DNA from: Ridgeia piscesae
Taxonomy: Eukaryota > Annelida > Polychaeta > Sabellida > Siboglinidae
NCBI GenBank assembly: GCA_025642075.2
Contig: JAODUO010000190.1
Location: forward strand, 453,501 to 517,500
Direction of reading: 5' to 3'
Length of the DNA: 64,000 nt
Part shown: piece after piece, positions 1 to 64,000 of the stretch
Position numbering within the stretch: the first letter of the stretch is position 1
Layout: each line of letters begins with the position of its first letter
The notes under the pieces: model-generated
What the model saw: only the letters and a program-made list of their open reading frames with translations
What the model was told of the DNA's origin: nothing
The model's database searches: none
Position numbers and translations under genes: made by a program

Positions 1-103
1 GTATAGTTGTTGTTGAAATAAATTTCAATAAAAAAGTACTACTGTCAGTTTAATTAGTTAAGTGGCACATGTGTATGAAAATTGTATACACAGAGTCTAA
101 GAG

Positions 104-229
104 TATATGTATATATATATATATATATATATAAATATAAAGCATATATATATATTTATATATATGCTTATATAAATATATATATATATAATTATATATT
201 ATATATATGTGTGTGTGTGTGTGTGTGTA
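104..229. repeat. (TA)n/(GT)n microsatellite
   Basis: Mixed TATA runs with AAATATAAAGC interruptions, ending in a (GT)9 run. Open frames here are low-complexity artefacts. Confidence 0.95.
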
Positions 230-289
230 CCATAGATATAAATAGAACACACCAGTAGGGGAAAGATTAATGATCTAACTCTGTGGTGT

Positions 290-1200
290 GTTCAATATTG
301 TAGACCAACGACCCTACACCAACGTAGTGCCAACGTTGCGACAATTTAATATTGGCCAAAAGGCCCAAAAGTTAAGTATATATTAAGCATGTTGCAATTA
401 ATGTAAACAATTAATTAATTAGTTGAATTTAAATAATTAACTAAGACATTTCATAACTGAATTAAACTCTCTTTTAACGAATAATGTTATATATACACTT
501 GCACATAACAGCAACTATTCAATGTCACAATGATATAGTATTTAAAGGAATTGATTATAGATAATTATATTTTTATATAACAACATAGAACAACATTGGG
601 CCAATGTTGGTCATTATTAGACCACCCTAAATCAACATTGGGCCAACATTGAGCCAAATTCTAAATGAATTTTGTTTTAAAGAATATCACATGCATGTCA
701 AGTGTGGGACAATTGACTTAAATAGTTAATTAATTAAATTACATACAATTAACTATGAAAGATCTCAGTTAGACTATTCAGACATGTAATATACTGCCTT
801 TTACCAAAATTATTATTTAGATATGTTGACAAATAACGATAATTATTCTGTGTTAAAAGGTCAAGTATGTTTAGGAATAGTCATTTATATATCCATTTAT
901 ATCATTATAAACCAACATTGAGCCAATGTCGGTAAAACACCCTAAACAAACCAAGTGCCAACATTGGCCCAGTATGTTGATCATATTCTAAATAATAATA
1001 AAAAAATCTAGTATACATAATACATATCAAGCATGGGGCAATTAACTTAAACAATTATTTAAATTACAATTTAATATGAAATCACTCAATTCTGTTAACC
1101 TTGCATAATTGTTTGTTCAATTAAAGAAAATCACTGACACATGGTGACAGTTATTTGTACACTGTCACTGTCTCACATGCATAAGGTGTTTTTGAGGAAT
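290..1200. repeat. Diverged tandem satellite, about 300-bp unit, nearly three copies
   Basis: Three blocks beginning about 300, 606 and 909 share the same order of motifs. First comes a palindromic CAACATTGGGCCAA cluster next to ACCCTA. An AAGCATG..GCAATTAA motif follows, then an AATTAATTAA-rich stretch. Spacing is about 300 bp. Copies are strongly diverged. Confidence 0.65.
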
Positions 1201-1317
1201 GGAAATAGGGTATTTGTTTTTCTAAAATTCACTGGATAGTACCAAAATATCTGACAGACGTTAAAACATGGGGAACGATGAACATAGAACATACAGCACG
1301 TACATTTACGCGTGGGC

Positions 1318-1440
1318 ATATGTATACATATATATATATATATATATACATATAATAATATATAATAATATATAATAATAATAACTTTATTTTGACACCA
1401 TCAAATCCGGGACGGCTGTCCCGTTCACGGGTGTGTACAT
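1318..1440 (-). repeat. TA/AAT tract and interspersed-repeat tail shared with 27240-27300
   Basis: A TA/TAATAA tract is followed by AACTTTATTTT and GGCTGTCCCGTTCACGGG with GTGTGTACATACATG. The same tail (ACTTTATTTACGGCTGTCCC) occurs at about 27257-27300, so this is a dispersed element end. Confidence 0.6.
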
Positions 1441-1699
1441 ACATGTAAATTTGCGTATACTGATTAAAATAATGGTGACAGTAATAATGATAATAATATA
1501 AAGTAATGAGACACTATGATAAAAAACCGTGTAAAATTGGCTATGTATAAATTATATAATTCTTTAAAAAATGAATATTAAACATAGACATTACAAACAA
1601 AACATTAGAACCCGCTATACTGCACTGATAGTAATAAAAATAAATAAGATAAATAATATATGTATACATCGTAATAATAAATTAGCTAAAATATAATGT

Positions 1700-2005
1700 T
1701 CGTTGTGTGAAACTAGTTATGTGGAAAATAAAAGTGTCTTTAATTGCTTCTTGAACTGTGTAATGTTGCTGTTTTCACGTATGTTCCTTGGAAGTTTGTT
1801 CCACAGAGTGGGTCCTGCACAGGCAAATGCACGGCAGCCGAAACGTTCCAGGTTGACTCTGGGCACCTCTAGCAGTAACCCGCCTGCAGAGCGCAGCGAA
1901 CGGGGAGGTGTGTGGCGGCGTAGCAGTGCCGCAAGATACTCCGGCGTGCCATTGTATATGGCCCTGTGCACAAGTACAAGTAGTTTAAAATCGATATATT
2001 GACAT
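1700..2005 (-). mobile_element. LINE 3'-end fragment (ORF2 C-terminus)
   Basis: The minus strand from about 2005 reads an open frame to a stop near 1717. It contains DFKLL.LVHRAIYNGTPEYL, TPPRSLRSAGG and CRAFACAGPTLWNKLPRNIR, then FKKQLKTLLF. The series TPRRSLRS, FxxAxPxLWNxLPxxIR and FKxxLKTxLF is the C-terminal signature of CR1/L2/Rex-like LINE ORF2. No RT core remains. Confidence 0.85.
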
Positions 2006-2042
2006 CATATAATCATCACTGCAAAAATTGCAATGTAACCAA

Positions 2043-2049
2043 TGTAGCA

Positions 2050-2080
<31 letters not shown>

Positions 2081-2090
2081 CACATATATG
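2043..2090. repeat. (TA)n microsatellite
   Basis: TATATA run with a CATACACATATATG tail. Confidence 0.95.
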
Positions 2091-2529
2091 TTATGTTAAA
2101 ATTTTGTCGCCTCTCATTCAATCAATACTTCTGCGCTGATAGACAAGATGGGGGCTCTTAATTGTCGCCTTGATTGAAACATGCCCCTAACATCTATAAT
2201 TATATATACCTTTCATTTATCCAGACTCAAAAATCAAACTACACTAAAAGTAGTGCACTTCCTTTCCTTGGTGTTGGGGCTAATCCAATTTCAAAACACA
2301 AATTAAATGATTGGAGGCTTTGGAGCTCTGCTATCCCCCCCCCCGTTTCCTGTGTATGTATGTGCTATCATATAACGTACATCACGTATTCTTACAGGTT
2401 CTTACAGGTCCTTTTCTGGCTAGTATTAGGCATTCCTGCCTCTTGTGCCAGCTCTGTCTTGAGCATTGTTTTGAGACTGTGCGCATGCGTCTAAAGGTGA
2501 CACAGTCCATAGTAGAGGTGGTGCAGTAA

Positions 2530-3640
2530 AATCATTTTTATAGGATGATTTTTCCATAGTTTATCAATTCTTACTTCAAATGATTGGACTGATGGAGCAT
2601 CTACCACAGACTGTGGCAGACTATTCCATACATCAGTTGATCGGTATATAAATGAATTTTTTCGGATGTTTAATCGACATCTTTCTTTAAATATTTTGAG
2701 GTTGTGCCCCCTCGTTATTGAATCATTTTCCCTTAATGTAACAAAATTTGATGTAACAGAAGATTCATATTTCCCAGTAAATATTTTTTACATTTCTATC
2801 ATGTCTCCCCTAAGACGATGGTATGAAAGAGTTGGTAGGTTTAATCTTTTTAGGCGTTCTTTATAATCAAGTTCTTTATATCCAGGAATTAATTTAGTTG
2901 CTCGACGCTGAACATTTTCAAGTGCTATTATGTGCTTCATTAAATACGGACTCCATACCTGGTTTGCATACTCAATATATGGTCGGACAAGAGACTTAAA
3001 AACCGTAGAAAAACACTTGCCATCTAGGTATTCAAAAGTGCGTCAAATTATCCCCATCATAGAATTGGCTTTATTAATTTTTTCTGACATGTGCCTCAAA
3101 GTTAAGTGATGAGTCAAAAGTTACTCCAATATCCTGACTGTTTCTGCTTTATTAATTGTTTTCTGATCTTTACCCATTGTGTATCCATCATTTCTTATGG
3201 AGGAACGTCCAATTCTCATGTTGCAACATTTATTAGGATGAAATTTCAATAGTGATGTATCTGACCATTTTTCGGCTGAGGTGAGATCTTTTTGTAGGTT
3301 GTTGCAGTTCACTTCATTATAAATAGGGTTAAAAAGTTTCATATCATCTGCAAATAAGAAAATATGAGAATATTTTATAAAGTCAGGTAAATCGTCTATG
3401 AAGATAACAAAAAGAAGAGGGCCGATCACGGATCCTTGTAGTATTCCACTGATCACCTCCTGCCAGTTAGAAAATATGTTTTTAATCCGTACTCTTTGTT
3501 TTCTATGTGCAAGTAGATCTATAATCCAGTTAATTATGTTACCCTTTATTCCATGCATAGCTCTGGATTTGTTTAATAAGTAAATACGTAAATGTATCCT
3601 TGTACATGCGCACATCCATTTGTAGCAGTGTGCTATCATT
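2530..3640 (-). mobile_element. Degenerate LINE reverse transcriptase fragment
   Basis: The minus strand encodes the second half of a LINE RT. It reads GNIINWIIDLLAHRKQRVRI, GILQGSVIGPLLFVIFIDDL and FADDMKLF (catalytic FADD box), then LLKFHPNKC. After frame breaks near 3120-3040 come FDSSLNFEAHV, VRPYIEYANQVWSPYLMKH, ENVQRRATKLIPGYKEL and LPQSVVDAPSVQSFE. These are RT motifs and C-terminal domain of a CR1/Jockey-group element. The 5' part (endonuclease, RT fingers) is missing and there are stops and a frameshift, so it is a dead, 5'-truncated copy. Confidence 0.9.
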
Positions 3641-4480
3641 ACATTATTATATATATACGCAAATGTAATGTAAAGCCATGATTATCACACTTTGATCCTA
3701 CTAACTGAATATAAAATAGTTTCCAATACTCTGTCTCTTGATTTTCTCTTGCGCCTATTTTCGCGCGAAGATGCTTGCGCTTGCGCCATCCTTTTTCTAA
3801 AGGCCTTTTTCACATGAAATTAGTGACCTTGACCTTGTAAATTGCGCAAAAATCCCATTAAACCACACAAGCTCGTAAATAGCATATTTTAACATCGAAC
3901 TATTACCCGTATAGCATACATGATTTTGTTATTAAGTTCCATGTTACAACAGTTTATTGTATTCTTAAGTTCAGATTGCTTTGACGGTATAACATTTAGT
4001 GGGCGGGGAATTGTGGGATAATTTCGTGCAGCCATCTTGTCTTGTGTTTGTGCCGTCCTGTGTGTTTGTCGTTGCCCGAAATATAGGTAAATATTGTGCA
4101 TGCCTTCATTACTTCCTTTGTAATATTACACCAGGGAGTAGTAGGATGGTTTATATACATCCTCATCTGTAAAGCCGTGGTATATGCACGGTTAATTGCC
4201 GTGTACATATAAGTATTCATAGACCTCTGGTCGAAATTCCACTGTGTCAGTAACTCGGTATGTGTATTGACAGTCAGAAAGGCTTCCTCACCGTAATTGA
4301 CCGGTCTACCTATCACTATAAAATGCATGTGCACACCACCAAGGCTTATCATAAGTAACTTGGCTCGATCTAGTGTCTTGGCAAAATATCATGAAAGTGG
4401 GAAATTGTGAATGTGCCCTCCCAACTTAATTTGAATAGCAACAGAGCAATGTTAAATGTAAAAAAACGGCCATGTAAAAA
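3641..4480. other. No recognised feature
   Basis: A 118-codon minus-strand frame (3996-4352) has no motif I recognise. GC content is locally higher around 3740-4080. Confidence 0.5.
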
Positions 4481-4489
4481 TGGTGTCGT

Positions 4490-5090
4490 ACTCCGAGTCG
4501 ATTCGTAGTCTACGAGACGTAGACAAATACCCGACTTCTACTCTAGGCAATAATTTAACAAAGTGTATTAGTATGTACTCTAGTCTAGAGTAGATAAAAA
4601 TTCAGACTCATTAACTCTGCTGATTAATCACGTAGACATACACAATTCGGACCCACCTCAATTTTGCCGTTATAACTATCATTGCCAACATTTGATACTT
4701 CATTTTGTTAATTTAATCATTCAACATCATCTCACGCATTAGCAGACTTTTATAGTGAAAAAGACGGTGTGGTCAGCATATAAACACAAACTGTTTATCG
4801 CTCAGTCATTCAATGTGCGTGGCGCAGTAACAAATGGTGGCAGCGCTTGTGGCGGCACAAATTGGAGCGCTTTTCAGTCTCAAAATGCAGATGCTGATTG
4901 ATTAGGGCTACAATTATATTTAGTGTGAGATATCCAATGTAGGCAAATATACAGCTATAATGGCACATTTGAGCTGGGTCCGAATTCTACACAAGTGCCT
5001 AGACTGTCTAGCCTAGGCAAGACCAATATACAGAGTACTATACACTCTTAGAGTCTCGACTCTCAGACTCTTGATTACAGCAGGTATGCT
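4490..5090. mobile_element. Foldback (long inverted-repeat) element
   Basis: The left arm (about 4490-4710) and right arm (about 4910-5085) are inverted relatives. AATTCGGACCCACCTCAA at 4645 pairs with TTGAGCTGGGTCCGAATT at about 4968. The flanks on both sides are rich in GAGTC/GACTC and CTAGACT-type motifs in mirror order. No coding frame. It looks like a non-autonomous foldback or MITE element. Confidence 0.6.
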
Positions 5091-5766
5091 AGTCATGTCA
5101 GAGACCATGTTTTAACATACCATTTAGTCTAGAAATCCATTTATGCAAGCCTTCAATTGCAGCTTTCAAGGCAAGCAGTGCTCTACAATAGGCCGAGTAG
5201 ATGCCCAGGTCAGGCTGTGAAACTTGTAATAGGGCACGGCACGCAAGTCTCATCTCACAATATGCTGCCATATTTTGCCATTTTCATTCATGATCCAGTT
5301 CTAGTAATAATAATAATAAACATTATTTATTCACGATAGTCTTTTCAAATATACATTGTGGTCCCAAGAGTCGTGATTGCTAATGAAACTGTACATAGAA
5401 CATAACTTGATATACTAAACAATTGACTAGTTTACCTAATACATTGCGTAATGAGCACTGTAAAAATATATAGTGAATAAATAATAACTTCCATTGTCAG
5501 TTTTATAGGTTTCCAGTCAATAAAAACTTATCTAAAGGGTAGTCCTGAACTACTCTGCAGAGAAGTAGTTATTTTCAAATTGTTTGCGTATTACAGTAAT
5601 TTTAACTTTGAATATGCTTTCAGGCAACGAGTTTGGAACCAGATTTATATAGTCTGGCTAACTATTGATCGAGATGGGGCTGAAAAAAGAATGATGTGTC
5701 TTTTTTCGAACATTATTTATAATCTGGGCTATAATCATTGCATGTCGGTCTAACCATATACTAGTA

Positions 5767-6984
5767 CAGTCGCGACTCGCTATAACGCGAATCGGCTATA
5801 ACGCGGTCGGTCGTGGACCCCGAATTTCTGCCGCCAGGGGGGAAATGGGTGCTACAGCTAACAATAACGCTGTAATTAACTGTCACTTATTTTTATGAAG
5901 TCCTCATGTTTGTCTTGTACAGGTGTATCTAGAAACAATTTATTGATATTAAGAAATTTAACACAGAAGTAAAACTGCGTTGCTGAGTTCGTTGTGCCCC
6001 TGGCTTCTGCTCTGCCGTCGGCTTCGCGGCACCAATCCAATCGTTTTTCAAACCGATCTATTGTGTAACCAACGCTTGGTTTGTGTGGTAATTTCTTAAG
6101 TGTTTGTTTAAAACGTTACCAATTCCTTTGATTGCATTTAATTAACTTTAGGCACAGTCAATTTGGTACAAAGTCCTGTTTGTTTGCGCCGATATCAATC
6201 GGGTTTGTCTCCTGCCAGTTCGCTGTGGCTTCGGCGAAGGTGCCCGTTCACTGTGGCTTCCGCGAACGAGCGCCTTCGTCGGCTTGTAAATGGCAATTAA
6301 ATTGCTTACGAATCGGGCGGTGACCAAAAATAATTATGGTACTGAAATGGCAGGCTAAAGTTATGTTTTCTTCATTACGTATACGAAAAAACATTTACTT
6401 GTGCGCAAATATACGAATTCGTCAACTGCGTATGAACCGCAGTAGCCTCGAACCACCGTGAATTGCATTATAAATCGGCACGGTAAATGTGCGATCTAAA
6501 TTTATATTTTGGGATTGATTAAAAGATGAAATTAAGCCAACAGTGAGCGCAATTAGTATAAGTATTAATATTTGACCGACTTCGGCAACATGTCAAATCA
6601 TTTGTGCGTTTCGGCTGCTGAGTTCAAGGTTATTTTAGACCGCGACCGCGTACTGTGTTATCGCTCCGCCTCAGTTCGCATCGCCAGACGAGGCGCGTTG
6701 GCTCTGAATTTATTTCAAAACTGTACACCATTCGCAAGATTGACTCAGTTCAACGTTCGACAGTGTATATTATTTTAACATAATACACATTTACGTTGGT
6801 TTCAATGTCAGTTAGTTTTATAAATCACGCATACACCGTGCAACCAGCACATTGGCTTTGGTTGCTGTTGTAGCGTTTTGGTGGTGGTGGCGCCCCTGGC
6901 GGAATATAATCTATAACGCGCCTCGTTTACAACGCGGTTCCATTTCGTGGACCCCAACTACCGCGTTATAACGAGGCGCGACTG
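5767..6984. mobile_element. pogo/Tigger-like non-autonomous DNA transposon
   Basis: Terminal inverted repeats start CAGTCGCGACTCGCTATAAC at the left and, reverse-complemented, CAGTCGCGCCTCGTTATAAC at the right. Each is flanked by the dinucleotide TA (5765-5766 and 6985-6986), the target duplication of Tc1/mariner-pogo elements. Subterminal GTGGACCCC blocks occur at both ends. The 1218-bp interior is GC/CpG-rich compared with its surroundings but has no transposase frame (longest about 68 codons), so it would depend on an enzyme encoded elsewhere. Confidence 0.8.
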
Positions 6985-7015
6985 TATTGAGTTTGACATA
7001 AATGCTTATTCTTTT

Positions 7016-7056
7016 AAAGTGTAAAGCGCTTTGAACATTCCTATTGACTTGATGCT
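7016..7056 (+). mobile_element. SINE 3'-tail fragment
   Basis: AAGTGTAAAGCGCTTTGAAC matches the tail AAGTGTAAAGTGCTTTGAGC of the SINE at 19391-19700. Confidence 0.6.
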
Positions 7057-7063
7057 ACACACC

Positions 7064-7125
7064 AGGGCTTTATACAGGATCAAATTTTTGCCAGTCACAA
7101 GTTTGGGTAAAAACCTAATGATACA
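7064..7125. mobile_element. hAT-like element end (fragment)
   Basis: CAGGGCTTTATACAGGATC followed by TTTTTGCCAGTCAC matches, in reverse complement, the right end of the complete small element at 18648-18818. Confidence 0.6.
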
Positions 7126-8175
7126 TGTCTTACAATTTTGGAAGACCTTTTTTTGCTATGCTATCTTATTTTATATGCAATAACATAACAACAATAATTA
7201 ATATAATAATGTCTTATTTAATGACATTTTTCAATTATTACAACCATGCCTAATAAAAAAACAAGTTACATTATGTCGCAGTGTAAATAACAAAATTACG
7301 TCAATTATGCAGTCATTATAATATACAGTACTCTCAAGCAATGTTACATGTCTACAACAAATTATAAATAAATCTTCAAAAACAACCTCATTCATAACAA
7401 AATAATACATTCTGTAAAATCATCATAAACGAAGGACACCATTTTACCTTCGCAATTACTAGAAAACATCAATAAAATAATAAGTCGATGTCATCGGCGG
7501 TGAAGGTGTTGCCGTAACAGTTGGCGTCGGTTTTGCCGTGAAAAACTTCGTTATTGTGGTTAGTTTGCGAACCTTCGGCTTCGGAGGTGGAGGCATCGCG
7601 TGGACGATAATATGTAATGTTTATTCGTAGCCACGTGAGTCGCTAACGAGGCCTCGTTTTAAAGTTGATCATTCCCGGGAGTCACTCCAGACATAAACGC
7701 CATAAAGTCGAAATGTTAATAATATACAGGCATATAACACTTGTATATTTTATTACGGATATAAATTCCCTCACGTATATGTAATTTATATGTATTTTTG
7801 ATGCTTTGAAAAGTGCGCATAATCCGTATTATGAAGTTTGCGTTACTAGTTAATTCATGCCCATTATTATTGACGTGTGACACCCCAACGGAATTAACCA
7901 ATCACGTATGCTATTTGCGAAATGGTTGTTGGGGCATTAACGCATTGCTTTGACCCCTCTAGCAGCAAATGAAACCACATGTACGACTGCCGCTGTGAGT
8001 AGGCGCCCTACACGCATGCGTAAAAGGAGCTTCTTGCGCTGCGCTACTGTTACGCCTGCAGTGTACGCGTGAATAGTGTGGTGGTAGGCATCTTTGAGCA
8101 CCGTGCTAGGAATTCACAGTACTGGAAACATTTGTTTCTGGGGGATACACAACACGTTATATTCCAGTGATGACA
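7126..8175. other. No recognised gene
   Basis: AT-rich to about 7440, then a GC-richer stretch (7490-7700, 7960-8070) without splice-bounded frames or known repeats. Confidence 0.5.
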
Positions 8176-8179
8176 CGGT

Positions 8180-8322
8180 GACACCCGTCATATAAACTGC
8201 CAGGACGGGGCATTATCACATGTTGACGGGTTGTACCCGTCCTCGAAAAATTTTCCCCATCCATATTTGAAATTGCCCGTCCAAATGACGGGTGGACGGG
8301 TCTCTAGATAAAGCTGTGCTAC
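8180..8322 (-). mobile_element. hAT-like MITE copy
   Basis: Contains CCCGTCCAAATGACGGGTGG and ACGGGTCTCTAGATAAAGC. Reverse-complemented, this is the same left-end sequence (AGAGACCCGTCCACCCGT) seen at 16243 and 18660. Confidence 0.6.
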
Positions 8323-9527
8323 ACACCTACTTTTGCACATATTATCTCTATTATATAAACTATGCATAACTGCCTTCAAAATAGCCACCACACTTTGGTA
8401 ACTGATCCTGTCCCATTTCGCTATGTTGTTAAAACCAAAGGGAATAAGTTATAAAAGCCTTTATTGTTTGAATTCACAGTATGTTGCATCCTGTTGTATG
8501 TTTTCATTTCCACCAAGAAAAGATTAGTAAACAAATTTATTCATACTTTCATATTATACAACATGCAACTGGCCTTCTTCAAATATACATGCAGTTGAAG
8601 CATACGCAAGAGACCGGTTCATTTCATGCATTCTTTTTTGGTCAAAACAAGGGTCAAAATGAGTTAGTATGTTGTACCAAACACTAACTAGTCATAACAG
8701 TTATTTTTGTTGTTACAATTATGGTTTCACTCTTGTAAATCCGATTGTGTTGAAGGAAATGAGTTCTGAATGCAATACAGGAAGACCATTTTATTAATGG
8801 AAAACAGGATAGCTTTAAAATATTGTCTATATTGAAGATATTGAGTTTATATTTGATTGTATGAAATGGAAAGTTGGGCAGTCCACACATTATTTTATGA
8901 CCTATTTTTCGTTACCTATATTTCACATTTAACCTACATTTTAACATGTATGCCTAAGTTACTAATTAATAAATCTCAGTTTTCATGTCAGCTGCCAAGG
9001 ACAAAACTACAGACTAACCACTTGTGTTAGAATCCATGATTGTATTTTGTAGCCATGCAAACTCCAATTTGCATAGCTTCTTTCTAAAGACTCAAAAAGT
9101 TGCTAAAAGGGTGTTTCATATTGTGATTTTTTCTTTGCTTGGTCCGAAATCAGATAGATGAACAGACAAATACCCTCTTTTATTTTCACATGAAAGTGAA
9201 CAATTGTAACTTTCTTGTCTGCCCAATTGACCACTGGTCAATTCACTATGCTCCTGGTAAACCTTGCGTTGTCTTTGATGCGATTTAATAATTGATCAGT
9301 TCCACTGAATGGTCAAACATATCATAAATTTGTCTAAATAGATTGATCTATGCTTGCAGCCAAAAGTTGCAGGGTACTGTTTCGAATGAGTCAGTTCAAA
9401 TGTGAAATGTATTATTGCATGAATTGTTAACTACCGGGTAATTGAGATCAAAGACAGTTGTATTGGTGATGTATTTTTTTCCAGATAAATTAAACTTACT
9501 TTTTATGTATCCAGATTACAGTTTGAG
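8323..9527. other. No recognised feature
   Basis: AT-rich single-copy-looking DNA. Short frames only, no motif recognised. Confidence 0.5.
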
Positions 9528-9790
9528 TGGGGGAGCCATGGTCGCATAGTAGAGTGCCAGACTGTCATTCGAGGAGACGGTGGTTCAATCCCACCTACCG
9601 CCGTTTCGAAACTTAGGCAATTTCGTTCACCCCACATTTGCCTGTGTCTTTCGGAAGAGATACTAAAAGCCAGTGGTCCCTTCTATCTGGTGTATATGCC
9701 AGAGGAAGTAAAGGATGATTGATGTTCTGAGCTCAGTTAATTGTAACTGAGTTCTATGAGGATGTGTTACTTTTATTGTAAATTATCATT
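9528..9790 (+). mobile_element. tRNA-derived SINE (family A)
   Basis: The head has pol III promoter boxes: A-box-like TGGTCGCATAGTAGAGTG near 9539 and B-box GGTTCAATCCC at 9582-9592. The body (TTCGTTCACCCC, GGTCCCTTCTATCTGGTGTA) is shared with 19170-19390. It is a SINE, not a tRNA gene, because no acceptor stem closes. Confidence 0.8.
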
Positions 9791-10379
9791 GACCTCACCC
9801 TTGTGGCTACATAGATTCACATAGTAATGCACATAGTAAAACATAAATTCACATAGTAAAAGGCTACAACCCCAGATAGAATGAGCTGACAAAATAATTA
9901 TTTAGTATGTAACTATAAGATTAAGAAACTTAAACATTACAAGTGGCCAGTTAACAGGGTGCTACCTTTAACACAAACCCACTGCACCAAGTTTAAGAAT
10001 GTTAACCCATCATTTGATATTGAAATGTAATACACAAACTTGTAGTAATTTTTGTATCCATGTAAAAATGGACTGGTATGTTTTTTTTTTGTATAATTTA
10101 CAGGTGGAATGGTATCAGACCTGGTTTATCCAATAAATACTTACATTGGGTTAGTTACTTACAGATACAAGGTAGTTATCTGTGTTACTTGTACATAATC
10201 AGTTTTAATACCGCACTGTGTACTGTATGTGTGTACTAAATTTTTGACGTCAAGAAAATCCATCCCAGTACATCTAGACAGTATTTGGTTATCTTGATAG
10301 ACTAAGAAGAGACAGCAAGGCTATTGACAATACTTCTAGTGTGTTGGTAATGGTTGATTACTGGAAATAATTACAGTAC

Positions 10380-10801
10380 ACAAGTGTAATGCTTTGTTGG
10401 CCCAACCGTCCCCGTGGCTGTGTTGTGGTTACATTGCGCCTCATGAAAGACACGACTACTACGCTGATTCAAGTCTTCAATGTCCTCTATACATGCTATG
10501 GCATGCACCGGGCTATTTATTAATTTGCATTATTAATTTACTAAATGCTCATTGATCAATGACGCATATTGCCTGTGACCATAGACTTGCATGGCATAGA
10601 GTGCACATATTACATGCGCACACATTAGTGCGATTGAGAAAGGTTGTCGGTGGTGACAAGGCTGAATGCAGTTGTGCTATCATTGACATGGTGCTTCTAG
10701 GCACCGCCAGCCAATAGCATTGGCAGGCGTGTTTGCATTCACGCTGCACAGTTAGCTGTCTGTGCATTGCTCAGTATCTCACTGACTGGCCGTCCCGTAG
10801 A
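10380..10801 (+). other. Possible non-coding 5' exon region ending at a GTAAGT donor
   Basis: A patch somewhat richer in GC than its flanks ends in GTAGA|GTAAGT at 10802. The reading frame before the donor has no ATG after its last stop. It could be a 5' UTR exon of CELF or mean nothing. No core promoter motif is clear. Confidence 0.2.
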
Positions 10802-11699
10802 GTAAGTATCACTTCAGTGTTTGCTGTGCTGGTGTGGGCAAATCTCATGAGTAATGTCGTTGATATAATACCATTACCATTATATAAATTCTGAATAAAT
10901 AAAAAATAACTTCTACCTGTGTGATTGATTGATTGATTTATAGAACACTGGCACGTTCATATTGATCAATAACAATTAAATTCTATGAGTGTCATGTGCA
11001 AGTTTGTATCTTGGACAGAAATGTTATTCCTTGTTTTAATTAATGAGATTTTTATATAAACATTTGTTCTTCATGAATGAAATAAATACGTAACAATTCC
11101 ACCAAACACTTGCATAAATGGTTAGTGAATGGTAGCCTATGATAGCAGACCAGTAGTGCACAAAATAGACACAACTAATTTTACCACATTATAAGTTTAG
11201 ATGTACAAGTAATCTAGTTCAATTAGTAGTGATAACATTAAAAAGCTTGCACAAATGCACATTAATGTTTGTTCTGATCAGTGCCAATGTGTACAGTGAC
11301 CATTTTTTTGGGATTACTAAAGAACTAACAACCATGGTGTCATAAGAACACTAGTTGTACTTGCCCAAGTTTCTGGGAACTGACCTTCATTAAAGATAGG
11401 TATTATCTGTTGTTGATACCAGCAAGCTTGCTGGTACTAAGAGGTGCAAGGTGGCCATGCTTGCCAGTTTAGTTTCTAGATATGTGCAGCGTTCGTGCCT
11501 AGTGGTGATATGCCAGGAATCTGCTGGTTTGTGGCTCTGGTTAGCCAGCAATTCAGCAGGTTTATGAAGAACAGTAAAATCCCAAGAGTTATGATAAAGT
11601 GGTCATTTTAAAAGGTTCTTTCTAAAGTGTGTGCCAGTGGTTTTCCACAGTATTACATGTATGTAATTGTTTGCTTGTGATAAACACACATTCATTTTG

Positions 11700-12110
11700 A
11701 TACTAGTCTCTGTTACCCAGGCGCTGTGAGATGACTGCCATTTTGCAGCCTCTCACATCGGCCTAGGCAAAGTATGCCCTGCGTTTTTCCCACTGAGGTT
11801 GCCGTACCCCAGCATAGGGTAGAAACGACGAATGGCTCTCAGGCTGACTCTGAAATAACAAATAAATTAGGATACACTTGTTATCAGACAATGCTGTACT
11901 ATAAAATTATTTAAAATTAAACTTATCCTGATTATTGAAGCATGATACAGGAAAAAAAACATAAATAATTTTGTTTTTCATTTTTTTCATTTTATTTTTA
12001 TTTTGTCTCTATATCCTATAACTATTTTTAATTATCAAAAGCCTGCATACTATATATATATATTTTTACAAACCTGTGAATTCATCCAAAACAGTGATGC
12101 TTTCAGAGTA
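11700..12110 (+). repeat. Interspersed repeat family C, copy 1
   Basis: Shares ordered motifs with 63305-63680. These are GTTACCCAG(G/A)CGC.GTGAG, a GAAATAACAAA(A/T)AAAT block, ACTATAAAA..ATT.AAA..TAAACTTA, and AACCTGTGAATT(C/A)ATCCAAA. About 400 bp, diverged, non-coding. Confidence 0.7.
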
Positions 12111-12688
12111 TACACATATTGGTTCCCTTTTTATGTAGTCACCAGGGGACCATTTCACTAAGATAAGGGAAATTCATCAGTAAACATACGGTGTTGAATT
12201 CAGATTTTTCCCTCAAAAAAGCAAATAACCATTTACAATTGCCACATTACGGGGAACACTATATTCATCACATACCATTGACAGTGGCCCGCTGGCACAT
12301 CATGTTTTCATTAATTCGGAATCATCGCTAAGGTTCAGAATTGATTTTAAGGGGCAAAGTCAGGTTTAAGAGCTCTTTAAGAGTTAGTGAGATGGGCCCG
12401 TGGTGTCTGTAAGTAGAAGTTATATCAGCAACACAAGAGGTAGACGTGTAGCCTATTGTTGACTGGCATTGTGGGGATCTCTGCCTCTAAACCAGTGCCA
12501 CAAGCCCCATCTTCCAGCAGGAAAAACTTCCCAATTGGGCGCACGTGAGGTGCAAAATAGGCAGTATGTTCTATGTATGATAGCAATGTTGTAGCTTATT
12601 CCCTATGGATGGAGCCTAATTACTGTCAAGCTTGAAAGTTGAATGTTTCCCATTGTTGACATTGATGTCTTGTGTATCTCTGTTGCAG

Positions 12689-12760
12689 GTAAGTACCAAT
12701 CATGCTGGAAATTGCATCGCCACAGTCTCCGGTCTGTCTGACGCTCCCGTTAGCAGCCAG
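12689..12760 (+). CDS. CELF: Candidate alternative first coding exon 1a of CELF (ATG at 12702)
   Basis: A 72-nt segment lies between a strong acceptor (pyrimidine-rich tract, TTGCAG ending at 12688) and a donor CAG|GTAATG at 12761. From ATG 12702 (A at -3, in-frame TAA at 12690) the frame runs 19 codons (MLEIASPQSPVCLTLPLAA) and ends with two bases, AG. These join the C at 20640 to give Ser-Asn and then the internal Met of the next exon in frame, for a predicted 545-aa protein. CELF genes in vertebrates also splice several short N-termini upstream of a conserved internal Met. The segment begins with GTAAGT, so it may instead be, or also act as, a recursive-splicing exon (see findings). No transcript evidence is available here. 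Confidence 0.5.
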
Positions 12761-15594
12761 GTAATGTACCATTTGTATAAGTCACATACACACACATGTC
12801 TGTCACTAAGGTTGCCACATTCTTTGTAGTCTGGTAAGCACCTTTTACTTTTCCAGATCTAACAACTGACTGACTTAAGCAAAACTGTGGGTGTGGGTGT
12901 CAGTTATGTTTGATGGAGAGTAATGTCGAAGTTCACAGTGTACTATATTTCTACAATTGTTCCTTGCTAAGTTAATCATTGGATCTATTGATAGTTGGTG
13001 GCAGTTTAGTGAGTTTACACGACTTGCCAAAATCATAATTTGACTAGTTCTGAACATAAGTATACACTTTAAAAAGGCTACATGTCATATGGGACATTCG
13101 GAGGGTGTTATTATATTTTAAGAGCATCTATGCAAACACCAACTGTTATGTTTACAACTAACATAGTCTTACAATAATTATAGTAATTTGTGGTAAGTTC
13201 AACTCAGTTGCCAACAGTGCTTATTGATTTCTTATAAAGATGTAACTAGTAATAAAGGTAGCATGTCACACAGGATGCAGAAATTGTTTGTTTATACATA
13301 ATATTTTGCCAGGTTAACAAAATGTTTCAAAGTAAAAATGTTGCATACAATGAACACATTTTTCATGTAGTTTATGATGCTTACCAGTGTGTCACAGGAT
13401 GAAATGGGCAATTTCTACTATTCCATGATATTATGAAACATTCACAATTAGGTAAAGATGCCAATGCAATGCAAATTCCAATACACCTTGTGGTACTGCA
13501 TAGTTTTTGCAATTTGTGTTGGAAGTGGCTAACTAGCTAAATTGCAGTAGAAAAAACTATGCCCATTGGTCACCCAGGTTTGCCATGGACATTTTTGAAC
13601 AAACATTGTGAGTAGTATGGGGGGGGGTCGGTACAGTCTGGAACTGATTCCTCCAGTTGGTAGCATTATGTAAATGTTTTGGTGTTGAAATTGGCCAGTC
13701 TACAGAATACAGTGTAGTAGGAAGTTGCCTTTAAAAAACGTATTCCAGGAAGGAAGCATTTAGAACCTGGAGGTTGAAACAGGGAGTCATATAGACTCTT
13801 ATGAAAGTGGAAGCCTAATACTAGTAGTTATTGCAGATGATGGAGAGTGTAAATAACACATACAGTTAGTATGTGAGGTACTGCAGCCAGATCCAGTCCA
13901 GCTTTACAATACTGCCCATCAACGTATCAATCAAATGTGTCCATAATAGCAAGCTGTGGCATCTATTAGCTGTGGGTCTGAGTTCACCTTTTGTGGTTTA
14001 ACTGCACTCCTCTGGTGGCATACACAGCGCACACAACCGTTTCAAACACTGTTTATTCATTAACATAAACTGCACTATAACCGACATTGCCACGCAATAA
14101 ATCCCACTGCTAGTGCTGCAGTTGTTGTGGTGTTGTCAAATGACCAAGGTATACAGTAAGTCTCAGAGGGCACCAGTAAATGTAGCCACCTGTTACTTAA
14201 TCTCCATGTTAAAGGTATCACCAATTTGGAGGGTGCCAATTGAGGTACTAACTCAGGTGTTGTGCCAGTTTTGAAGGTAGGTAAACACTAAGCATTCAAA
14301 TATGCAAATGTCGCTCTGCCTATACAGTTAAAATTATACATTCACACCATTGGCATCCAATGCTACTTTACATCATTTGCATTAAATTTTGTGATAATTA
14401 TTTGCAATGAAGTCTTCTCTTTTTTTAACCTAAATTATGTGCACTACAAAATCTACCACTTGCCACTAACATGGTGAAATAAGTATTTATTAACGATTTC
14501 ACGGTTATTAATACATCGTTTTTCATTACTTTATAAACAACCATTTCTTATTCAGGATTACACAGTACATAGGTTTTCATTACTTTTAAGACTAGCAAGT
14601 AATGGATCCCTTGACGGATGAGCCTTGTGGGAGGGTATGGTCCTCCCTGTACTGCTGCCCTTAGTGCTCTGTACCTGCTGTAGTTTCCCTTCACTGCTCC
14701 CTATCAGCAGCCCCCCCTCCCACCTTTCATCCCCAACTAACTAGCACACATCCCTCTACACTTAGTCATCACATTTCAGATGTACTCTCTAGCTGTCTAT
14801 TCTCTTGCCTTCTCAGCCAGACCACTTCCCACCATCATCCAGTCTATGACTACAGTCCAAAATATAAATTTGGCTATGTAATTGTAAGAGAAAAGGAAAA
14901 CAGAAACTGAGAATCATAATCAAGGCCAGCCTCACTGATGACAGAGTTGTAAAGAACAGAGTAATTTGCTATCACCAAATATAAAAAGGTGATATACTTG
15001 TGTGCATCTATGTCAGCAAGTAAAGCACAGCACGACTCAGCATGTGTGGTCAAACTCAGTAGAACTAATGCTGTTATATCTAGACAATATCTAGCACTAC
15101 CACAGAGTGAGCACAAAAGATTTATAGCCAGTTTCTTCCAAGACACAGATATGGCTGTACCCACAATTCTGTGCATAATCTTCCAGCACAGCTGCTGATA
15201 AAACTGGCATTCCTGAATTTGTTCTAATCAAGATAACTGTTTTGCTGGTGGGAAGTGCCCCTGTATCAGATATGTTTGAGTGGTGAGTGTTTCCCTGTTT
15301 TATGTAGGTCCAGTCTGGGTAGTGTAAGGGTTAGATTATGGCTGTGTAGTGCCTGGTTGGATATCATTAGTAGTGGCAATTAGGCCAGCTGGGTGTAAAA
15401 TGAAGCTGTTGCCAGGATTTACCAGGCCGGAGCTGTTGTTTTCTCCCACCAGTATTCACAGGGGAAGGTTTTCTAGAGGTTGTCTAGGAGAGTTGGGTCA
15501 ATACAAGGGCATGTTCTGTGATTGTTGTCCAACAATTATGATTTGTTGTAATACAAAAAACCTGTTTTACAGACATTGCAGAAATATTATGTTT
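12761..15594 (+). other. Candidate intron or upstream DNA, nothing recognised
   Basis: AT-rich sequence between candidate exon 1a and the TA tract. Short open frames at 14874-15198 overlap on both strands and show no family motif. Confidence 0.5.
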
Positions 15595-15595
15595 G

Positions 15596-15597
15596 TT

Positions 15598-15657
<60 letters not shown>

Positions 15658-15797
15658 TACATATATACATATATACATATATACATATATACATATATAC
15701 ATATATACATATATACATATATACATACTAATACTATATACATACATACATACACACTATATATATATTATATATGTATATATTATATATATATATT

Positions 15798-15867
<70 letters not shown>
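15596..15867. repeat. Long (TA)n / (TACATA)n microsatellite
   Basis: About 270 bp of TATATA with a regular ATACATAT sub-array at 15650-15725. It accounts for the Tyr/Ile-rich open frames on both strands. Confidence 0.95.
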
Positions 15868-15868
<1 letters not shown>

Positions 15869-16242
15869 TTATATAAAACATAATTATGAGTGGCACTAAA
15901 TGTTCACCTTTGAAGGTGACATGTAATACTATTCATCGGATGATGTTTGTTCAAATTCCTGTTTGAAACAGTTTCAAATTCATATAAAAACATATTATGA
16001 CATTACGCATTTATATAATTGTACTTTGGTGATAAATCAAGAAATTGTAAGAATGATGGACATTTTAGTACTGTAGATAGTGAAACCCTAAAATAGCTTC
16101 ATATCAGAAATAATTGAAAGTCAATACACGTTTCTGTCTGCTCTTAGCTGGCAGTTATTTGCAGGACATTTGACGAATCTGCCACTTTCTACCCCACTTT
16201 GTTGTCAGTAGTGTGGGAATGACATAGATTTATTTTAATTAA

Positions 16243-16320
16243 GAGACCCGTCCACCCATCATTTGGATGGGTAAAGTTCAGGACAGGTCAGAAAATGGTC
16301 ATACATAAAGGCCAGGGATA
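16243..16320 (+). mobile_element. hAT-like MITE fragment
   Basis: AGAGACCCGTCCACCCATCA with TTTGGATGGG matches the left part of the 18648-18818 element. Confidence 0.55.
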
Positions 16321-17216
16321 CGATCCAACTAATCCACGTTAGCATGTAGGCTTGTATCTTTCCTCAAATGCAGTATGCACAGATCTTTAGTACTATTAAT
16401 ATTAAACAGCAATGTCTAAACTGTCAGTATGAGCATTGCTTTGGGGTTTACTGGACACATTTTGACAGGCAGAATAGCATCAACATATTAATTATTCCAG
16501 TAAATAAGTTAAATGAAGAACAGACAGTCTTGGAAGTATATTAGACATACATATTTGGTTTATAGCATGTCTTGAAATATGCACAATACAGAGTATCACA
16601 GACTCATTGTGAATGAACTGACATGTTTTCTCTCACTTTGGGCTCTGCTAATAATTATTGTTCCAGGAGTCATGTTTTGAGGAGCCACGAGTCCTTTGCA
16701 AACCTTGCGGTGGTCACAGGTGTGCTATTAACCATGCTGCTCGCATAATACTCTTAGGGGAGTGATTGACCGGGTATATAGTGGTAGTTATTACCGTAGC
16801 ATGTCTCATTTGTTTGTGTAGGCTAAAGAATTATGGGAAACTACAGTACATACCACTCTTTCTTGTGTTCTGGACTAGTGGTTCTCATGAACGTGTTTGG
16901 TTTTGGAGGCTGTGCATTCTCCAAACTGGCACCTAAACTGGAACAGTCACACCTCAGTAATGCAGCCACCTTGCAACAAAGATCACCATAAGAGAGTCCA
17001 GAACTATTCACATATCAGTAAAGTAGAAGAAATTAGTGATGCTAATACAATCACCTTGCTATACTGCCACTTGCCAAGTTCCAAGGGTGACCATAATACA
17101 AAGGTTTTACTGTACATTAGCCAGTCAGTGTGACACCAAATGCTGCATCTTTTAGTGCAGTGCCGAAGATGTACATTTAAAAAGTGGTACTGTAATTAAA
17201 TTAATGATATGTGTTT

Positions 17217-17240
17217 GAGTGTGTGTGTGTATTGTATGTG

Positions 17241-17277
<37 letters not shown>
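17217..17277. repeat. (GT)n(TA)n microsatellite
   Basis: Short GT run followed by about 20 TA dinucleotides. Confidence 0.95.
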
Positions 17278-17280
<3 letters not shown>

Positions 17281-17760
17281 ACACTTTCTATGAAGTGGTT
17301 CAAACAGGATTAAGGACTACAACTGCAAGTGCTACAAATAAATAAGACTAATGATGTAGTAATACAAATATTAATTTTTACACATGCATATGCACACAAA
17401 CTGAAACCACACTTTTGGCTAAACCCGAAATAAAACGCTAAATCTGGCCGAGTTGCCCCGTCTGATCTTGGCCGACGTCTATGCCAGGCAGTCTGCAATC
17501 ACATGTACTTTGAGAATGTTTATTGTGTCACTTCCGATCTGTGAGCACAGATTGATTGAATCTACCGTTCAGATAGTACAGATACACTGTTTGACCCACA
17601 CAATCAGAAGCCCGAGTTCCCGGCACACAAAGACAGTGTGGCTGCACTCGTACGCCAGCCCCCTGATACTTAACTGCAACTACGGGTCACAGTAGACAGG
17701 GAAGTCAGACTCGGTGGATAATATGTGTGTGAGGAATACACTGTGACTGTCGTGTTCAAC

Positions 17761-17825
17761 ATGTCCTACAGTGATTCTGAGCAGATCTCTGAGATACACA
17801 TTGGTGCAAAAAAGTTGAAAGCCAG
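17761..17825 (+). CDS. CELF: Candidate alternative first coding exon 1b of CELF (ATG at 17761)
   Basis: ATG at 17761 has a good context (A at -3). The upstream frame is closed by TAA ten codons earlier (GGA TAA TAT), with no other ATG between. The frame runs 21 codons (MSYSDSEQISEIHIGAKKLK then A) and ends with AG before a near-consensus donor CCAG|GTAAGC at 17826. The two leftover bases join the C at 20640 to give Ser-Asn-Met in frame, the same junction as exon 1a, for a predicted 547-aa protein. I see no clear acceptor just upstream, so the exon may start at a transcription start site in the comparatively GC-rich stretch 17440-17760. This is the best first-exon candidate in the window. Confidence 0.6.
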
Positions 17826-18647
17826 GTAAGCTTTTGAGGCTTCTTGTATGAATGTGGCAGCTCACCATATGTACGCGTCCATACTGTATGAGCCAACTGG
17901 TTTTGCTAGGGCACCTCCCATTTTGTGGTTTCCCTCGTAGAAGCTACATCATGGGGAAGTGTGAGCACATAGCCCAGTTCACACATGAGAACTTGTGACT
18001 ATGCTGACATTAGGGTTTAGTTTTGCTGGCTGGTCTGTGGCACGGCAGAGAAGGAATGATTCCATGTAGTCTTGTTTTTGGCACTCATGATTGTCATGGA
18101 ATGATTCCCATATTTGTAAATATAGGATTTGACGAAAACTGTAGCAAGACATTGAAAAATGTGTGCTATTGTGGTTATGATCACTTGTTCTCTCACATTC
18201 ACCAGTAGAACGTTTTATCATCAGGGATTCAAATTTATGTTGACCATCAGTTGTAGCCCAGTTAATTTTCTAAATGTGAAAGACAGACTCCAGGACAGAT
18301 ATACAATCATGCTGACAAAACGAGATGTAAAATGTAGTGAACTGGGGCAGTAATCTTGTGTATTATTTCCACTGTGGTTGGTGTGAACGTGGTGACCAGT
18401 CAACTAGCATCTTTCCATGAAATACCCATGAAATACCATCAAATCCATCTTAGGGGCAAATCCACCATACTGAGATCTGGCACAGTCTCACATTAGAGAC
18501 TGTTTTAGGGGTGATCTCATATGTTGGCATAGTCAAGAATAATGTGCATTAGTACTAATGCACTCGCCTCTCTCACCCATACGTGAGTGATTCAGAATGA
18601 CTCCCAAAACAACAGCCAATAGCCTCTGGACTGAACTGATGCAAGAT

Positions 18648-18818
18648 CGTAGCTTTATGCAGAGACCCGTCCACCCGTTATTTGGACGTGTAAAACGGTT
18701 GTGGATGGTTAGAAGTATCAGCGGACGGGTAAACAAATTAAGGATGAAAAAACATAACATCCACTTGTCCACCCAAAAAGTGTGACTGGCAATTTTTTTA
18801 TCCTGCATAAAGCCCTGG
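18648..18818 (+). mobile_element. hAT-like MITE with near-identical flanking repeats
   Basis: Ends are GTAGCTTTATGCAGAGACCC and, inverted, CAGGGCTTTATGCAGGATAA. They share the inverted core GCTTTATGCAG. The flanks read TGCAAGAT (left) and GGCAAGAT (right), 7 of 8 bases identical, which fits the 8-bp target duplication of hAT elements. About 170 bp, non-coding. Related pieces at 7064, 8180 and 16243. Confidence 0.65.
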
Positions 18819-18867
18819 GCAAGATGGTGTCTGATCATGGCTAGTACGCAAATCACCCACCTTGCTG

Positions 18868-18878
18868 CAAATATATAC

Positions 18879-18946
<68 letters not shown>

Positions 18947-18952
18947 TACACA
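18868..18952. repeat. (TA)n(CA)n microsatellite
   Basis: TATATA run of about 60 bp followed by CACACACACATACACAC. Confidence 0.95.
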
Positions 18953-19169
18953 CCTGAAAGGTGTGTATACGGAGGCTGAAAATGTTTGTTTGCTTCTGTA
19001 CAATTCATGTACACCTTAGCTTGCAAGCTTTACCACATGTCAATGTCATAGTTCAATTGCTCTGTAACGTTTACATATATTTATATTGCGAAAGTTTCAA
19101 TAGTTGCTTATTTGAATTGCATATTATTTATTGTCAAACCATCAGTATTTATTGATAGTGTGGCACGAT

Positions 19170-19390
19170 TGTCTGACTTAGAACAATTAATTCATTGAGG
19201 AGGCTGCAGTTTAAGTCCATCCTTTCAAAGCTTGAGCCGTTTCATTCACCCCAACCCACTCATGGTGCTTGCACTGTTCAGAACAGACATCCAGACCTGT
19301 TGGTCCCGACTAATAGGTATCTATACTGGGGGAAATAAAATGTCCCTCTCATGTGTACCTGCTGTGGAAGCACAGGGAATATAATAACAC
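19170..19390 (+). mobile_element. SINE family A body (second copy)
   Basis: Shares TTTCATTCACCCCA and GGTCCCGACTAATAGGTATC-type segments with the SINE at 9528-9790. The tRNA-like head is weak or lost. Confidence 0.5.
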
Positions 19391-19700
19391 AGGGGTGCAG
19401 GGGCTAGAGCTTCCCACTCTCTCGTAAGAGAACCCGGGTTTGAATCATGTGTGCCATGTCTAACCTTGGGCAAATGTGTTCACTCTACATTGCTTCAGTT
19501 CACTCAGCTGAATGATTGAGTAACTGGCTATAGACAAGTGGATATTTGTGTATGAATAGTCTTTGTGCATTAATTGCAGCGTGACTGGATACTTCTCTGA
19601 GACATCGAGATGGTGTCTGATTGAAGCATGCCCACCAGGGAGTAAAGTGTAAAGTGCTTTGAGCAATCCTTACAATTGGATACTGTGGTATTTAAAATAA
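19391..19700 (+). mobile_element. tRNA-derived SINE (family B), copy 1
   Basis: B-box-like GGGTTTGAATCATG at about 19436. The body has GAGTAACTGGCTATAGACAA and GTGCATTAATTGCAG, and the tail is AAGTGTAAAGTGCTTTGAGC. Aligns along its length with 50622-50935. The GTAAAGTGCTTTGAG tail is of the kind shared with CR1/L2-type LINEs. Confidence 0.8.
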
Positions 19701-20639
19701 AACATGATAATTTCTAATTCCCAACCTGTTGGCATCAATAAATAGAAGTAAGGACTGCCAGTTATAGTACTAGACAGTAGAGGAATGTCACTTGCTTCTA
19801 ATTATTATGAGAGTTATCTCAGTTTGAAATCCATGTCTTGTTACTTTTTGCAGTAGTATTTAGTGAACAGCTGGTGGAACTTGTTTGACCGGGGTCCATT
19901 GCCTCGTGATAAACATAGCAGTGATTTTTACGTAGTTTATTTTCTACGTGGCTACATCATGCATCTCTCTCGTCTTGTCTCGTCTTACTTGTGATTTCAG
20001 CTAATTCTCTAACCGGAATTTACCTCTAAAATATAGATATAAAATAACATGGCTTGGCATTAATGGTTGCTCGACTGTCCAGAGCAGGTAAAACACATGG
20101 TCAGGCAGGCTGCCATAGAACACCACTTGCCCAGACTGGCAAGTAGAATTTACACGTAGTAGGTTTACTGCAGGTGTAGAGGCAGCACTCAAACAAATCA
20201 CTGGTGCAAGTCAAAATTTGCATTTTGCAGTGTTTGATGTTACCCGACAGTTGTGTTAATCATAATTTTTATAAATGGGATGTGGCCTACCCCCGAGGTA
20301 ATTCTGAGTTATCTGTTAGGGTGTAGTGTGAACTACACAGCAAGAAGCTGAACAGACAGTTGGTTTTGTGTGTTGATGTTACCCTATCAACCGATGACAA
20401 ATACACACAGCAGGACCAACAAAATATAATGGTCCTTTTTAAAGGTGTACATCTCATGCATGTTTTGGGAACTCATAGGTTTGATGTGAGAATGAAAGTC
20501 TAGCTGTGCGCGAACCTGTTGAACAAGTTTATCTGATTACCGGTAATCAGCATCCGGAAAGGAAAAATGCTGTGCTTTGGAGCTGTTTGTGTGAGTCACC
20601 TCTATTCCATAAACCTCACCACGTACTGTTTACTTGCAG

Positions 20640-20806
20640 CAATATGAATTCCCCTCAGACAGACCCTGATCCGGACGCGATCAAGATGTTTGTGGGCCAG
20701 GTGCCACGGTCCATGGATGAGGAGGACCTTCGCAAGATGTTTGAGGAGTTTGGGCCCATCTGTCAGCTGAACGTGCTACGAGACAAGGTGACAGGCATGA
20801 GCAAAG
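20640..20806 (+). CDS. CELF: CELF exon 2: internal start and first half of RRM1
   Basis: Acceptor TTACTTGCAG ends at 20639. The internal ATG is at 20644 (A at -3) and the donor is AAAG|GTAAGC at 20807, leaving one base (phase 1). It encodes [14 protein letters not shown] followed by RNP2 MFVGQVP and the first helix and strands of RRM1, up to DKVTGMSK. The vertebrate proteins have the comparable [11 protein letters not shown] start. The frame is also open upstream through the acceptor to an ATG at 20506, so an unspliced upstream start is formally possible. The loop DKVTGMSK lacks the extra residues found in vertebrate CELF1/2. Confidence 0.95.
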
Positions 20807-23800
20807 GTAAGCGACTTCCATTGCCAGTGACTGCAGGTGAACAATGGCAGTGTAATGGTTCTAAAAGATTGCCGTATATGATATGAACGTATAATGAGGC
20901 TGGACTGATTTGGCTTGCAATCCTGTAGACGTAACAGTGGAACTTCACTGGATGGCCACCTTGATAATACAGTCCCCATTATGTAGTCAGGTCATTCAGC
21001 CACTCCAAGGATGACCTTATTAGTGAGGTTCCATGACCTTAACCCTGCGACCGGCCAGTGACAATCCTGTTGCATACTGTTATAATAAAAATCATAACTC
21101 TGGAAATACTTATCATAAAAATATGAATGATGCATCATTTTGCTGCTAAATGAACTCTTTATTATAATATAATTATTACTATCTCTATTATGTCAGATAA
21201 TCATTGTTATATTATTAGCTGAACGTCATCCAAAAAATTACGAAAATGCGCTATCCTGCTCACAAATAATTACTGAACGGACAAATTTCTTACTTCCTGC
21301 GAGACAAATGTAGCCATACATTTTAGCTGCCAAATAAAAAAAAATAATCAAATCCGTTGAATTTTTTTTTTAATCTCGAGGTAGGCTGTTTTAGGCTGGC
21401 CAATCCCTGCTACATTGCCTCTGGCGCAAACCCGCGGCACAGCGGTTAAATGTGGTGCTGACAAATGGTCAATTTTTCAGACCAGAAAGCATCCAAAGCC
21501 GTTCTAACTATTCCAACTACCGGGTAGTATAACAGTCATATTCTTGAATACTATCAGTTTTGTCAAAACATGACGTGGTAACTTTAGATAATCCGAAGTA
21601 AACATTTGAATCTAGAAAGTTCTTCGACACGAATGTCCGCCATCTTGTTGTTTACTTCTGCTCTGGCGGGAAGATGACGCGGTGTTTGAAAGCTTGGTTC
21701 TGATTCGCTGGACCAGCCCCATCCACATGTTTATTTTCCCAGATTGGGCAAGAACATAGTTCTCTATTGGTGCCCCGTATGCGTGGGTCGGGCCTTTATG
21801 AATGGATGCGTAAATTCGTCATGGAAGGCATAGTAAACCACCCAAATTTTGTTTTGTCCGCCTGCGTGTAGCTAGCTGTCATTCCATCTGCTCATGAATA
21901 AATATACATCATTTTGAAAAATATGTCAGCTATCCGATGGTACCAAATGTGCGAGGATCGGTTACAGATTACACAAACTAAAAATGTTTTTATGCAGGAA
22001 GGTGTTTTCTTTCCGATTAATTGGCCATGGCCGGTCGCAGGGTTAACAGGGTCCATATGGGGCCTTAAAATCTTTGAAAATGTTGTGGCAACAAGACATT
22101 TTGGTAACAGGACATTTTGGTAGCAGGACATTTTGGTAAAACCAAAAAACTAACTTTAAAGTTATTCTTCTTTGTGAAAACACTGTGGCTAATAATAATA
22201 ATTGTATGCATATTAATCAGTAAATCCGAAAGAATGTAACTCTGGTTGTATTGTTCTGTAACGATTTATTCCATATTCAAACATGTGTCCTTTATTAATA
22301 CTGCTTCCAATGATGCACATTTGGTACATCGAGTTACAAAATTTCTAGTGGTCAGGAAAGTACTAGTGTTCAGGGCAGAGTCTCTAGTCTCTACAGCTGA
22401 GTCAGATGAACAACAGCTAGTGTTCAGTGCAGAGTCTCTAGTCTCTACAGCTGAGTCAGATGAACAACAGCTAGTGTTCAGTGTAGAGTCTCTAGTCTCT
22501 ACAGCTGAGTCAGATGAACAACAGCTAGTGTTCAGTGCAGAGTCTCTAGTCTCTACAGCTGAGTCAGATGAACAACAGCTAGTGTTCAGTGGAGAGTCTC
22601 TAGTCTCTACAGCTGAGTCAGATGAACAACAGCTAGTGTTCAGTGCAGAGTCTCTAGTCTCTACAAGCTGAGTCAGATGAACAACAGCTAGTGTTCAGTG
22701 CAGAGTCTCTAGTCTCTACAGCTGAGTCAGATGAACAACAGCTAGTGTTCAGTGCAGAGTCTCTAGTCTCTACAGCTGAGTCAGATGAACAACAGCTAGT
22801 GTTCAGTGCAGAGTCTCTAGTCTCTACAGCTGAGTCAGATGAACAACAGCTAGTGTTCAGTGCAGAGTCTCTAGTCTCTACAGCTGAGTCAGATGAACAA
22901 CAGCTAGTGTTCAGTGCAGAGTCTCTAGTCTCTACAGCTGAGTCAGATGAACAACAGCTAGTGTTCAGTGGAGAGTCTCTACAGCTGAGTCAGATGAACA
23001 ACAGCTAGTGTTCAGTGCAGAGTCTCTACAGCTGAGTCAGATGAACAACAGCTAGTGTTCAGTGCAGAGTCTCTAGTCTCTACAGCTGAGTCAGATGAAC
23101 AACAGCTAGTGTTCAGTGCAGAGTCTCTAGTCTCTACAGCTGAGTCAGATGAACAACAGCTAGTGTTCAGTGCAGAGTCTCTAGTCTCTACAGCTGAGTC
23201 AGATGAACAACAGCTAGTGTTCAGTGCAGAGTCTCTAGTCTCTACAGCTGAGTCAGATGAACAACAGCTAGTGTTCAGTGCAGAGTCTCTAGTCTCTACA
23301 GCTGAGTCAGATGAACAACAGCTAGTGTTCAGTGCAGAGTCTCTAGTCTCTACAGCTGAGTCAGATGAACAACAGCTAGTGTTCAGTGCAGAGTCTCTAG
23401 TTTCTACAGCTGAGTCAGATGAACAAAGCTAGTGTTCAGTGCAGAGTCTCTAGTCTCTACAGCTGAGTCAGATGAACAACAGCTAGTGTTCAGTGCAGAG
23501 TCTCTAGTCTCTACAGCTGAGTCAGATGAACAACAGCTAGTGTTCAGTGGAGAGTCTCTAGTCTCTACAGCTGAGTCAGATGAACAACAGCTAGTGTTCA
23601 GTGCAGAGTCTCTAGTCTCTACAGCTGAGTCAGATGAACAACAGCTAGTGTTCAGTGCAGAGTCTCTAGTCTCTACAGCTGAGTCAGATGAACAACAGCT
23701 AGTGTTCAGTGCAGAGTCTCTAGTCTCTACAGCTGAGTCAGATGAACAACAGCTAGTGTTCAGTGGAGAGTCTCTAGTCTCTACAGCTGAGTCAGATGAA

Positions 23801-26800
23801 CAACAGCTAGTGTTCAGTGCAGAGTCTCTAGTCTCTACAGCTGAGTCAGATGAACAACAGCTAGTGTTCAGTGCAGAGTCTCTAGTCTCTACAGCTGAGT
23901 CAGATGAACAACAGCTAGTGTTCAGTGGAGAGTCTCTAGTCTCTACAGCTGAGTCAGATGTACAACAGCTAGTGTTCAGTGGAGAGTCTCTAGTCTCTAC
24001 AGCTGAGTCAGATGAACAACAGCTAGTGTTCAGTGCAGAGTCTCTAGTCTCTACAGCTGAGTCAGATGAACAACAGCTAGTGTTCAGTGCAGAGTCTCTA
24101 GTCTCTACAGCTGAGTCAGATGAACAACAGCTAGTGTTCAGTGGAGAGTCTCTAGTCTCTACAGCTGAGTCAGATGAACAACAGCTAGTGTTCAGTGCAG
24201 AGTCTCTACAGCTGAGTCAGATGAACAACAGCTAGTGTTCAGTGCAGAGTCTCTAGTCTCTACAGCTGAGTCAGATGAACAACAGCTAGTGTTCAGTGTA
24301 GAGTCTAGTCTCTAAAACTGAGTCAGATGAACAACAGCTAGTGTTCAGTGTAGAGTCTAGTCTCTACAACTGAGTCAGATGAACAACAGCTGTGTAAAAT
24401 AGCGGTACTTGGCTACCTGCAATAAATGTAGGAAATAAAATCTCAGGAAAAAATCATGGGGGAAAAAACAGAAAATAGTCGCAAGAAATAAAGTAACAGG
24501 GAGGGAAAATAACACTATTTTAAAGATATACCAACATTGCTAATCAGTGTTCTGTAATATGCATTTGAAACCCACACATTTATGTAATAGCCTGTTAAAC
24601 ATAAATAAAGAAAGTTGCATATTAATGTTCTATAAGTATTTCCTAAAATTCCTGCCTGTGTCTCTTGTTAAAAATATACTCATACTTGTTAGTACTCATC
24701 ATTACATCTTATATTGCGATCTTCAATCCAAAGCTGTCTTGTATTTATGATGTCCTTATTGTACGTGACATCTACATTCAGGGATGGAGTAATAGGTTGT
24801 TGTGGATACTGTTTAATAACTGGTCGAGATCACTTGAATAAGAATGTATGTGAATGACCTACATTGGCACTTGAATGTAAAGTACTTTCAAATCTGCTTC
24901 AAGTGTGTAAAACCAAACCTTGTATTGACTAGATTTAGTTCCTGTGACTTAGTCCTGTGTCTTTATGTCCACCCATCGTTGCAATAATCATGGCAGAGGT
25001 TGATTATTTTCAATAGTTTGACTAATATGACTTGTTACCAAAATGTCCCATTACCAAGACATCTGAATAGTGTAATAGCCTATTAACAATTATTTTGTTG
25101 TCCTGTTGTCAAATATCCTATTACCAAAATGTCTGATGCCGAAATAACCAAAGTCTACTTCACCTAAATGTCATGGATCCTGATTATATAGATGAAGGAG
25201 ATCTGTTATTTGTTAGCATTCCACTGTGTGTTCATCTGTTGTGGACCGTGATCAATGGTCTTGTCACTTATGCTAGTTAAAAAACAATAACCTTAAATAT
25301 TTCCTTTTTCTTTGGGATCTATTATAGCCTTGAAATAGCCTTGAGTTTAGTATCAATCATTGTGTACATGCCCTGTCGTAATAGTAAGGTTCTGTGATCT
25401 TAATAGACATGTTCCACTGTATTTTTATCCAGTTTGGATTACCTTGACAAGTTTATTGAATTGTTCTGTTTTGATTTCATCATAGCCATTCCTCACTGAC
25501 ACTAATAAAACTGTTGAGGGCAAAGTTAAGGGTAAGAAATATGAACACTGTCACATTTAGCAGATTTGAATGTTACATATTTAACAATTGACTGCCACCC
25601 ACAGTGAAGGCAATGATGTGATGTTTTGCAGGGTGTTGTTTTGTGACGTTCTTCACAAGAAAGGCAGCATTAGAAGCACAAAACAAGCTACACAATATAA
25701 AGACAATGACTGGGGTGAGTGAACTGACACTAACAGCTGGTGTGGTTCTTATGTGCTCTTCAACTCAAGTTAGACTTGGGCAGAACAGATGCTGCTCAAG
25801 TGCATTTTATGATGTGTGGCTTCTGGGTTATTTACACACTGATAAAAGGCGTTTTCACGATAAGAGAATGTTTACAGACATGTACATTGTTGGTTATGCC
25901 AGATAAGCCTGCTGTTAGGAAATGCTTACTTAAATACTACATATGCCCACTTGAAAGTTAGGAGATACAAATTTGCTGTTGGTTATTTACAGATTTTTTT
26001 ATATAATAATTTGACTTAAATTAGGTGGTTTTTTTTAGCTGTTATGTAACTGATGCATTTCATAAAGATATGAGATTTGTATGATTCTTGTTTTGATTTA
26101 GACTGTAGATACTGTAATTATAAATGCTGATTGGTACTACTAGTATATTGGTGTAGCCAATTCACAAAATGTTAATTAAAAAAAATTTTTTAATTTACAA
26201 TTTTATACCAAAAAAAAAAAAATTAATTTTAAATAATTTTTTTTAAAGTAATGTTCATCTTGTATAAATGAAAATTGTCTTTGGCAAGTTGTACTTTCAA
26301 GTAACTTATCCAGCAGACCATGAACTACTGCAGTTCAGTTAGACCCACCTTCCTAAGCAGCAGCTGCATGGAATGTTTTTTTAATCTTGGACACAAAACA
26401 TCTGACAGACTAGTCGTTACTGTAATCACCATATGTCACTATATCCTGTTGTATAAACAAATTTCAGATTGGCTGGCTTTAAATAGTTCCATTCTTGGAA
26501 TTCTCATTACAAATGTCATGTCACTTCTGTTTACCAACAAAATTAAACAGCCTCTCGATTACTTTGTGAAGTGGGAATGTGGATTATTTAAAAGGCAGGT
26601 GATTTCATAATTTCGGTGGTTTGCTGATTTCGTTGTTTTTGTTGTTTTATGTTCTGTATACAAAGTGTTAGTTGGACCAGGTGTAACCGGACAGATATAT
26701 TTATATAGTACATTGTGAGACGAAACAATTTTTTAAATATTATCATAATGCACTCAAGCATTAAAATATAGTCACTAATCCTGGAATATTGATGGAATTA

Positions 26801-29800
26801 AATTATATTATTGTCAAGTTCTCCAGATAACAGTTTGATTTCTTTACTTTCCTACAAAGAAAAACATGTATTAATTAGCACAGCATTGACATGAGTTGAC
26901 CTGTTTGTGTTGTAGATGCAGCATCCTATACAGATGAAACCAGCCGACAGTGAAAAAAGAAGTAGTAAGTGTTGTACGCAGGGGCACCTCAAACACGCTG
27001 TAATGTCACTTGTCATATGGACATTTTACCACTTGAATGTACGTAATTATAGAGTAGGCTTCTGCTGTTGATATCTTAGCCACACATGCATGCACACGCA
27101 CGCACGCACGCTCGCATGCACAAACACAAACACACATCCATATATGCACATGCGCACACACATGCATGCAGGCGAGCACATGTACATGGTGGAAAACATG
27201 GACACGGCTTTTAAAATAAAATATGTGTTCATGTAGAATAAATTATAACAATATACAACTTTATTTACGGCTGTCCCGTTCACAGGTGTGTACATACATG
27301 GAATTTGAAATATCTAAATGTTGTGATGGATAGAACATTGTGCCTGATCGTTGACCGCAGTAACAACAAAAACAATGACACTAACACCTTGCGACCTAAC
27401 TTACTTGAAAATTGATACTATTCACATCTTTATGGTTACCATAAAATGGATGGTATAGCAAACTGAATTGAGCCTTGTGGTGGTTTCAGTTGAAGAACGC
27501 AAGCTTTTCCTGGGAATGCTCTCAAGGAAATGTTCTGAGAACGACGTTCGGATGATGTTCTCACCATTTGGTACAATAGAGGAGTGCACAGTTTTGCGGG
27601 AACCAAACGGGCAGAGCAAAGGTAATCCATGCAGAAAATGCAGGTTATTGATTCACGTCAAGGGAAGATAGCTTTAACATGTAGGAGTATTGGTATTTAC
27701 AATATTTATGTAGTAGTATTTTGCAATCCATTGAGTGGGTCTTACCTAATTACATGCATCACATTTCTGGCAGATTGTAATAGCGATGGCGAGTTAACTA
27801 GACTCAACTGCCGTTGTACCTGGATTAGTAGACAGTAATACTGTTTGTGCATGTATATTTGTGCTGTTGTGACACTGCAAGATGATGGTGTGTCGGGTGT
27901 TGTAGGCTGTGCATTTGTGACGTATGCAAGCAAACAGTGTGCCCAGAACGCCATCAGAGGCATGCACCAGTCGCAGACAATGGAGGCAAGTTAACTTTGT
28001 TTATTCTGAGACAGTCGCTTCATTTGTCCCATTTTCATGTCGTCAGTGTTGGTCAAGTATGTGTGTTTGTGTCTGTTGCTCGTTAGTGTCAGTCACGTGA
28101 GTCTGGTAGATGTGTTGGTTGTTAGTGTCAGTCACATGAGTCTGGTAGGTGTGTTGTTTGTTAGTGTCAGTCACGTGAGTCTGGTAGGTGTGTTGGTTGT
28201 TAGTGTCAGTCACATGAGTCTGGTAGGTGTGTTGGTTGTTAGTGTCAGTCACGTGAGTCTGGTAGGTGTGTTGGTTGTTAGTGTCAGTCACGTGAGTCTG
28301 GTAGGTGTGTTGGTTGTTAGTGTCAGTCACATGAGTCTGATAGGTGTGTTGGTTGTTAGTGTCAGTCACGTGAGTCTGGTAGGTGTGTTGGTTGTTAGTG
28401 TCAGTCACATGAGTCTGGTAGGTGTGTTGGTTGTTAGTGTCAGTCACGTGAGTCTGGTAGGTGTGTTGGTTGTTAGTGTCGTCACATGAGTCTGGTAGGT
28501 GTGTTGTTGTTAGTGTCAGTCACATGAGTCTGGTAGGTGTGTTGGTTGTTAGTGTCAGTCACATGAGTCTGGTAGGTGTGTTGTTTGTTAGTGTCAGTCA
28601 TATGAGTCTGGTAGGTGTGTTGTTTGTGTCAGTCACATGAGTGGTAGGTGTGTTGTTTGTTAGTGTCAGTCATATGAGTCTGGTAGGTGTGTTGTTTGTT
28701 AGTGTCAGTCACGTGAGTCTGGTAGGTGTGTTGTTTGTTAGTGTCAGTCATGTGAGTCTGGTAGGTGTGTTGTTTGTTAGTGTCAGTCATGTGAGTCTGG
28801 TAGGTGTGTTGTTTGTTAGTGTCAGTCACGTGAGTCTGGTAGGTGTGTTGGTTGTTAGTGTCGTCACATGAGTCTGGTAGGTGTGTTGCTTGTTAGTGTC
28901 AGTCACATGAGTCTGGTAGGTGTGTTGCTTGTTAGTGTCAGTCGCGTGAGTCTGGTAGGTGTGTTGGTTGTTAGTGTCAGTCACATGAGTCTGATAGGTA
29001 TGTTGCTTGTTAGTGTCGTCACATGAGTCTGATAGGTGTGTTGTTGTTAGTGTCAGTCACATGAGTCTGATAGGTGTGTTGCTTGTTAGTGTCAGTCACA
29101 TGAGTCTGATAGGTATGTTGTTTGTTAGTGTCAGTCACATGAGTCTGATAGGTGTGTTGCTTGTTAGTGTCAGTCACATGAGTCTTATAGGTATGTTGTT
29201 TGTTAGTGTCAGTCACATGAGTCTGATAGGTGTGTTGCTTGTTAGTGTCAGTCACATGAGTCTGATAGGTGTGTTGCTTGTTAGTGTCAGTCACATGAGT
29301 CTGATAGGTGTGTTGCTTGTTAGTGTCAGTCACATGAGTCTGATAGGTATGTTGTTTGTTAGTGTCAGTCACATGAGTCTGATATGTGTGTTGCTTGTTA
29401 GTGTCAGTCACATGAGTCTTATAGGTATGTTGTTTGTTAGTGTCAGTCACATGAGTCTGATAGGTGTGTTGCTTGTTAGTGTCAGTCACATGAGTCTGAT
29501 AGGTGTGTTGCTTGTTAGTGTCAGTCACATGAGTCTGATATGTGTGTTGCTTGTTAGTGTCAGTCACATGAGTCTTATAGGTATGTTGTTTGTTAGTGTC
29601 AGTCACATGAGTCTGATAGGTGTGTTGCTTGTTAGTGTCAGTCACATGAGTCTGATAGGTGTGTTGCTTGTTAGTGTCAGTCACATGAGTCTGGTAGGTG
29701 TGTTGTTGTTAGTGTCAGTCACATGAGTCTGATAGGTGTGTTGCTTGTTAGTGTCAGTCACATGAGTCTGATAGGTGTGTTGCTTGTTAGTGTCAGTCAC

Positions 29801-32800
29801 ATGAGTCTGATAGGTGTGTTGCTTGTTAGTGTCAGTCACATGAGTCTGATAGGTGTGTTGCTTGTTAGTGTCAGTCACATGAGTCTGATAGGTGTGTTGC
29901 TTGTTAGTGTCAGTCACATGAGTCTGATAGGTGTGTTGTTTGTTAGTGTCAGTCACATGAGTCTGATAGGTATGTTGCTTGTTAGTGTCAGTCACATGAG
30001 TCTGATAGGTGTGTTGCTTGTTAGTGTCAGTCACATGAGTCTGATAGGTATGTTGCTTGTTAGTGTCGTCACATGAGTCTGATAGGTGTGTTGGTTGTTA
30101 GTGTCAGTCACATGAGTCTGGTAGGTGTGTTGCTTGTTAGTGTCAGTCACATGAGTCTGATAGGTGTGTTGTTTGTTAGTGTCAGTCACATGAGTCTGAT
30201 AGGTGTGTTGTTTGTTAGTGTCAGTCACATGAGTCTTATAGGTATGTTGCTTGTTAGTGTCAGTGACATGAGTCTGGTAGGTGTGTTGCTTGTTAGTGTC
30301 AGTCACATGAGTCTGATAGGTGTGTTGTTTGTTAGTGTCGTCACATGAGTCTGATAGGTGTGTTGTTTGTTAGTGTCAGTCACATGAGTCTGATAGGTGT
30401 GTTGCTTGTTAGTGTCAGTCACATGAGTCTGATAGGTGTGTTGTTTGTTAGTGTCAGTCACATGAGTCTGATAGGTGTGTTGGTTGTTAGTGTCGTCACA
30501 TGAGTCTGATAGGTGTGTTGTTTGTTAGTGTCAGTCACATGAGTCTGATAGGTATGTTGCTTGTTAGTGTCGTCACATGAGTCTGATAGGTGTGTTGTTT
30601 GTTAGTGTCATTCACATGAGTCTGATAGGTGTGTTGCTTGTTAGTGTCGTCACATAAGTCTGGTAGGTGTGTTGGTTGTTAGTGTCAGTCACATGAGTCT
30701 GGTAGGTGTGTTGCTTGTTAGTGTCAGTCACATGAGTCTGATAGGTGTGTTGCTTATTAGTGTCAGTCACATGAGTCTGATAGGTGTGTTGCTTGTTAGT
30801 GTCAGTCACATGAGTCTGATAGGTGTGTTGCTTGTTAGTGTCAGTCACATGAGTCTGGTAGGTGTGTTGCTTGTTAGTGTCAGTCACATGAGTCTGGTAG
30901 GTGTGTTGGTTGTTGTGGCAATTTACATTTGGACAAATGTGTAATGTAAAATTGATATACAAAAGAAAACAAAACACATATTTCTAACGGAATATCTTCA
31001 TTATTTTACAGTATGTTTATGTTAGAACACCGTCCAAGATTTTGGTAATGCTCACCATACACCATAACATTTATGAACTTGAGAAAATATGATGAGCAGC
31101 AACATGTTTAGTGGGTTATTACCGTTGGGAAAGCAGCATAACATTGATGATGAGTGGATGTTGCTAGCACAAGGCAGAGAAGTCAGCCTCCTAGCATTAT
31201 TATCTAGATCCCTATATGAAGAAACAGCCTTTCAATTGTCGAGTCACCTAGTTCATTCAACTAACAATACTCATGGCCAGCGTGTACGATTTATTCAAGT
31301 GCCAGCTAGGATTCAAGTCTACGCTAATAGCTTTTTTAATAGAACAGTAAAGGAATGGACTAGACAACCCGAAACAGTTATGTATGCAACCACGACTGGG
31401 GGAAGTGATTTTAATTTTCTGATATGCTTTGACACCCCCGATATTTGTGTAACATTTGACCTGATGGTTTTAGCCAATTGTCTTGTAGACATAGACACTT
31501 GAAGTAGGTCTGTCGATGTTGTTAGTCTTCATTTTGGGACCGGATAACAATATCAGATAGTAACATGTCTTGTTGTACTGATGTATAACTTGATACTTGT
31601 TGTAGGGTTGCCGATCGCCTCTGGTTGTGAAGTTTGCTGACACACAGAAAGACAAAGAAATGAAGAAACTACAACAGATGAACACGAATCTACTGGGTAC
31701 ACTGACAGGGGGCGCTCCGGTCAACAACGTCGGTGGTCTCACACCGCAGTACCTTGCTGTAAGTACAGTCTGTCTATTGTACTGGCAACAACGTCGGTGG
31801 TCTCACACCGCAGTACCTTGCTGTAAGTACAGTCTGTCTATTGTATTGGCAACAACGTCGGTGGTCTCACACCGCAGTACCTTGCTGTAAGTACAGTCTG
31901 TCTATTGTACTGGCAACAACGTCGGTGGTCTCACACCACACTACCTTGCTGTAAGTACAGTCTGTCTACTGTACTGGCAACAACGTCGGTGGTCTCGCAC
32001 CGCAGTACCTTGCTGTAAGTACAGTCTGTCTACTGTACTGGCAACAACATCGGTGGTCTCACACCGCAGTACCTTGCTGTAAGTACAGTCTGTCTATTGT
32101 ACTGGCAACAACGTCGGTGGTCTCACACCACAGTACCTTGCTGTAAGTACAGTCTGTCTATTGTACTGGCAACAACGTCAGTGGTCTCACACCACACTAC
32201 CTTGCTGTAAGTACAGTCTGTCTATTGTACTGGCAACAACATCGGTGGTCTCACACCACACTACCTTGCTGTAAGTACAGTCTGTCTATTGTACTGGCAA
32301 CAACATCGGTGGTCTCACACCGCAGTACCTTGCTGTAAGTACAGTCTGTCTATTGTACTGGCAACAACGTCAGTGGTCTCACACCACAGTACCTTGCTGT
32401 AAGTACAGTCTGTCTATTGTACTGGCAACAACGTCAGTGGTCTCACACCACAGTACCTTGCTGTAAGTACAGTCTGTCTATTGTACTGGCAACAACATCG
32501 GTGGTCTCACACCACACTACCTTGCTGTAAGTACAGTCTGTCTATTGTACTGGCAACAACATCGGTGGTCTCACACCGCAGTACCTTGCTGTAAGTACAG
32601 TCTGTCTATTGTACTGGCAACAACATCGGTGGTCTCACACCGCAGTACCTTGCTGTAAGTACAGTCTGTCTATTGTACTGGCAACAACATCGGTGGTCTC
32701 ACACCGCAGTACCTTGCTGTAAGTACAGTCTGTCTATTGTACTGGCAACAACATCGGTGGTCTCACACCGCAGTACCTTGCTGTAAGTACAGTCTGTCTA

Positions 32801-35800
32801 TTGTACTGGCAACAACATCGGTGGTCTCACACCACACTACCTTGCTGTAAGTACAGTCTGTCTATTGTACTGGCAACAACGTCGGTGGTCTCACACCGCA
32901 GTACCTTGCTGTAAGTACAGTCTGTCTATTGTACTGGCAACAACATCGGTGGTCTCACACCGCAGTACCTTGCTGTAAGTACAGTCTGTCTATTGTACTG
33001 GCAACAATATCGGTGGTCTCGCACCGCAGTACCTTGCTGTAAGTACAGTCTGTCTATTGTACTGGCAACAACATCGGTGGTCTCACACCACACTACCTTG
33101 CTGTAAGTACAGTCTGTCTATTGTACTGGCAACAACATCGGTGGTCTCACACCACACTACCTTGCTGTAAGTACAGTCTGTCTATTGTACTGGCAACAAC
33201 ATCGGTGGTCTCACACCGCAGTACCTTGCTGTAAGTACAGTCTGTCTATTGTACTGGCAACAATATCGGTGGTCTCACACCGCAGTACCTTGCTGTAAGT
33301 ACAGTCTGTCTATTGTACTGGCAACAACATCGGTGGTCTCACACCACACTACCTTGCTGTAAGTACAGTCTGTCTATTGTACTGGCAACAACATCGGTGG
33401 TCTCACCCACACTACCTTGCTGTAAGTACAGTCTGTCTATTGTACTGGCAACAACATCGGTGGTCTCACACCGCAGTACCTTGCTGTAAGTACAGTCTGT
33501 CTATTGTACTGGCAACAACATCGGTGGTCTCACACCACACTACCTTGCTGTAAGTACAGTCTGTCTACTGTACTGGCAACAACGTCGGTGGTCTCACACC
33601 GCAGTACCTTGCTGTAAGTACAGTCTGTCTATTGTACTGGCAACAACGTCGGTGGTCTCACACCGCAGTACCTTGCTGTAAGTACAGTCTGTCTATTGTA
33701 CTGGCAACAACGTCGGTGGTCTCACACCGCAGTACCTTGCTGTAAGTACAGTCTGTCTATTGTACTGGCAACAACGTCAGTGGTCTCACACCGCAGTACC
33801 TTGCTGTAAGTACAGTCTGTCTATTGTACTGGCAACAACGTCGGTGGTCTCACACCGCAGTACCTTGCTGTAAGTACAGTCTGTCTATTGTACTGGCAAC
33901 AACGTCGGTGGTCTCACACCGCAGTACCTTGCTGTAAGTACAGTCTGTCTATTGTACTGGCAACAACGTCGGTGGTCTCACACCGCAGTACCTTGCTGTA
34001 AGTACAGTCTGTCTATTGTACTGGCAACAACATCGGTGGTCTCACACCACACTACCTTGCTGTAAGTACAGTCTGTCTATTGTACTGGCAACAACATCGG
34101 TGGTCTCACACCACACTACCTTGCTGTAAGTACAGTCTGTCTATTGTACTGGCAACAACATCGGTGGTCTCACACCGCAGTACCTTGCTGTAAGTACAGT
34201 CTGTCTATTGTACTGGCAACAATATCGGTGGTCTCACACCGCAGTACCTTGCTGTAAGTACAGTCTGTCTATTGTACTGGCAACAACATCGGTGGTCTCG
34301 CACCGCAGTATCTTGCTGTAAGTACAGTCTGTCTATTGTACTGGCAACAACGTCGGTGGTCTCGCACCGCAGTACCTTGCTGTAAGTACAGTCTGTCTAT
34401 TGTACTGGCAACAACGTCGGTGGTCTCACATTGCAATACTGCATAAAATATACCTAAAATACAGTCACTAAAACATGTTTACCTGCCTAGTGTAATGTCT
34501 GTCTAGTTTTACACTATTACCCATAGATAATTACGAACAAAAGTTATTAAAAAAGTACTTTACGTATAGTAACTTGAGCAAGTTGACTAACCTAAAAAGA
34601 AAACTAGTAAAACAAAATCAATTGATAAAAACTTTAAAATGTCCTCATAAGTGAAATAAAAAACACTTAATTAAATAGATGAGTTTTTAGAAGTGTTTAA
34701 CAAACTTGTACTGACGTGGCAGTCCTGAGTGTGGGGGGCAAACTGTTCCATAGAACCCCGACCAGACCGGGAAACAGTGCTCACTGTAGGTGACAGTTAG
34801 TGAGGCCAACACAACAAAACGCGAGGCTGTGAAGCAGATCGTAGACTAGAACTGTTAAAGCGAGCTCATCTCTCCCATTACCGATAATCTGCCTGCAATA
34901 ATCATTATTCTAAGGAAGTCCACTGAATCACTGCTTTGAATGTGTAAACCTTGTATTTGTGCCACCGAATGCCTTGTCATTAATCCACCAGGCCTGTGAT
35001 ATTGCTATTATTGTGTGCCTATAACTTGAATATCTTGTTTACAATTTGAACGTGTCACAGTTGAGAGCAAGTGTGTGTGGTTGTTGTAGTTGCTGCAGCA
35101 GGCGATCACTGCCAACAACCTCGGGGGTCTCGGCAACCTCGGCTCAGGTACGTCTTCCTCTCATGGCACAGCTGTAGTGATATGCTAAATCATGACATGA
35201 CATAGGTCTCAAACGTTTTGTCATACTACAATCTTCAGAGAGATGTAGTTTGGTAAAATGACACTGTCTGTAGAATGCAATGTAATGAGATCATTGCGGT
35301 TAAATCCACCAAATCCTAGACAGTCGAATGCCCCATATGTACCCAACTGAGCTACAAACCCAACACAGCTGTTTTAGAAGGAGGGTGCCACTCCTTTGTC
35401 CAGATTTGGCTGAGCAGTAATTTGTTACAGGTAGTCTGCTGTCTAGAACCTGGGAAAGTTAAACATCAAAGGGTATACTATTGCGATTAAATCGCCTCGG
35501 CATTATTTACCATTTGAACATGTTGCAGGTGGAATCTTTCAAATTACGAATATTGTATCGAGCATAATAAAGTAACTAAACACAAATTGGCAGTCGGTAA
35601 ACATTCAACATACATGATGTTGTCATAAGAATGTAATATTTACAAAAACCTAGGAGCTCGCACCTTTTCTTTTATACATTGTTTCTACTCCGCTAACTTG
35701 TTCTGACCATGTGACAAATATTTGCAATTTACGCCGACAAAGGTAGATTTGATAACGTTTACAAACACATTTCAAACGTTCAAAAATCATAAGCACTCTT

Positions 35801-38800
35801 GAGTCAAAAAACAACTTGCATAAGAAGTTATTTTTTATGAAATGATGTCATAGCTGCCGTGTTTGCATTTACCTGTAGTGTTTGTTTACCTTTACAGGTA
35901 TCAGTGCTTTGCAGGCCCAACAGGTGCTGGCTGCAGCCGCAGCATCAGCGCTTCAGACAAGTCCTGGTAGGTTGTTGTTGTAGCGAATTACTTGTTACGT
36001 TACATCGCGAGAAAGTCATTGAATCCATACATTATTTTCTTCAAATTAACTCAAAGTTTTGACGGTTATTTATAACGATGTCGAATGTTTGCGACAGATT
36101 TCACTGCGTGGAAGGAGCTACAAAAGTTTCCTTTTTTGAGTCAGCAAGTTGTATTTCCAAGCTATTTAATATGTATAGAACATCACTGCTATTGAATAAC
36201 AAATTTCAACATGCATATATCAATAGCAGTGATGTTCTATGAATATTAAATAGCTTGTTTTATACACAATCACCATAACATTTTGTACTTGTAAACATAA
36301 GGTATTATTTACCTAATTGGGACTTTATAATTTAATCATTCTCTGCTGGTCAAACACCATGTGTGGAATCTGTTTTCTGAAACAAAATGGATTTAGCTGT
36401 GATGTGATTGAAGAAATAGTTGTAATTACGTTTTGGGGTGACAACAATTGAAGTGTTGTCATGACTGGGTGTTGTTTTATGTGCTCTCTTGAATGCTGCT
36501 AGATGTTGTGGATTTCTAGTATGACAACTGTAGGCATGTTGTGGTGGCTGATTGGTCTGTTCAGTTTGTGCCTCATGGTTAGTGTTCTTGCACTGTAGCC
36601 TTCACATGAGTTCATCTTGTACATCTCATGACAGGTGAAATGTGAAATCACGTCTCGGCAAATACGGTTCATTACTGAAAATCTCTTATAAGTATTAACT
36701 GAAAAGATAGTGTAATCTGTGCTACTGCTTCATTCATGTAACACAATTTTATACTTCAAAATAGTTGACTTTTAGCAAGACAAAATGGGCAGTTCATTTC
36801 CAAATATTTAATTTTATATAGTATTGCTGTTATGTGTCTAACAGTACTGGTTCTACCCAATAATAAAAATGGTTTCCGATAGTCTCTTAATGATATCGTC
36901 AAGTTTTTGACTTAATACTGTATATTTATTGGTGCAGATAAGTGATATGTCTGTCATTGAAAGTTACTACTGCCGCATTCAAGTGATGCTATTTGCCCTT
37001 GGCAGAGAGAGAGAGAGAGAGTGCTGAGAAAACTTAATTATTTGCCAGTAGGTGTACTCAGGCAGCTAAGGTGATACTTGTGGTGTTGATGTTAGGGTGG
37101 GCCAGTAGGTGTACTCAGGCAGCTAAGGTGATACTAGAGGTGTTGAGGTTAGGGTGGGCCAGTAGGTTACCCAGGCAGCTAAGGTGATACTAGTGGCGTT
37201 GATGTTAGGGTGGGCCAGTAGATGTACCCAGGCAGCTAAGGTGATACTAGTGGCGTTTATATTAGGGTGGGCCAGTAGGTGTACCCAGGCAGCTAAGGTG
37301 ATACTAGTGGCGTTGAGGTTAGGGTGGGCCAATAGGTTACTCAGGCAGCTAAGGTGATACTAGTGGCGTTGAGGTTATGGTGGGCCAATAGGTTACTCAG
37401 GCAGCTAAGGTGATACTAGTGGCGTTGAGGTTAGGGTGGGCCAGTAGGTTACTCAGGCAGCTAAGGTGATACTATGGGCGTTGATGTTAGGGTGGGCCAG
37501 TAGGTGTACTCAGGCAGCTAAGGTGATACTAGTGGCGTTGAGGTTAGGGTGGGCCAGTAGGTGTACTCAGGCAGCTAAGGTGATACTAGAGGTGTTGAGG
37601 TTAGGGTGGGCCAATAGGTTACTCAGGCAGCTAAGGTGATACTAGTGGCGTTGAGGTTAGGGTGGGCCAGTAGGTGTACTCAGGCAGCTAAGGTGATACT
37701 AGTGGCGTTGAGGTTAGGGTGGGCCAATAGGTTACTCAGGCAGCTAAGGTGATACTAGTGGCGTTGAGGTTAGGGTGGGCCAGTAGGTTACTCAGGCAGC
37801 TAAGGTGATACTATGGGCGTTGAGGTTAGGGTGGGCCAGTAGGTTACTCAGGCAGCTAAGGTGATACTAGTGGCGTTGAGGTTAGGGTGGGCCAGTAGGT
37901 GTACTCAGGCAGCTAAGGTGATACTATGGGCGTTGAGGTTATGGTGGGCCAGTAGGTGTACTCAGGCAGCTAAGGTGATACTAGTGGTGTTGAGGTTAGG
38001 GTGGGCCAATAGGTTACTCAGGCAGCTAATGTGATACTAGTGGCGTTGAGGTTATGGTGGGCCAATAGGTTACTCAGGCAGCTAAGGTGATACTAGTGGC
38101 GTTGAGGTTAGGGTGGGCCAATAGGTTACTCAGACAGCTAAGGTGATACTATGGGCGTTGAGGTTAGGGTGGGCCAGTAGGTTACTCAGGCAGCTAAGGT
38201 GATACTAGTGGCGTTGATGTTAGGGTGGGCCAGTAGATGTACCCAGGCAGCTAAGGTGATACTAGTGGCGTTGATGTTAGGGTGGGCCAGTAGATGTACC
38301 CAGGCAGCTAAGGTGATACTATGGGCGTTGAGGTTAGGGTGTGCCAGTAGGTGTACTCAGGCAGCTAAGGTGATACTAGTGGCTTGAGGTTAGGGTGTGC
38401 CAGTAGGTGTACTCAGGCAGCTAAGGTGATACTAGTGGCGTTGAGGTTAGGGTGTGCCAGTAGGTGTACTCAGGCAGCTAAGGTGATACTAGTGGCGTTG
38501 AGGTTAGGGTGTGCCAGTAGGTGTACTCAGGCAGCTAAGGTGATACTAGTGGCGTTGAGGTTAGGGTGTGCCAGTAGGTGTACTCAGGCAGCTAAGGTGA
38601 TACTAGTGGCGTTGAGGTTAGGGTGTGCCAGTAGGTGTACTCAGGCAGCTAAGGTGATACTAGTGGTGTTGATGTTAGGGTGGGCCAGTAGGTTACTCAG
38701 GCAGCTAAGGTGATACTAGTGGCATTGATGTTAGGGTGGGCCAGTAGGTTACTCAGGCAGCTAAGGTGATACTAGTGGCGTTGATGTTAGGGTGGGCCAG

Positions 38801-41800
38801 TAGGTGTACTCAGGCAGCTAAGGTGATACTAGTGGTGTTGATGTTAGGGTGGGCCAGTAGGTGTACTCAGGCAGCTAAGGTGATACTAGTTGTCTTGATG
38901 TTAGGGTGGGTCAGTAGGTGTACTCAGGCAGCTAAGGTGATACTAGTGGCGTTGAGGTTAGGGTGGGCCAGTAGGTGTACTCAGGCAGCTAAGGTGATAC
39001 TAGTGGTGTTGATGTTAGGGTGGGCCAGTAGGTTACTCAGGCAGCTAAGGTGATACTAGTGGCGTTGATGTTAGGGTGGGCCAATAGGTTACTCAGGCAG
39101 CTAAGGTGATACTAGTGGCATTGATGTTAGGGTGGGCCAGTAGGTTACTCAGGCAGCTAAGGTGATACTAGTGGCGTTGATGTTAGGGTGGGCCAGTAGG
39201 TGTACTCAGGCAGCTAAGGTGATACTAGTGGCGTTGAGGTTAGGGTGGGCCAGTAGGTGTACTCAGGCAGCTAAGGTGATACTAGTGGTGTTGATGTTAG
39301 GGTGGGCCAGTAGGTTACTCAGGCAGCTAAGGTGATACTAGTTGTCTTGATGTTAGGGTGGGCCAGTAGGTGTACTCAGGCAGCTAAGGTGATACTAGTT
39401 GTCTTGATGTTAGGGTGGGTCAGTAGGTGTACTCTGGCAGCTAAGGTGATACTAGTTGTCTTGATGTTAGGGTGGGCCAGTAGGTGTACTCAGGCAGCTA
39501 AGGTGATACTAGTGGCGTTGATGTTAGGGTGGGCCAGTAGATGTACCCAGGCAGCTAAGGTGATACTAGTGGTGTTGATGTTAGGGTGGGCCAGTAGGTG
39601 TACTCAGGCAGCTAAGGTGATACTAGTGGCGTTGATGTTAGGGTGGGCCAGTAGATGTACCCAGGCAGCTAAGGTGATACTAGTGGTGTTGATGTTAGGG
39701 TGGGCCAGTAGGTGTACTCAGGCAGCAAGGTGATACTAGTGGTGTTGACGTTAGGGTGGGTCAGTAGGTGTACTTAGGCAGCTAAGGTGATACTAATTGT
39801 CTTGATATTAGGGTGGGCCAGTAGGTGTACTCAGGCAGCTAAGGTGATACTAGAGGTGTTGATGTTAGGGTGGGTCAGTAGGTGTACTTAGGAAGCTAAG
39901 GTGATACTAGAGGTGTTGATGTTAGGGCGGGTCAGTTGTAGAGGCAGGGAGGGAGGGAGGGAGCATGAAGGAGAGAGGGAGAACAGAATGCAGACGGAGC
40001 GAGAATGGGTGCAGAACGAGAGACATGTGAGAGTGAGACAGAAGGGCATAGAGAGGTAGAGAGTGCAAGGAAGAGCCAGGGTGAGAGAGAGAGAGGTACG
40101 GATAGACAGAGAGAGGGAGAGAGTGCAAGGAAGAGCCAGGGTGAGAGAGAGAGAGGGAGAGAGACAGAGAGAGGGAGAGAGTGTATGAGTGACCGTTGTC
40201 AGTAACCACGGTGTGGTCAGTGCTAGTCATGTATCTGTCTACATTGTGTAGCCCTGGCCGCTGCGGTCGCTGGCCTCGCTAACTCCGCCCCCGCCAACTC
40301 GTCAACGGCCACAGGTACATGTTTCTTAATGACCTTCGCACTACAATAGTAACTACCTGTCCAGCTGTAGCATCTTGCTCTCAGATCCTCTTCTCTCGTC
40401 GCTAGATACTTGCATTTCTCATCTGCCTTGTGCTTTCCGAGAGGCGGCTGATTTCAAAATAACCTGGATCGATTTATTGGCAACATTCACCTTGCTTCTC
40501 TGGCCTGTTGGCGTGCGGTCTCAGTAACCTGACGTGGCCTCACTTCCGTCTCTAGACTTTGTTATTCTCCACAACAGTTCCATTGTGGTGATGCGGCTTG
40601 TAACAGCATGTTTCTTAGGCGGTTTGGTTTGTGTATTTTGCTGTAGGAAGAGCTTGATGAAGATTGTTACCACTAGTAGCGGCAGCCAGCAGTGCTATTG
40701 TAGTGTTATGCTATGCTTCATGTCTCCAGTAGGAAATCGGTTCCAGTCACCAGCTAGCGTGTTGCTTATTTCACTAATTCATTTTCTGATATAAATATTT
40801 CAGCTAGCCGTAATTAAATGTTTTAGTTACCTATAATTTTGGTGATGTTTTGGGTTATTCTTTACTAAACTCGTGGCTTGGCTAAATCGTAATTCGGTTA
40901 ATTGTAGGAATACACCAGTGTCAATGGGAAGTAAATGTCTGAATTCCACCAGTGTGTTACCCTTGAGTAGAGTTGATGACAGCGGCAGTAGCCTACACAA
41001 CATGATGCCATGAAGGATGCCATGAATTTATTCCTTACTTAAACTGATTATTTTCATTCCTGCTGTTACATATTGAATCATCACTGTAAAATTATTTATT
41101 ATGTTGCACTGGTTAATCCTTTTACAGTTTGTTGACATCCTGTTGACCTACTTCAGCGATGGCTGACATTGCTCATTGACTCGATTTGTTAGGTTAAAGG
41201 GTAACAAAAGGAAACTTGTTAATGTTACAAATCTACAGGGTTGTTCAGTAACCTACTAGCTTGATATTCTTAAGTGTAGTACAAATGTATATTTTGTTAA
41301 TACTTCTGAATATAACTTGAACCATTGCCTTTTCGTTCCCTTAAAGGACTGAATGTTACAGTGACTTGGTGTGCTTGCTGTTTGTGCATGTTTCTAGCTA
41401 TTGCTGTGTGAGTGCTGCTTTAATAGCTGCTTTGAAGTGTTAATATGATATACATCTTAGAATGGCTTACACAGGCTGGCATTATTTCAACTTGTGCAAC
41501 CCTACCGTAGGAATTAGTTTGACCTGTGACACCTTACCCTAAGCATCATTTCAACCTGTGACACCCTACCCTAGGTATAATTTCAACTTATGACACCTTA
41601 CCTGGGCAGTATTTTGAACTGGGACACCCTGCCCTAGGCACTATTGTATGTTGTTACAATTTACCAAAGGCATTATTTCTGCCAATGACAATGTATGCAA
41701 GACATTACTTTATTCTGCGTTAACTTGTCCAAGGTTTTGTTTTGCTCTGTGAATGTGACAATTTAACTTACTAGTAGGCATTTAATTTTCACCCTGCGAC

Positions 41801-43294
41801 TGCATAACATGGGTGTTAGTTCGTCACGTGACAGTGTAGTGTAGGCAGTTTTCGTCACCATGGTGACAGGTTTGATACCATCACACCATGAACTCTGAAT
41901 ACATACCAAACTCCATACACAGCTTTGTTTAATTATTATATAATGGACATTCTTCAAATCAGAACAAATGTGGCAGTTAGTTTAACAGTGTTAAAATGAT
42001 ATCGTGCCTTGGCTCAGATTCAGTTTGTGTGTGAAGCTTTTCCATGTTGCTAGTTGGTGGTAGTGGCGTGATTAGATCGCATCTAGACCTAGTGCATGAT
42101 GGTAGTGTAGCTCTACAGTTGTCACTGAACAAACACACACTGATGTGACAGGTTGCAGTCTCTGTCAACTTTGCCATGGTTGTGGTAGTGTTTGTGTAGT
42201 TTCAGAGGCTTGTCATTACTGGAAGCACTACAAAAGTGCTCACCAGTCAGCCCCCCTCGTGCAGATGGTGGTAGGCGGTGTCAAGTTACCAATCAATTAA
42301 TTAGACAATTTATTATTGGTCAGCTGACCTGATGTTAGATGGAAATGCATTCAAAATTTGGTTGCGTAAGAGACATATTTAAAATTATACTACATATGTA
42401 CTTGTAATGCGATAAGTGCTTTAATGGGATGACACGATTTGGACAATATCTGTGAAAATTACAAGAATTTGTGTAATACTGATAAGTGATGCCATTGGAT
42501 ATAGAGGAATAATAATAATAATAAAAACATTAGAAAACAAAGTATTTCTACAGTTTTCTCTCTAGACAATACTTTTACAAAGATTTGTTTATGACTAATG
42601 TGAACTTTGAACTCGGACAACTTGGGAGCACAGCCGATTGCACACGTTCTAGCTGAAATTGTTCTATTACATGCTTTATTTTATTAAAATATGTATGAAC
42701 TGATTGTTATGTCCACATCATGGTTTGTTCATCATGCAAATAGCTGCAACCTGCATTACTGAGTTAGTTGACAAATTAAATTGACCATTTGTCATCTCAT
42801 GCATGATAGGCTGACCACTGAAACAAACTGACAGTTGGTGGGAATCGTGATGGTTTCATGTGAAGTCGTGGTGGAAACTACAGTAGTCAGTGCCACTGTG
42901 TGCTTGTTGATGGAACATCCGATGGAGACGGACTGAGCAACTTATTTTGCATGAGAGACCACAACAATGATCAATATTGCTTTTGTGCATATTTGTTAAA
43001 AAATCGTTTTGCCATTTGAAAGGTATATGTTTTCTGCCAGTGTAATTGTGTCACAACTTGTGTACATTTCTGTTTGTTTCAAATTAAAGATTAAATGCAT
43101 GTAGATATCTTGGTAGTGTAGTCACTGTAGTGCTAGGATGAGTCGCATCAGGGGTAACTGTAGCTCTGTTGTTACAATGTAACAAACACTACATACACAC
43201 ATGTGTGTATATATATTTAATATATACATATACACACATGTGTGTATATAATATATATGTATATATATACACATATATATACATATATATATAC

Positions 43295-43349
<55 letters not shown>

Positions 43350-46300
43350 CATTTAAGACTCGTATGTGGAGTGTTTGACACTGTCAGCTTCAAGTCTATC
43401 CAATGTTTTTTTAACCAGGGAAGGTCCTCGGGTAATTTGTCAGTTGTTTTATGCCTTTCTGGCATGATAAGACTGGCAAAGCAGTCACATATGTAATGGG
43501 ATGTTAAACCGAGATGAGTGATATGATCTTCCAGCAATCTGCATGGAACTGTTGTACTCCAAAATGTTCATGTGCCGTTCATGATGACGTGTGTCATTTA
43601 ACTTGGTATTGTTGCGAGTCATACTGCTCCAGACGTCAGATTAAGTGGCACTTTTCTTGAGTGACAGCAGCAGGTGTCATGCAGACTGTGACTTGACTCT
43701 AGTCATGCGAGAGATGCCTATGAAGTTGACATACATGTTAATGTGTCTCTATGTCTGTGCCAGGTGACGTTGGCAACATGTCAAACCTACAGAACCTCCA
43801 GGGCCTTGCCACCTTGGCAGCCATGGCCAACAACCCAGGTGAGTGGGGAGCCACAAAACAAAAGACTGACCACTGGTCACTGGTCAGAGGCAGATAAACC
43901 TCCTAACCAAATCAACACGAATGCCCATGACTATATCACAATTTCCCCAACTTACATTACGTTTATTTCTTCTAAAACATTTGTGAAACAACTACAAGAG
44001 TCAAATCTGTTTTACATTTTTTTACAATAGGTGACTAATTTTCCCTATTACAATTAAATCTTCTGAAACGTAAAACATATTTGTTTGTAATTGCTTTTCT
44101 ACCATATACTTTCAGCACTTCTATGCTCCAATGACAACTTTTGCCTATCTGTGTTTATGATTATGCCAAATGATTGTGTTTGTTGCTCCTCTGAGGCTTG
44201 AGCCTTCAAGGACACAAGTGCTACAGGAGTGTTACAATTATTATTAATATTTTATTTACAAACCATATAATTATAAAATTACATTCAGTAAAACAGGTTG
44301 ATGTACTCTTGTATATAGGTTATTTTATGAAACTGTGGTGGTTTTGTTACTGTACAGCCAGACTGTGAGACCCTGTGTTATGTGTACTCACCGTGACTGT
44401 AGTGGTCTGGTGTGATGTGACGTTTGTGTTGTCCTACAGGAATGAACACACCAAACCTGGCCGCGTTGCAGCAGTTTGCATCAGCAACATCGCAGTCAGG
44501 CAACCTGGGTCTGTCCGGCATGAACAACTCTGGTATGTCTATACACCACCAGGTGCCACTCTTGCCTTGTCATGGCCTGTTTCGTGACTTCACCTATTGA
44601 AGTGTTTGTTGATTTAAAATGAAACGCTCTATGAGCGTTGCACAAGAGCCTAGCGTTTCTTTGAATGTTATGACACCCCTTGAAATAACTAACTGTTCCA
44701 TGCAATTATAGTGTCGGGAAAAACAGATTTTATCTATATAGCCCTCTAATGTGTTCAATTTTATAAACTGGGTGCATCTGTCTGTCTGTATGTATAAAAC
44801 TGTTTCTGGATAGGACAGTAATTCGATTGTGGATGAGTTTGAACTTAGTAATGTAAGGGGTTCTTCCTCCTCACCTTAAGATTCACCAACCGAAATCTTT
44901 AATCATCTGTTACACTGCTATTGTAATTGTGGTCGCCTTTTACAAAGCGGGCTCTCATTTGTATTTTCTCGAATGTGTTTATATCTTTTTGGATCCCCGT
45001 ATTCTACAATGGGGCATATAAGGGTGATATAAGGCCTTTCTTTTAGAACCTTCATTTGTTCGGATGATGTGGTTTATCTTGACCCTGAATGCTCTAATGC
45101 CTCCATGCCCTAATGCCTGTCTGTCTGTCTGTCCACAGCATCCGTGACCTCCACCAACACAACCAACGCAACGAACGTTGGTGGCCTGTCCACGATGCAG
45201 AGCAACATGCCGAACATTGCCAGCCTTGTGGCGCCACCTGTCGGTGGCAGCCTCAATGGCCTCGGTGGCACGAGCCAGTCGGGCATGGACGCCCTGAGTC
45301 AGGCGTACAGCGGCATACAGCAATACGCAGGTTTGTCCGGTTTACTGAGTCAAGGTAAAGGCCAATTTTACGATGTCTTTTTCAGTGTTCCGGACGTGGT
45401 GTGCTGTGTTGCCTGCCTCCCTGCCCCCCTACTCGCTGTCTTGTCTCGGCACCACGGCACGAAATAACCCACTCAGTCACCACGGCTTGCGTCTCTCTTC
45501 TTCCCTTGCAGGTCGCGACCGTCACTGACGCTCTAGGGCAGTGGTCGCGAGACGGACGCCGCAAACGTTCGCAAAGTTGTGCTGTCGCTTTTTTCTTTTG
45601 CAAACTTTGGTGGTTCTGTCGATCGCAGAAAGGGAATCTGTTACTTCAGCAGATGGGTGGAATTGAAGTGAAAATTGGTGAGTGGAAGAACGTGACTGGC
45701 TTCAGCCAGATGGTGCAAGTGTGTGAGTTTATTTCTTGCCATGAGAGACAGTGTGAATACGTGCGTGTTTCCTGTGCACGTCCCCACGCAGGTGACGGGG
45801 GAAGGTTAGATGACAGACACAGCATTAGACTAGGGAGACTTGGTGGGTATCTCAGGGCTGTCATGTATCTTATTTCAAATAGCTGTTAGATATCTTCACA
45901 TACAGAGCTGGCTTGGGTGTAAGATATATTGTTACACACAGCTCCTCTGTCAGATATCTTGACTCAGCTGTCAGATATCTTGATTCTGCTGTTAAATATA
46001 TTGTCACACTGAGCTGTCACACGTAGTGTCCAATAGCTGGAAGTGAAGAGAGTGTTGTGACAGGACATTTGGAGAGGGATAGAGGGGTTTTGGTAAGGGT
46101 GGTTGGAATGGGCATATAGGATTTGTGAGAAGGGGAGTTGGAATAGGTGTAGAGGGTTTGTGGGAAGGGGTTGTATTAGGGTATTTGGGAGAGGTGTAGA
46201 AGGGTTGTGAGAAAGGCAGTTGGGATAAATATAGATGGGTTGTGGGAAGAGGTATTGGGGTACTTGGGATTGTGAGGGAAGTGGGGAGAAGTGGAAGTGG

Positions 46301-49300
46301 ACTGTGTTTCCTCACCCCATGTGTTCCTCTCTGCTGGTGGTAGTGAAGCCGTCTGTCGCACTCGCCACACGTGTCTACATCAACATTTTATTTTACCTTC
46401 TAATATATAAACGTCTATAATGTATCGTACCAAATTAAGAAATTTTTCGAGAAGAAAGAACGTAGACATTTCAAGTCGTGTGTGCACAGAAGCTTAGGTC
46501 GTCAGTGTTTACATAATTGTGTTTGGTTGTAGAGTCTAATTCTGGTTTCCCTGTCGCTGTTGGCATGTTTTAATTTTGTTTTCTAGCAGCTGCATTGCCA
46601 CGTGTACTTGTCTAATGCCAGTTGGTAACAGAGTGGTGACATCTGGTCATGTCGCCTACAGGACAGTGAAGCAATCCCTACTGTGGTACAAGGTGTATAC
46701 AAACAAACACAGGAGTGAAAGAGGAAAAGTGAAATCACATCAGATAATTGCCAGGTGGCCTTCTGTGTGAAGCTCCATTTGAAGAATAGTTGTCATTTTA
46801 TGTTATTAATAGTAGTGTGTAGGGTGAGATGGTATGGTGACATGGTTGGGTGAGATGGTATGGTGAGATGGTAGGGTGAGATGGTAGGGTAAGATGGTAG
46901 GATGACATGGTTGGGTGACATGGTTGGGTGAGATGGTAGGATATGATGGTAGGGTGACATGGTTGGGTGAGATGGTAGGATATGATGGTAGGGTGACATG
47001 GTTGGGTGAGATGGTAGGATATGATGGTAGGGTGAGATGGTAGGGTGACATGGTTGGGTGAGATGGTAGGGTAAGATGGTAGGGTGAGATGGTAGGATGA
47101 CATGGTTGGGTGACATGGTTGGGTGAGATGGTAGGATATGATGGTAGGGTGAGATGGTAGGATGACATGGTTGGGCGAGATGGTATGGTGAGATGGTAGG
47201 GTGAGATGGTAGGATGACATGGTTGGGTGAGATGCTATGGTGAGATGGTAGGGTAAGATGGTAGGATGACATGGTTGGGTGAGATGGTAGGGTAGATGGT
47301 ATGGTGAGATGGTAGAGTGAGATGGTAGGATGACATGGTTGGGTGAGATGGTAGGGTAGATGGTATGGTGAGATGGTAGAGTGAGATGGTAGGATGACAT
47401 GGTTGGGTGAGATGGTAGGGTGAGATGGTATGGTGAGATGGTAGGGTAGAATGGTATTATGAGATAGTAGGGTGGGATGGTAGGATGGGTAGGGTAAAAT
47501 AGTAGGGTGGGATGGTAGGGTGTGTACGGTGAGAGTGTAAGGTGAGATAGTAGGGTGAGATAGTAGGGTGGGTATGGTGAGATAGTACGGTGAGATAGTA
47601 GGGTGAGGTGGTAGGGTGAGATAGTATGGTGGGTACAGTGAGATAGTATGGTGGGTACAGTGAGATAGTAGGGTGAAATAGTAGGGTGAGATAGTAGGGT
47701 GAGGTGGTAGGGTGAGATAGTAGGGTGAGGTGGTAGGGTGAGATAGTAGGGTGGGTACGGTGAGATAGTAGGGTGAGGTGGTAGGGTGAGATAGTAGGGT
47801 GAGGTGGTAGGGTGAGATAGTAGGGTGAGGTGGTAGGGTGAGATAGTAGGGTGAGGTGGTAGGGTGAGATAGTAGGGTGAGGTGGTAGGGTGAGATAGTA
47901 GGGTGAGGTGGTAGGGTGAGGTGGTAGGGTGAGATAGTAGGGTGAGTAGGTGAGATAGTAGGGTGAGGTGGTAGGGTGAGATAGTAGGGTGGGTACGGTG
48001 AGATAGTAGGGTGAGGTGGTAGGGTGAGATAGTAGGGTGGGTACGGTGAGATAGTAGGGTGAGGTGGTAGAGCCACAGATGTGCCACAGAAGTGATTGGT
48101 TCCTGCCTCTGGTTGTGTCAGCATGCACTTGCCGTGTGTCCATGTACTAGTGACGTCACTTGTGGTGTTGTAGCAATGACCACAACCACAACGCTCTTAC
48201 TGAACCCCTCCATCAAACTTTGCAGTAGTGACGTATCGTGATCATTTTCCATTTAGATGAATCAGATCAGAAGGTAAAATACAACAATCATTTTATAGTT
48301 GTAGCAAGGAAAATTCGTATCACTCTGCATTTATTGAAAGTTCTCAACCAAATTTAATGTTGCTAGCATAACATGATGAGATACCAGTAACAGCTTGTTG
48401 TGTGTGTCATTGTTATTTGTTCTGTCAGCTGACTGACTTGTGTATAACTGGGTTACAATGCATGGGGCAGTACAACATGTCCGCAAATTGCAAGAATTGC
48501 CCAATGTGGTATTTGTAAGTTAAACACACATTTGTTGTGAGTGAAGTGATTGGTTGGTTGACTGGCCAGTGCATTGGGGAGCCTTATATGTGTGCTGTTT
48601 TTGTGTCATAATTCTACACCATTTGTGTCTAAAACGCACATGACCATGTGTTTTGATTGTCAGTCATGGAAAACATTAGCCTGTAACTCCAGTCTGCTGT
48701 TTATGGCTATGTTTTCTTGTGTTCGTTTGTGTGGCTAACAAACACAGATATTGTCAAATTGTTTCACACACAAGGGATGATATAAAGGGAATGTAGATAG
48801 ATGACATCAAAGAACAAAAGTTGCAGTTATTACAGTGTGTTGGTTTTAACATGGTTGTATTAAAATGAAGATATGTGTTGTTGCGAGGCTGTTGCATTTA
48901 TGTTGGGCATCATTACTGTCAGCACAACAAAACCAAACATCTGTTTGGAAGCAAACACTGGAACACTGGCCCTTTTTGGAACACTGGCCCTTTTTATCAT
49001 CCCTGGTGCATCTTGTTATGTACACAGAAGTCAGGACAGATCTAGTCAGATGAGATACGTACTGAAATTATTAATACACAAAGCGTGTATCCATAAATAT
49101 TACTAAAGTTAGCGATTGAAAAATTTGCAAGTCAAAATGCATCCAAACAAACTCAGTTCAACAGATGCGAGCACATTTTTGACACGTCTGCTCCCAGCGA
49201 TCTTGGCATAGTTTGAAAATCTACACTTTCTGCTATTCTAATGTATGAATGGTCTCTTGATAAACATTCATAAAAACCCGCTAAAGGCCCTACAATCTTG

Positions 49301-51865
49301 TCATTGGCATTGTGTCTATTCACATCCGAGCAGTGTCAGCGTTAGGTCGACCGACAAAGACCGCACACTGATGTTTTGGCACTGACAGTTTCTAATTTGC
49401 ATAGATTTCAGATGAGTACGTCATCAGTCCTAGACTCGTGCTGTCCTAACAGTTTGCTGTGTCGATGACACTGAAACTAATATTCACAAAGTTGAGCTGA
49501 TGTGACAGTCATATAACCATTCATTTGAGACTCCACTGCTTGGTTGCTTGTGTATTGTCATGCTAACTTTCAAGAATGTTAGTTTTGTGTGCATCAGTAG
49601 AGCAAACTACAAATGGATGGAAATTGAGAACTTAAGATGGACATCCCTCTGAACTGAATCTTATGCAAATTAGAAAGTGGTACGACAGTCAATAGACTAT
49701 TATACTGTGTGCCCAATGCTAACATTGCTCAGAAGTTCACAGAACACAAAAAATGATACGATTGTAGGTATGTTTATATATATTTTCAGAATTAATATGG
49801 GAAAATCATTTGTACACTTAATAATATATATGGTACCAATGTCACTGGGACCTGGCCAGTCATAAGTGCAGCCAATGTTGAATTGAATGTTTTAGAAATG
49901 TTTTGAATTGTAAATTTTTTGAATGCACATTTATCTTTAGTATTACTGATAAAAAAGTTATAATGAGTTTTTAGTCAGTATATAACATTGAATTGACTGC
50001 ATCTGCATAGCAATGACACTTGTAGTTGTACTTAACTATGTATACTTTTGTCATGTAATACAACCATTTCACGGTACACCAGTATAACCACTTGTATGGG
50101 GCACTATATAAGGATTGTATTATTACTAGTAACAGAACAACAGTTCAGAGAAAGTCACAAACTACACCTGAAGATATAGCCTTGAGTCTAATGTTGACAC
50201 TATTGAGTTAAGGACAGATATCTGTGACTGACTCGGTTGCAACTTGAGTCAACTATGATCCAGCAACATCTGTGTAGCATTGATTACGATTATGATAATG
50301 CTTGTAACGCCACTGGGTTTGACCTTTGAGGATATTGGCGCATAAGAACTCATCATTATTATTACTCTTATTTTTCAGCGTCTTTTCCGAATGCATTCTC
50401 ATCGACAGCTGCAGCAGCCGCGCAGTTGCAGCAAGCTGCTGCAAACTCACCAGCTGGCAAACAGACTGAAGGTTGTATGACGTCAGTTGCATGTGTAATT
50501 GTGTCGATTAACATTCTGAGACAGCGATATCTGGGTTCAAATCAATTAGACAATCAGCTTAAAATGAATTTCAAGTCCTACATATTTTGACCACAATTGT
50601 GGTATGTGTAAATGAATGTTTGCCAGAGCGCAGTGGCTCAGGGGGTAGCTTCAAACTCTTGACTAAGAGAATCCGGGTTCAAATCCTGTGCTGCGTGTGA
50701 AACCGTGGGCAAGTTGTTTCCCTCTACATTGTTCCAGTTCACTCAGATGTATGAATGAGTAACTGGCTATAGACAGTAGTTGATATTTCCACGAGCAGCC
50801 TTTGTGCATTAATTGCAGTATGGCTGGATGCCTCCCAGAGCAGTTGAGATGGTGTTTGATTGAACAGATCTGCCAGGGAAGTAGAGTGTAAAGCACTGAG
50901 GACTGGATACTGCAACATATAAGAACTTACCTTTACCTTGTACCTTTTGCTGTGTTGTGACAGGTCCCGATGGAGCCAACCTGTTCATCTACCATCTGCC
51001 GCAGGAGTTTGGTGACCAGGACCTTATGCAGATGTTCATGCCCTTTGGCAATGTCATCTCTGCAAAAGTATTCATTGACAAACAGACGAACTTGAGCAAA
51101 TGCTTTGGTGTGTGCCATTTCTTGCATCACATAACCCAGTCTTTTGATTTAGTCAATTTAATGTCTTTATTCCTGTTTTTTTTTTCAAGTTACCAGACAA
51201 CAATATAAAGTGTAATACAGTGTAATAACATAACTTTTATTACCAACTACAGATATTGTTTGTAAAGTTTGCAATGTTTAATAAATAGTTAGGATGATTT
51301 TTGTAGTCTTCCCTTGATTTGTTATTCAGATGTTTTACTATCAACATGTTGTCAATGTCATTGTCAGAACTGAGAGGTTTGATTTCTGTGATACAATATA
51401 AACAAACATGCTTTCTCTGTAGCTGGGCCAACAATCTGGAATCGACTCCCTATTACAATTAAATCTTCTGAAACTGTAACCACCTTTCGTAACATATTTG
51501 TTTGAAATTGCTTTCCACCATACATTTTCAGCGGTTCCATGTTCTAATGACGACTTTTGCCTGTTTATGATTATGCCAAATGATTTTGTTTGTTGCACAG
51601 CTGAGCTTGAATTTGCAAGGATACGGGCGCTGTTGAAGTGTTACAATTGTTCTAATTATATATGGCGTCATGCCTGTGTGTGTGTAATGTATATATGTGT
51701 GTCTGTGTTTGCATGTGTTCACCTCCTCGTGATGCAGGGTTTGTGAGCTACGACAACCCCGCGTCCTCCCAGGGCGCCATCCAGTCGATGAACGGCTTCC
51801 AGATCGGCATGAAGCGACTCAAGGTGCAGCTGAAGCGAGGCAAGAGTGACAGCAAGCCCTACTAG
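20644..51865 (+). CDS. CELF: CELF1/2-type RNA-binding protein gene (15 shared coding exons; whole-gene entry)
   Basis: Joining 15 exons gives one uninterrupted 524-codon frame (532 with the longer donor of the 45139 exon). It encodes RRM1, RRM2, a ~210-residue Ala/Gln/Ser/Asn-rich divergent domain and a C-terminal RRM3 ending in KSDSKPY. The RNP2/RNP1 motifs are visible: MFVGQV and KGCCFVTF; KLFLGM and [16 protein letters not shown] and KCFGFVSY. The arrangement and sequence are those of CELF/Bruno proteins (vertebrate CELF1/2 about 490-510 aa), which bind UGU-rich RNA and control splicing in the nucleus and mRNA decay and translation in the cytoplasm. The hallmark string [16 protein letters not shown] in RRM3 is near-identical to vertebrate CELF. 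The exact paralogue is inferred: C-terminus and linker start ([19 protein letters not shown]) fit CELF1/2, while RRM1 DKVTGMSK lacks the CELF1/2 loop insertion and resembles CELF3-6. Coding DNA is more GC-rich than the introns. Confidence 0.95.
21043..22042. mobile_element. piggyBac-like non-autonomous element, 1000 bp, flanked by TTAA
   Basis: The left end CCCTGCGACCGGCCA and right end (inverted) CCCTGCGACCGGCCA are perfect 15-bp inverted repeats. Each is bounded by TTAA (21039-21042 and 22043-22046). TTAA duplications with termini starting CCC are the piggyBac hallmark. The interior has no transposase frame. It sits in the CELF intron between exons 2 and 3. Confidence 0.85.
22095..22137. 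repeat. GGACATTTTGGTA short direct repeats
   Basis: Three near-copies of (A/G)GACATTTTGGTA(A/G)CA. The inverse motif TACCAAAATGTCC recurs at 25036-25165. Confidence 0.7.
22363..24391 (+). repeat. Minisatellite 1: 54-bp unit, about 37 copies (CELF intron 2)
   Basis: The unit runs AGTGTTCAGTGCAGAGTCTC, TAGTCTCTACAGCTGAGTCA, GATGAACAACAGCT. Copies are nearly identical (GCAGAG/GGAGAG/GTAGAG variants), with a few 12-bp-shorter units and single-base indels. Every unit carries TGAGTCA, the AP-1 core, overlapping a CAGCTG E-box. The open frame ([18 protein letters not shown] per unit) follows from an 18-codon unit without stops and is not taken as protein. Confidence 0.97.
24392..25631 (+). other. 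CELF intron 2, distal part
   Basis: AT-rich. Holds TACCAAAATGTC-type motifs (25036-25165), inverse of those at 22095-22137. Otherwise nothing recognised. Confidence 0.5.
25632..25714 (+). CDS. CELF: CELF exon 3: RNP1 and second half of RRM1
   Basis: Acceptor TTTTGCAG ends at 25631 and donor GGG|GTGAGT starts at 25715. With one base from exon 2 it encodes GCCFVTF (RNP1), then [21 protein letters not shown], 28 codons ending in phase 0. [10 protein letters not shown] and LHN match CELF1/2 rather than CELF3-6. The exon splits RNP1 exactly before its first Gly. Confidence 0.95.
25715..26915 (+). other. CELF intron 3
   Basis: AT-rich with long A/T runs at 26170-26250. No element recognised. Confidence 0.5.
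26916..26964 (+). CDS. CELF: CELF exon 4: RRM1 C-terminal strand and RRM1-RRM2 linker
   Basis: A short 49-nt exon follows acceptor TTGTAG; donor AGTA|GTAAGT starts at 26965. It encodes [16 protein letters not shown], equivalent to the conserved [12 protein letters not shown] that closes RRM1 in CELF proteins, and leaves one base that makes Ile with the next exon. Confidence 0.93.
27075..27300. repeat. CA-rich tract plus interspersed-repeat tail
   Basis: CACACGCACGCACG-type tract (27075-27180), then the tail ACTTTATTTACGGCTGTCCC with GTGTGTACATACATG, also seen at 1384-1440. Confidence 0.7.
27490..27621 (+). CDS. CELF: CELF exon 5: first half of RRM2
   Basis: Acceptor GGTTTCAG ends at 27489 and donor AAAG|GTAATC starts at 27622, leaving one base. 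It encodes (I)[20 protein letters not shown] and continues through [20 protein letters not shown] to QSK. RNP2 is KLFLGM. The SENDVRMMF and GTIEECTVL segments align residue by residue with CELF RRM2. Confidence 0.95.
27906..27985 (+). CDS. CELF: CELF exon 6: RNP1 and second half of RRM2, with GC donor
   Basis: After acceptor GTTGTAG the exon encodes [19 protein letters not shown] then MHQSQTME (27 codons with the preceding base). The only junction that keeps the conserved QTMEGC..SP string is GAG|GCAAGT at 27986, a GC-AG intron with otherwise perfect consensus. The nearby GT at 27990 would put the next exon out of frame. GC donors are usually weaker than GT donors and are often found at regulated exons. 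Confidence 0.93.
28083..30915 (+). repeat. Minisatellite 2: 39-bp GT-rich unit, about 72 copies (CELF intron 6)
   Basis: The unit runs GTTAGTGTCAGTCACATGAG, TCTGATAGGTGTGTTGCTT, with variants CACGTG/CACATG/CATGTG/CATATG, GGTAGG/GATAGG and GTTGGTT/GTTTGTT/GCTTGTT. Some units lack a CA (37 bp). The transcribed strand is UGU-rich in every unit. Frames are open on both strands because 39 is 13 codons; not regarded as coding. Confidence 0.97.
31085..31420 (+). mobile_element. LINE 3'-end fragment (ORF2 C-terminus)
   Basis: A plus-strand frame contains [20 protein letters not shown] and [18 protein letters not shown]. This is the FFxRTVxEWNxLPExVV C-terminal pattern of LINE ORF2 with a degraded NSLP. 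It lies in CELF intron 6 just before exon 7. Confidence 0.7.
31606..31758 (+). CDS. CELF: CELF exon 7: end of RRM2 and start of divergent linker; its 3' end seeds a minisatellite
   Basis: Acceptor CTTGTTGTAG ends at 31605 and donor GCT|GTAAGT starts at 31759; 51 codons, phase 0 at both ends. It encodes [20 protein letters not shown], closing RRM2 ([10 protein letters not shown] is a CELF1/2 signature), and continues to GGLTPQYLA. Joined to LLQQ of the next exon this recreates the conserved PQYLALLQQ. The last 37 coding bases plus the donor are the founder unit of the 64-bp array that follows. Only this first donor keeps the frame; the next copy adds 64 nt and shifts it. Confidence 0.95.
31722..34430 (+). 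repeat. Minisatellite 3: 64-bp unit made of CELF exon 7 end plus its splice donor, about 42 copies
   Basis: Each unit holds about 37 bp of exon 7 (encoding [12 protein letters not shown]), then GTAAGTACAGTCTGTCTATT and GTACTGG. The first unit is the real exon end; the rest lie in intron 7. The intronic half is almost invariant. Most differences fall in the exon-derived half (ACGTCGG/ACATCGG/ACGTCAG and CCGCAG/CCACAC). 64 is not divisible by 3, so downstream donors would shift the frame and reach a stop near 31888. Confidence 0.98.
34500..34790 (-). mobile_element. LINE 3'-end fragment
   Basis: The minus strand reads [19 protein letters not shown], a stop, then TLLKTHLFN. This is the LWNSLPxxLR...LLKTHLF ending of CR1/L2-type ORF2. 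It lies directly after minisatellite 3. Confidence 0.75.
35090..35147 (+). CDS. CELF: CELF exon 8: linker (LLQQ)
   Basis: Acceptor TTGTTGTAG ends at 35089 and donor TCAG|GTACGT starts at 35148, leaving one base. It encodes [19 protein letters not shown], continuing PQYLA of exon 7 into the CELF LLQQ motif. Phase 0 in, phase 1 out. The whole 64-bp donor array lies in the intron before it. Confidence 0.92.
35148..35897 (+). other. CELF intron 8
   Basis: No repeat or motif recognised apart from normal splice sites. Confidence 0.5.
35898..35966 (+). CDS. CELF: CELF exon 9: Gln/Ala-rich linker
   Basis: Acceptor CCTTTACAG ends at 35897 and donor CCTG|GTAGGT starts at 35967. It encodes [20 protein letters not shown] then TSP, comparable to the Ala-rich ALAAAASAAQNTP stretch of vertebrate CELF1. 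Symmetric phase 1-1, so it can be skipped without a frameshift. Confidence 0.9.
36158..36256. repeat. Near-perfect 99-nt hairpin (arms about 37 nt)
   Basis: The left arm AAGCTATTTAATATGTATAG then AACATCACTGCTATTGA pairs with TCAATAGCAGTGATGTTCTA then TGAATATTAAATAGCTT across a loop of about 24 nt. Only a small internal mismatch occurs. The size fits a precursor microRNA or a tiny palindromic MITE. I do not recognise a known microRNA in it. Located in CELF intron 9. Confidence 0.75.
36257..37002 (+). other. CELF intron 9, middle part
   Basis: AT-rich, no recognised element; ends in a (GA)9-like run at 37003-37021. Confidence 0.5.
37044..39935 (+). repeat. Minisatellite 4: 55/57-bp unit, about 51 copies (CELF intron 9)
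   Basis: The unit runs GGTGTACTCAGGCAGCTAAG, GTGATACTAGTGGCGTTGAG, GTTAGGGTGGGCCAGTA. A 55-bp form lacks GT after AGG. Variants mix along the array. Every unit carries TTAGGGTGGG and a donor-like TAAG|GTGATA. The stop-free frame (19 codons per unit) is not considered coding. Confidence 0.97.
39940..40193 (+). repeat. Polypurine (GA-rich) tract
   Basis: Almost pure purine on the + strand (GGGAGGGAGG, GAGAGAGAGG). A segment of about 60 bp starting GTGCAAGGAAGAGCCAGGGT is duplicated at about 40055 and 40116. It ends about 60 bp before exon 10. Confidence 0.9.
40252..40314 (+). CDS. CELF: CELF exon 10: Ala/Ser/Asn-rich linker
   Basis: Acceptor CATTGTGTAG ends at 40251 and donor ACAG|GTACAT starts at 40315. 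It encodes [20 protein letters not shown] then T, with no stop and the same 1-1 phase as its neighbours. It is GC-rich against AT-rich flanks. It lies only about 60 bp after a polypurine tract that closes the 57-bp minisatellite. Assignment rests on phase, strong sites and composition, because this part of CELF proteins is poorly conserved. Confidence 0.82.
40315..41477 (+). other. CELF intron 10, first part
   Basis: An 86-codon open frame (40534-40794) has no recognisable motif. Otherwise nothing seen. Confidence 0.5.
41478..41690 (+). repeat. Degenerate minisatellite, about 37-bp unit, 5-6 copies
   Basis: Recurring pattern GCATTATTTCAACCTGTGAC followed by ACCCTACCCTAG, with many substitutions. 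Confidence 0.7.
41691..43189 (+). other. CELF intron 10, middle part
   Basis: AT-rich, nothing recognised. Confidence 0.5.
43190..43353. repeat. (TA)n / (CA)n compound microsatellite
   Basis: ACACATGTGTGTATATAT blocks occur twice, followed by TATACATA and TATATA runs. Confidence 0.95.
43764..43838 (+). CDS. CELF: CELF exon 11: linker ([14 protein letters not shown])
   Basis: Acceptor TCTGTGCCAG ends at 43763 and donor CCAG|GTGAGT starts at 43839. It encodes [20 protein letters not shown] then MANNP, similar in style to the LQNLAALAA and GALQTLAG segments of CELF1/2. Symmetric phase 1-1. Confidence 0.88.
44036..44262 (+). mobile_element. LINE 3' remnant, sibling of 51385-51665
   Basis: Shares CCCTATTACAATTAAATCTT, CATATTTGTTTG, TTTATGATTATGCCAAATGA and the following segment with the copy in intron 15. 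The coding part is shorter here. Confidence 0.7.
44440..44532 (+). CDS. CELF: CELF exon 12: linker ([16 protein letters not shown])
   Basis: Acceptor GTCCTACAG ends at 44439 and donor TCTG|GTATGT starts at 44533. It encodes [20 protein letters not shown] then [11 protein letters not shown], 31 codons, symmetric phase 1-1. The stop-free frame matches the preceding and following exons. Confidence 0.88.
44533..45115 (+). other. CELF intron 12
   Basis: No recognised element. The last 20 bp are a (CTGT)n tract that supplies the pyrimidine tract of exon 13. Confidence 0.5.
45139..45354 (+). CDS. CELF: CELF exon 13: linker with [10 protein letters not shown] and two in-frame tandem donors
   Basis: The acceptor lies behind a (CTGT)4 tract, TGTCCACAG, ending at 45138. 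The exon encodes a Thr/Asn/Gly-rich stretch and then [15 protein letters not shown], the most conserved part of the CELF linker (vertebrate [13 protein letters not shown]). Two donors are available: GCAG|GTTTGT at 45331 and CAAG|GTAAAG at 45355. Both leave phase 1, so the longer form adds eight residues, GLSGLLSQ. The vertebrate gene is also variable right after QQYA. Confidence 0.93.
45512..45677 (+). other. Candidate cryptic or poison exon of CELF
   Basis: A 166-nt segment has an excellent acceptor (CTCTTCTTCCCTTGCAG, ending 45511) and a strong donor ATTG|GTGAGT at 45678. Its length is not a multiple of three. Entered from exon 13 in phase 1 it reads GRDRH and then stops. Inclusion would remove RRM3 and probably trigger nonsense-mediated decay. 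Seen in sequence: the splice sites and the stop. Inferred: that it is ever used. A second acceptor-like CAG at about 45628 precedes a [10 protein letters not shown] reading in another phase, which loosely recalls the vertebrate alternative segment NQNLLTQQ but is out of frame here. Confidence 0.3.
45678..46818 (+). other. CELF intron 13, proximal part
   Basis: Repeated CAGCTGT..GATATCTTG motifs (45850-46010), then a G-rich stretch with GGGTTTGTGGGAAGGG-like decayed tandem copies (46060-46300). No coding signal. Confidence 0.5.
46819..48070 (+). repeat. Minisatellite 5: 13-bp unit (26-bp higher order), about 95 copies (CELF intron 13)
   Basis: Units are GAGATGGTAGGGT, GACATGGTTGGGT and, in the distal half, the dimer GAGATAGTAGGGT plus GAGGTGGTAGGGT. 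G-rich on the transcribed strand. Every junction spells GGGTGAG. The long minus-strand frames (His/Pro/Ser/Thr/Tyr-rich) come from the repeat and are open in several frames. Confidence 0.96.
48071..50378 (+). other. CELF intron 13, distal part
   Basis: AT-rich, no recognised transposon or conserved frame. Confidence 0.5.
50379..50471 (+). CDS. CELF: CELF exon 14: Ala/Gln-rich segment before RRM3
   Basis: Acceptor TTATTTTTCAG ends at 50378 and donor GAAG|GTTGTA starts at 50472. It encodes [20 protein letters not shown] then [11 protein letters not shown]. The terminal GKQTE followed by GPDGANLF of the next exon matches SQKEGPEGANLF of vertebrate CELF1. Symmetric phase 1-1. Confidence 0.92.
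50622..50935 (+). mobile_element. tRNA-derived SINE (family B), copy 2
   Basis: A-box AGTGGCTCAGGGGGTAG and B-box GGGTTCAAATCC (50675-50686), both well preserved. The body and the AGTGTAAAGCACTGAGGA tail align with 19391-19700. It lies in the short intron between exons 14 and 15, ending only about 30 bp before exon 15. Confidence 0.85.
50964..51107 (+). CDS. CELF: CELF exon 15: first part of RRM3
   Basis: Acceptor TTGTGACAG ends at 50963 and donor TTTG|GTGTGT starts at 51108, leaving one base. It encodes [20 protein letters not shown], then [20 protein letters not shown] and QTNLSKCF. This is almost identical to vertebrate CELF1/2 RRM3 and is the strongest homology in the window. RNP2 is LFIYHL. 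It ends inside RNP1 (KCF|GFVSY). Confidence 0.97.
51385..51665 (+). mobile_element. LINE 3'-end fragment (ORF2 C-terminus)
   Basis: The plus strand reads [20 protein letters not shown], then [17 protein letters not shown] and a stop. This is the [26 protein letters not shown] ending of CR1/L2-type LINEs. Located in CELF intron 15. Confidence 0.85.
51738..51865 (+). CDS. CELF: CELF exon 16: end of RRM3 and stop
   Basis: Acceptor GATGCAG ends at 51737; TAG stop at 51863-51865. It encodes [20 protein letters not shown], then [20 protein letters not shown] and PY. The ending matches KRSKNDSKPY of vertebrate CELF1/2 and differs from KRPKDANRPY of CELF3-6. The upstream polypyrimidine region (51670-51720) is unusually UG-rich, and a donor-like CAG|GTCAGT lies six bases after the stop. 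Confidence 0.97.
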
Positions 51866-52067
51866 CACCAGGTCAGTGCATGCATGCATGTGTGTGTACG
51901 TGTTTGTGTGTGCTCTGTGTGTACAAACACATCTTGTCTGCTTCACAATCGGCCACCCACAAAGAGAAACACATGACCACTTCAGTCGAGGCGTCACCTA
52001 CCACTTTGTTTTTGAAGATTTTTTGTGGTAAAATTGTTGCAAAGTCGACATTTGTGAACCCCAATGA

Positions 52068-52158
52068 GCATCTGTCCTGTGTAAGTAGTGCATCTGTCCT
52101 GTGTAAGTAGTGCATCTGTCCTGTGTAAGTAGTGCATCTGTCCTGTGTAAGTAGTGTG
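52068..52158 (+). repeat. Small tandem repeat, 22-bp unit, four copies
   Basis: GCATCTGTCCTGTGTAAGTA plus GT, repeated four times with little change. Each contains GTAAGT. Confidence 0.95.
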
Positions 52159-52920
52159 GGAACTCGATAAAATGTTGTCTGTTTCAGCTAAACACCACAT
52201 TAATGTGCAGCAAGTAAATAGTGATATAGAAAAACTTGTGTTAATACTTGCAAGAGATATCATTTTACATCTCTGTGGGACGTGGATGATAACTAATCAC
52301 CAGGGAGTAAGTTCACACTGGTGGCATAGGGAGGTCAGTTACAAAATGTGCCTTGGTTTTGGAACACCAGGGAAGGGGAACTGAAGATGGGTTGGGGACA
52401 TGTAGCTTACTAGCCAAGCAGGGAATCACACCCTACGTTTGGATGTCAGCAGTGAAGGACTGTAAACAGTCTACAAAAAGACAGGTTATGAACAGACAGG
52501 ATATTGACGACACTGAATACTGTTTATGGATCCACGTGTGTTAAGAGGGTGAGACTTGGGTGATATGTGACAGTTATGTGACTGTCATGTTCTCTCTGTG
52601 GCCAAGTGTGAAGCAGCCATCTTTCTCTCCTTGTCACACTTATTGAACAGGAAAAGAAACTACATCCTCTGTGTCATACGTGTCAACAAGACTGTAAAAA
52701 ATCCCAAAAGATGCGTTTGAATTTTTTTTGCTATGTTAAACAAGCTTTTGTAGCTCGACGTAAAAATTATCCAGTCATGTTTTGTGCAAAAACAGTTGTT
52801 AGTTTATGACTGTATTTTGAAAAACCCATCTCCTTATTTTACACACAAACTATAATATTCCAAAATATTGTAAATAGGCACTTATGATTGTGTATACTGT
52901 TGTCTCAAGAGAAAGTAAAT

Positions 52921-52921
52921 G

Positions 52922-52967
<46 letters not shown>

Positions 52968-52970
52968 ATG
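52921..52970. repeat. (TA)n microsatellite
   Basis: Uninterrupted TATATA run. Confidence 0.95.
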
Positions 52971-53731
52971 CATTTTTATAACTAAATATAAATGTTTTAC
53001 ACTTTGATCTTTGTCTTAATTTGGTGCAATGAACACATTGTACAGAACTCGGTGAATTGAAAACAAGTTCGTTAAAATAATGTTCTAGTTCACGTGACTA
53101 TTTATGAGGCGCATACAAAGCAGTGTGTGTACATGCCGTGTACATATCTGGACATTATGGAAACGTCACAGGTGGAGATGAAGTTTCTTTCCCTGACTGT
53201 GTTTAGGGCTGTAGAACGGTCCCATTTCTTCTCTGTGTTGGCGGTAGTTGTCATGTTGCTGTTATTTTGCCGAAGCACCCTTGTTTTGCGACTGTCAGCT
53301 GCCTGTAGTTCGCATGTGATTTTTACCCTGCCCACCTATGCTGTGTGCTGGTAATATACCCCATCTCAATGTTGTGTCTGCCACCCCTGTGGGTGAAGGG
53401 GTGAGTAGTGTGCTGTGGGTGTTGTCTTTGTGTAGATGTCTTGTGGTTTTCTGTGTCACATCAACATTCCAATAAGACTCTTTTACATAAGTCAACCTCC
53501 TCGATGTTCTTGCTGTCGTTCTATAGTTTGACAGAGTTAGCTGGCCACGGTGAGCCTACTTGCGTGCATGGCTCACCACTTGTTGTAAACTCCCATATAA
53601 CACTCACTCAAGTCAAGCATTGTCACGTATCATGAAGTGTCTGTAATGAAATGGCTCAAATGTTACACAGAAGTAACGCAGTTGAAGCGTACACTTACAA
53701 ATGTCCATTTTTACAGCAGTGTCAAGTGCAC

Positions 53732-53776
53732 ACACGCACGCACGCACGCACACGCTCGCACGCACACACACACTTC
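53732..53776. repeat. (CACG)n/(CA)n microsatellite
   Basis: CACACGCACGCACGCACGCA and a following CA run. Confidence 0.9.
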
Positions 53777-54213
53777 TAGAACTATTCAGCTTTCGTAGCT
53801 GATCTCAGTTTGTGCATGAGATAAGTTTTTTATGTTCCATCTGCTGGGTTTTTAGCTGCATCCAATAAATCTCTGTTGTCTTTCCCTCTACCTTCCCAGT
53901 TCATGTCTCCCCTGTAGTCGCACACTGGAAGTCTTAGTTAGTGTGTCAACAGCAAGACGCTGGTATACAACAGACTTTAATGTTTACATCACTTCAGCAA
54001 TGCCACGTTAATGTAAACATGTTGGTGTTAGCAAATGCACCTTTCAGTTACAGTACAATGTTGACAGCTGTATCAGAACAGACAAACAAACAAACATTAG
54101 ATCATTCTTGTCGGCATAAGAATAAATTTAAGACGCTAGGAGGTGTGTGGTGAGCACCTGTCAAAACATGCTCCATTCATTTCAATTCTGTCTGCTTATC
54201 TTTTTTCTCGTAG

Positions 54214-57200
54214 ATCACCCGTGCCGTGACGTCTGTACCCCATGTCTGCGTGGCGTCCTAGCATTCGTCGTGTTCTTTCCTGCATACACTCTCCATGTCG
54301 TGTCACGTGCTGTCGTCCCTGTTGAGACGCATAAACAGTTCATCGTCTGTTCCGCTTGACCAGCGCCGAGCACAGGGCACTGCCACCTTGTGGCCGTCTC
54401 CGCCATCTATCTGTTAAGTGGCGATCGTCAAAATTTAATTCAAACAGTGCGCCCGAAGTGTGGACAGTTAATGTGTCGATGTAACATTTTGCGAGCATCT
54501 GTTGTCAGTTACATAGACGGCTAGGTGGTGGGACTGACTGCAAGCGTGGCATGTCCACACTTCGCATACTCACGCAGCTCGGTTCCGCAGGAGAGATGCT
54601 TTCATTTGTCAAGTTATTTTAATTAGGCAGCAAGAGACACACACTAACCGTGTATTTATGAGATGTGTATTTTTGGGTTGTCGTGTGCCGTTTTCGTTTG
54701 TGACTTTATATTATAGCCGTGGGCAAGTGACGGTTTGAAGGTTTCGTGATCGTTGCAATGTGTCTTAGCCTGTGTGTACATGTTTGACGGCGGGCGCTTG
54801 TGCCCCGTTGACAGTTATCGTTGCTCCCGTGTATGTGTCAGTTGACACTGTTCTGTGTGACCACGCACATACACACACATATACACACATACACAGCACG
54901 CGTGTATTCTCAACTCACCAAGGTATCATTTGAAGGCTACAAAGATCCATGTGTATTACTACTTAGCGTGCTCCCCGTGTCGTCGCGAAAATGCTTTATA
55001 AAACCCACGAGTGTTGTCAACGACATTGTACCTGGAACAGAAACGACATCGAAAACTCTGCTGAATATTAACACTTGTTGGCAGCCACATTTTCATTCAG
55101 TGACGCGTGATACGTCACCTAATCTGTCATGTAATTCGGCCCGCTGTCACCCGGCACATATGTGTACATTTTTTTGGCCTATGTGTGAACATTTCCCTGG
55201 GTGAAAGTCTGGCTAACCCTCAAGTGACACGAGTATGTATTTGGTCATAATTTGCAGTATAAAAAGTGGTGTTTGATGCATGCATTGCAGACGAATAATT
55301 ATGGGTTCTTGTGTGAACTTTATTGCATTAGTAAGCGGAATCACAGCGACATGGACGGAGAACTAAACGTAACAAAACAGAGAACATTGTATTTGATTGT
55401 CTCTCTTTCCCGTCCGTATACTGGACAGTGCCAGCTAGTTTTATTCCAAAACGATCGGTTTCAGTTTAATGGGTACGTCGGACACGTGTGTGTGGAAGTT
55501 TAGTTGACTGCATTGGTCAGACATTGAAAGTTACCGTTGCACCTCGTTGTTGTTGATGTTGTTTCTTGTTGTTATTATGTAATATGTGACACTGACTGAC
55601 GGCCGTGGTGTGGCCACAACAGAACACCATGCATTGTGCTACTAGTAGAACGAACGCAGTATCAGTTATCAATTGCTAGCGAACAATGGGTCAGGTCAAA
55701 AGAACATTGTGGAAGTTTGTGTGATTTGTACTGGTGAGAAGTTGTGACGAGCAGATTAGTATCAGGCTGGGTCTGGGGTGATGGTATGTGCAAGGGAAGC
55801 GTCGTTGGTTGTAATATGTGATTCTGAAGTTGGTGTAGTTTTAGATTAACCCCGTTGCAGGTTGTATGCGTGACATTGCGTGTCATTTAATATATCATCA
55901 TTTGGTAAAATATATCAACCACGAGGCTATCATTATTGTGTTCTCATTTGTGTAAATATTCATGCGAAATTGAACATTCTTTTGAAATTATACGTCCAAA
56001 ACAATAGCACACAGTCTTGTAACACTAACAGAATAGTTTTATAGCGCCAAACTCACCCGTGTTTAGAAATCAGGTTCATCAATGTGTAATGTTTAGGTTG
56101 TCACCGTCACTGATGTATGCCCTTGTGAATTCCTCACATATATCGTTATAGTAATCGAGCATTAACTGCTTGCATGAATGAGTAAAGAATCACATATAGC
56201 TGTCAAGTTTTGGGTATAGCCTTCTACCTATTCACCTGTCATTGTATACATGACGTCACTGTCGACACTGTCTGTTTATTGAACCTTCCTGCTTGTTACC
56301 ATAATTCTCTGATGTGTAACTATGGTGCACACCATTGCCACTGTGATATTCCATCAGGATCGGGTGTAAGGTGCTGTTGTTAGGATGATCTTAGCAAGAG
56401 ACGCTTCCCTGTCATATGTCATGTGTTGTAGCCGTGCAAACTCAGGAATCTGTGTTGAATGTATGAGATGGTAGTATTTGCGAGTTCTGTCCTGATGGTT
56501 GCTGTCCGTACGGAGTCTGCGATCTGCTCGATAACAACTGCACCTATAGAGTATTGTGTGTGCAACCAATCAGACATGTCATGCGTTTTGTCAGAGCAAC
56601 TGTCTGTGTGGGTTACTGTAGAATGCTTCCGTAGCGCTGGTGACGACCGACGTTTTGAGACGACAGCTGTAAGGTTTTAGCAACAAGTTTCTAGTCACGT
56701 AGAAAAGACAAGAGTGGGCATCGTGTGTACACATTACACAGGTCAACCGACAGTTCTACGCACCAGTCACGTTTGTGCCGCGTCGTGCAAACTCACAGCA
56801 GTGTGTAAATAAATATAGGAGCGATTTGAATTTGAAAACATTCGAGTTTCTGCGTGGTCCCAACTTAGCTCCGCCACAAACTAAATGCAGATGCTCCATT
56901 TTACTGCCAGCTCAAGTTGATCATGTGCACCGTTTTAGAAGCGTTTTAATCCTAACACGTAGTAAGGGAAGAGCCACACTGGACCGAATACTGATGACGG
57001 CAACATCAGCTTCATTCTGCTGCATTGTACATAATATATTATGGTGTTCACAGTTTCTTGGCAAACTACATTTGTTAAATGTGCACTTAGATTAATTTAT
57101 ATTTTCAGTCAGTCAGTAATCCACATGTGTGTGGCGTCACCATTTTAGATTACGCGAATGAAATGATTATTCGTTGGCTGTGAGAAACTGCTAGCGTGGT

Positions 57201-57585
57201 TTTACCTTGATGAACTGTTATGCTAGAAGATGCTACTCTGGTTCATGCAGTTGCCTGACGGATGATTCTTTTGAAATGTCACAAAATTATTTTAGATTGA
57301 GTTATGTTTTGTGCTGTATCGCGACAGTAGGAGACGGCACAAAAGAAAACGAACGTGGACGGTTTGAAGTCTTTTGGACCACATTGTCTGCAGTGCATGG
57401 TGTACCTTCAATACAAACATACACACACTGCTCATATGTTGACATTGTTTTATTTTTCAGACTATGAAACAGTGAATGGGTGTTAGTAATCTAGAAAGAA
57501 ACCAGTTTCTTGTGTGCATATATTGTTTTGTTGGTTGCCATTGTACAGAGGTATTGATTACTAATAAAGAATCACTTTAATAACG
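54214..57585 (+). other. Probable distal 3' UTR of CELF
   Basis: No coding similarity is visible. The interval lacks the transposon fragments and minisatellites common elsewhere, which fits an exon. It contains two UGUAAAUA sites (55951 and 56804) of the type bound by PUF proteins, and ends near the poly(A) signal at 57563. Extent is inferred. Confidence 0.4.
57563..57568 (+). terminator. Candidate poly(A) signal of CELF
   Basis: AATAAA is followed by an A/T-rich gap and a GT-rich stretch (GTTTGCAGTCGTCTGTCT, starting about 57585), the usual cleavage-site layout. Sequence character changes afterwards. Alternative AATAAA hexamers at 53864, about 54122 and about 56810 could give shorter 3' ends. 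Confidence 0.45.
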
Positions 57586-57589
57586 TTTG

Positions 57590-58795
57590 CAGTCGTCTGT
57601 CTAGGTGACATTCCATCATCTGATTGCTATACACACAGGGAGGTTCATCTCACGAGCGTATGCAAACAGGACACGTGGGCGAACGTGTGTATCGATTTTT
57701 ACATGTAAACCAACATAAGAATATCAGCACGCGAATTTATGGGTGAAAACAGTCCGTTTCGTTGACGTACACAGTTCCTACAAGTTACACGTTCAACACA
57801 AATACCAAATCTAATTACGTTTGCATTAGTGATTCTGCATTCTGAGTACGTCTTGTTACTTCTACCATCACAACTGCTAACACCTTCAACACAACCTATT
57901 ATGTTTACATTCTACCCTGCGTTCACAATGCATCACACCTATTAACACACCAACAGTTCGCGTAAAAGGGAGGGAGAGAGACAGACGAGATGAGATGAGA
58001 ACATAGGAGTGGCACAATGACACGCTGGGAAAACGAAAACGCGGTGATTGACGGCCTTCGCAAACTTAGACCTACAACCCCCTGAGGTACACGCTCTGCG
58101 GAGAAACATGGGATAAAATGACACTTCGGGAATTTCAATCACCCCCTATCCACGTATGAGGCTCGCAAGTAAACATTTCGTAAGTTCTTTTATTTGGTTA
58201 GACGTTCGTTTACCACAAATCATAAAAATGGTCCCAGCACAAATGTTTTAGTTGGTGGTAAACTTAAACAAAGCCCTGGTTCCATACATTTGGGAAATAT
58301 ATCGTTAGGGCCTACTGGTTGTGTGGATATTTCAGGTTCGTCGATAGAATAATAAAGTTATGATACTAGTTACGTTAGCAGCATATACCAGGCCCCAAGA
58401 AACAATACAATAATGAAGTATGCCACTACTGTATACAGCAACAAGTTTATAATACTAAGAACTACTATTCTACACAACAACACTATGATTGTGACAAGTA
58501 GCGTTAGGCTCTACGCCTGTGGTTACTTCCACCCACGCGCCACACTCACTCACTCACTCACTCACTCACTCACTCACTCACTGTCTCGCTACAAGGCAAT
58601 CGTTGGAGCACTGATGACCATGACAGTTGAAGCCATATTTTGTCGACCTTCTGCCGCGCTCTTAGTCAAAAGGTGAACATTATACACAAGATGACGTCAC
58701 AAATGTAAAACTTACACGGGTGTTTCATTACGTCAGTGAGGCGCGCTTGATCTGGTCCGGGATTGTAGCTGGACTGCGGATTTATGTAATGTGAT
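57590..58795. other. Intergenic, no recognised gene
   Basis: Contains a (CACT)9 tract at 58547-58582. Short frames on both strands carry no motif. Confidence 0.5.
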
Positions 58796-58799
58796 GATT

Positions 58800-59290
58800 A
58801 ATGTAAGGTTCAATCTCATCACCTGCAAGACTCAGTACAGAGGTTCATCATTCCTATATACCCTGAGCACAAATGGAACTCCCTCACCAAGGATGTGGTC
58901 AAGACAAAGACTGTTGACACATTTGTGTCGAGGCAATCAATCAATTAACTAGTCATTTGCAGTGATCTTATCGGACAGCTACAACATCCCCTACTGCAGG
59001 ACACAGTACAGACAGATGTCATTCTTCCCCCGGACCATCCCCGAATGGAACAGCCTGCCCCAGGAAATAGTGGCAGCCAAGTCTCTGGACTGTTTCAAGT
59101 CCAGGCTTGCTGACCACCTGTAACCACACACACCACCCTCCCCTCCCCCTTCCCTGTTATTTCTTATGTCTACTACCCCCATCTACTATGCCACACACCC
59201 TTTCACTACATTTCAGAAGTGACTGCAACCTCCACAAATCAGCATAATCATCCTAACATTGAGGTTGGCTGATTAATAGAAGAAGAAGAA
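58800..59290 (+). mobile_element. Two tandem LINE 3'-end fragments
   Basis: The second unit (58970-59121) reads YNIPYCRTQYRQMSFFPRTI, then PEWNSLPQEIVAAKSLDCFK and SRLADHL followed by a stop. This is a clear CR1/L2-type ORF2 terminus, and the unit ends in a (GAA)n tail at 59279-59293. The first unit (58810-58940) is a frameshifted relative (TCKTQYRGSSFLYTL; EHKWNSLTKDVV). Confidence 0.85.
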
Positions 59291-59839
59291 GGAGCAGGAC
59301 ATGTTATTTATTGAGTTATTTATTGTTCACTACTCTCTTATACTCTGAGGGGTTCTTTGCATTGTTCCTCTCTTCACTCTTTTTCTTTGACAGGGCAATA
59401 GGAATGATTAAAAAAATTCCAGAATAAACAAAATATTGATTGTGGGCATGAACGGGAAGGAGAAGAAACATTGTTTCTTGCTTGTACGTGCCACATCAAA
59501 CTCACTTTGACTGCAGTCGTGAGTCACGCTTATTCTTGTCTGTTTAATATGAATTTCGCGCTCTGTAGATGAATACATGTTTACCCATATTTTTGCTTAT
59601 AGTTATAGCCTAAATGAACAGATCTCCGATCAAATTTTTGGTTCCGCCATCATACAGCACCGACAGATACCGATAGACATGCATTTATTATTATATTTCA
59701 TGCGGCTTCGATTTGGGAATATCAAACGTGTATATGCGTGCGGCAGTATGTAAAGTTGATTACGTACACTGCAGTATTTCGGCCTAATGCTTCGTCTGCT
59801 AAGAACAAGAGAATGCAATTCCGCGTAGGTACATCATAC

Positions 59840-60160
59840 GACGTACAATAAAATAGCGCGTCGCGATGTGCTGTGACAGTCTCGCGCTTCTTGCGCGATC
59901 ACACACAAAACAACAATAGTCTCTAGGTCACAGTCAGTCACGGAAGCAATCCAGCAACGAGGAGAGAGTACCACCTGTATCATCAACTTTTCGACTGGAA
60001 GAGGAAGATGAACACATCCGCCCTTGCCTGGCGACGCATCCAATACTCGCGCCTACGTGACGTAATAATGGTAGTTGGCCATAAACGTCAGTTCCTGTGA
60101 CGTATTCAGACGCAATCCGTTTAAAAATGGCGGCAATGAAGCACGGGACGAGTCGCTCGC
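59840..60160 (+). promoter_or_regulatory. CpG-rich promoter-like patch with CRE and YY1 motifs
   Basis: Dense CpG (GCGCGTCGCGATG, TCTCGCGCTTCTTGCGCGAT) in an AT-rich neighbourhood. Two TGACGTA half/variant CREs occur near 60058 and 60098, with a CCAAT near 60038. AAAATGGCGGCAATGAAG at 60123 is the extended YY1 site that often sits at starts of short 5' UTR genes and includes a possible ATG. No downstream exon is recognised; a CA/TA tract begins 50 bp later. Confidence 0.4.
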
Positions 60161-60175
60161 ATGTTTCGATTTTTA

Positions 60176-60201
60176 CACACACACGCACGCACGCATGCAC
60201 G

Positions 60202-60232
<31 letters not shown>

Positions 60233-60281
60233 ATATATACACACACACACATATATACACATACACACACATACATACACA

Positions 60282-60337
<56 letters not shown>

Positions 60338-60445
60338 ATGTATGTGTGTGTATGTGTATATATGTGTGTGATTGTTATATATAACATATAGATATATATG
60401 TTATATATTAGATATATATATATATATATATATATATGTAAATAT
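60176..60445. repeat. Compound (CA)n (TA)n (GT)n microsatellite
   Basis: CACACGCACGC, GCGCGC, a (CA)11 run, then TATACACA and TATATA runs. The right half is roughly a mirror of the left (CATATA/TATATG). Confidence 0.95.
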
Positions 60446-60496
60446 ATAAGTAGATCAGTGTGACTAATGCCGTGACTATTAGCCTAGTTGAATATA

Positions 60497-60618
<122 letters not shown>

Positions 60619-60699
60619 CAAGCGTGACACACCTGTTGAAAAGTACTGAGTCTTTAGAAATAAAAAGCCACTATAAAGACATTGCTAAGAACTGAATAC

Positions 60700-63250
60700 T
60701 CTAGATAAACGTTCTACAAATCCTGGCCCACGGGCCCAATGTGGTCGGAGTAAGGGTTCCAATTTCCCCGAGACCAACAGTATCCCTAAGATAGTACAAG
60801 CTGTACGGGAACCTACTAGAGGCAAACACATCCTAGAACTTTTCCTCACTACAAACCCCTCCGTCATAGAAAGCACGCATAGCATACCAGGCATCAGTGC
60901 CAATGACAGTATCCCCTTATTAAACACCAACATAAACCTGTCCAGAAATATTCCCCCTCCCTACAAAGTTTTCAAATACCATAAGGCAGAATGGAAACAC
61001 ATTGATCAAGAACTCCAGGACCTAGGAAACAAAATTCAAAACCAAGCTTTACTCACTGACTCCCCAGAACCACTTTGGGACCTCTTCAAACACAGCCTCC
61101 AGGAAATTATGAACCAATTCACCCCCTTCAAATATTCTTCCAAACGGTACTCACTCCCCTGGATTACTAAAGACATAAAAAGGATCAACAAAAAACAACG
61201 ACTATACAACAAAGCTAAGAAATTCCAAAGAGAAACTGATGGGACATCATTTAGGAAATACCGTAAAGCTACCCAAAAGAAGATCCAGTCAGAATACTGG
61301 AAATATCTCGCACACATAATCGACCCAGAACAAGACAAAGAAAAACAATCCTTTTGGCACTACATAAAATCACTCAATAAAGACTCAACAGGAATCTCCC
61401 CACTAAAAGATAAAGGCATCCTTCACACAGACAGCAAATCCAAAGCAGATATCCTCTCAAACCAATTCCAGTTTGTATTCACCAATGAAAACCTAACCAA
61501 TCTCCCCCAGCTCCCCAACCAAAACCTATCCCCACAAATGCCCCCAATCCATATTACAGTGAGAGGCATTGAGAAATTACTTAAAGAATTAAAACCAAAT
61601 AAAGCCCAATGCCCAGATAACATTCCTGCCAGAATCCTGAAAGAAATGGCCTTTAAAATAGCACCCATCCTGACAATTATATTCCAGAAATCAATAAATT
61701 CCGGAACTCCCCCTTCAGACTGGTTGAAAGCACATATAGGCCCCTTATCCACAAAAAGGATGACAGAACCATCGCCTCAAACTATCGGCCAATCTCCCTC
61801 ACCAGTATACCATGCAAAATTCTTGAACATATCATATCCACATCAATCCATAAACATCTTGAAAACTACAATATTCTCACTGACCGACAACACGGCTTCA
61901 GATCTAGGCGTTCCTGTGAAAGTTCACTGCTCACAACTATCCATGACCTGACTAGCACCCTGGAAAAAATCACCAAATTGACTTTCTACTGCTAGATTTC
62001 TCTAAGGCTTTCGACACTGTCCCCCATAATCGACTCCTCCACAAATTAGACCACTACGGAATTAGAGCCAGCACCCACCTCTGGATTAAAATTTGTCTTA
62101 CCAATAGAACTCAAGAAGTGCTGGTAGAAGGGTGCAAGTCGGGTCAGGTACACGTGAGCTCTGGAGTCCCACAGGGTACTGTTCTTGGCCCCCACCTCTT
62201 CCTTCTCTATATAAATGACATGCCCACCCATATATCTCCAGGAACCTCCCTCAAACTTTTCGCCGACGACGCAATGCTCTACCGAAAAATCAATAATCAC
62301 CCCGACCAAGGCAATCTACAGCATGACCTTGACAGACTAATCGACTGGGCACAATCTTGGCAAATGACTTTCAACCCCTCCAAATGTGAAATAATGCGCA
62401 TCACCAGATCGAAATCACCCATAGATAACCCATAGACAATACATAACGAAACACTCAGAGCAGTACCAGTAACAACACACCTTGGCATAGACATATCAAA
62501 TAACCTCTCCTGGAACCCACACATCAACAAGATAGTCAATAAGGCAAACAGCAAACTTGGATTCATTAAAAGAAACTTAAAATCTATTCCCCAGTCCATC
62601 AAGACCTATGCCTATTGGAGTCTGGTCAGCCCACACCTCGAGTACTGCTGCCGGGTGTGGAACCCATAAACCACCCGAAACATCAACCATCTAGAGGGGG
62701 TCCAGCACCGGGCAGCAAGATTCGTGGTCCATAATTACAGCTGGAAAACATCTGGATCCACCTTGGCCTCTGCCCCCTCCTGGCCAACCCTAGAACAGAG
62801 GAGGGCTGAGGCCAGACTTACCACCATGTAAAAAATAGCCAAACAGCCAAACAAGATTCAACCACCCGCACAGATATAGACAAATATCAACTTCCACGAA
62901 CAATAGCCCAGTGGAACAGACTTCATTATAATGTATTTGCCCACAACAGTCTCGACGCCTTCAAGGGTGCATTGCAGGATATTAACCTGACAACTGCACC
63001 CTTCAGGCACCTCCAATAAGCAATACACACCACCACCCCTGTCCCCCTCCACACCCCGTCCCTACCACACCCGCACCCTCCCCCATCATTGACTTGTACT
63101 TTTCCCCATCCACCCCACCCTAATCTCATATTCCCAAGCACAAATATTCTTATTCCACTTCCAGATAACATGAAGCCAGCCATCCTGAAACCGACCATCC
63201 ACACTAGTGCGTGATGCCCCAGTAGGGGTTTTGCACTACAACAAAATCAG
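60700..63250 (+). mobile_element. Broken CR1/Jockey-like LINE (ORF2 pseudogene)
   Basis: It begins in the last part of the endonuclease (FLTTNPSVIESTHSIPGISA, then NDS, where active copies usually have SDH). The RT follows: LKPNKAQCPDNIPARILKEM; after a frameshift near 61740 YRPISLTSIPCKILEH and QHGFRSRRSCESSLL; then LDFSKAFDTVPHNRLL, GVPQGTVLGPHLFLLYINDM, FADDAMLYR and WQMTFNPSKCEIMRI. The C-terminal HLEYCCRVWNP and VQHRAARFV follow. Frameshifts near 61740 and 61970 and in-frame stops at 62433, about 62667 and about 62829 make it inactive. It is 5'-truncated near the (GT)n tract. The 3' end is GATGCCCCAGTAGGGGTTTT then GCACTACAACAAAATCAGAATCAG-like A-rich sequence, typical of this LINE group. 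Confidence 0.93.
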
Positions 63251-63304
63251 AATCAGAACGGTCGGTTTGTTGATGTCACTGCTTCTTCGCTAGTTCATTC
63301 ATAC

Positions 63305-63680
63305 CCGCGGTTACCCAGACGCCGTGAGGTGGCAGCACGTTTTAACCACTCACAACCGCCTGGTGAATTAATGCTCTGCCAATGTTACCGCCTGGGCGGC
63401 CTTACCCACAGGACAGAGTAGAGACGGTGTTTGAAATAACAAAACAAATAAGGATATGTTTTACTACTATATTATAAAACTATTCAAAAGTAAACTTACA
63501 CAGAAATGAAAATTTGTCGTTGTTAATTTTACATCTCATTTTTTTACTTTCTACCTTGTATTTTGTGTATAGATATTGTATATCTTAATTTCGTTATCAA
63601 AAACATACGTACATTGATTAATATTATACACGTAAACCTGTGAATTAATCCAAACCAGTGCTGCCGTCTGACGGTTTCGA
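63305..63680 (+). repeat. Interspersed repeat family C, copy 2
   Basis: Aligns in ordered blocks with 11700-12110, from GTTACCCAGACGCCGTGAGG through AACCTGTGAATTAATCCAAA. Confidence 0.7.
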
Positions 63681-64000
63681 GCAGTGACACTACATAAGGG
63701 TTACATAAGCAAACAAATTGTCACCACGCTATCTTCTCGGCGAAATTATGCAAGAATATAAAAAGGTTCCACAACGAAATATGCTTTTTCGCTCGTATAA
63801 GCGATGTGAGTGCTGCTTTTTAGCATGGCTTGAGACAACGCAGGAACTGCTGTCACATTTTCGTAGTATTTGATTGAGCGATATTGACGATATTAAGGAC
63901 TCCTTCGATATTAGATAATAGCGATCGTTCTGCTATCTTAGAAACAGTAATACGCATAGTTTGTTACATAATAGGCAGCATCATCACGTTGCTTAAGCAT
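63681..64000. other. No recognised feature
   Basis: No frame, repeat or motif recognised up to the window edge. Confidence 0.5.

Follow-up and report, generated by a model that had tools for sequence, protein, structure and literature searches.

The closest described counterpart of the structure treated here is a 31-bp VNTR of the human CBS gene, recorded as c.1444_1467+7(16_21): by this notation, 24 coding bases and 7 intronic bases are repeated together in 16 to 21 copies (PMC2630376). The same gene is described with the variant 844ins68, a 68-bp duplication of the intron 7/exon 8 junction (PMC2630376). The polyubiquitin gene UBC is described with dual-specific splice sites arranged in a tandem array (PMC10809524). 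In the 64,000 nucleotides of Ridgeia piscesae DNA that were analysed, henceforth the window, an array of splice donors lies within a gene that looks like a CELF RNA-binding splicing regulator.

Tandem Repeats Finder reported a period of 64 bp with 42.3 copies and 97 % matches at 31722-34430. Together with direct reading and anchor counts, this revealed 42 tandem units on the forward strand (31722..34408), 41 of them with 64 bp and one with 63 bp. The unit is made of 37 exon-derived coding bases, followed by GTAAGT and 21 further intronic bases (37 + 27), as an earlier sequence-only reading of this DNA had proposed; its estimate of about 42 copies, each with an intact GTAAGT, was confirmed as well. 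The anchor GTAAGTACAGTCTGTCTA was present in 42 exact copies from 31759 to 34382, with a spacing of 64 in 40 of 41 intervals and a single spacing of 63, caused by a 1-nt deletion in unit 27, and GCTGTAAGTACAG was found in 42 of 42 units. The hexamer GTAAGT occurred 42 times within the array, compared to 13 times on the rest of the forward strand and 11 times on the reverse strand of the window, thus chance is excluded as an explanation of the array count. The array is followed by a 43rd unit (34409..34439, forward strand) that is partial, diverged and without donor; its first 22 bases equal those of unit 1. The intron holding the array has a size of 3331 bp, of which the array accounts for 2672 bp (80 %).

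The CELF/Bruno-like gene model joins 13 coding exons on the forward strand from ATG to TAG (20644..51865, stop codon at 51863-51865) and encodes 472 amino acids. Its introns are GT-AG, except that the fifth exon is followed by a GC donor. Three RRMs of CELF-type sequence, two N-terminal and one C-terminal, were recognized (RRM_1, three stretches), and the model matches the solved CELF1/CELF2 RRM structures 4lmz, 3nmr and 2my7. Among the best 120 of 7986 protein matches, CELF2 of Lamellibrachia satsuma (Siboglinidae) was the closest with 86 % identity over 94 %, followed by other annelid and mollusc CELF proteins. Two extra exons of the Lamellibrachia protein, located by string match at about 40251 and 44439, were left out of the 472-aa join. 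In front of the array lies coding exon six of the model (31606..31758, forward strand), with 153 nt, phase 0 to 0 and an end reading TPQYLA, as defined by reading frame, splice signals and relatives. It corresponds to the 'exon 7' of the sequence-only reading, whose claim that a CELF exon end is repeated in tandem together with its 5' splice site is supported. The first GTAAGT (31759..31764, forward strand) is the putative authentic 5' splice site. The next coding exon (35090..35147, forward strand) starts in phase 0 and yields the junction TPQYLA-LLQQ, which the model has in common with the L. satsuma protein P0001.

Further evidence on the exon end came from relatives. In total 41 were fetched: 40 from a protein search in which the query was the exon translated on into two units, and P0161 from a search with the relative P0134. 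The fragment ORFs of 38 of the 41 run on past the exon end and donor, with tails of at least 10 residues in 31 and of at least 25 residues in 16 cases. All 38 continue with V, which indicates a GT at the same point, thus the first donor sits at a conserved position.

The consequences of donor choice were followed by translation for donors 1 to 8. Solely donor 1 gave the 472-aa protein. With donors 2 and 3, a frameshift leads to termination in downstream exons, after 284 and 332 aa. The products of donors 4 to 8 stop after 263 aa, at the TAA 31888-31890 (forward strand), which lies inside the third GTAAGT and is read in frame once the exon reaches to donor 4 or beyond; a stop near 31888 had already been noticed in the sequence-only reading. 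The donors beyond 8 also take in this TAA and would therefore yield no full-length protein. The earlier statement that no donor but the first keeps the frame holds in effect but not by arithmetic: the lengths added by donors 4 and 7 are divisible by 3, and these two donors fail via the stop. Skipping of the sixth exon (153 nt) would leave the frame intact and remove 51 residues reaching into RRM2.

The array donor is of middling predicted strength, with a U1 pairing of -6.8 kcal/mol in a range of -5.8 to -13.3 kcal/mol for the twelve donors of the model, this one included. Structural shielding of the later donors was ruled out: the predicted accessibility of donor 1 (0.28-0.32) equals that of the other units (means of 0.27-0.30, four flank sizes). 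A stretch of 146 nt of the repeat RNA gave a somewhat better predicted fold than shuffled sequences (z -2.1, 4 of 200 shuffles as good), a property that does not mark out donor 1. Since neither strength nor simple structure sets donor 1 apart, position is the remaining explanation. In exon definition, the spliceosome should favour the donor nearest to the 3' splice site of the exon, which here is donor 1. Classic two-site experiments are reported to show a preference for the intron-proximal 5' splice site; this would predict the use of late donors in the array and counts against an explanation by silent copies. Alternative donors are used in transcripts of the CBS VNTR. The occupation of alternative 5' splice sites by several U1 at once is described to influence the site choice (PMC5389562). 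As to acceptors within the array, the pyrimidine fractions at the three AGs of the unit (0.53-0.65) fall in the range of the twelve acceptors of the model (0.47-0.82), and cryptic micro-exons may arise from AGs inside the units.

In the tails of the relatives, no match to the array translation was better than E 0.21 (31 tails of at least 10 residues). Short tails, e.g., that of P0121 with 12 residues, carry little weight because the start of a second unit would lie 9 residues beyond the donor. A count of second exon-end motifs is weak as well because the 64-bp period puts the second copy in another frame. P0121 and P0161, which were the two other hits of the search with P0134 and of which the latter has 50 residues past the donor, show a single donor followed by sequence without array match. 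A further relative is P0134, an ORF of 61 aa on a 171-kb contig, in which the exon end is followed by VSTV (the translation expected for GTAAGTACAGTN) and a tail that matches the window at 34538-34612 with 36.2 bits (E 1.5e-7). A second match of this tail, in another frame at 34594-34629, reached 23.9 bits (E 0.004), barely above the 23.1 bits of the best of 50 shuffled tails, and counts only because it is collinear with the clear first match. The intron to the right of the array (34538..34629, forward strand) thus has its counterpart in P0134 directly after a single donor, at a distance of about 15 nt in comparison to 2779 bp from donor 1 in the window. No remnant of a unit or partial unit was seen at the join in P0134, though a collapsed assembly of an array should leave some. 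This close relative, seen as a translated ORF only, seems to be free of the array. A gain in the lineage of the window is the simplest reading, and the array is probably young there. However, the 107 bp to the right of the array (34431-34537) are also without counterpart in P0134, therefore that species may instead have lost the array by deletion. A search for 24 bases of the unit gave no match in genome_contigs and viral_contigs, collections of prokaryote and virus DNA, so that its absence says little.

The boundary array is one of five arrays larger than 1 kb in the CELF gene, which together cover 38 % of the gene length; the setting is therefore minisatellite-rich. With 14 donors assumed, the chance that at least one of five random seeds spans a donor is about 0.10, thus the location of the array needs no special cause and its tolerance is the notable part. 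In our view the array is very probably a lineage-specific minisatellite across a 3' exon boundary, with silent later copies, that is kept by exchange or slippage and not by selection on the donors. The array, which has now 42 copies, would have been seeded when the 3' end of the CELF coding exon was duplicated in tandem together with the adjoining intron sequence. The spliceosome would pair the 3' splice site of the 153-nt exon with the nearest donor by exon definition, and copies 2 to 42 would stay silent within the intron. An occasional use of later donors would give frameshifted or stop-containing mRNAs and lead to their nonsense-mediated decay. Unequal exchange or slippage would maintain and homogenise the array, again without selection on donors. 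The gene probably tolerates the array, which is most likely neutral or mildly costly.

A different view would see the donors kept intact by selection, e.g., as a U1 array guarding the transcript against premature polyadenylation, and the conservation of GTAAGT in every one of the 42 units fits this view. The sequence-only reading had also considered selection on the donors, pointing to a concentration of the variation in the exon-derived half. In the 41 full-length units, unit 27 being left out for its deletion, this concentration was present by count, with 55 of 59 minor-allele cells in the exon half, but was not significant by site: nine of the 64 sites are variable, 7/37 exon-derived versus 2/27 intronic (Fisher p = 0.28). 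The six CpG positions of the unit all fall in the exon half, the intron half is without CpG, and CpG sites vary more than the others (4/6 versus 5/58, p = 0.003). At non-CpG sites the variability is equal in both halves (3/31 versus 2/27, p = 1.0), and given that 5 of the 58 non-CpG sites vary, the probability of a GTAAGT without variation is 0.57. For these reasons, selection on the array donors is not supported, though not disproved, and we consider it extremely unlikely. CpG decay could account for some of the variation in the exon half, though perhaps not for that at unit position 8; as the whole cause, it was retained only in part. At position 8, the close relatives P0001, P0121, P0134 and P0161 have M (ATG) where the window has V, thus A may be the older state. 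T at position 7 was observed in three units, all with A at position 8, and therefore need not be the result of CpG decay. The units carry the coding alternatives V/I, G/S, T/A and Q/H, and 16 unit types were distinguished, the deleted unit being counted as a type of its own. Identical neighbouring units were more frequent than in shuffled orders (10 versus a mean of 5.3, p = 0.02), while the longest repeated block of unit types, four units long (22-25 and 37-40), was reached by 286 of 2000 shuffles. Taken together, the two counts lend weak support to local duplication or recent homogenisation, the latter proposed earlier. The 16 unit types in their irregular order, the single 1-nt deletion, the diverged terminal unit and the unique flanks argue against an array inflated or invented by the assembler, which is very unlikely, although the copy number in the assembly may be inexact.

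The truncated frames from every donor after the first (2 to 8 as translated, the later ones including the stop at 31888) would also suit a copy-number-tunable rheostat, in which a steady share of the transcripts uses later donors and becomes a target of nonsense-mediated decay, and the repeat number sets the CELF protein level. CELF proteins bind UGU-rich RNA, and the intron before the sixth coding exon contains a GU-rich array of 73 copies of 39 bp (28074..30914, forward strand), a candidate CELF-binding region that could allow self-regulation; TGTGTTG occurs 63 times in its 2.8 kb, in comparison to 14 times over the remaining 61 kb of the window. Such an enrichment is, however, trivial for any GU-containing repeat. 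The boundary donors are without sign of selection, and the array seems absent in P0134, so the regulation would have to be young. We regard the rheostat as unlikely. Similarly doubtful is a fast-mutating donor array acting on a splicing regulator, in which the repeat number would set the share of decayed transcripts and exchange between the coding copy and the 41 non-coding ones would rewrite the last 12 residues of the exon; the coding alternatives among the units and the V of the window in place of M would fit this view.

With its silent later copies, the minisatellite that we favour would represent a natural 42-copy version of the duplicated-5'-splice-site experiment, inside a gene. The donor use per copy would measure the exon-definition preference for the first site against the U1 occupancy downstream. 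The copies make a good test of site choice because they share the same donor sequence and a similar predicted accessibility, while full-length protein results from the first only. Within the limited library and the terms searched, no other donor-spanning array was named in the literature. The UBC array resembles the CELF array as a tandem repeat with a splice site in every unit; it differs by AGGT serving as 5' or 3' site and by an in-frame spacing of 228 nt inside coding sequence. The CELF array contains no AGGT and is thus not a dual-specific array of the UBC type, nor does its unit keep the frame (64 = 1 mod 3). Recursive-splicing sites consist of a juxtaposed AG|GT, and the lack of AGGT likewise speaks against an array of such sites. 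CBS 844ins68 is a splice-junction duplication tolerated via a strong preference for one copy, as is proposed for the CELF array; that variant is one duplication and no array.

The likeness is closest to the CBS 31-bp VNTR. Two features of such a boundary VNTR were found in the CELF gene: many head-to-tail copies with few substitutions (42 copies, 97 % matches), and a unit combining a coding-exon end with a 5' splice site. By its notation, the CBS unit too joins the end of a coding exon with the start of the intron, donor included; in both cases the unit length is not a multiple of 3 and substitutions occur among the units. The differences concern the unit of 24 + 7 nt in 16-21 copies in the CBS record versus 37 + 27 nt in 42 copies here, in an annelid CELF gene and one assembly. 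The array suggests that, as in human CBS, a minisatellite can start at a coding-exon boundary while the reading frame of the gene stays intact. Judged by its sequence, the CELF array is the same kind of object as the human CBS 31-bp VNTR.

The codon at 31729-31731, in the coding copy that opens the donor array (tandem 64-bp units, each an exon end followed by GTAAGT), is GTC and encodes valine, where four close relatives (P0001, P0121, P0134 and P0161) carry methionine. Across the units of the array the same codon reads GTC or ATC, and the valine codon of the coding copy may hint at an exchange between this copy and the array.

The CELF exon preceding 31606-31758 (27906-27990) ends in a GC donor, GAG/GCAAGT, which was placed by reading frame. 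A GU-rich array of 73 copies of a 39-bp unit (28074-30914), located within the CELF intron, starts 88 bp downstream. Motif counts inside it gave GTGAGT (n = 11) and GTAGGT (n = 28), and TGTGTTG was present 63 times in the array versus 14 times across the remaining window. The array is a possible platform for CELF binding.

Arrays of more than 1 kb were also present in other CELF introns, with units of 54 bp (22363-24395), 57 bp (37044-39936) and 13 bp (46819-48070). About 200 bp past the CELF stop codon, a perfect 22-bp repeat occurs four times (52068-52156) with GTAAGT in every copy, a second, tiny donor-like array. Reverse-transcriptase domains (Pfam RVT_1; 61956-62435 and 3121-3681 (-)) probably belong to LINE-like elements.

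The terminal sequence of the Lamellibrachia satsuma CELF2 protein (P0001) matches an ORF at 54132-54359 (CRDVC.PCLRGVLAFVVFFPAYTLHVVSRAVVPVETHKQ). Since this ORF is situated downstream of the CELF stop codon in the window, the public gene model of P0001 may have an erroneous 3' end, or else an alternative last exon.
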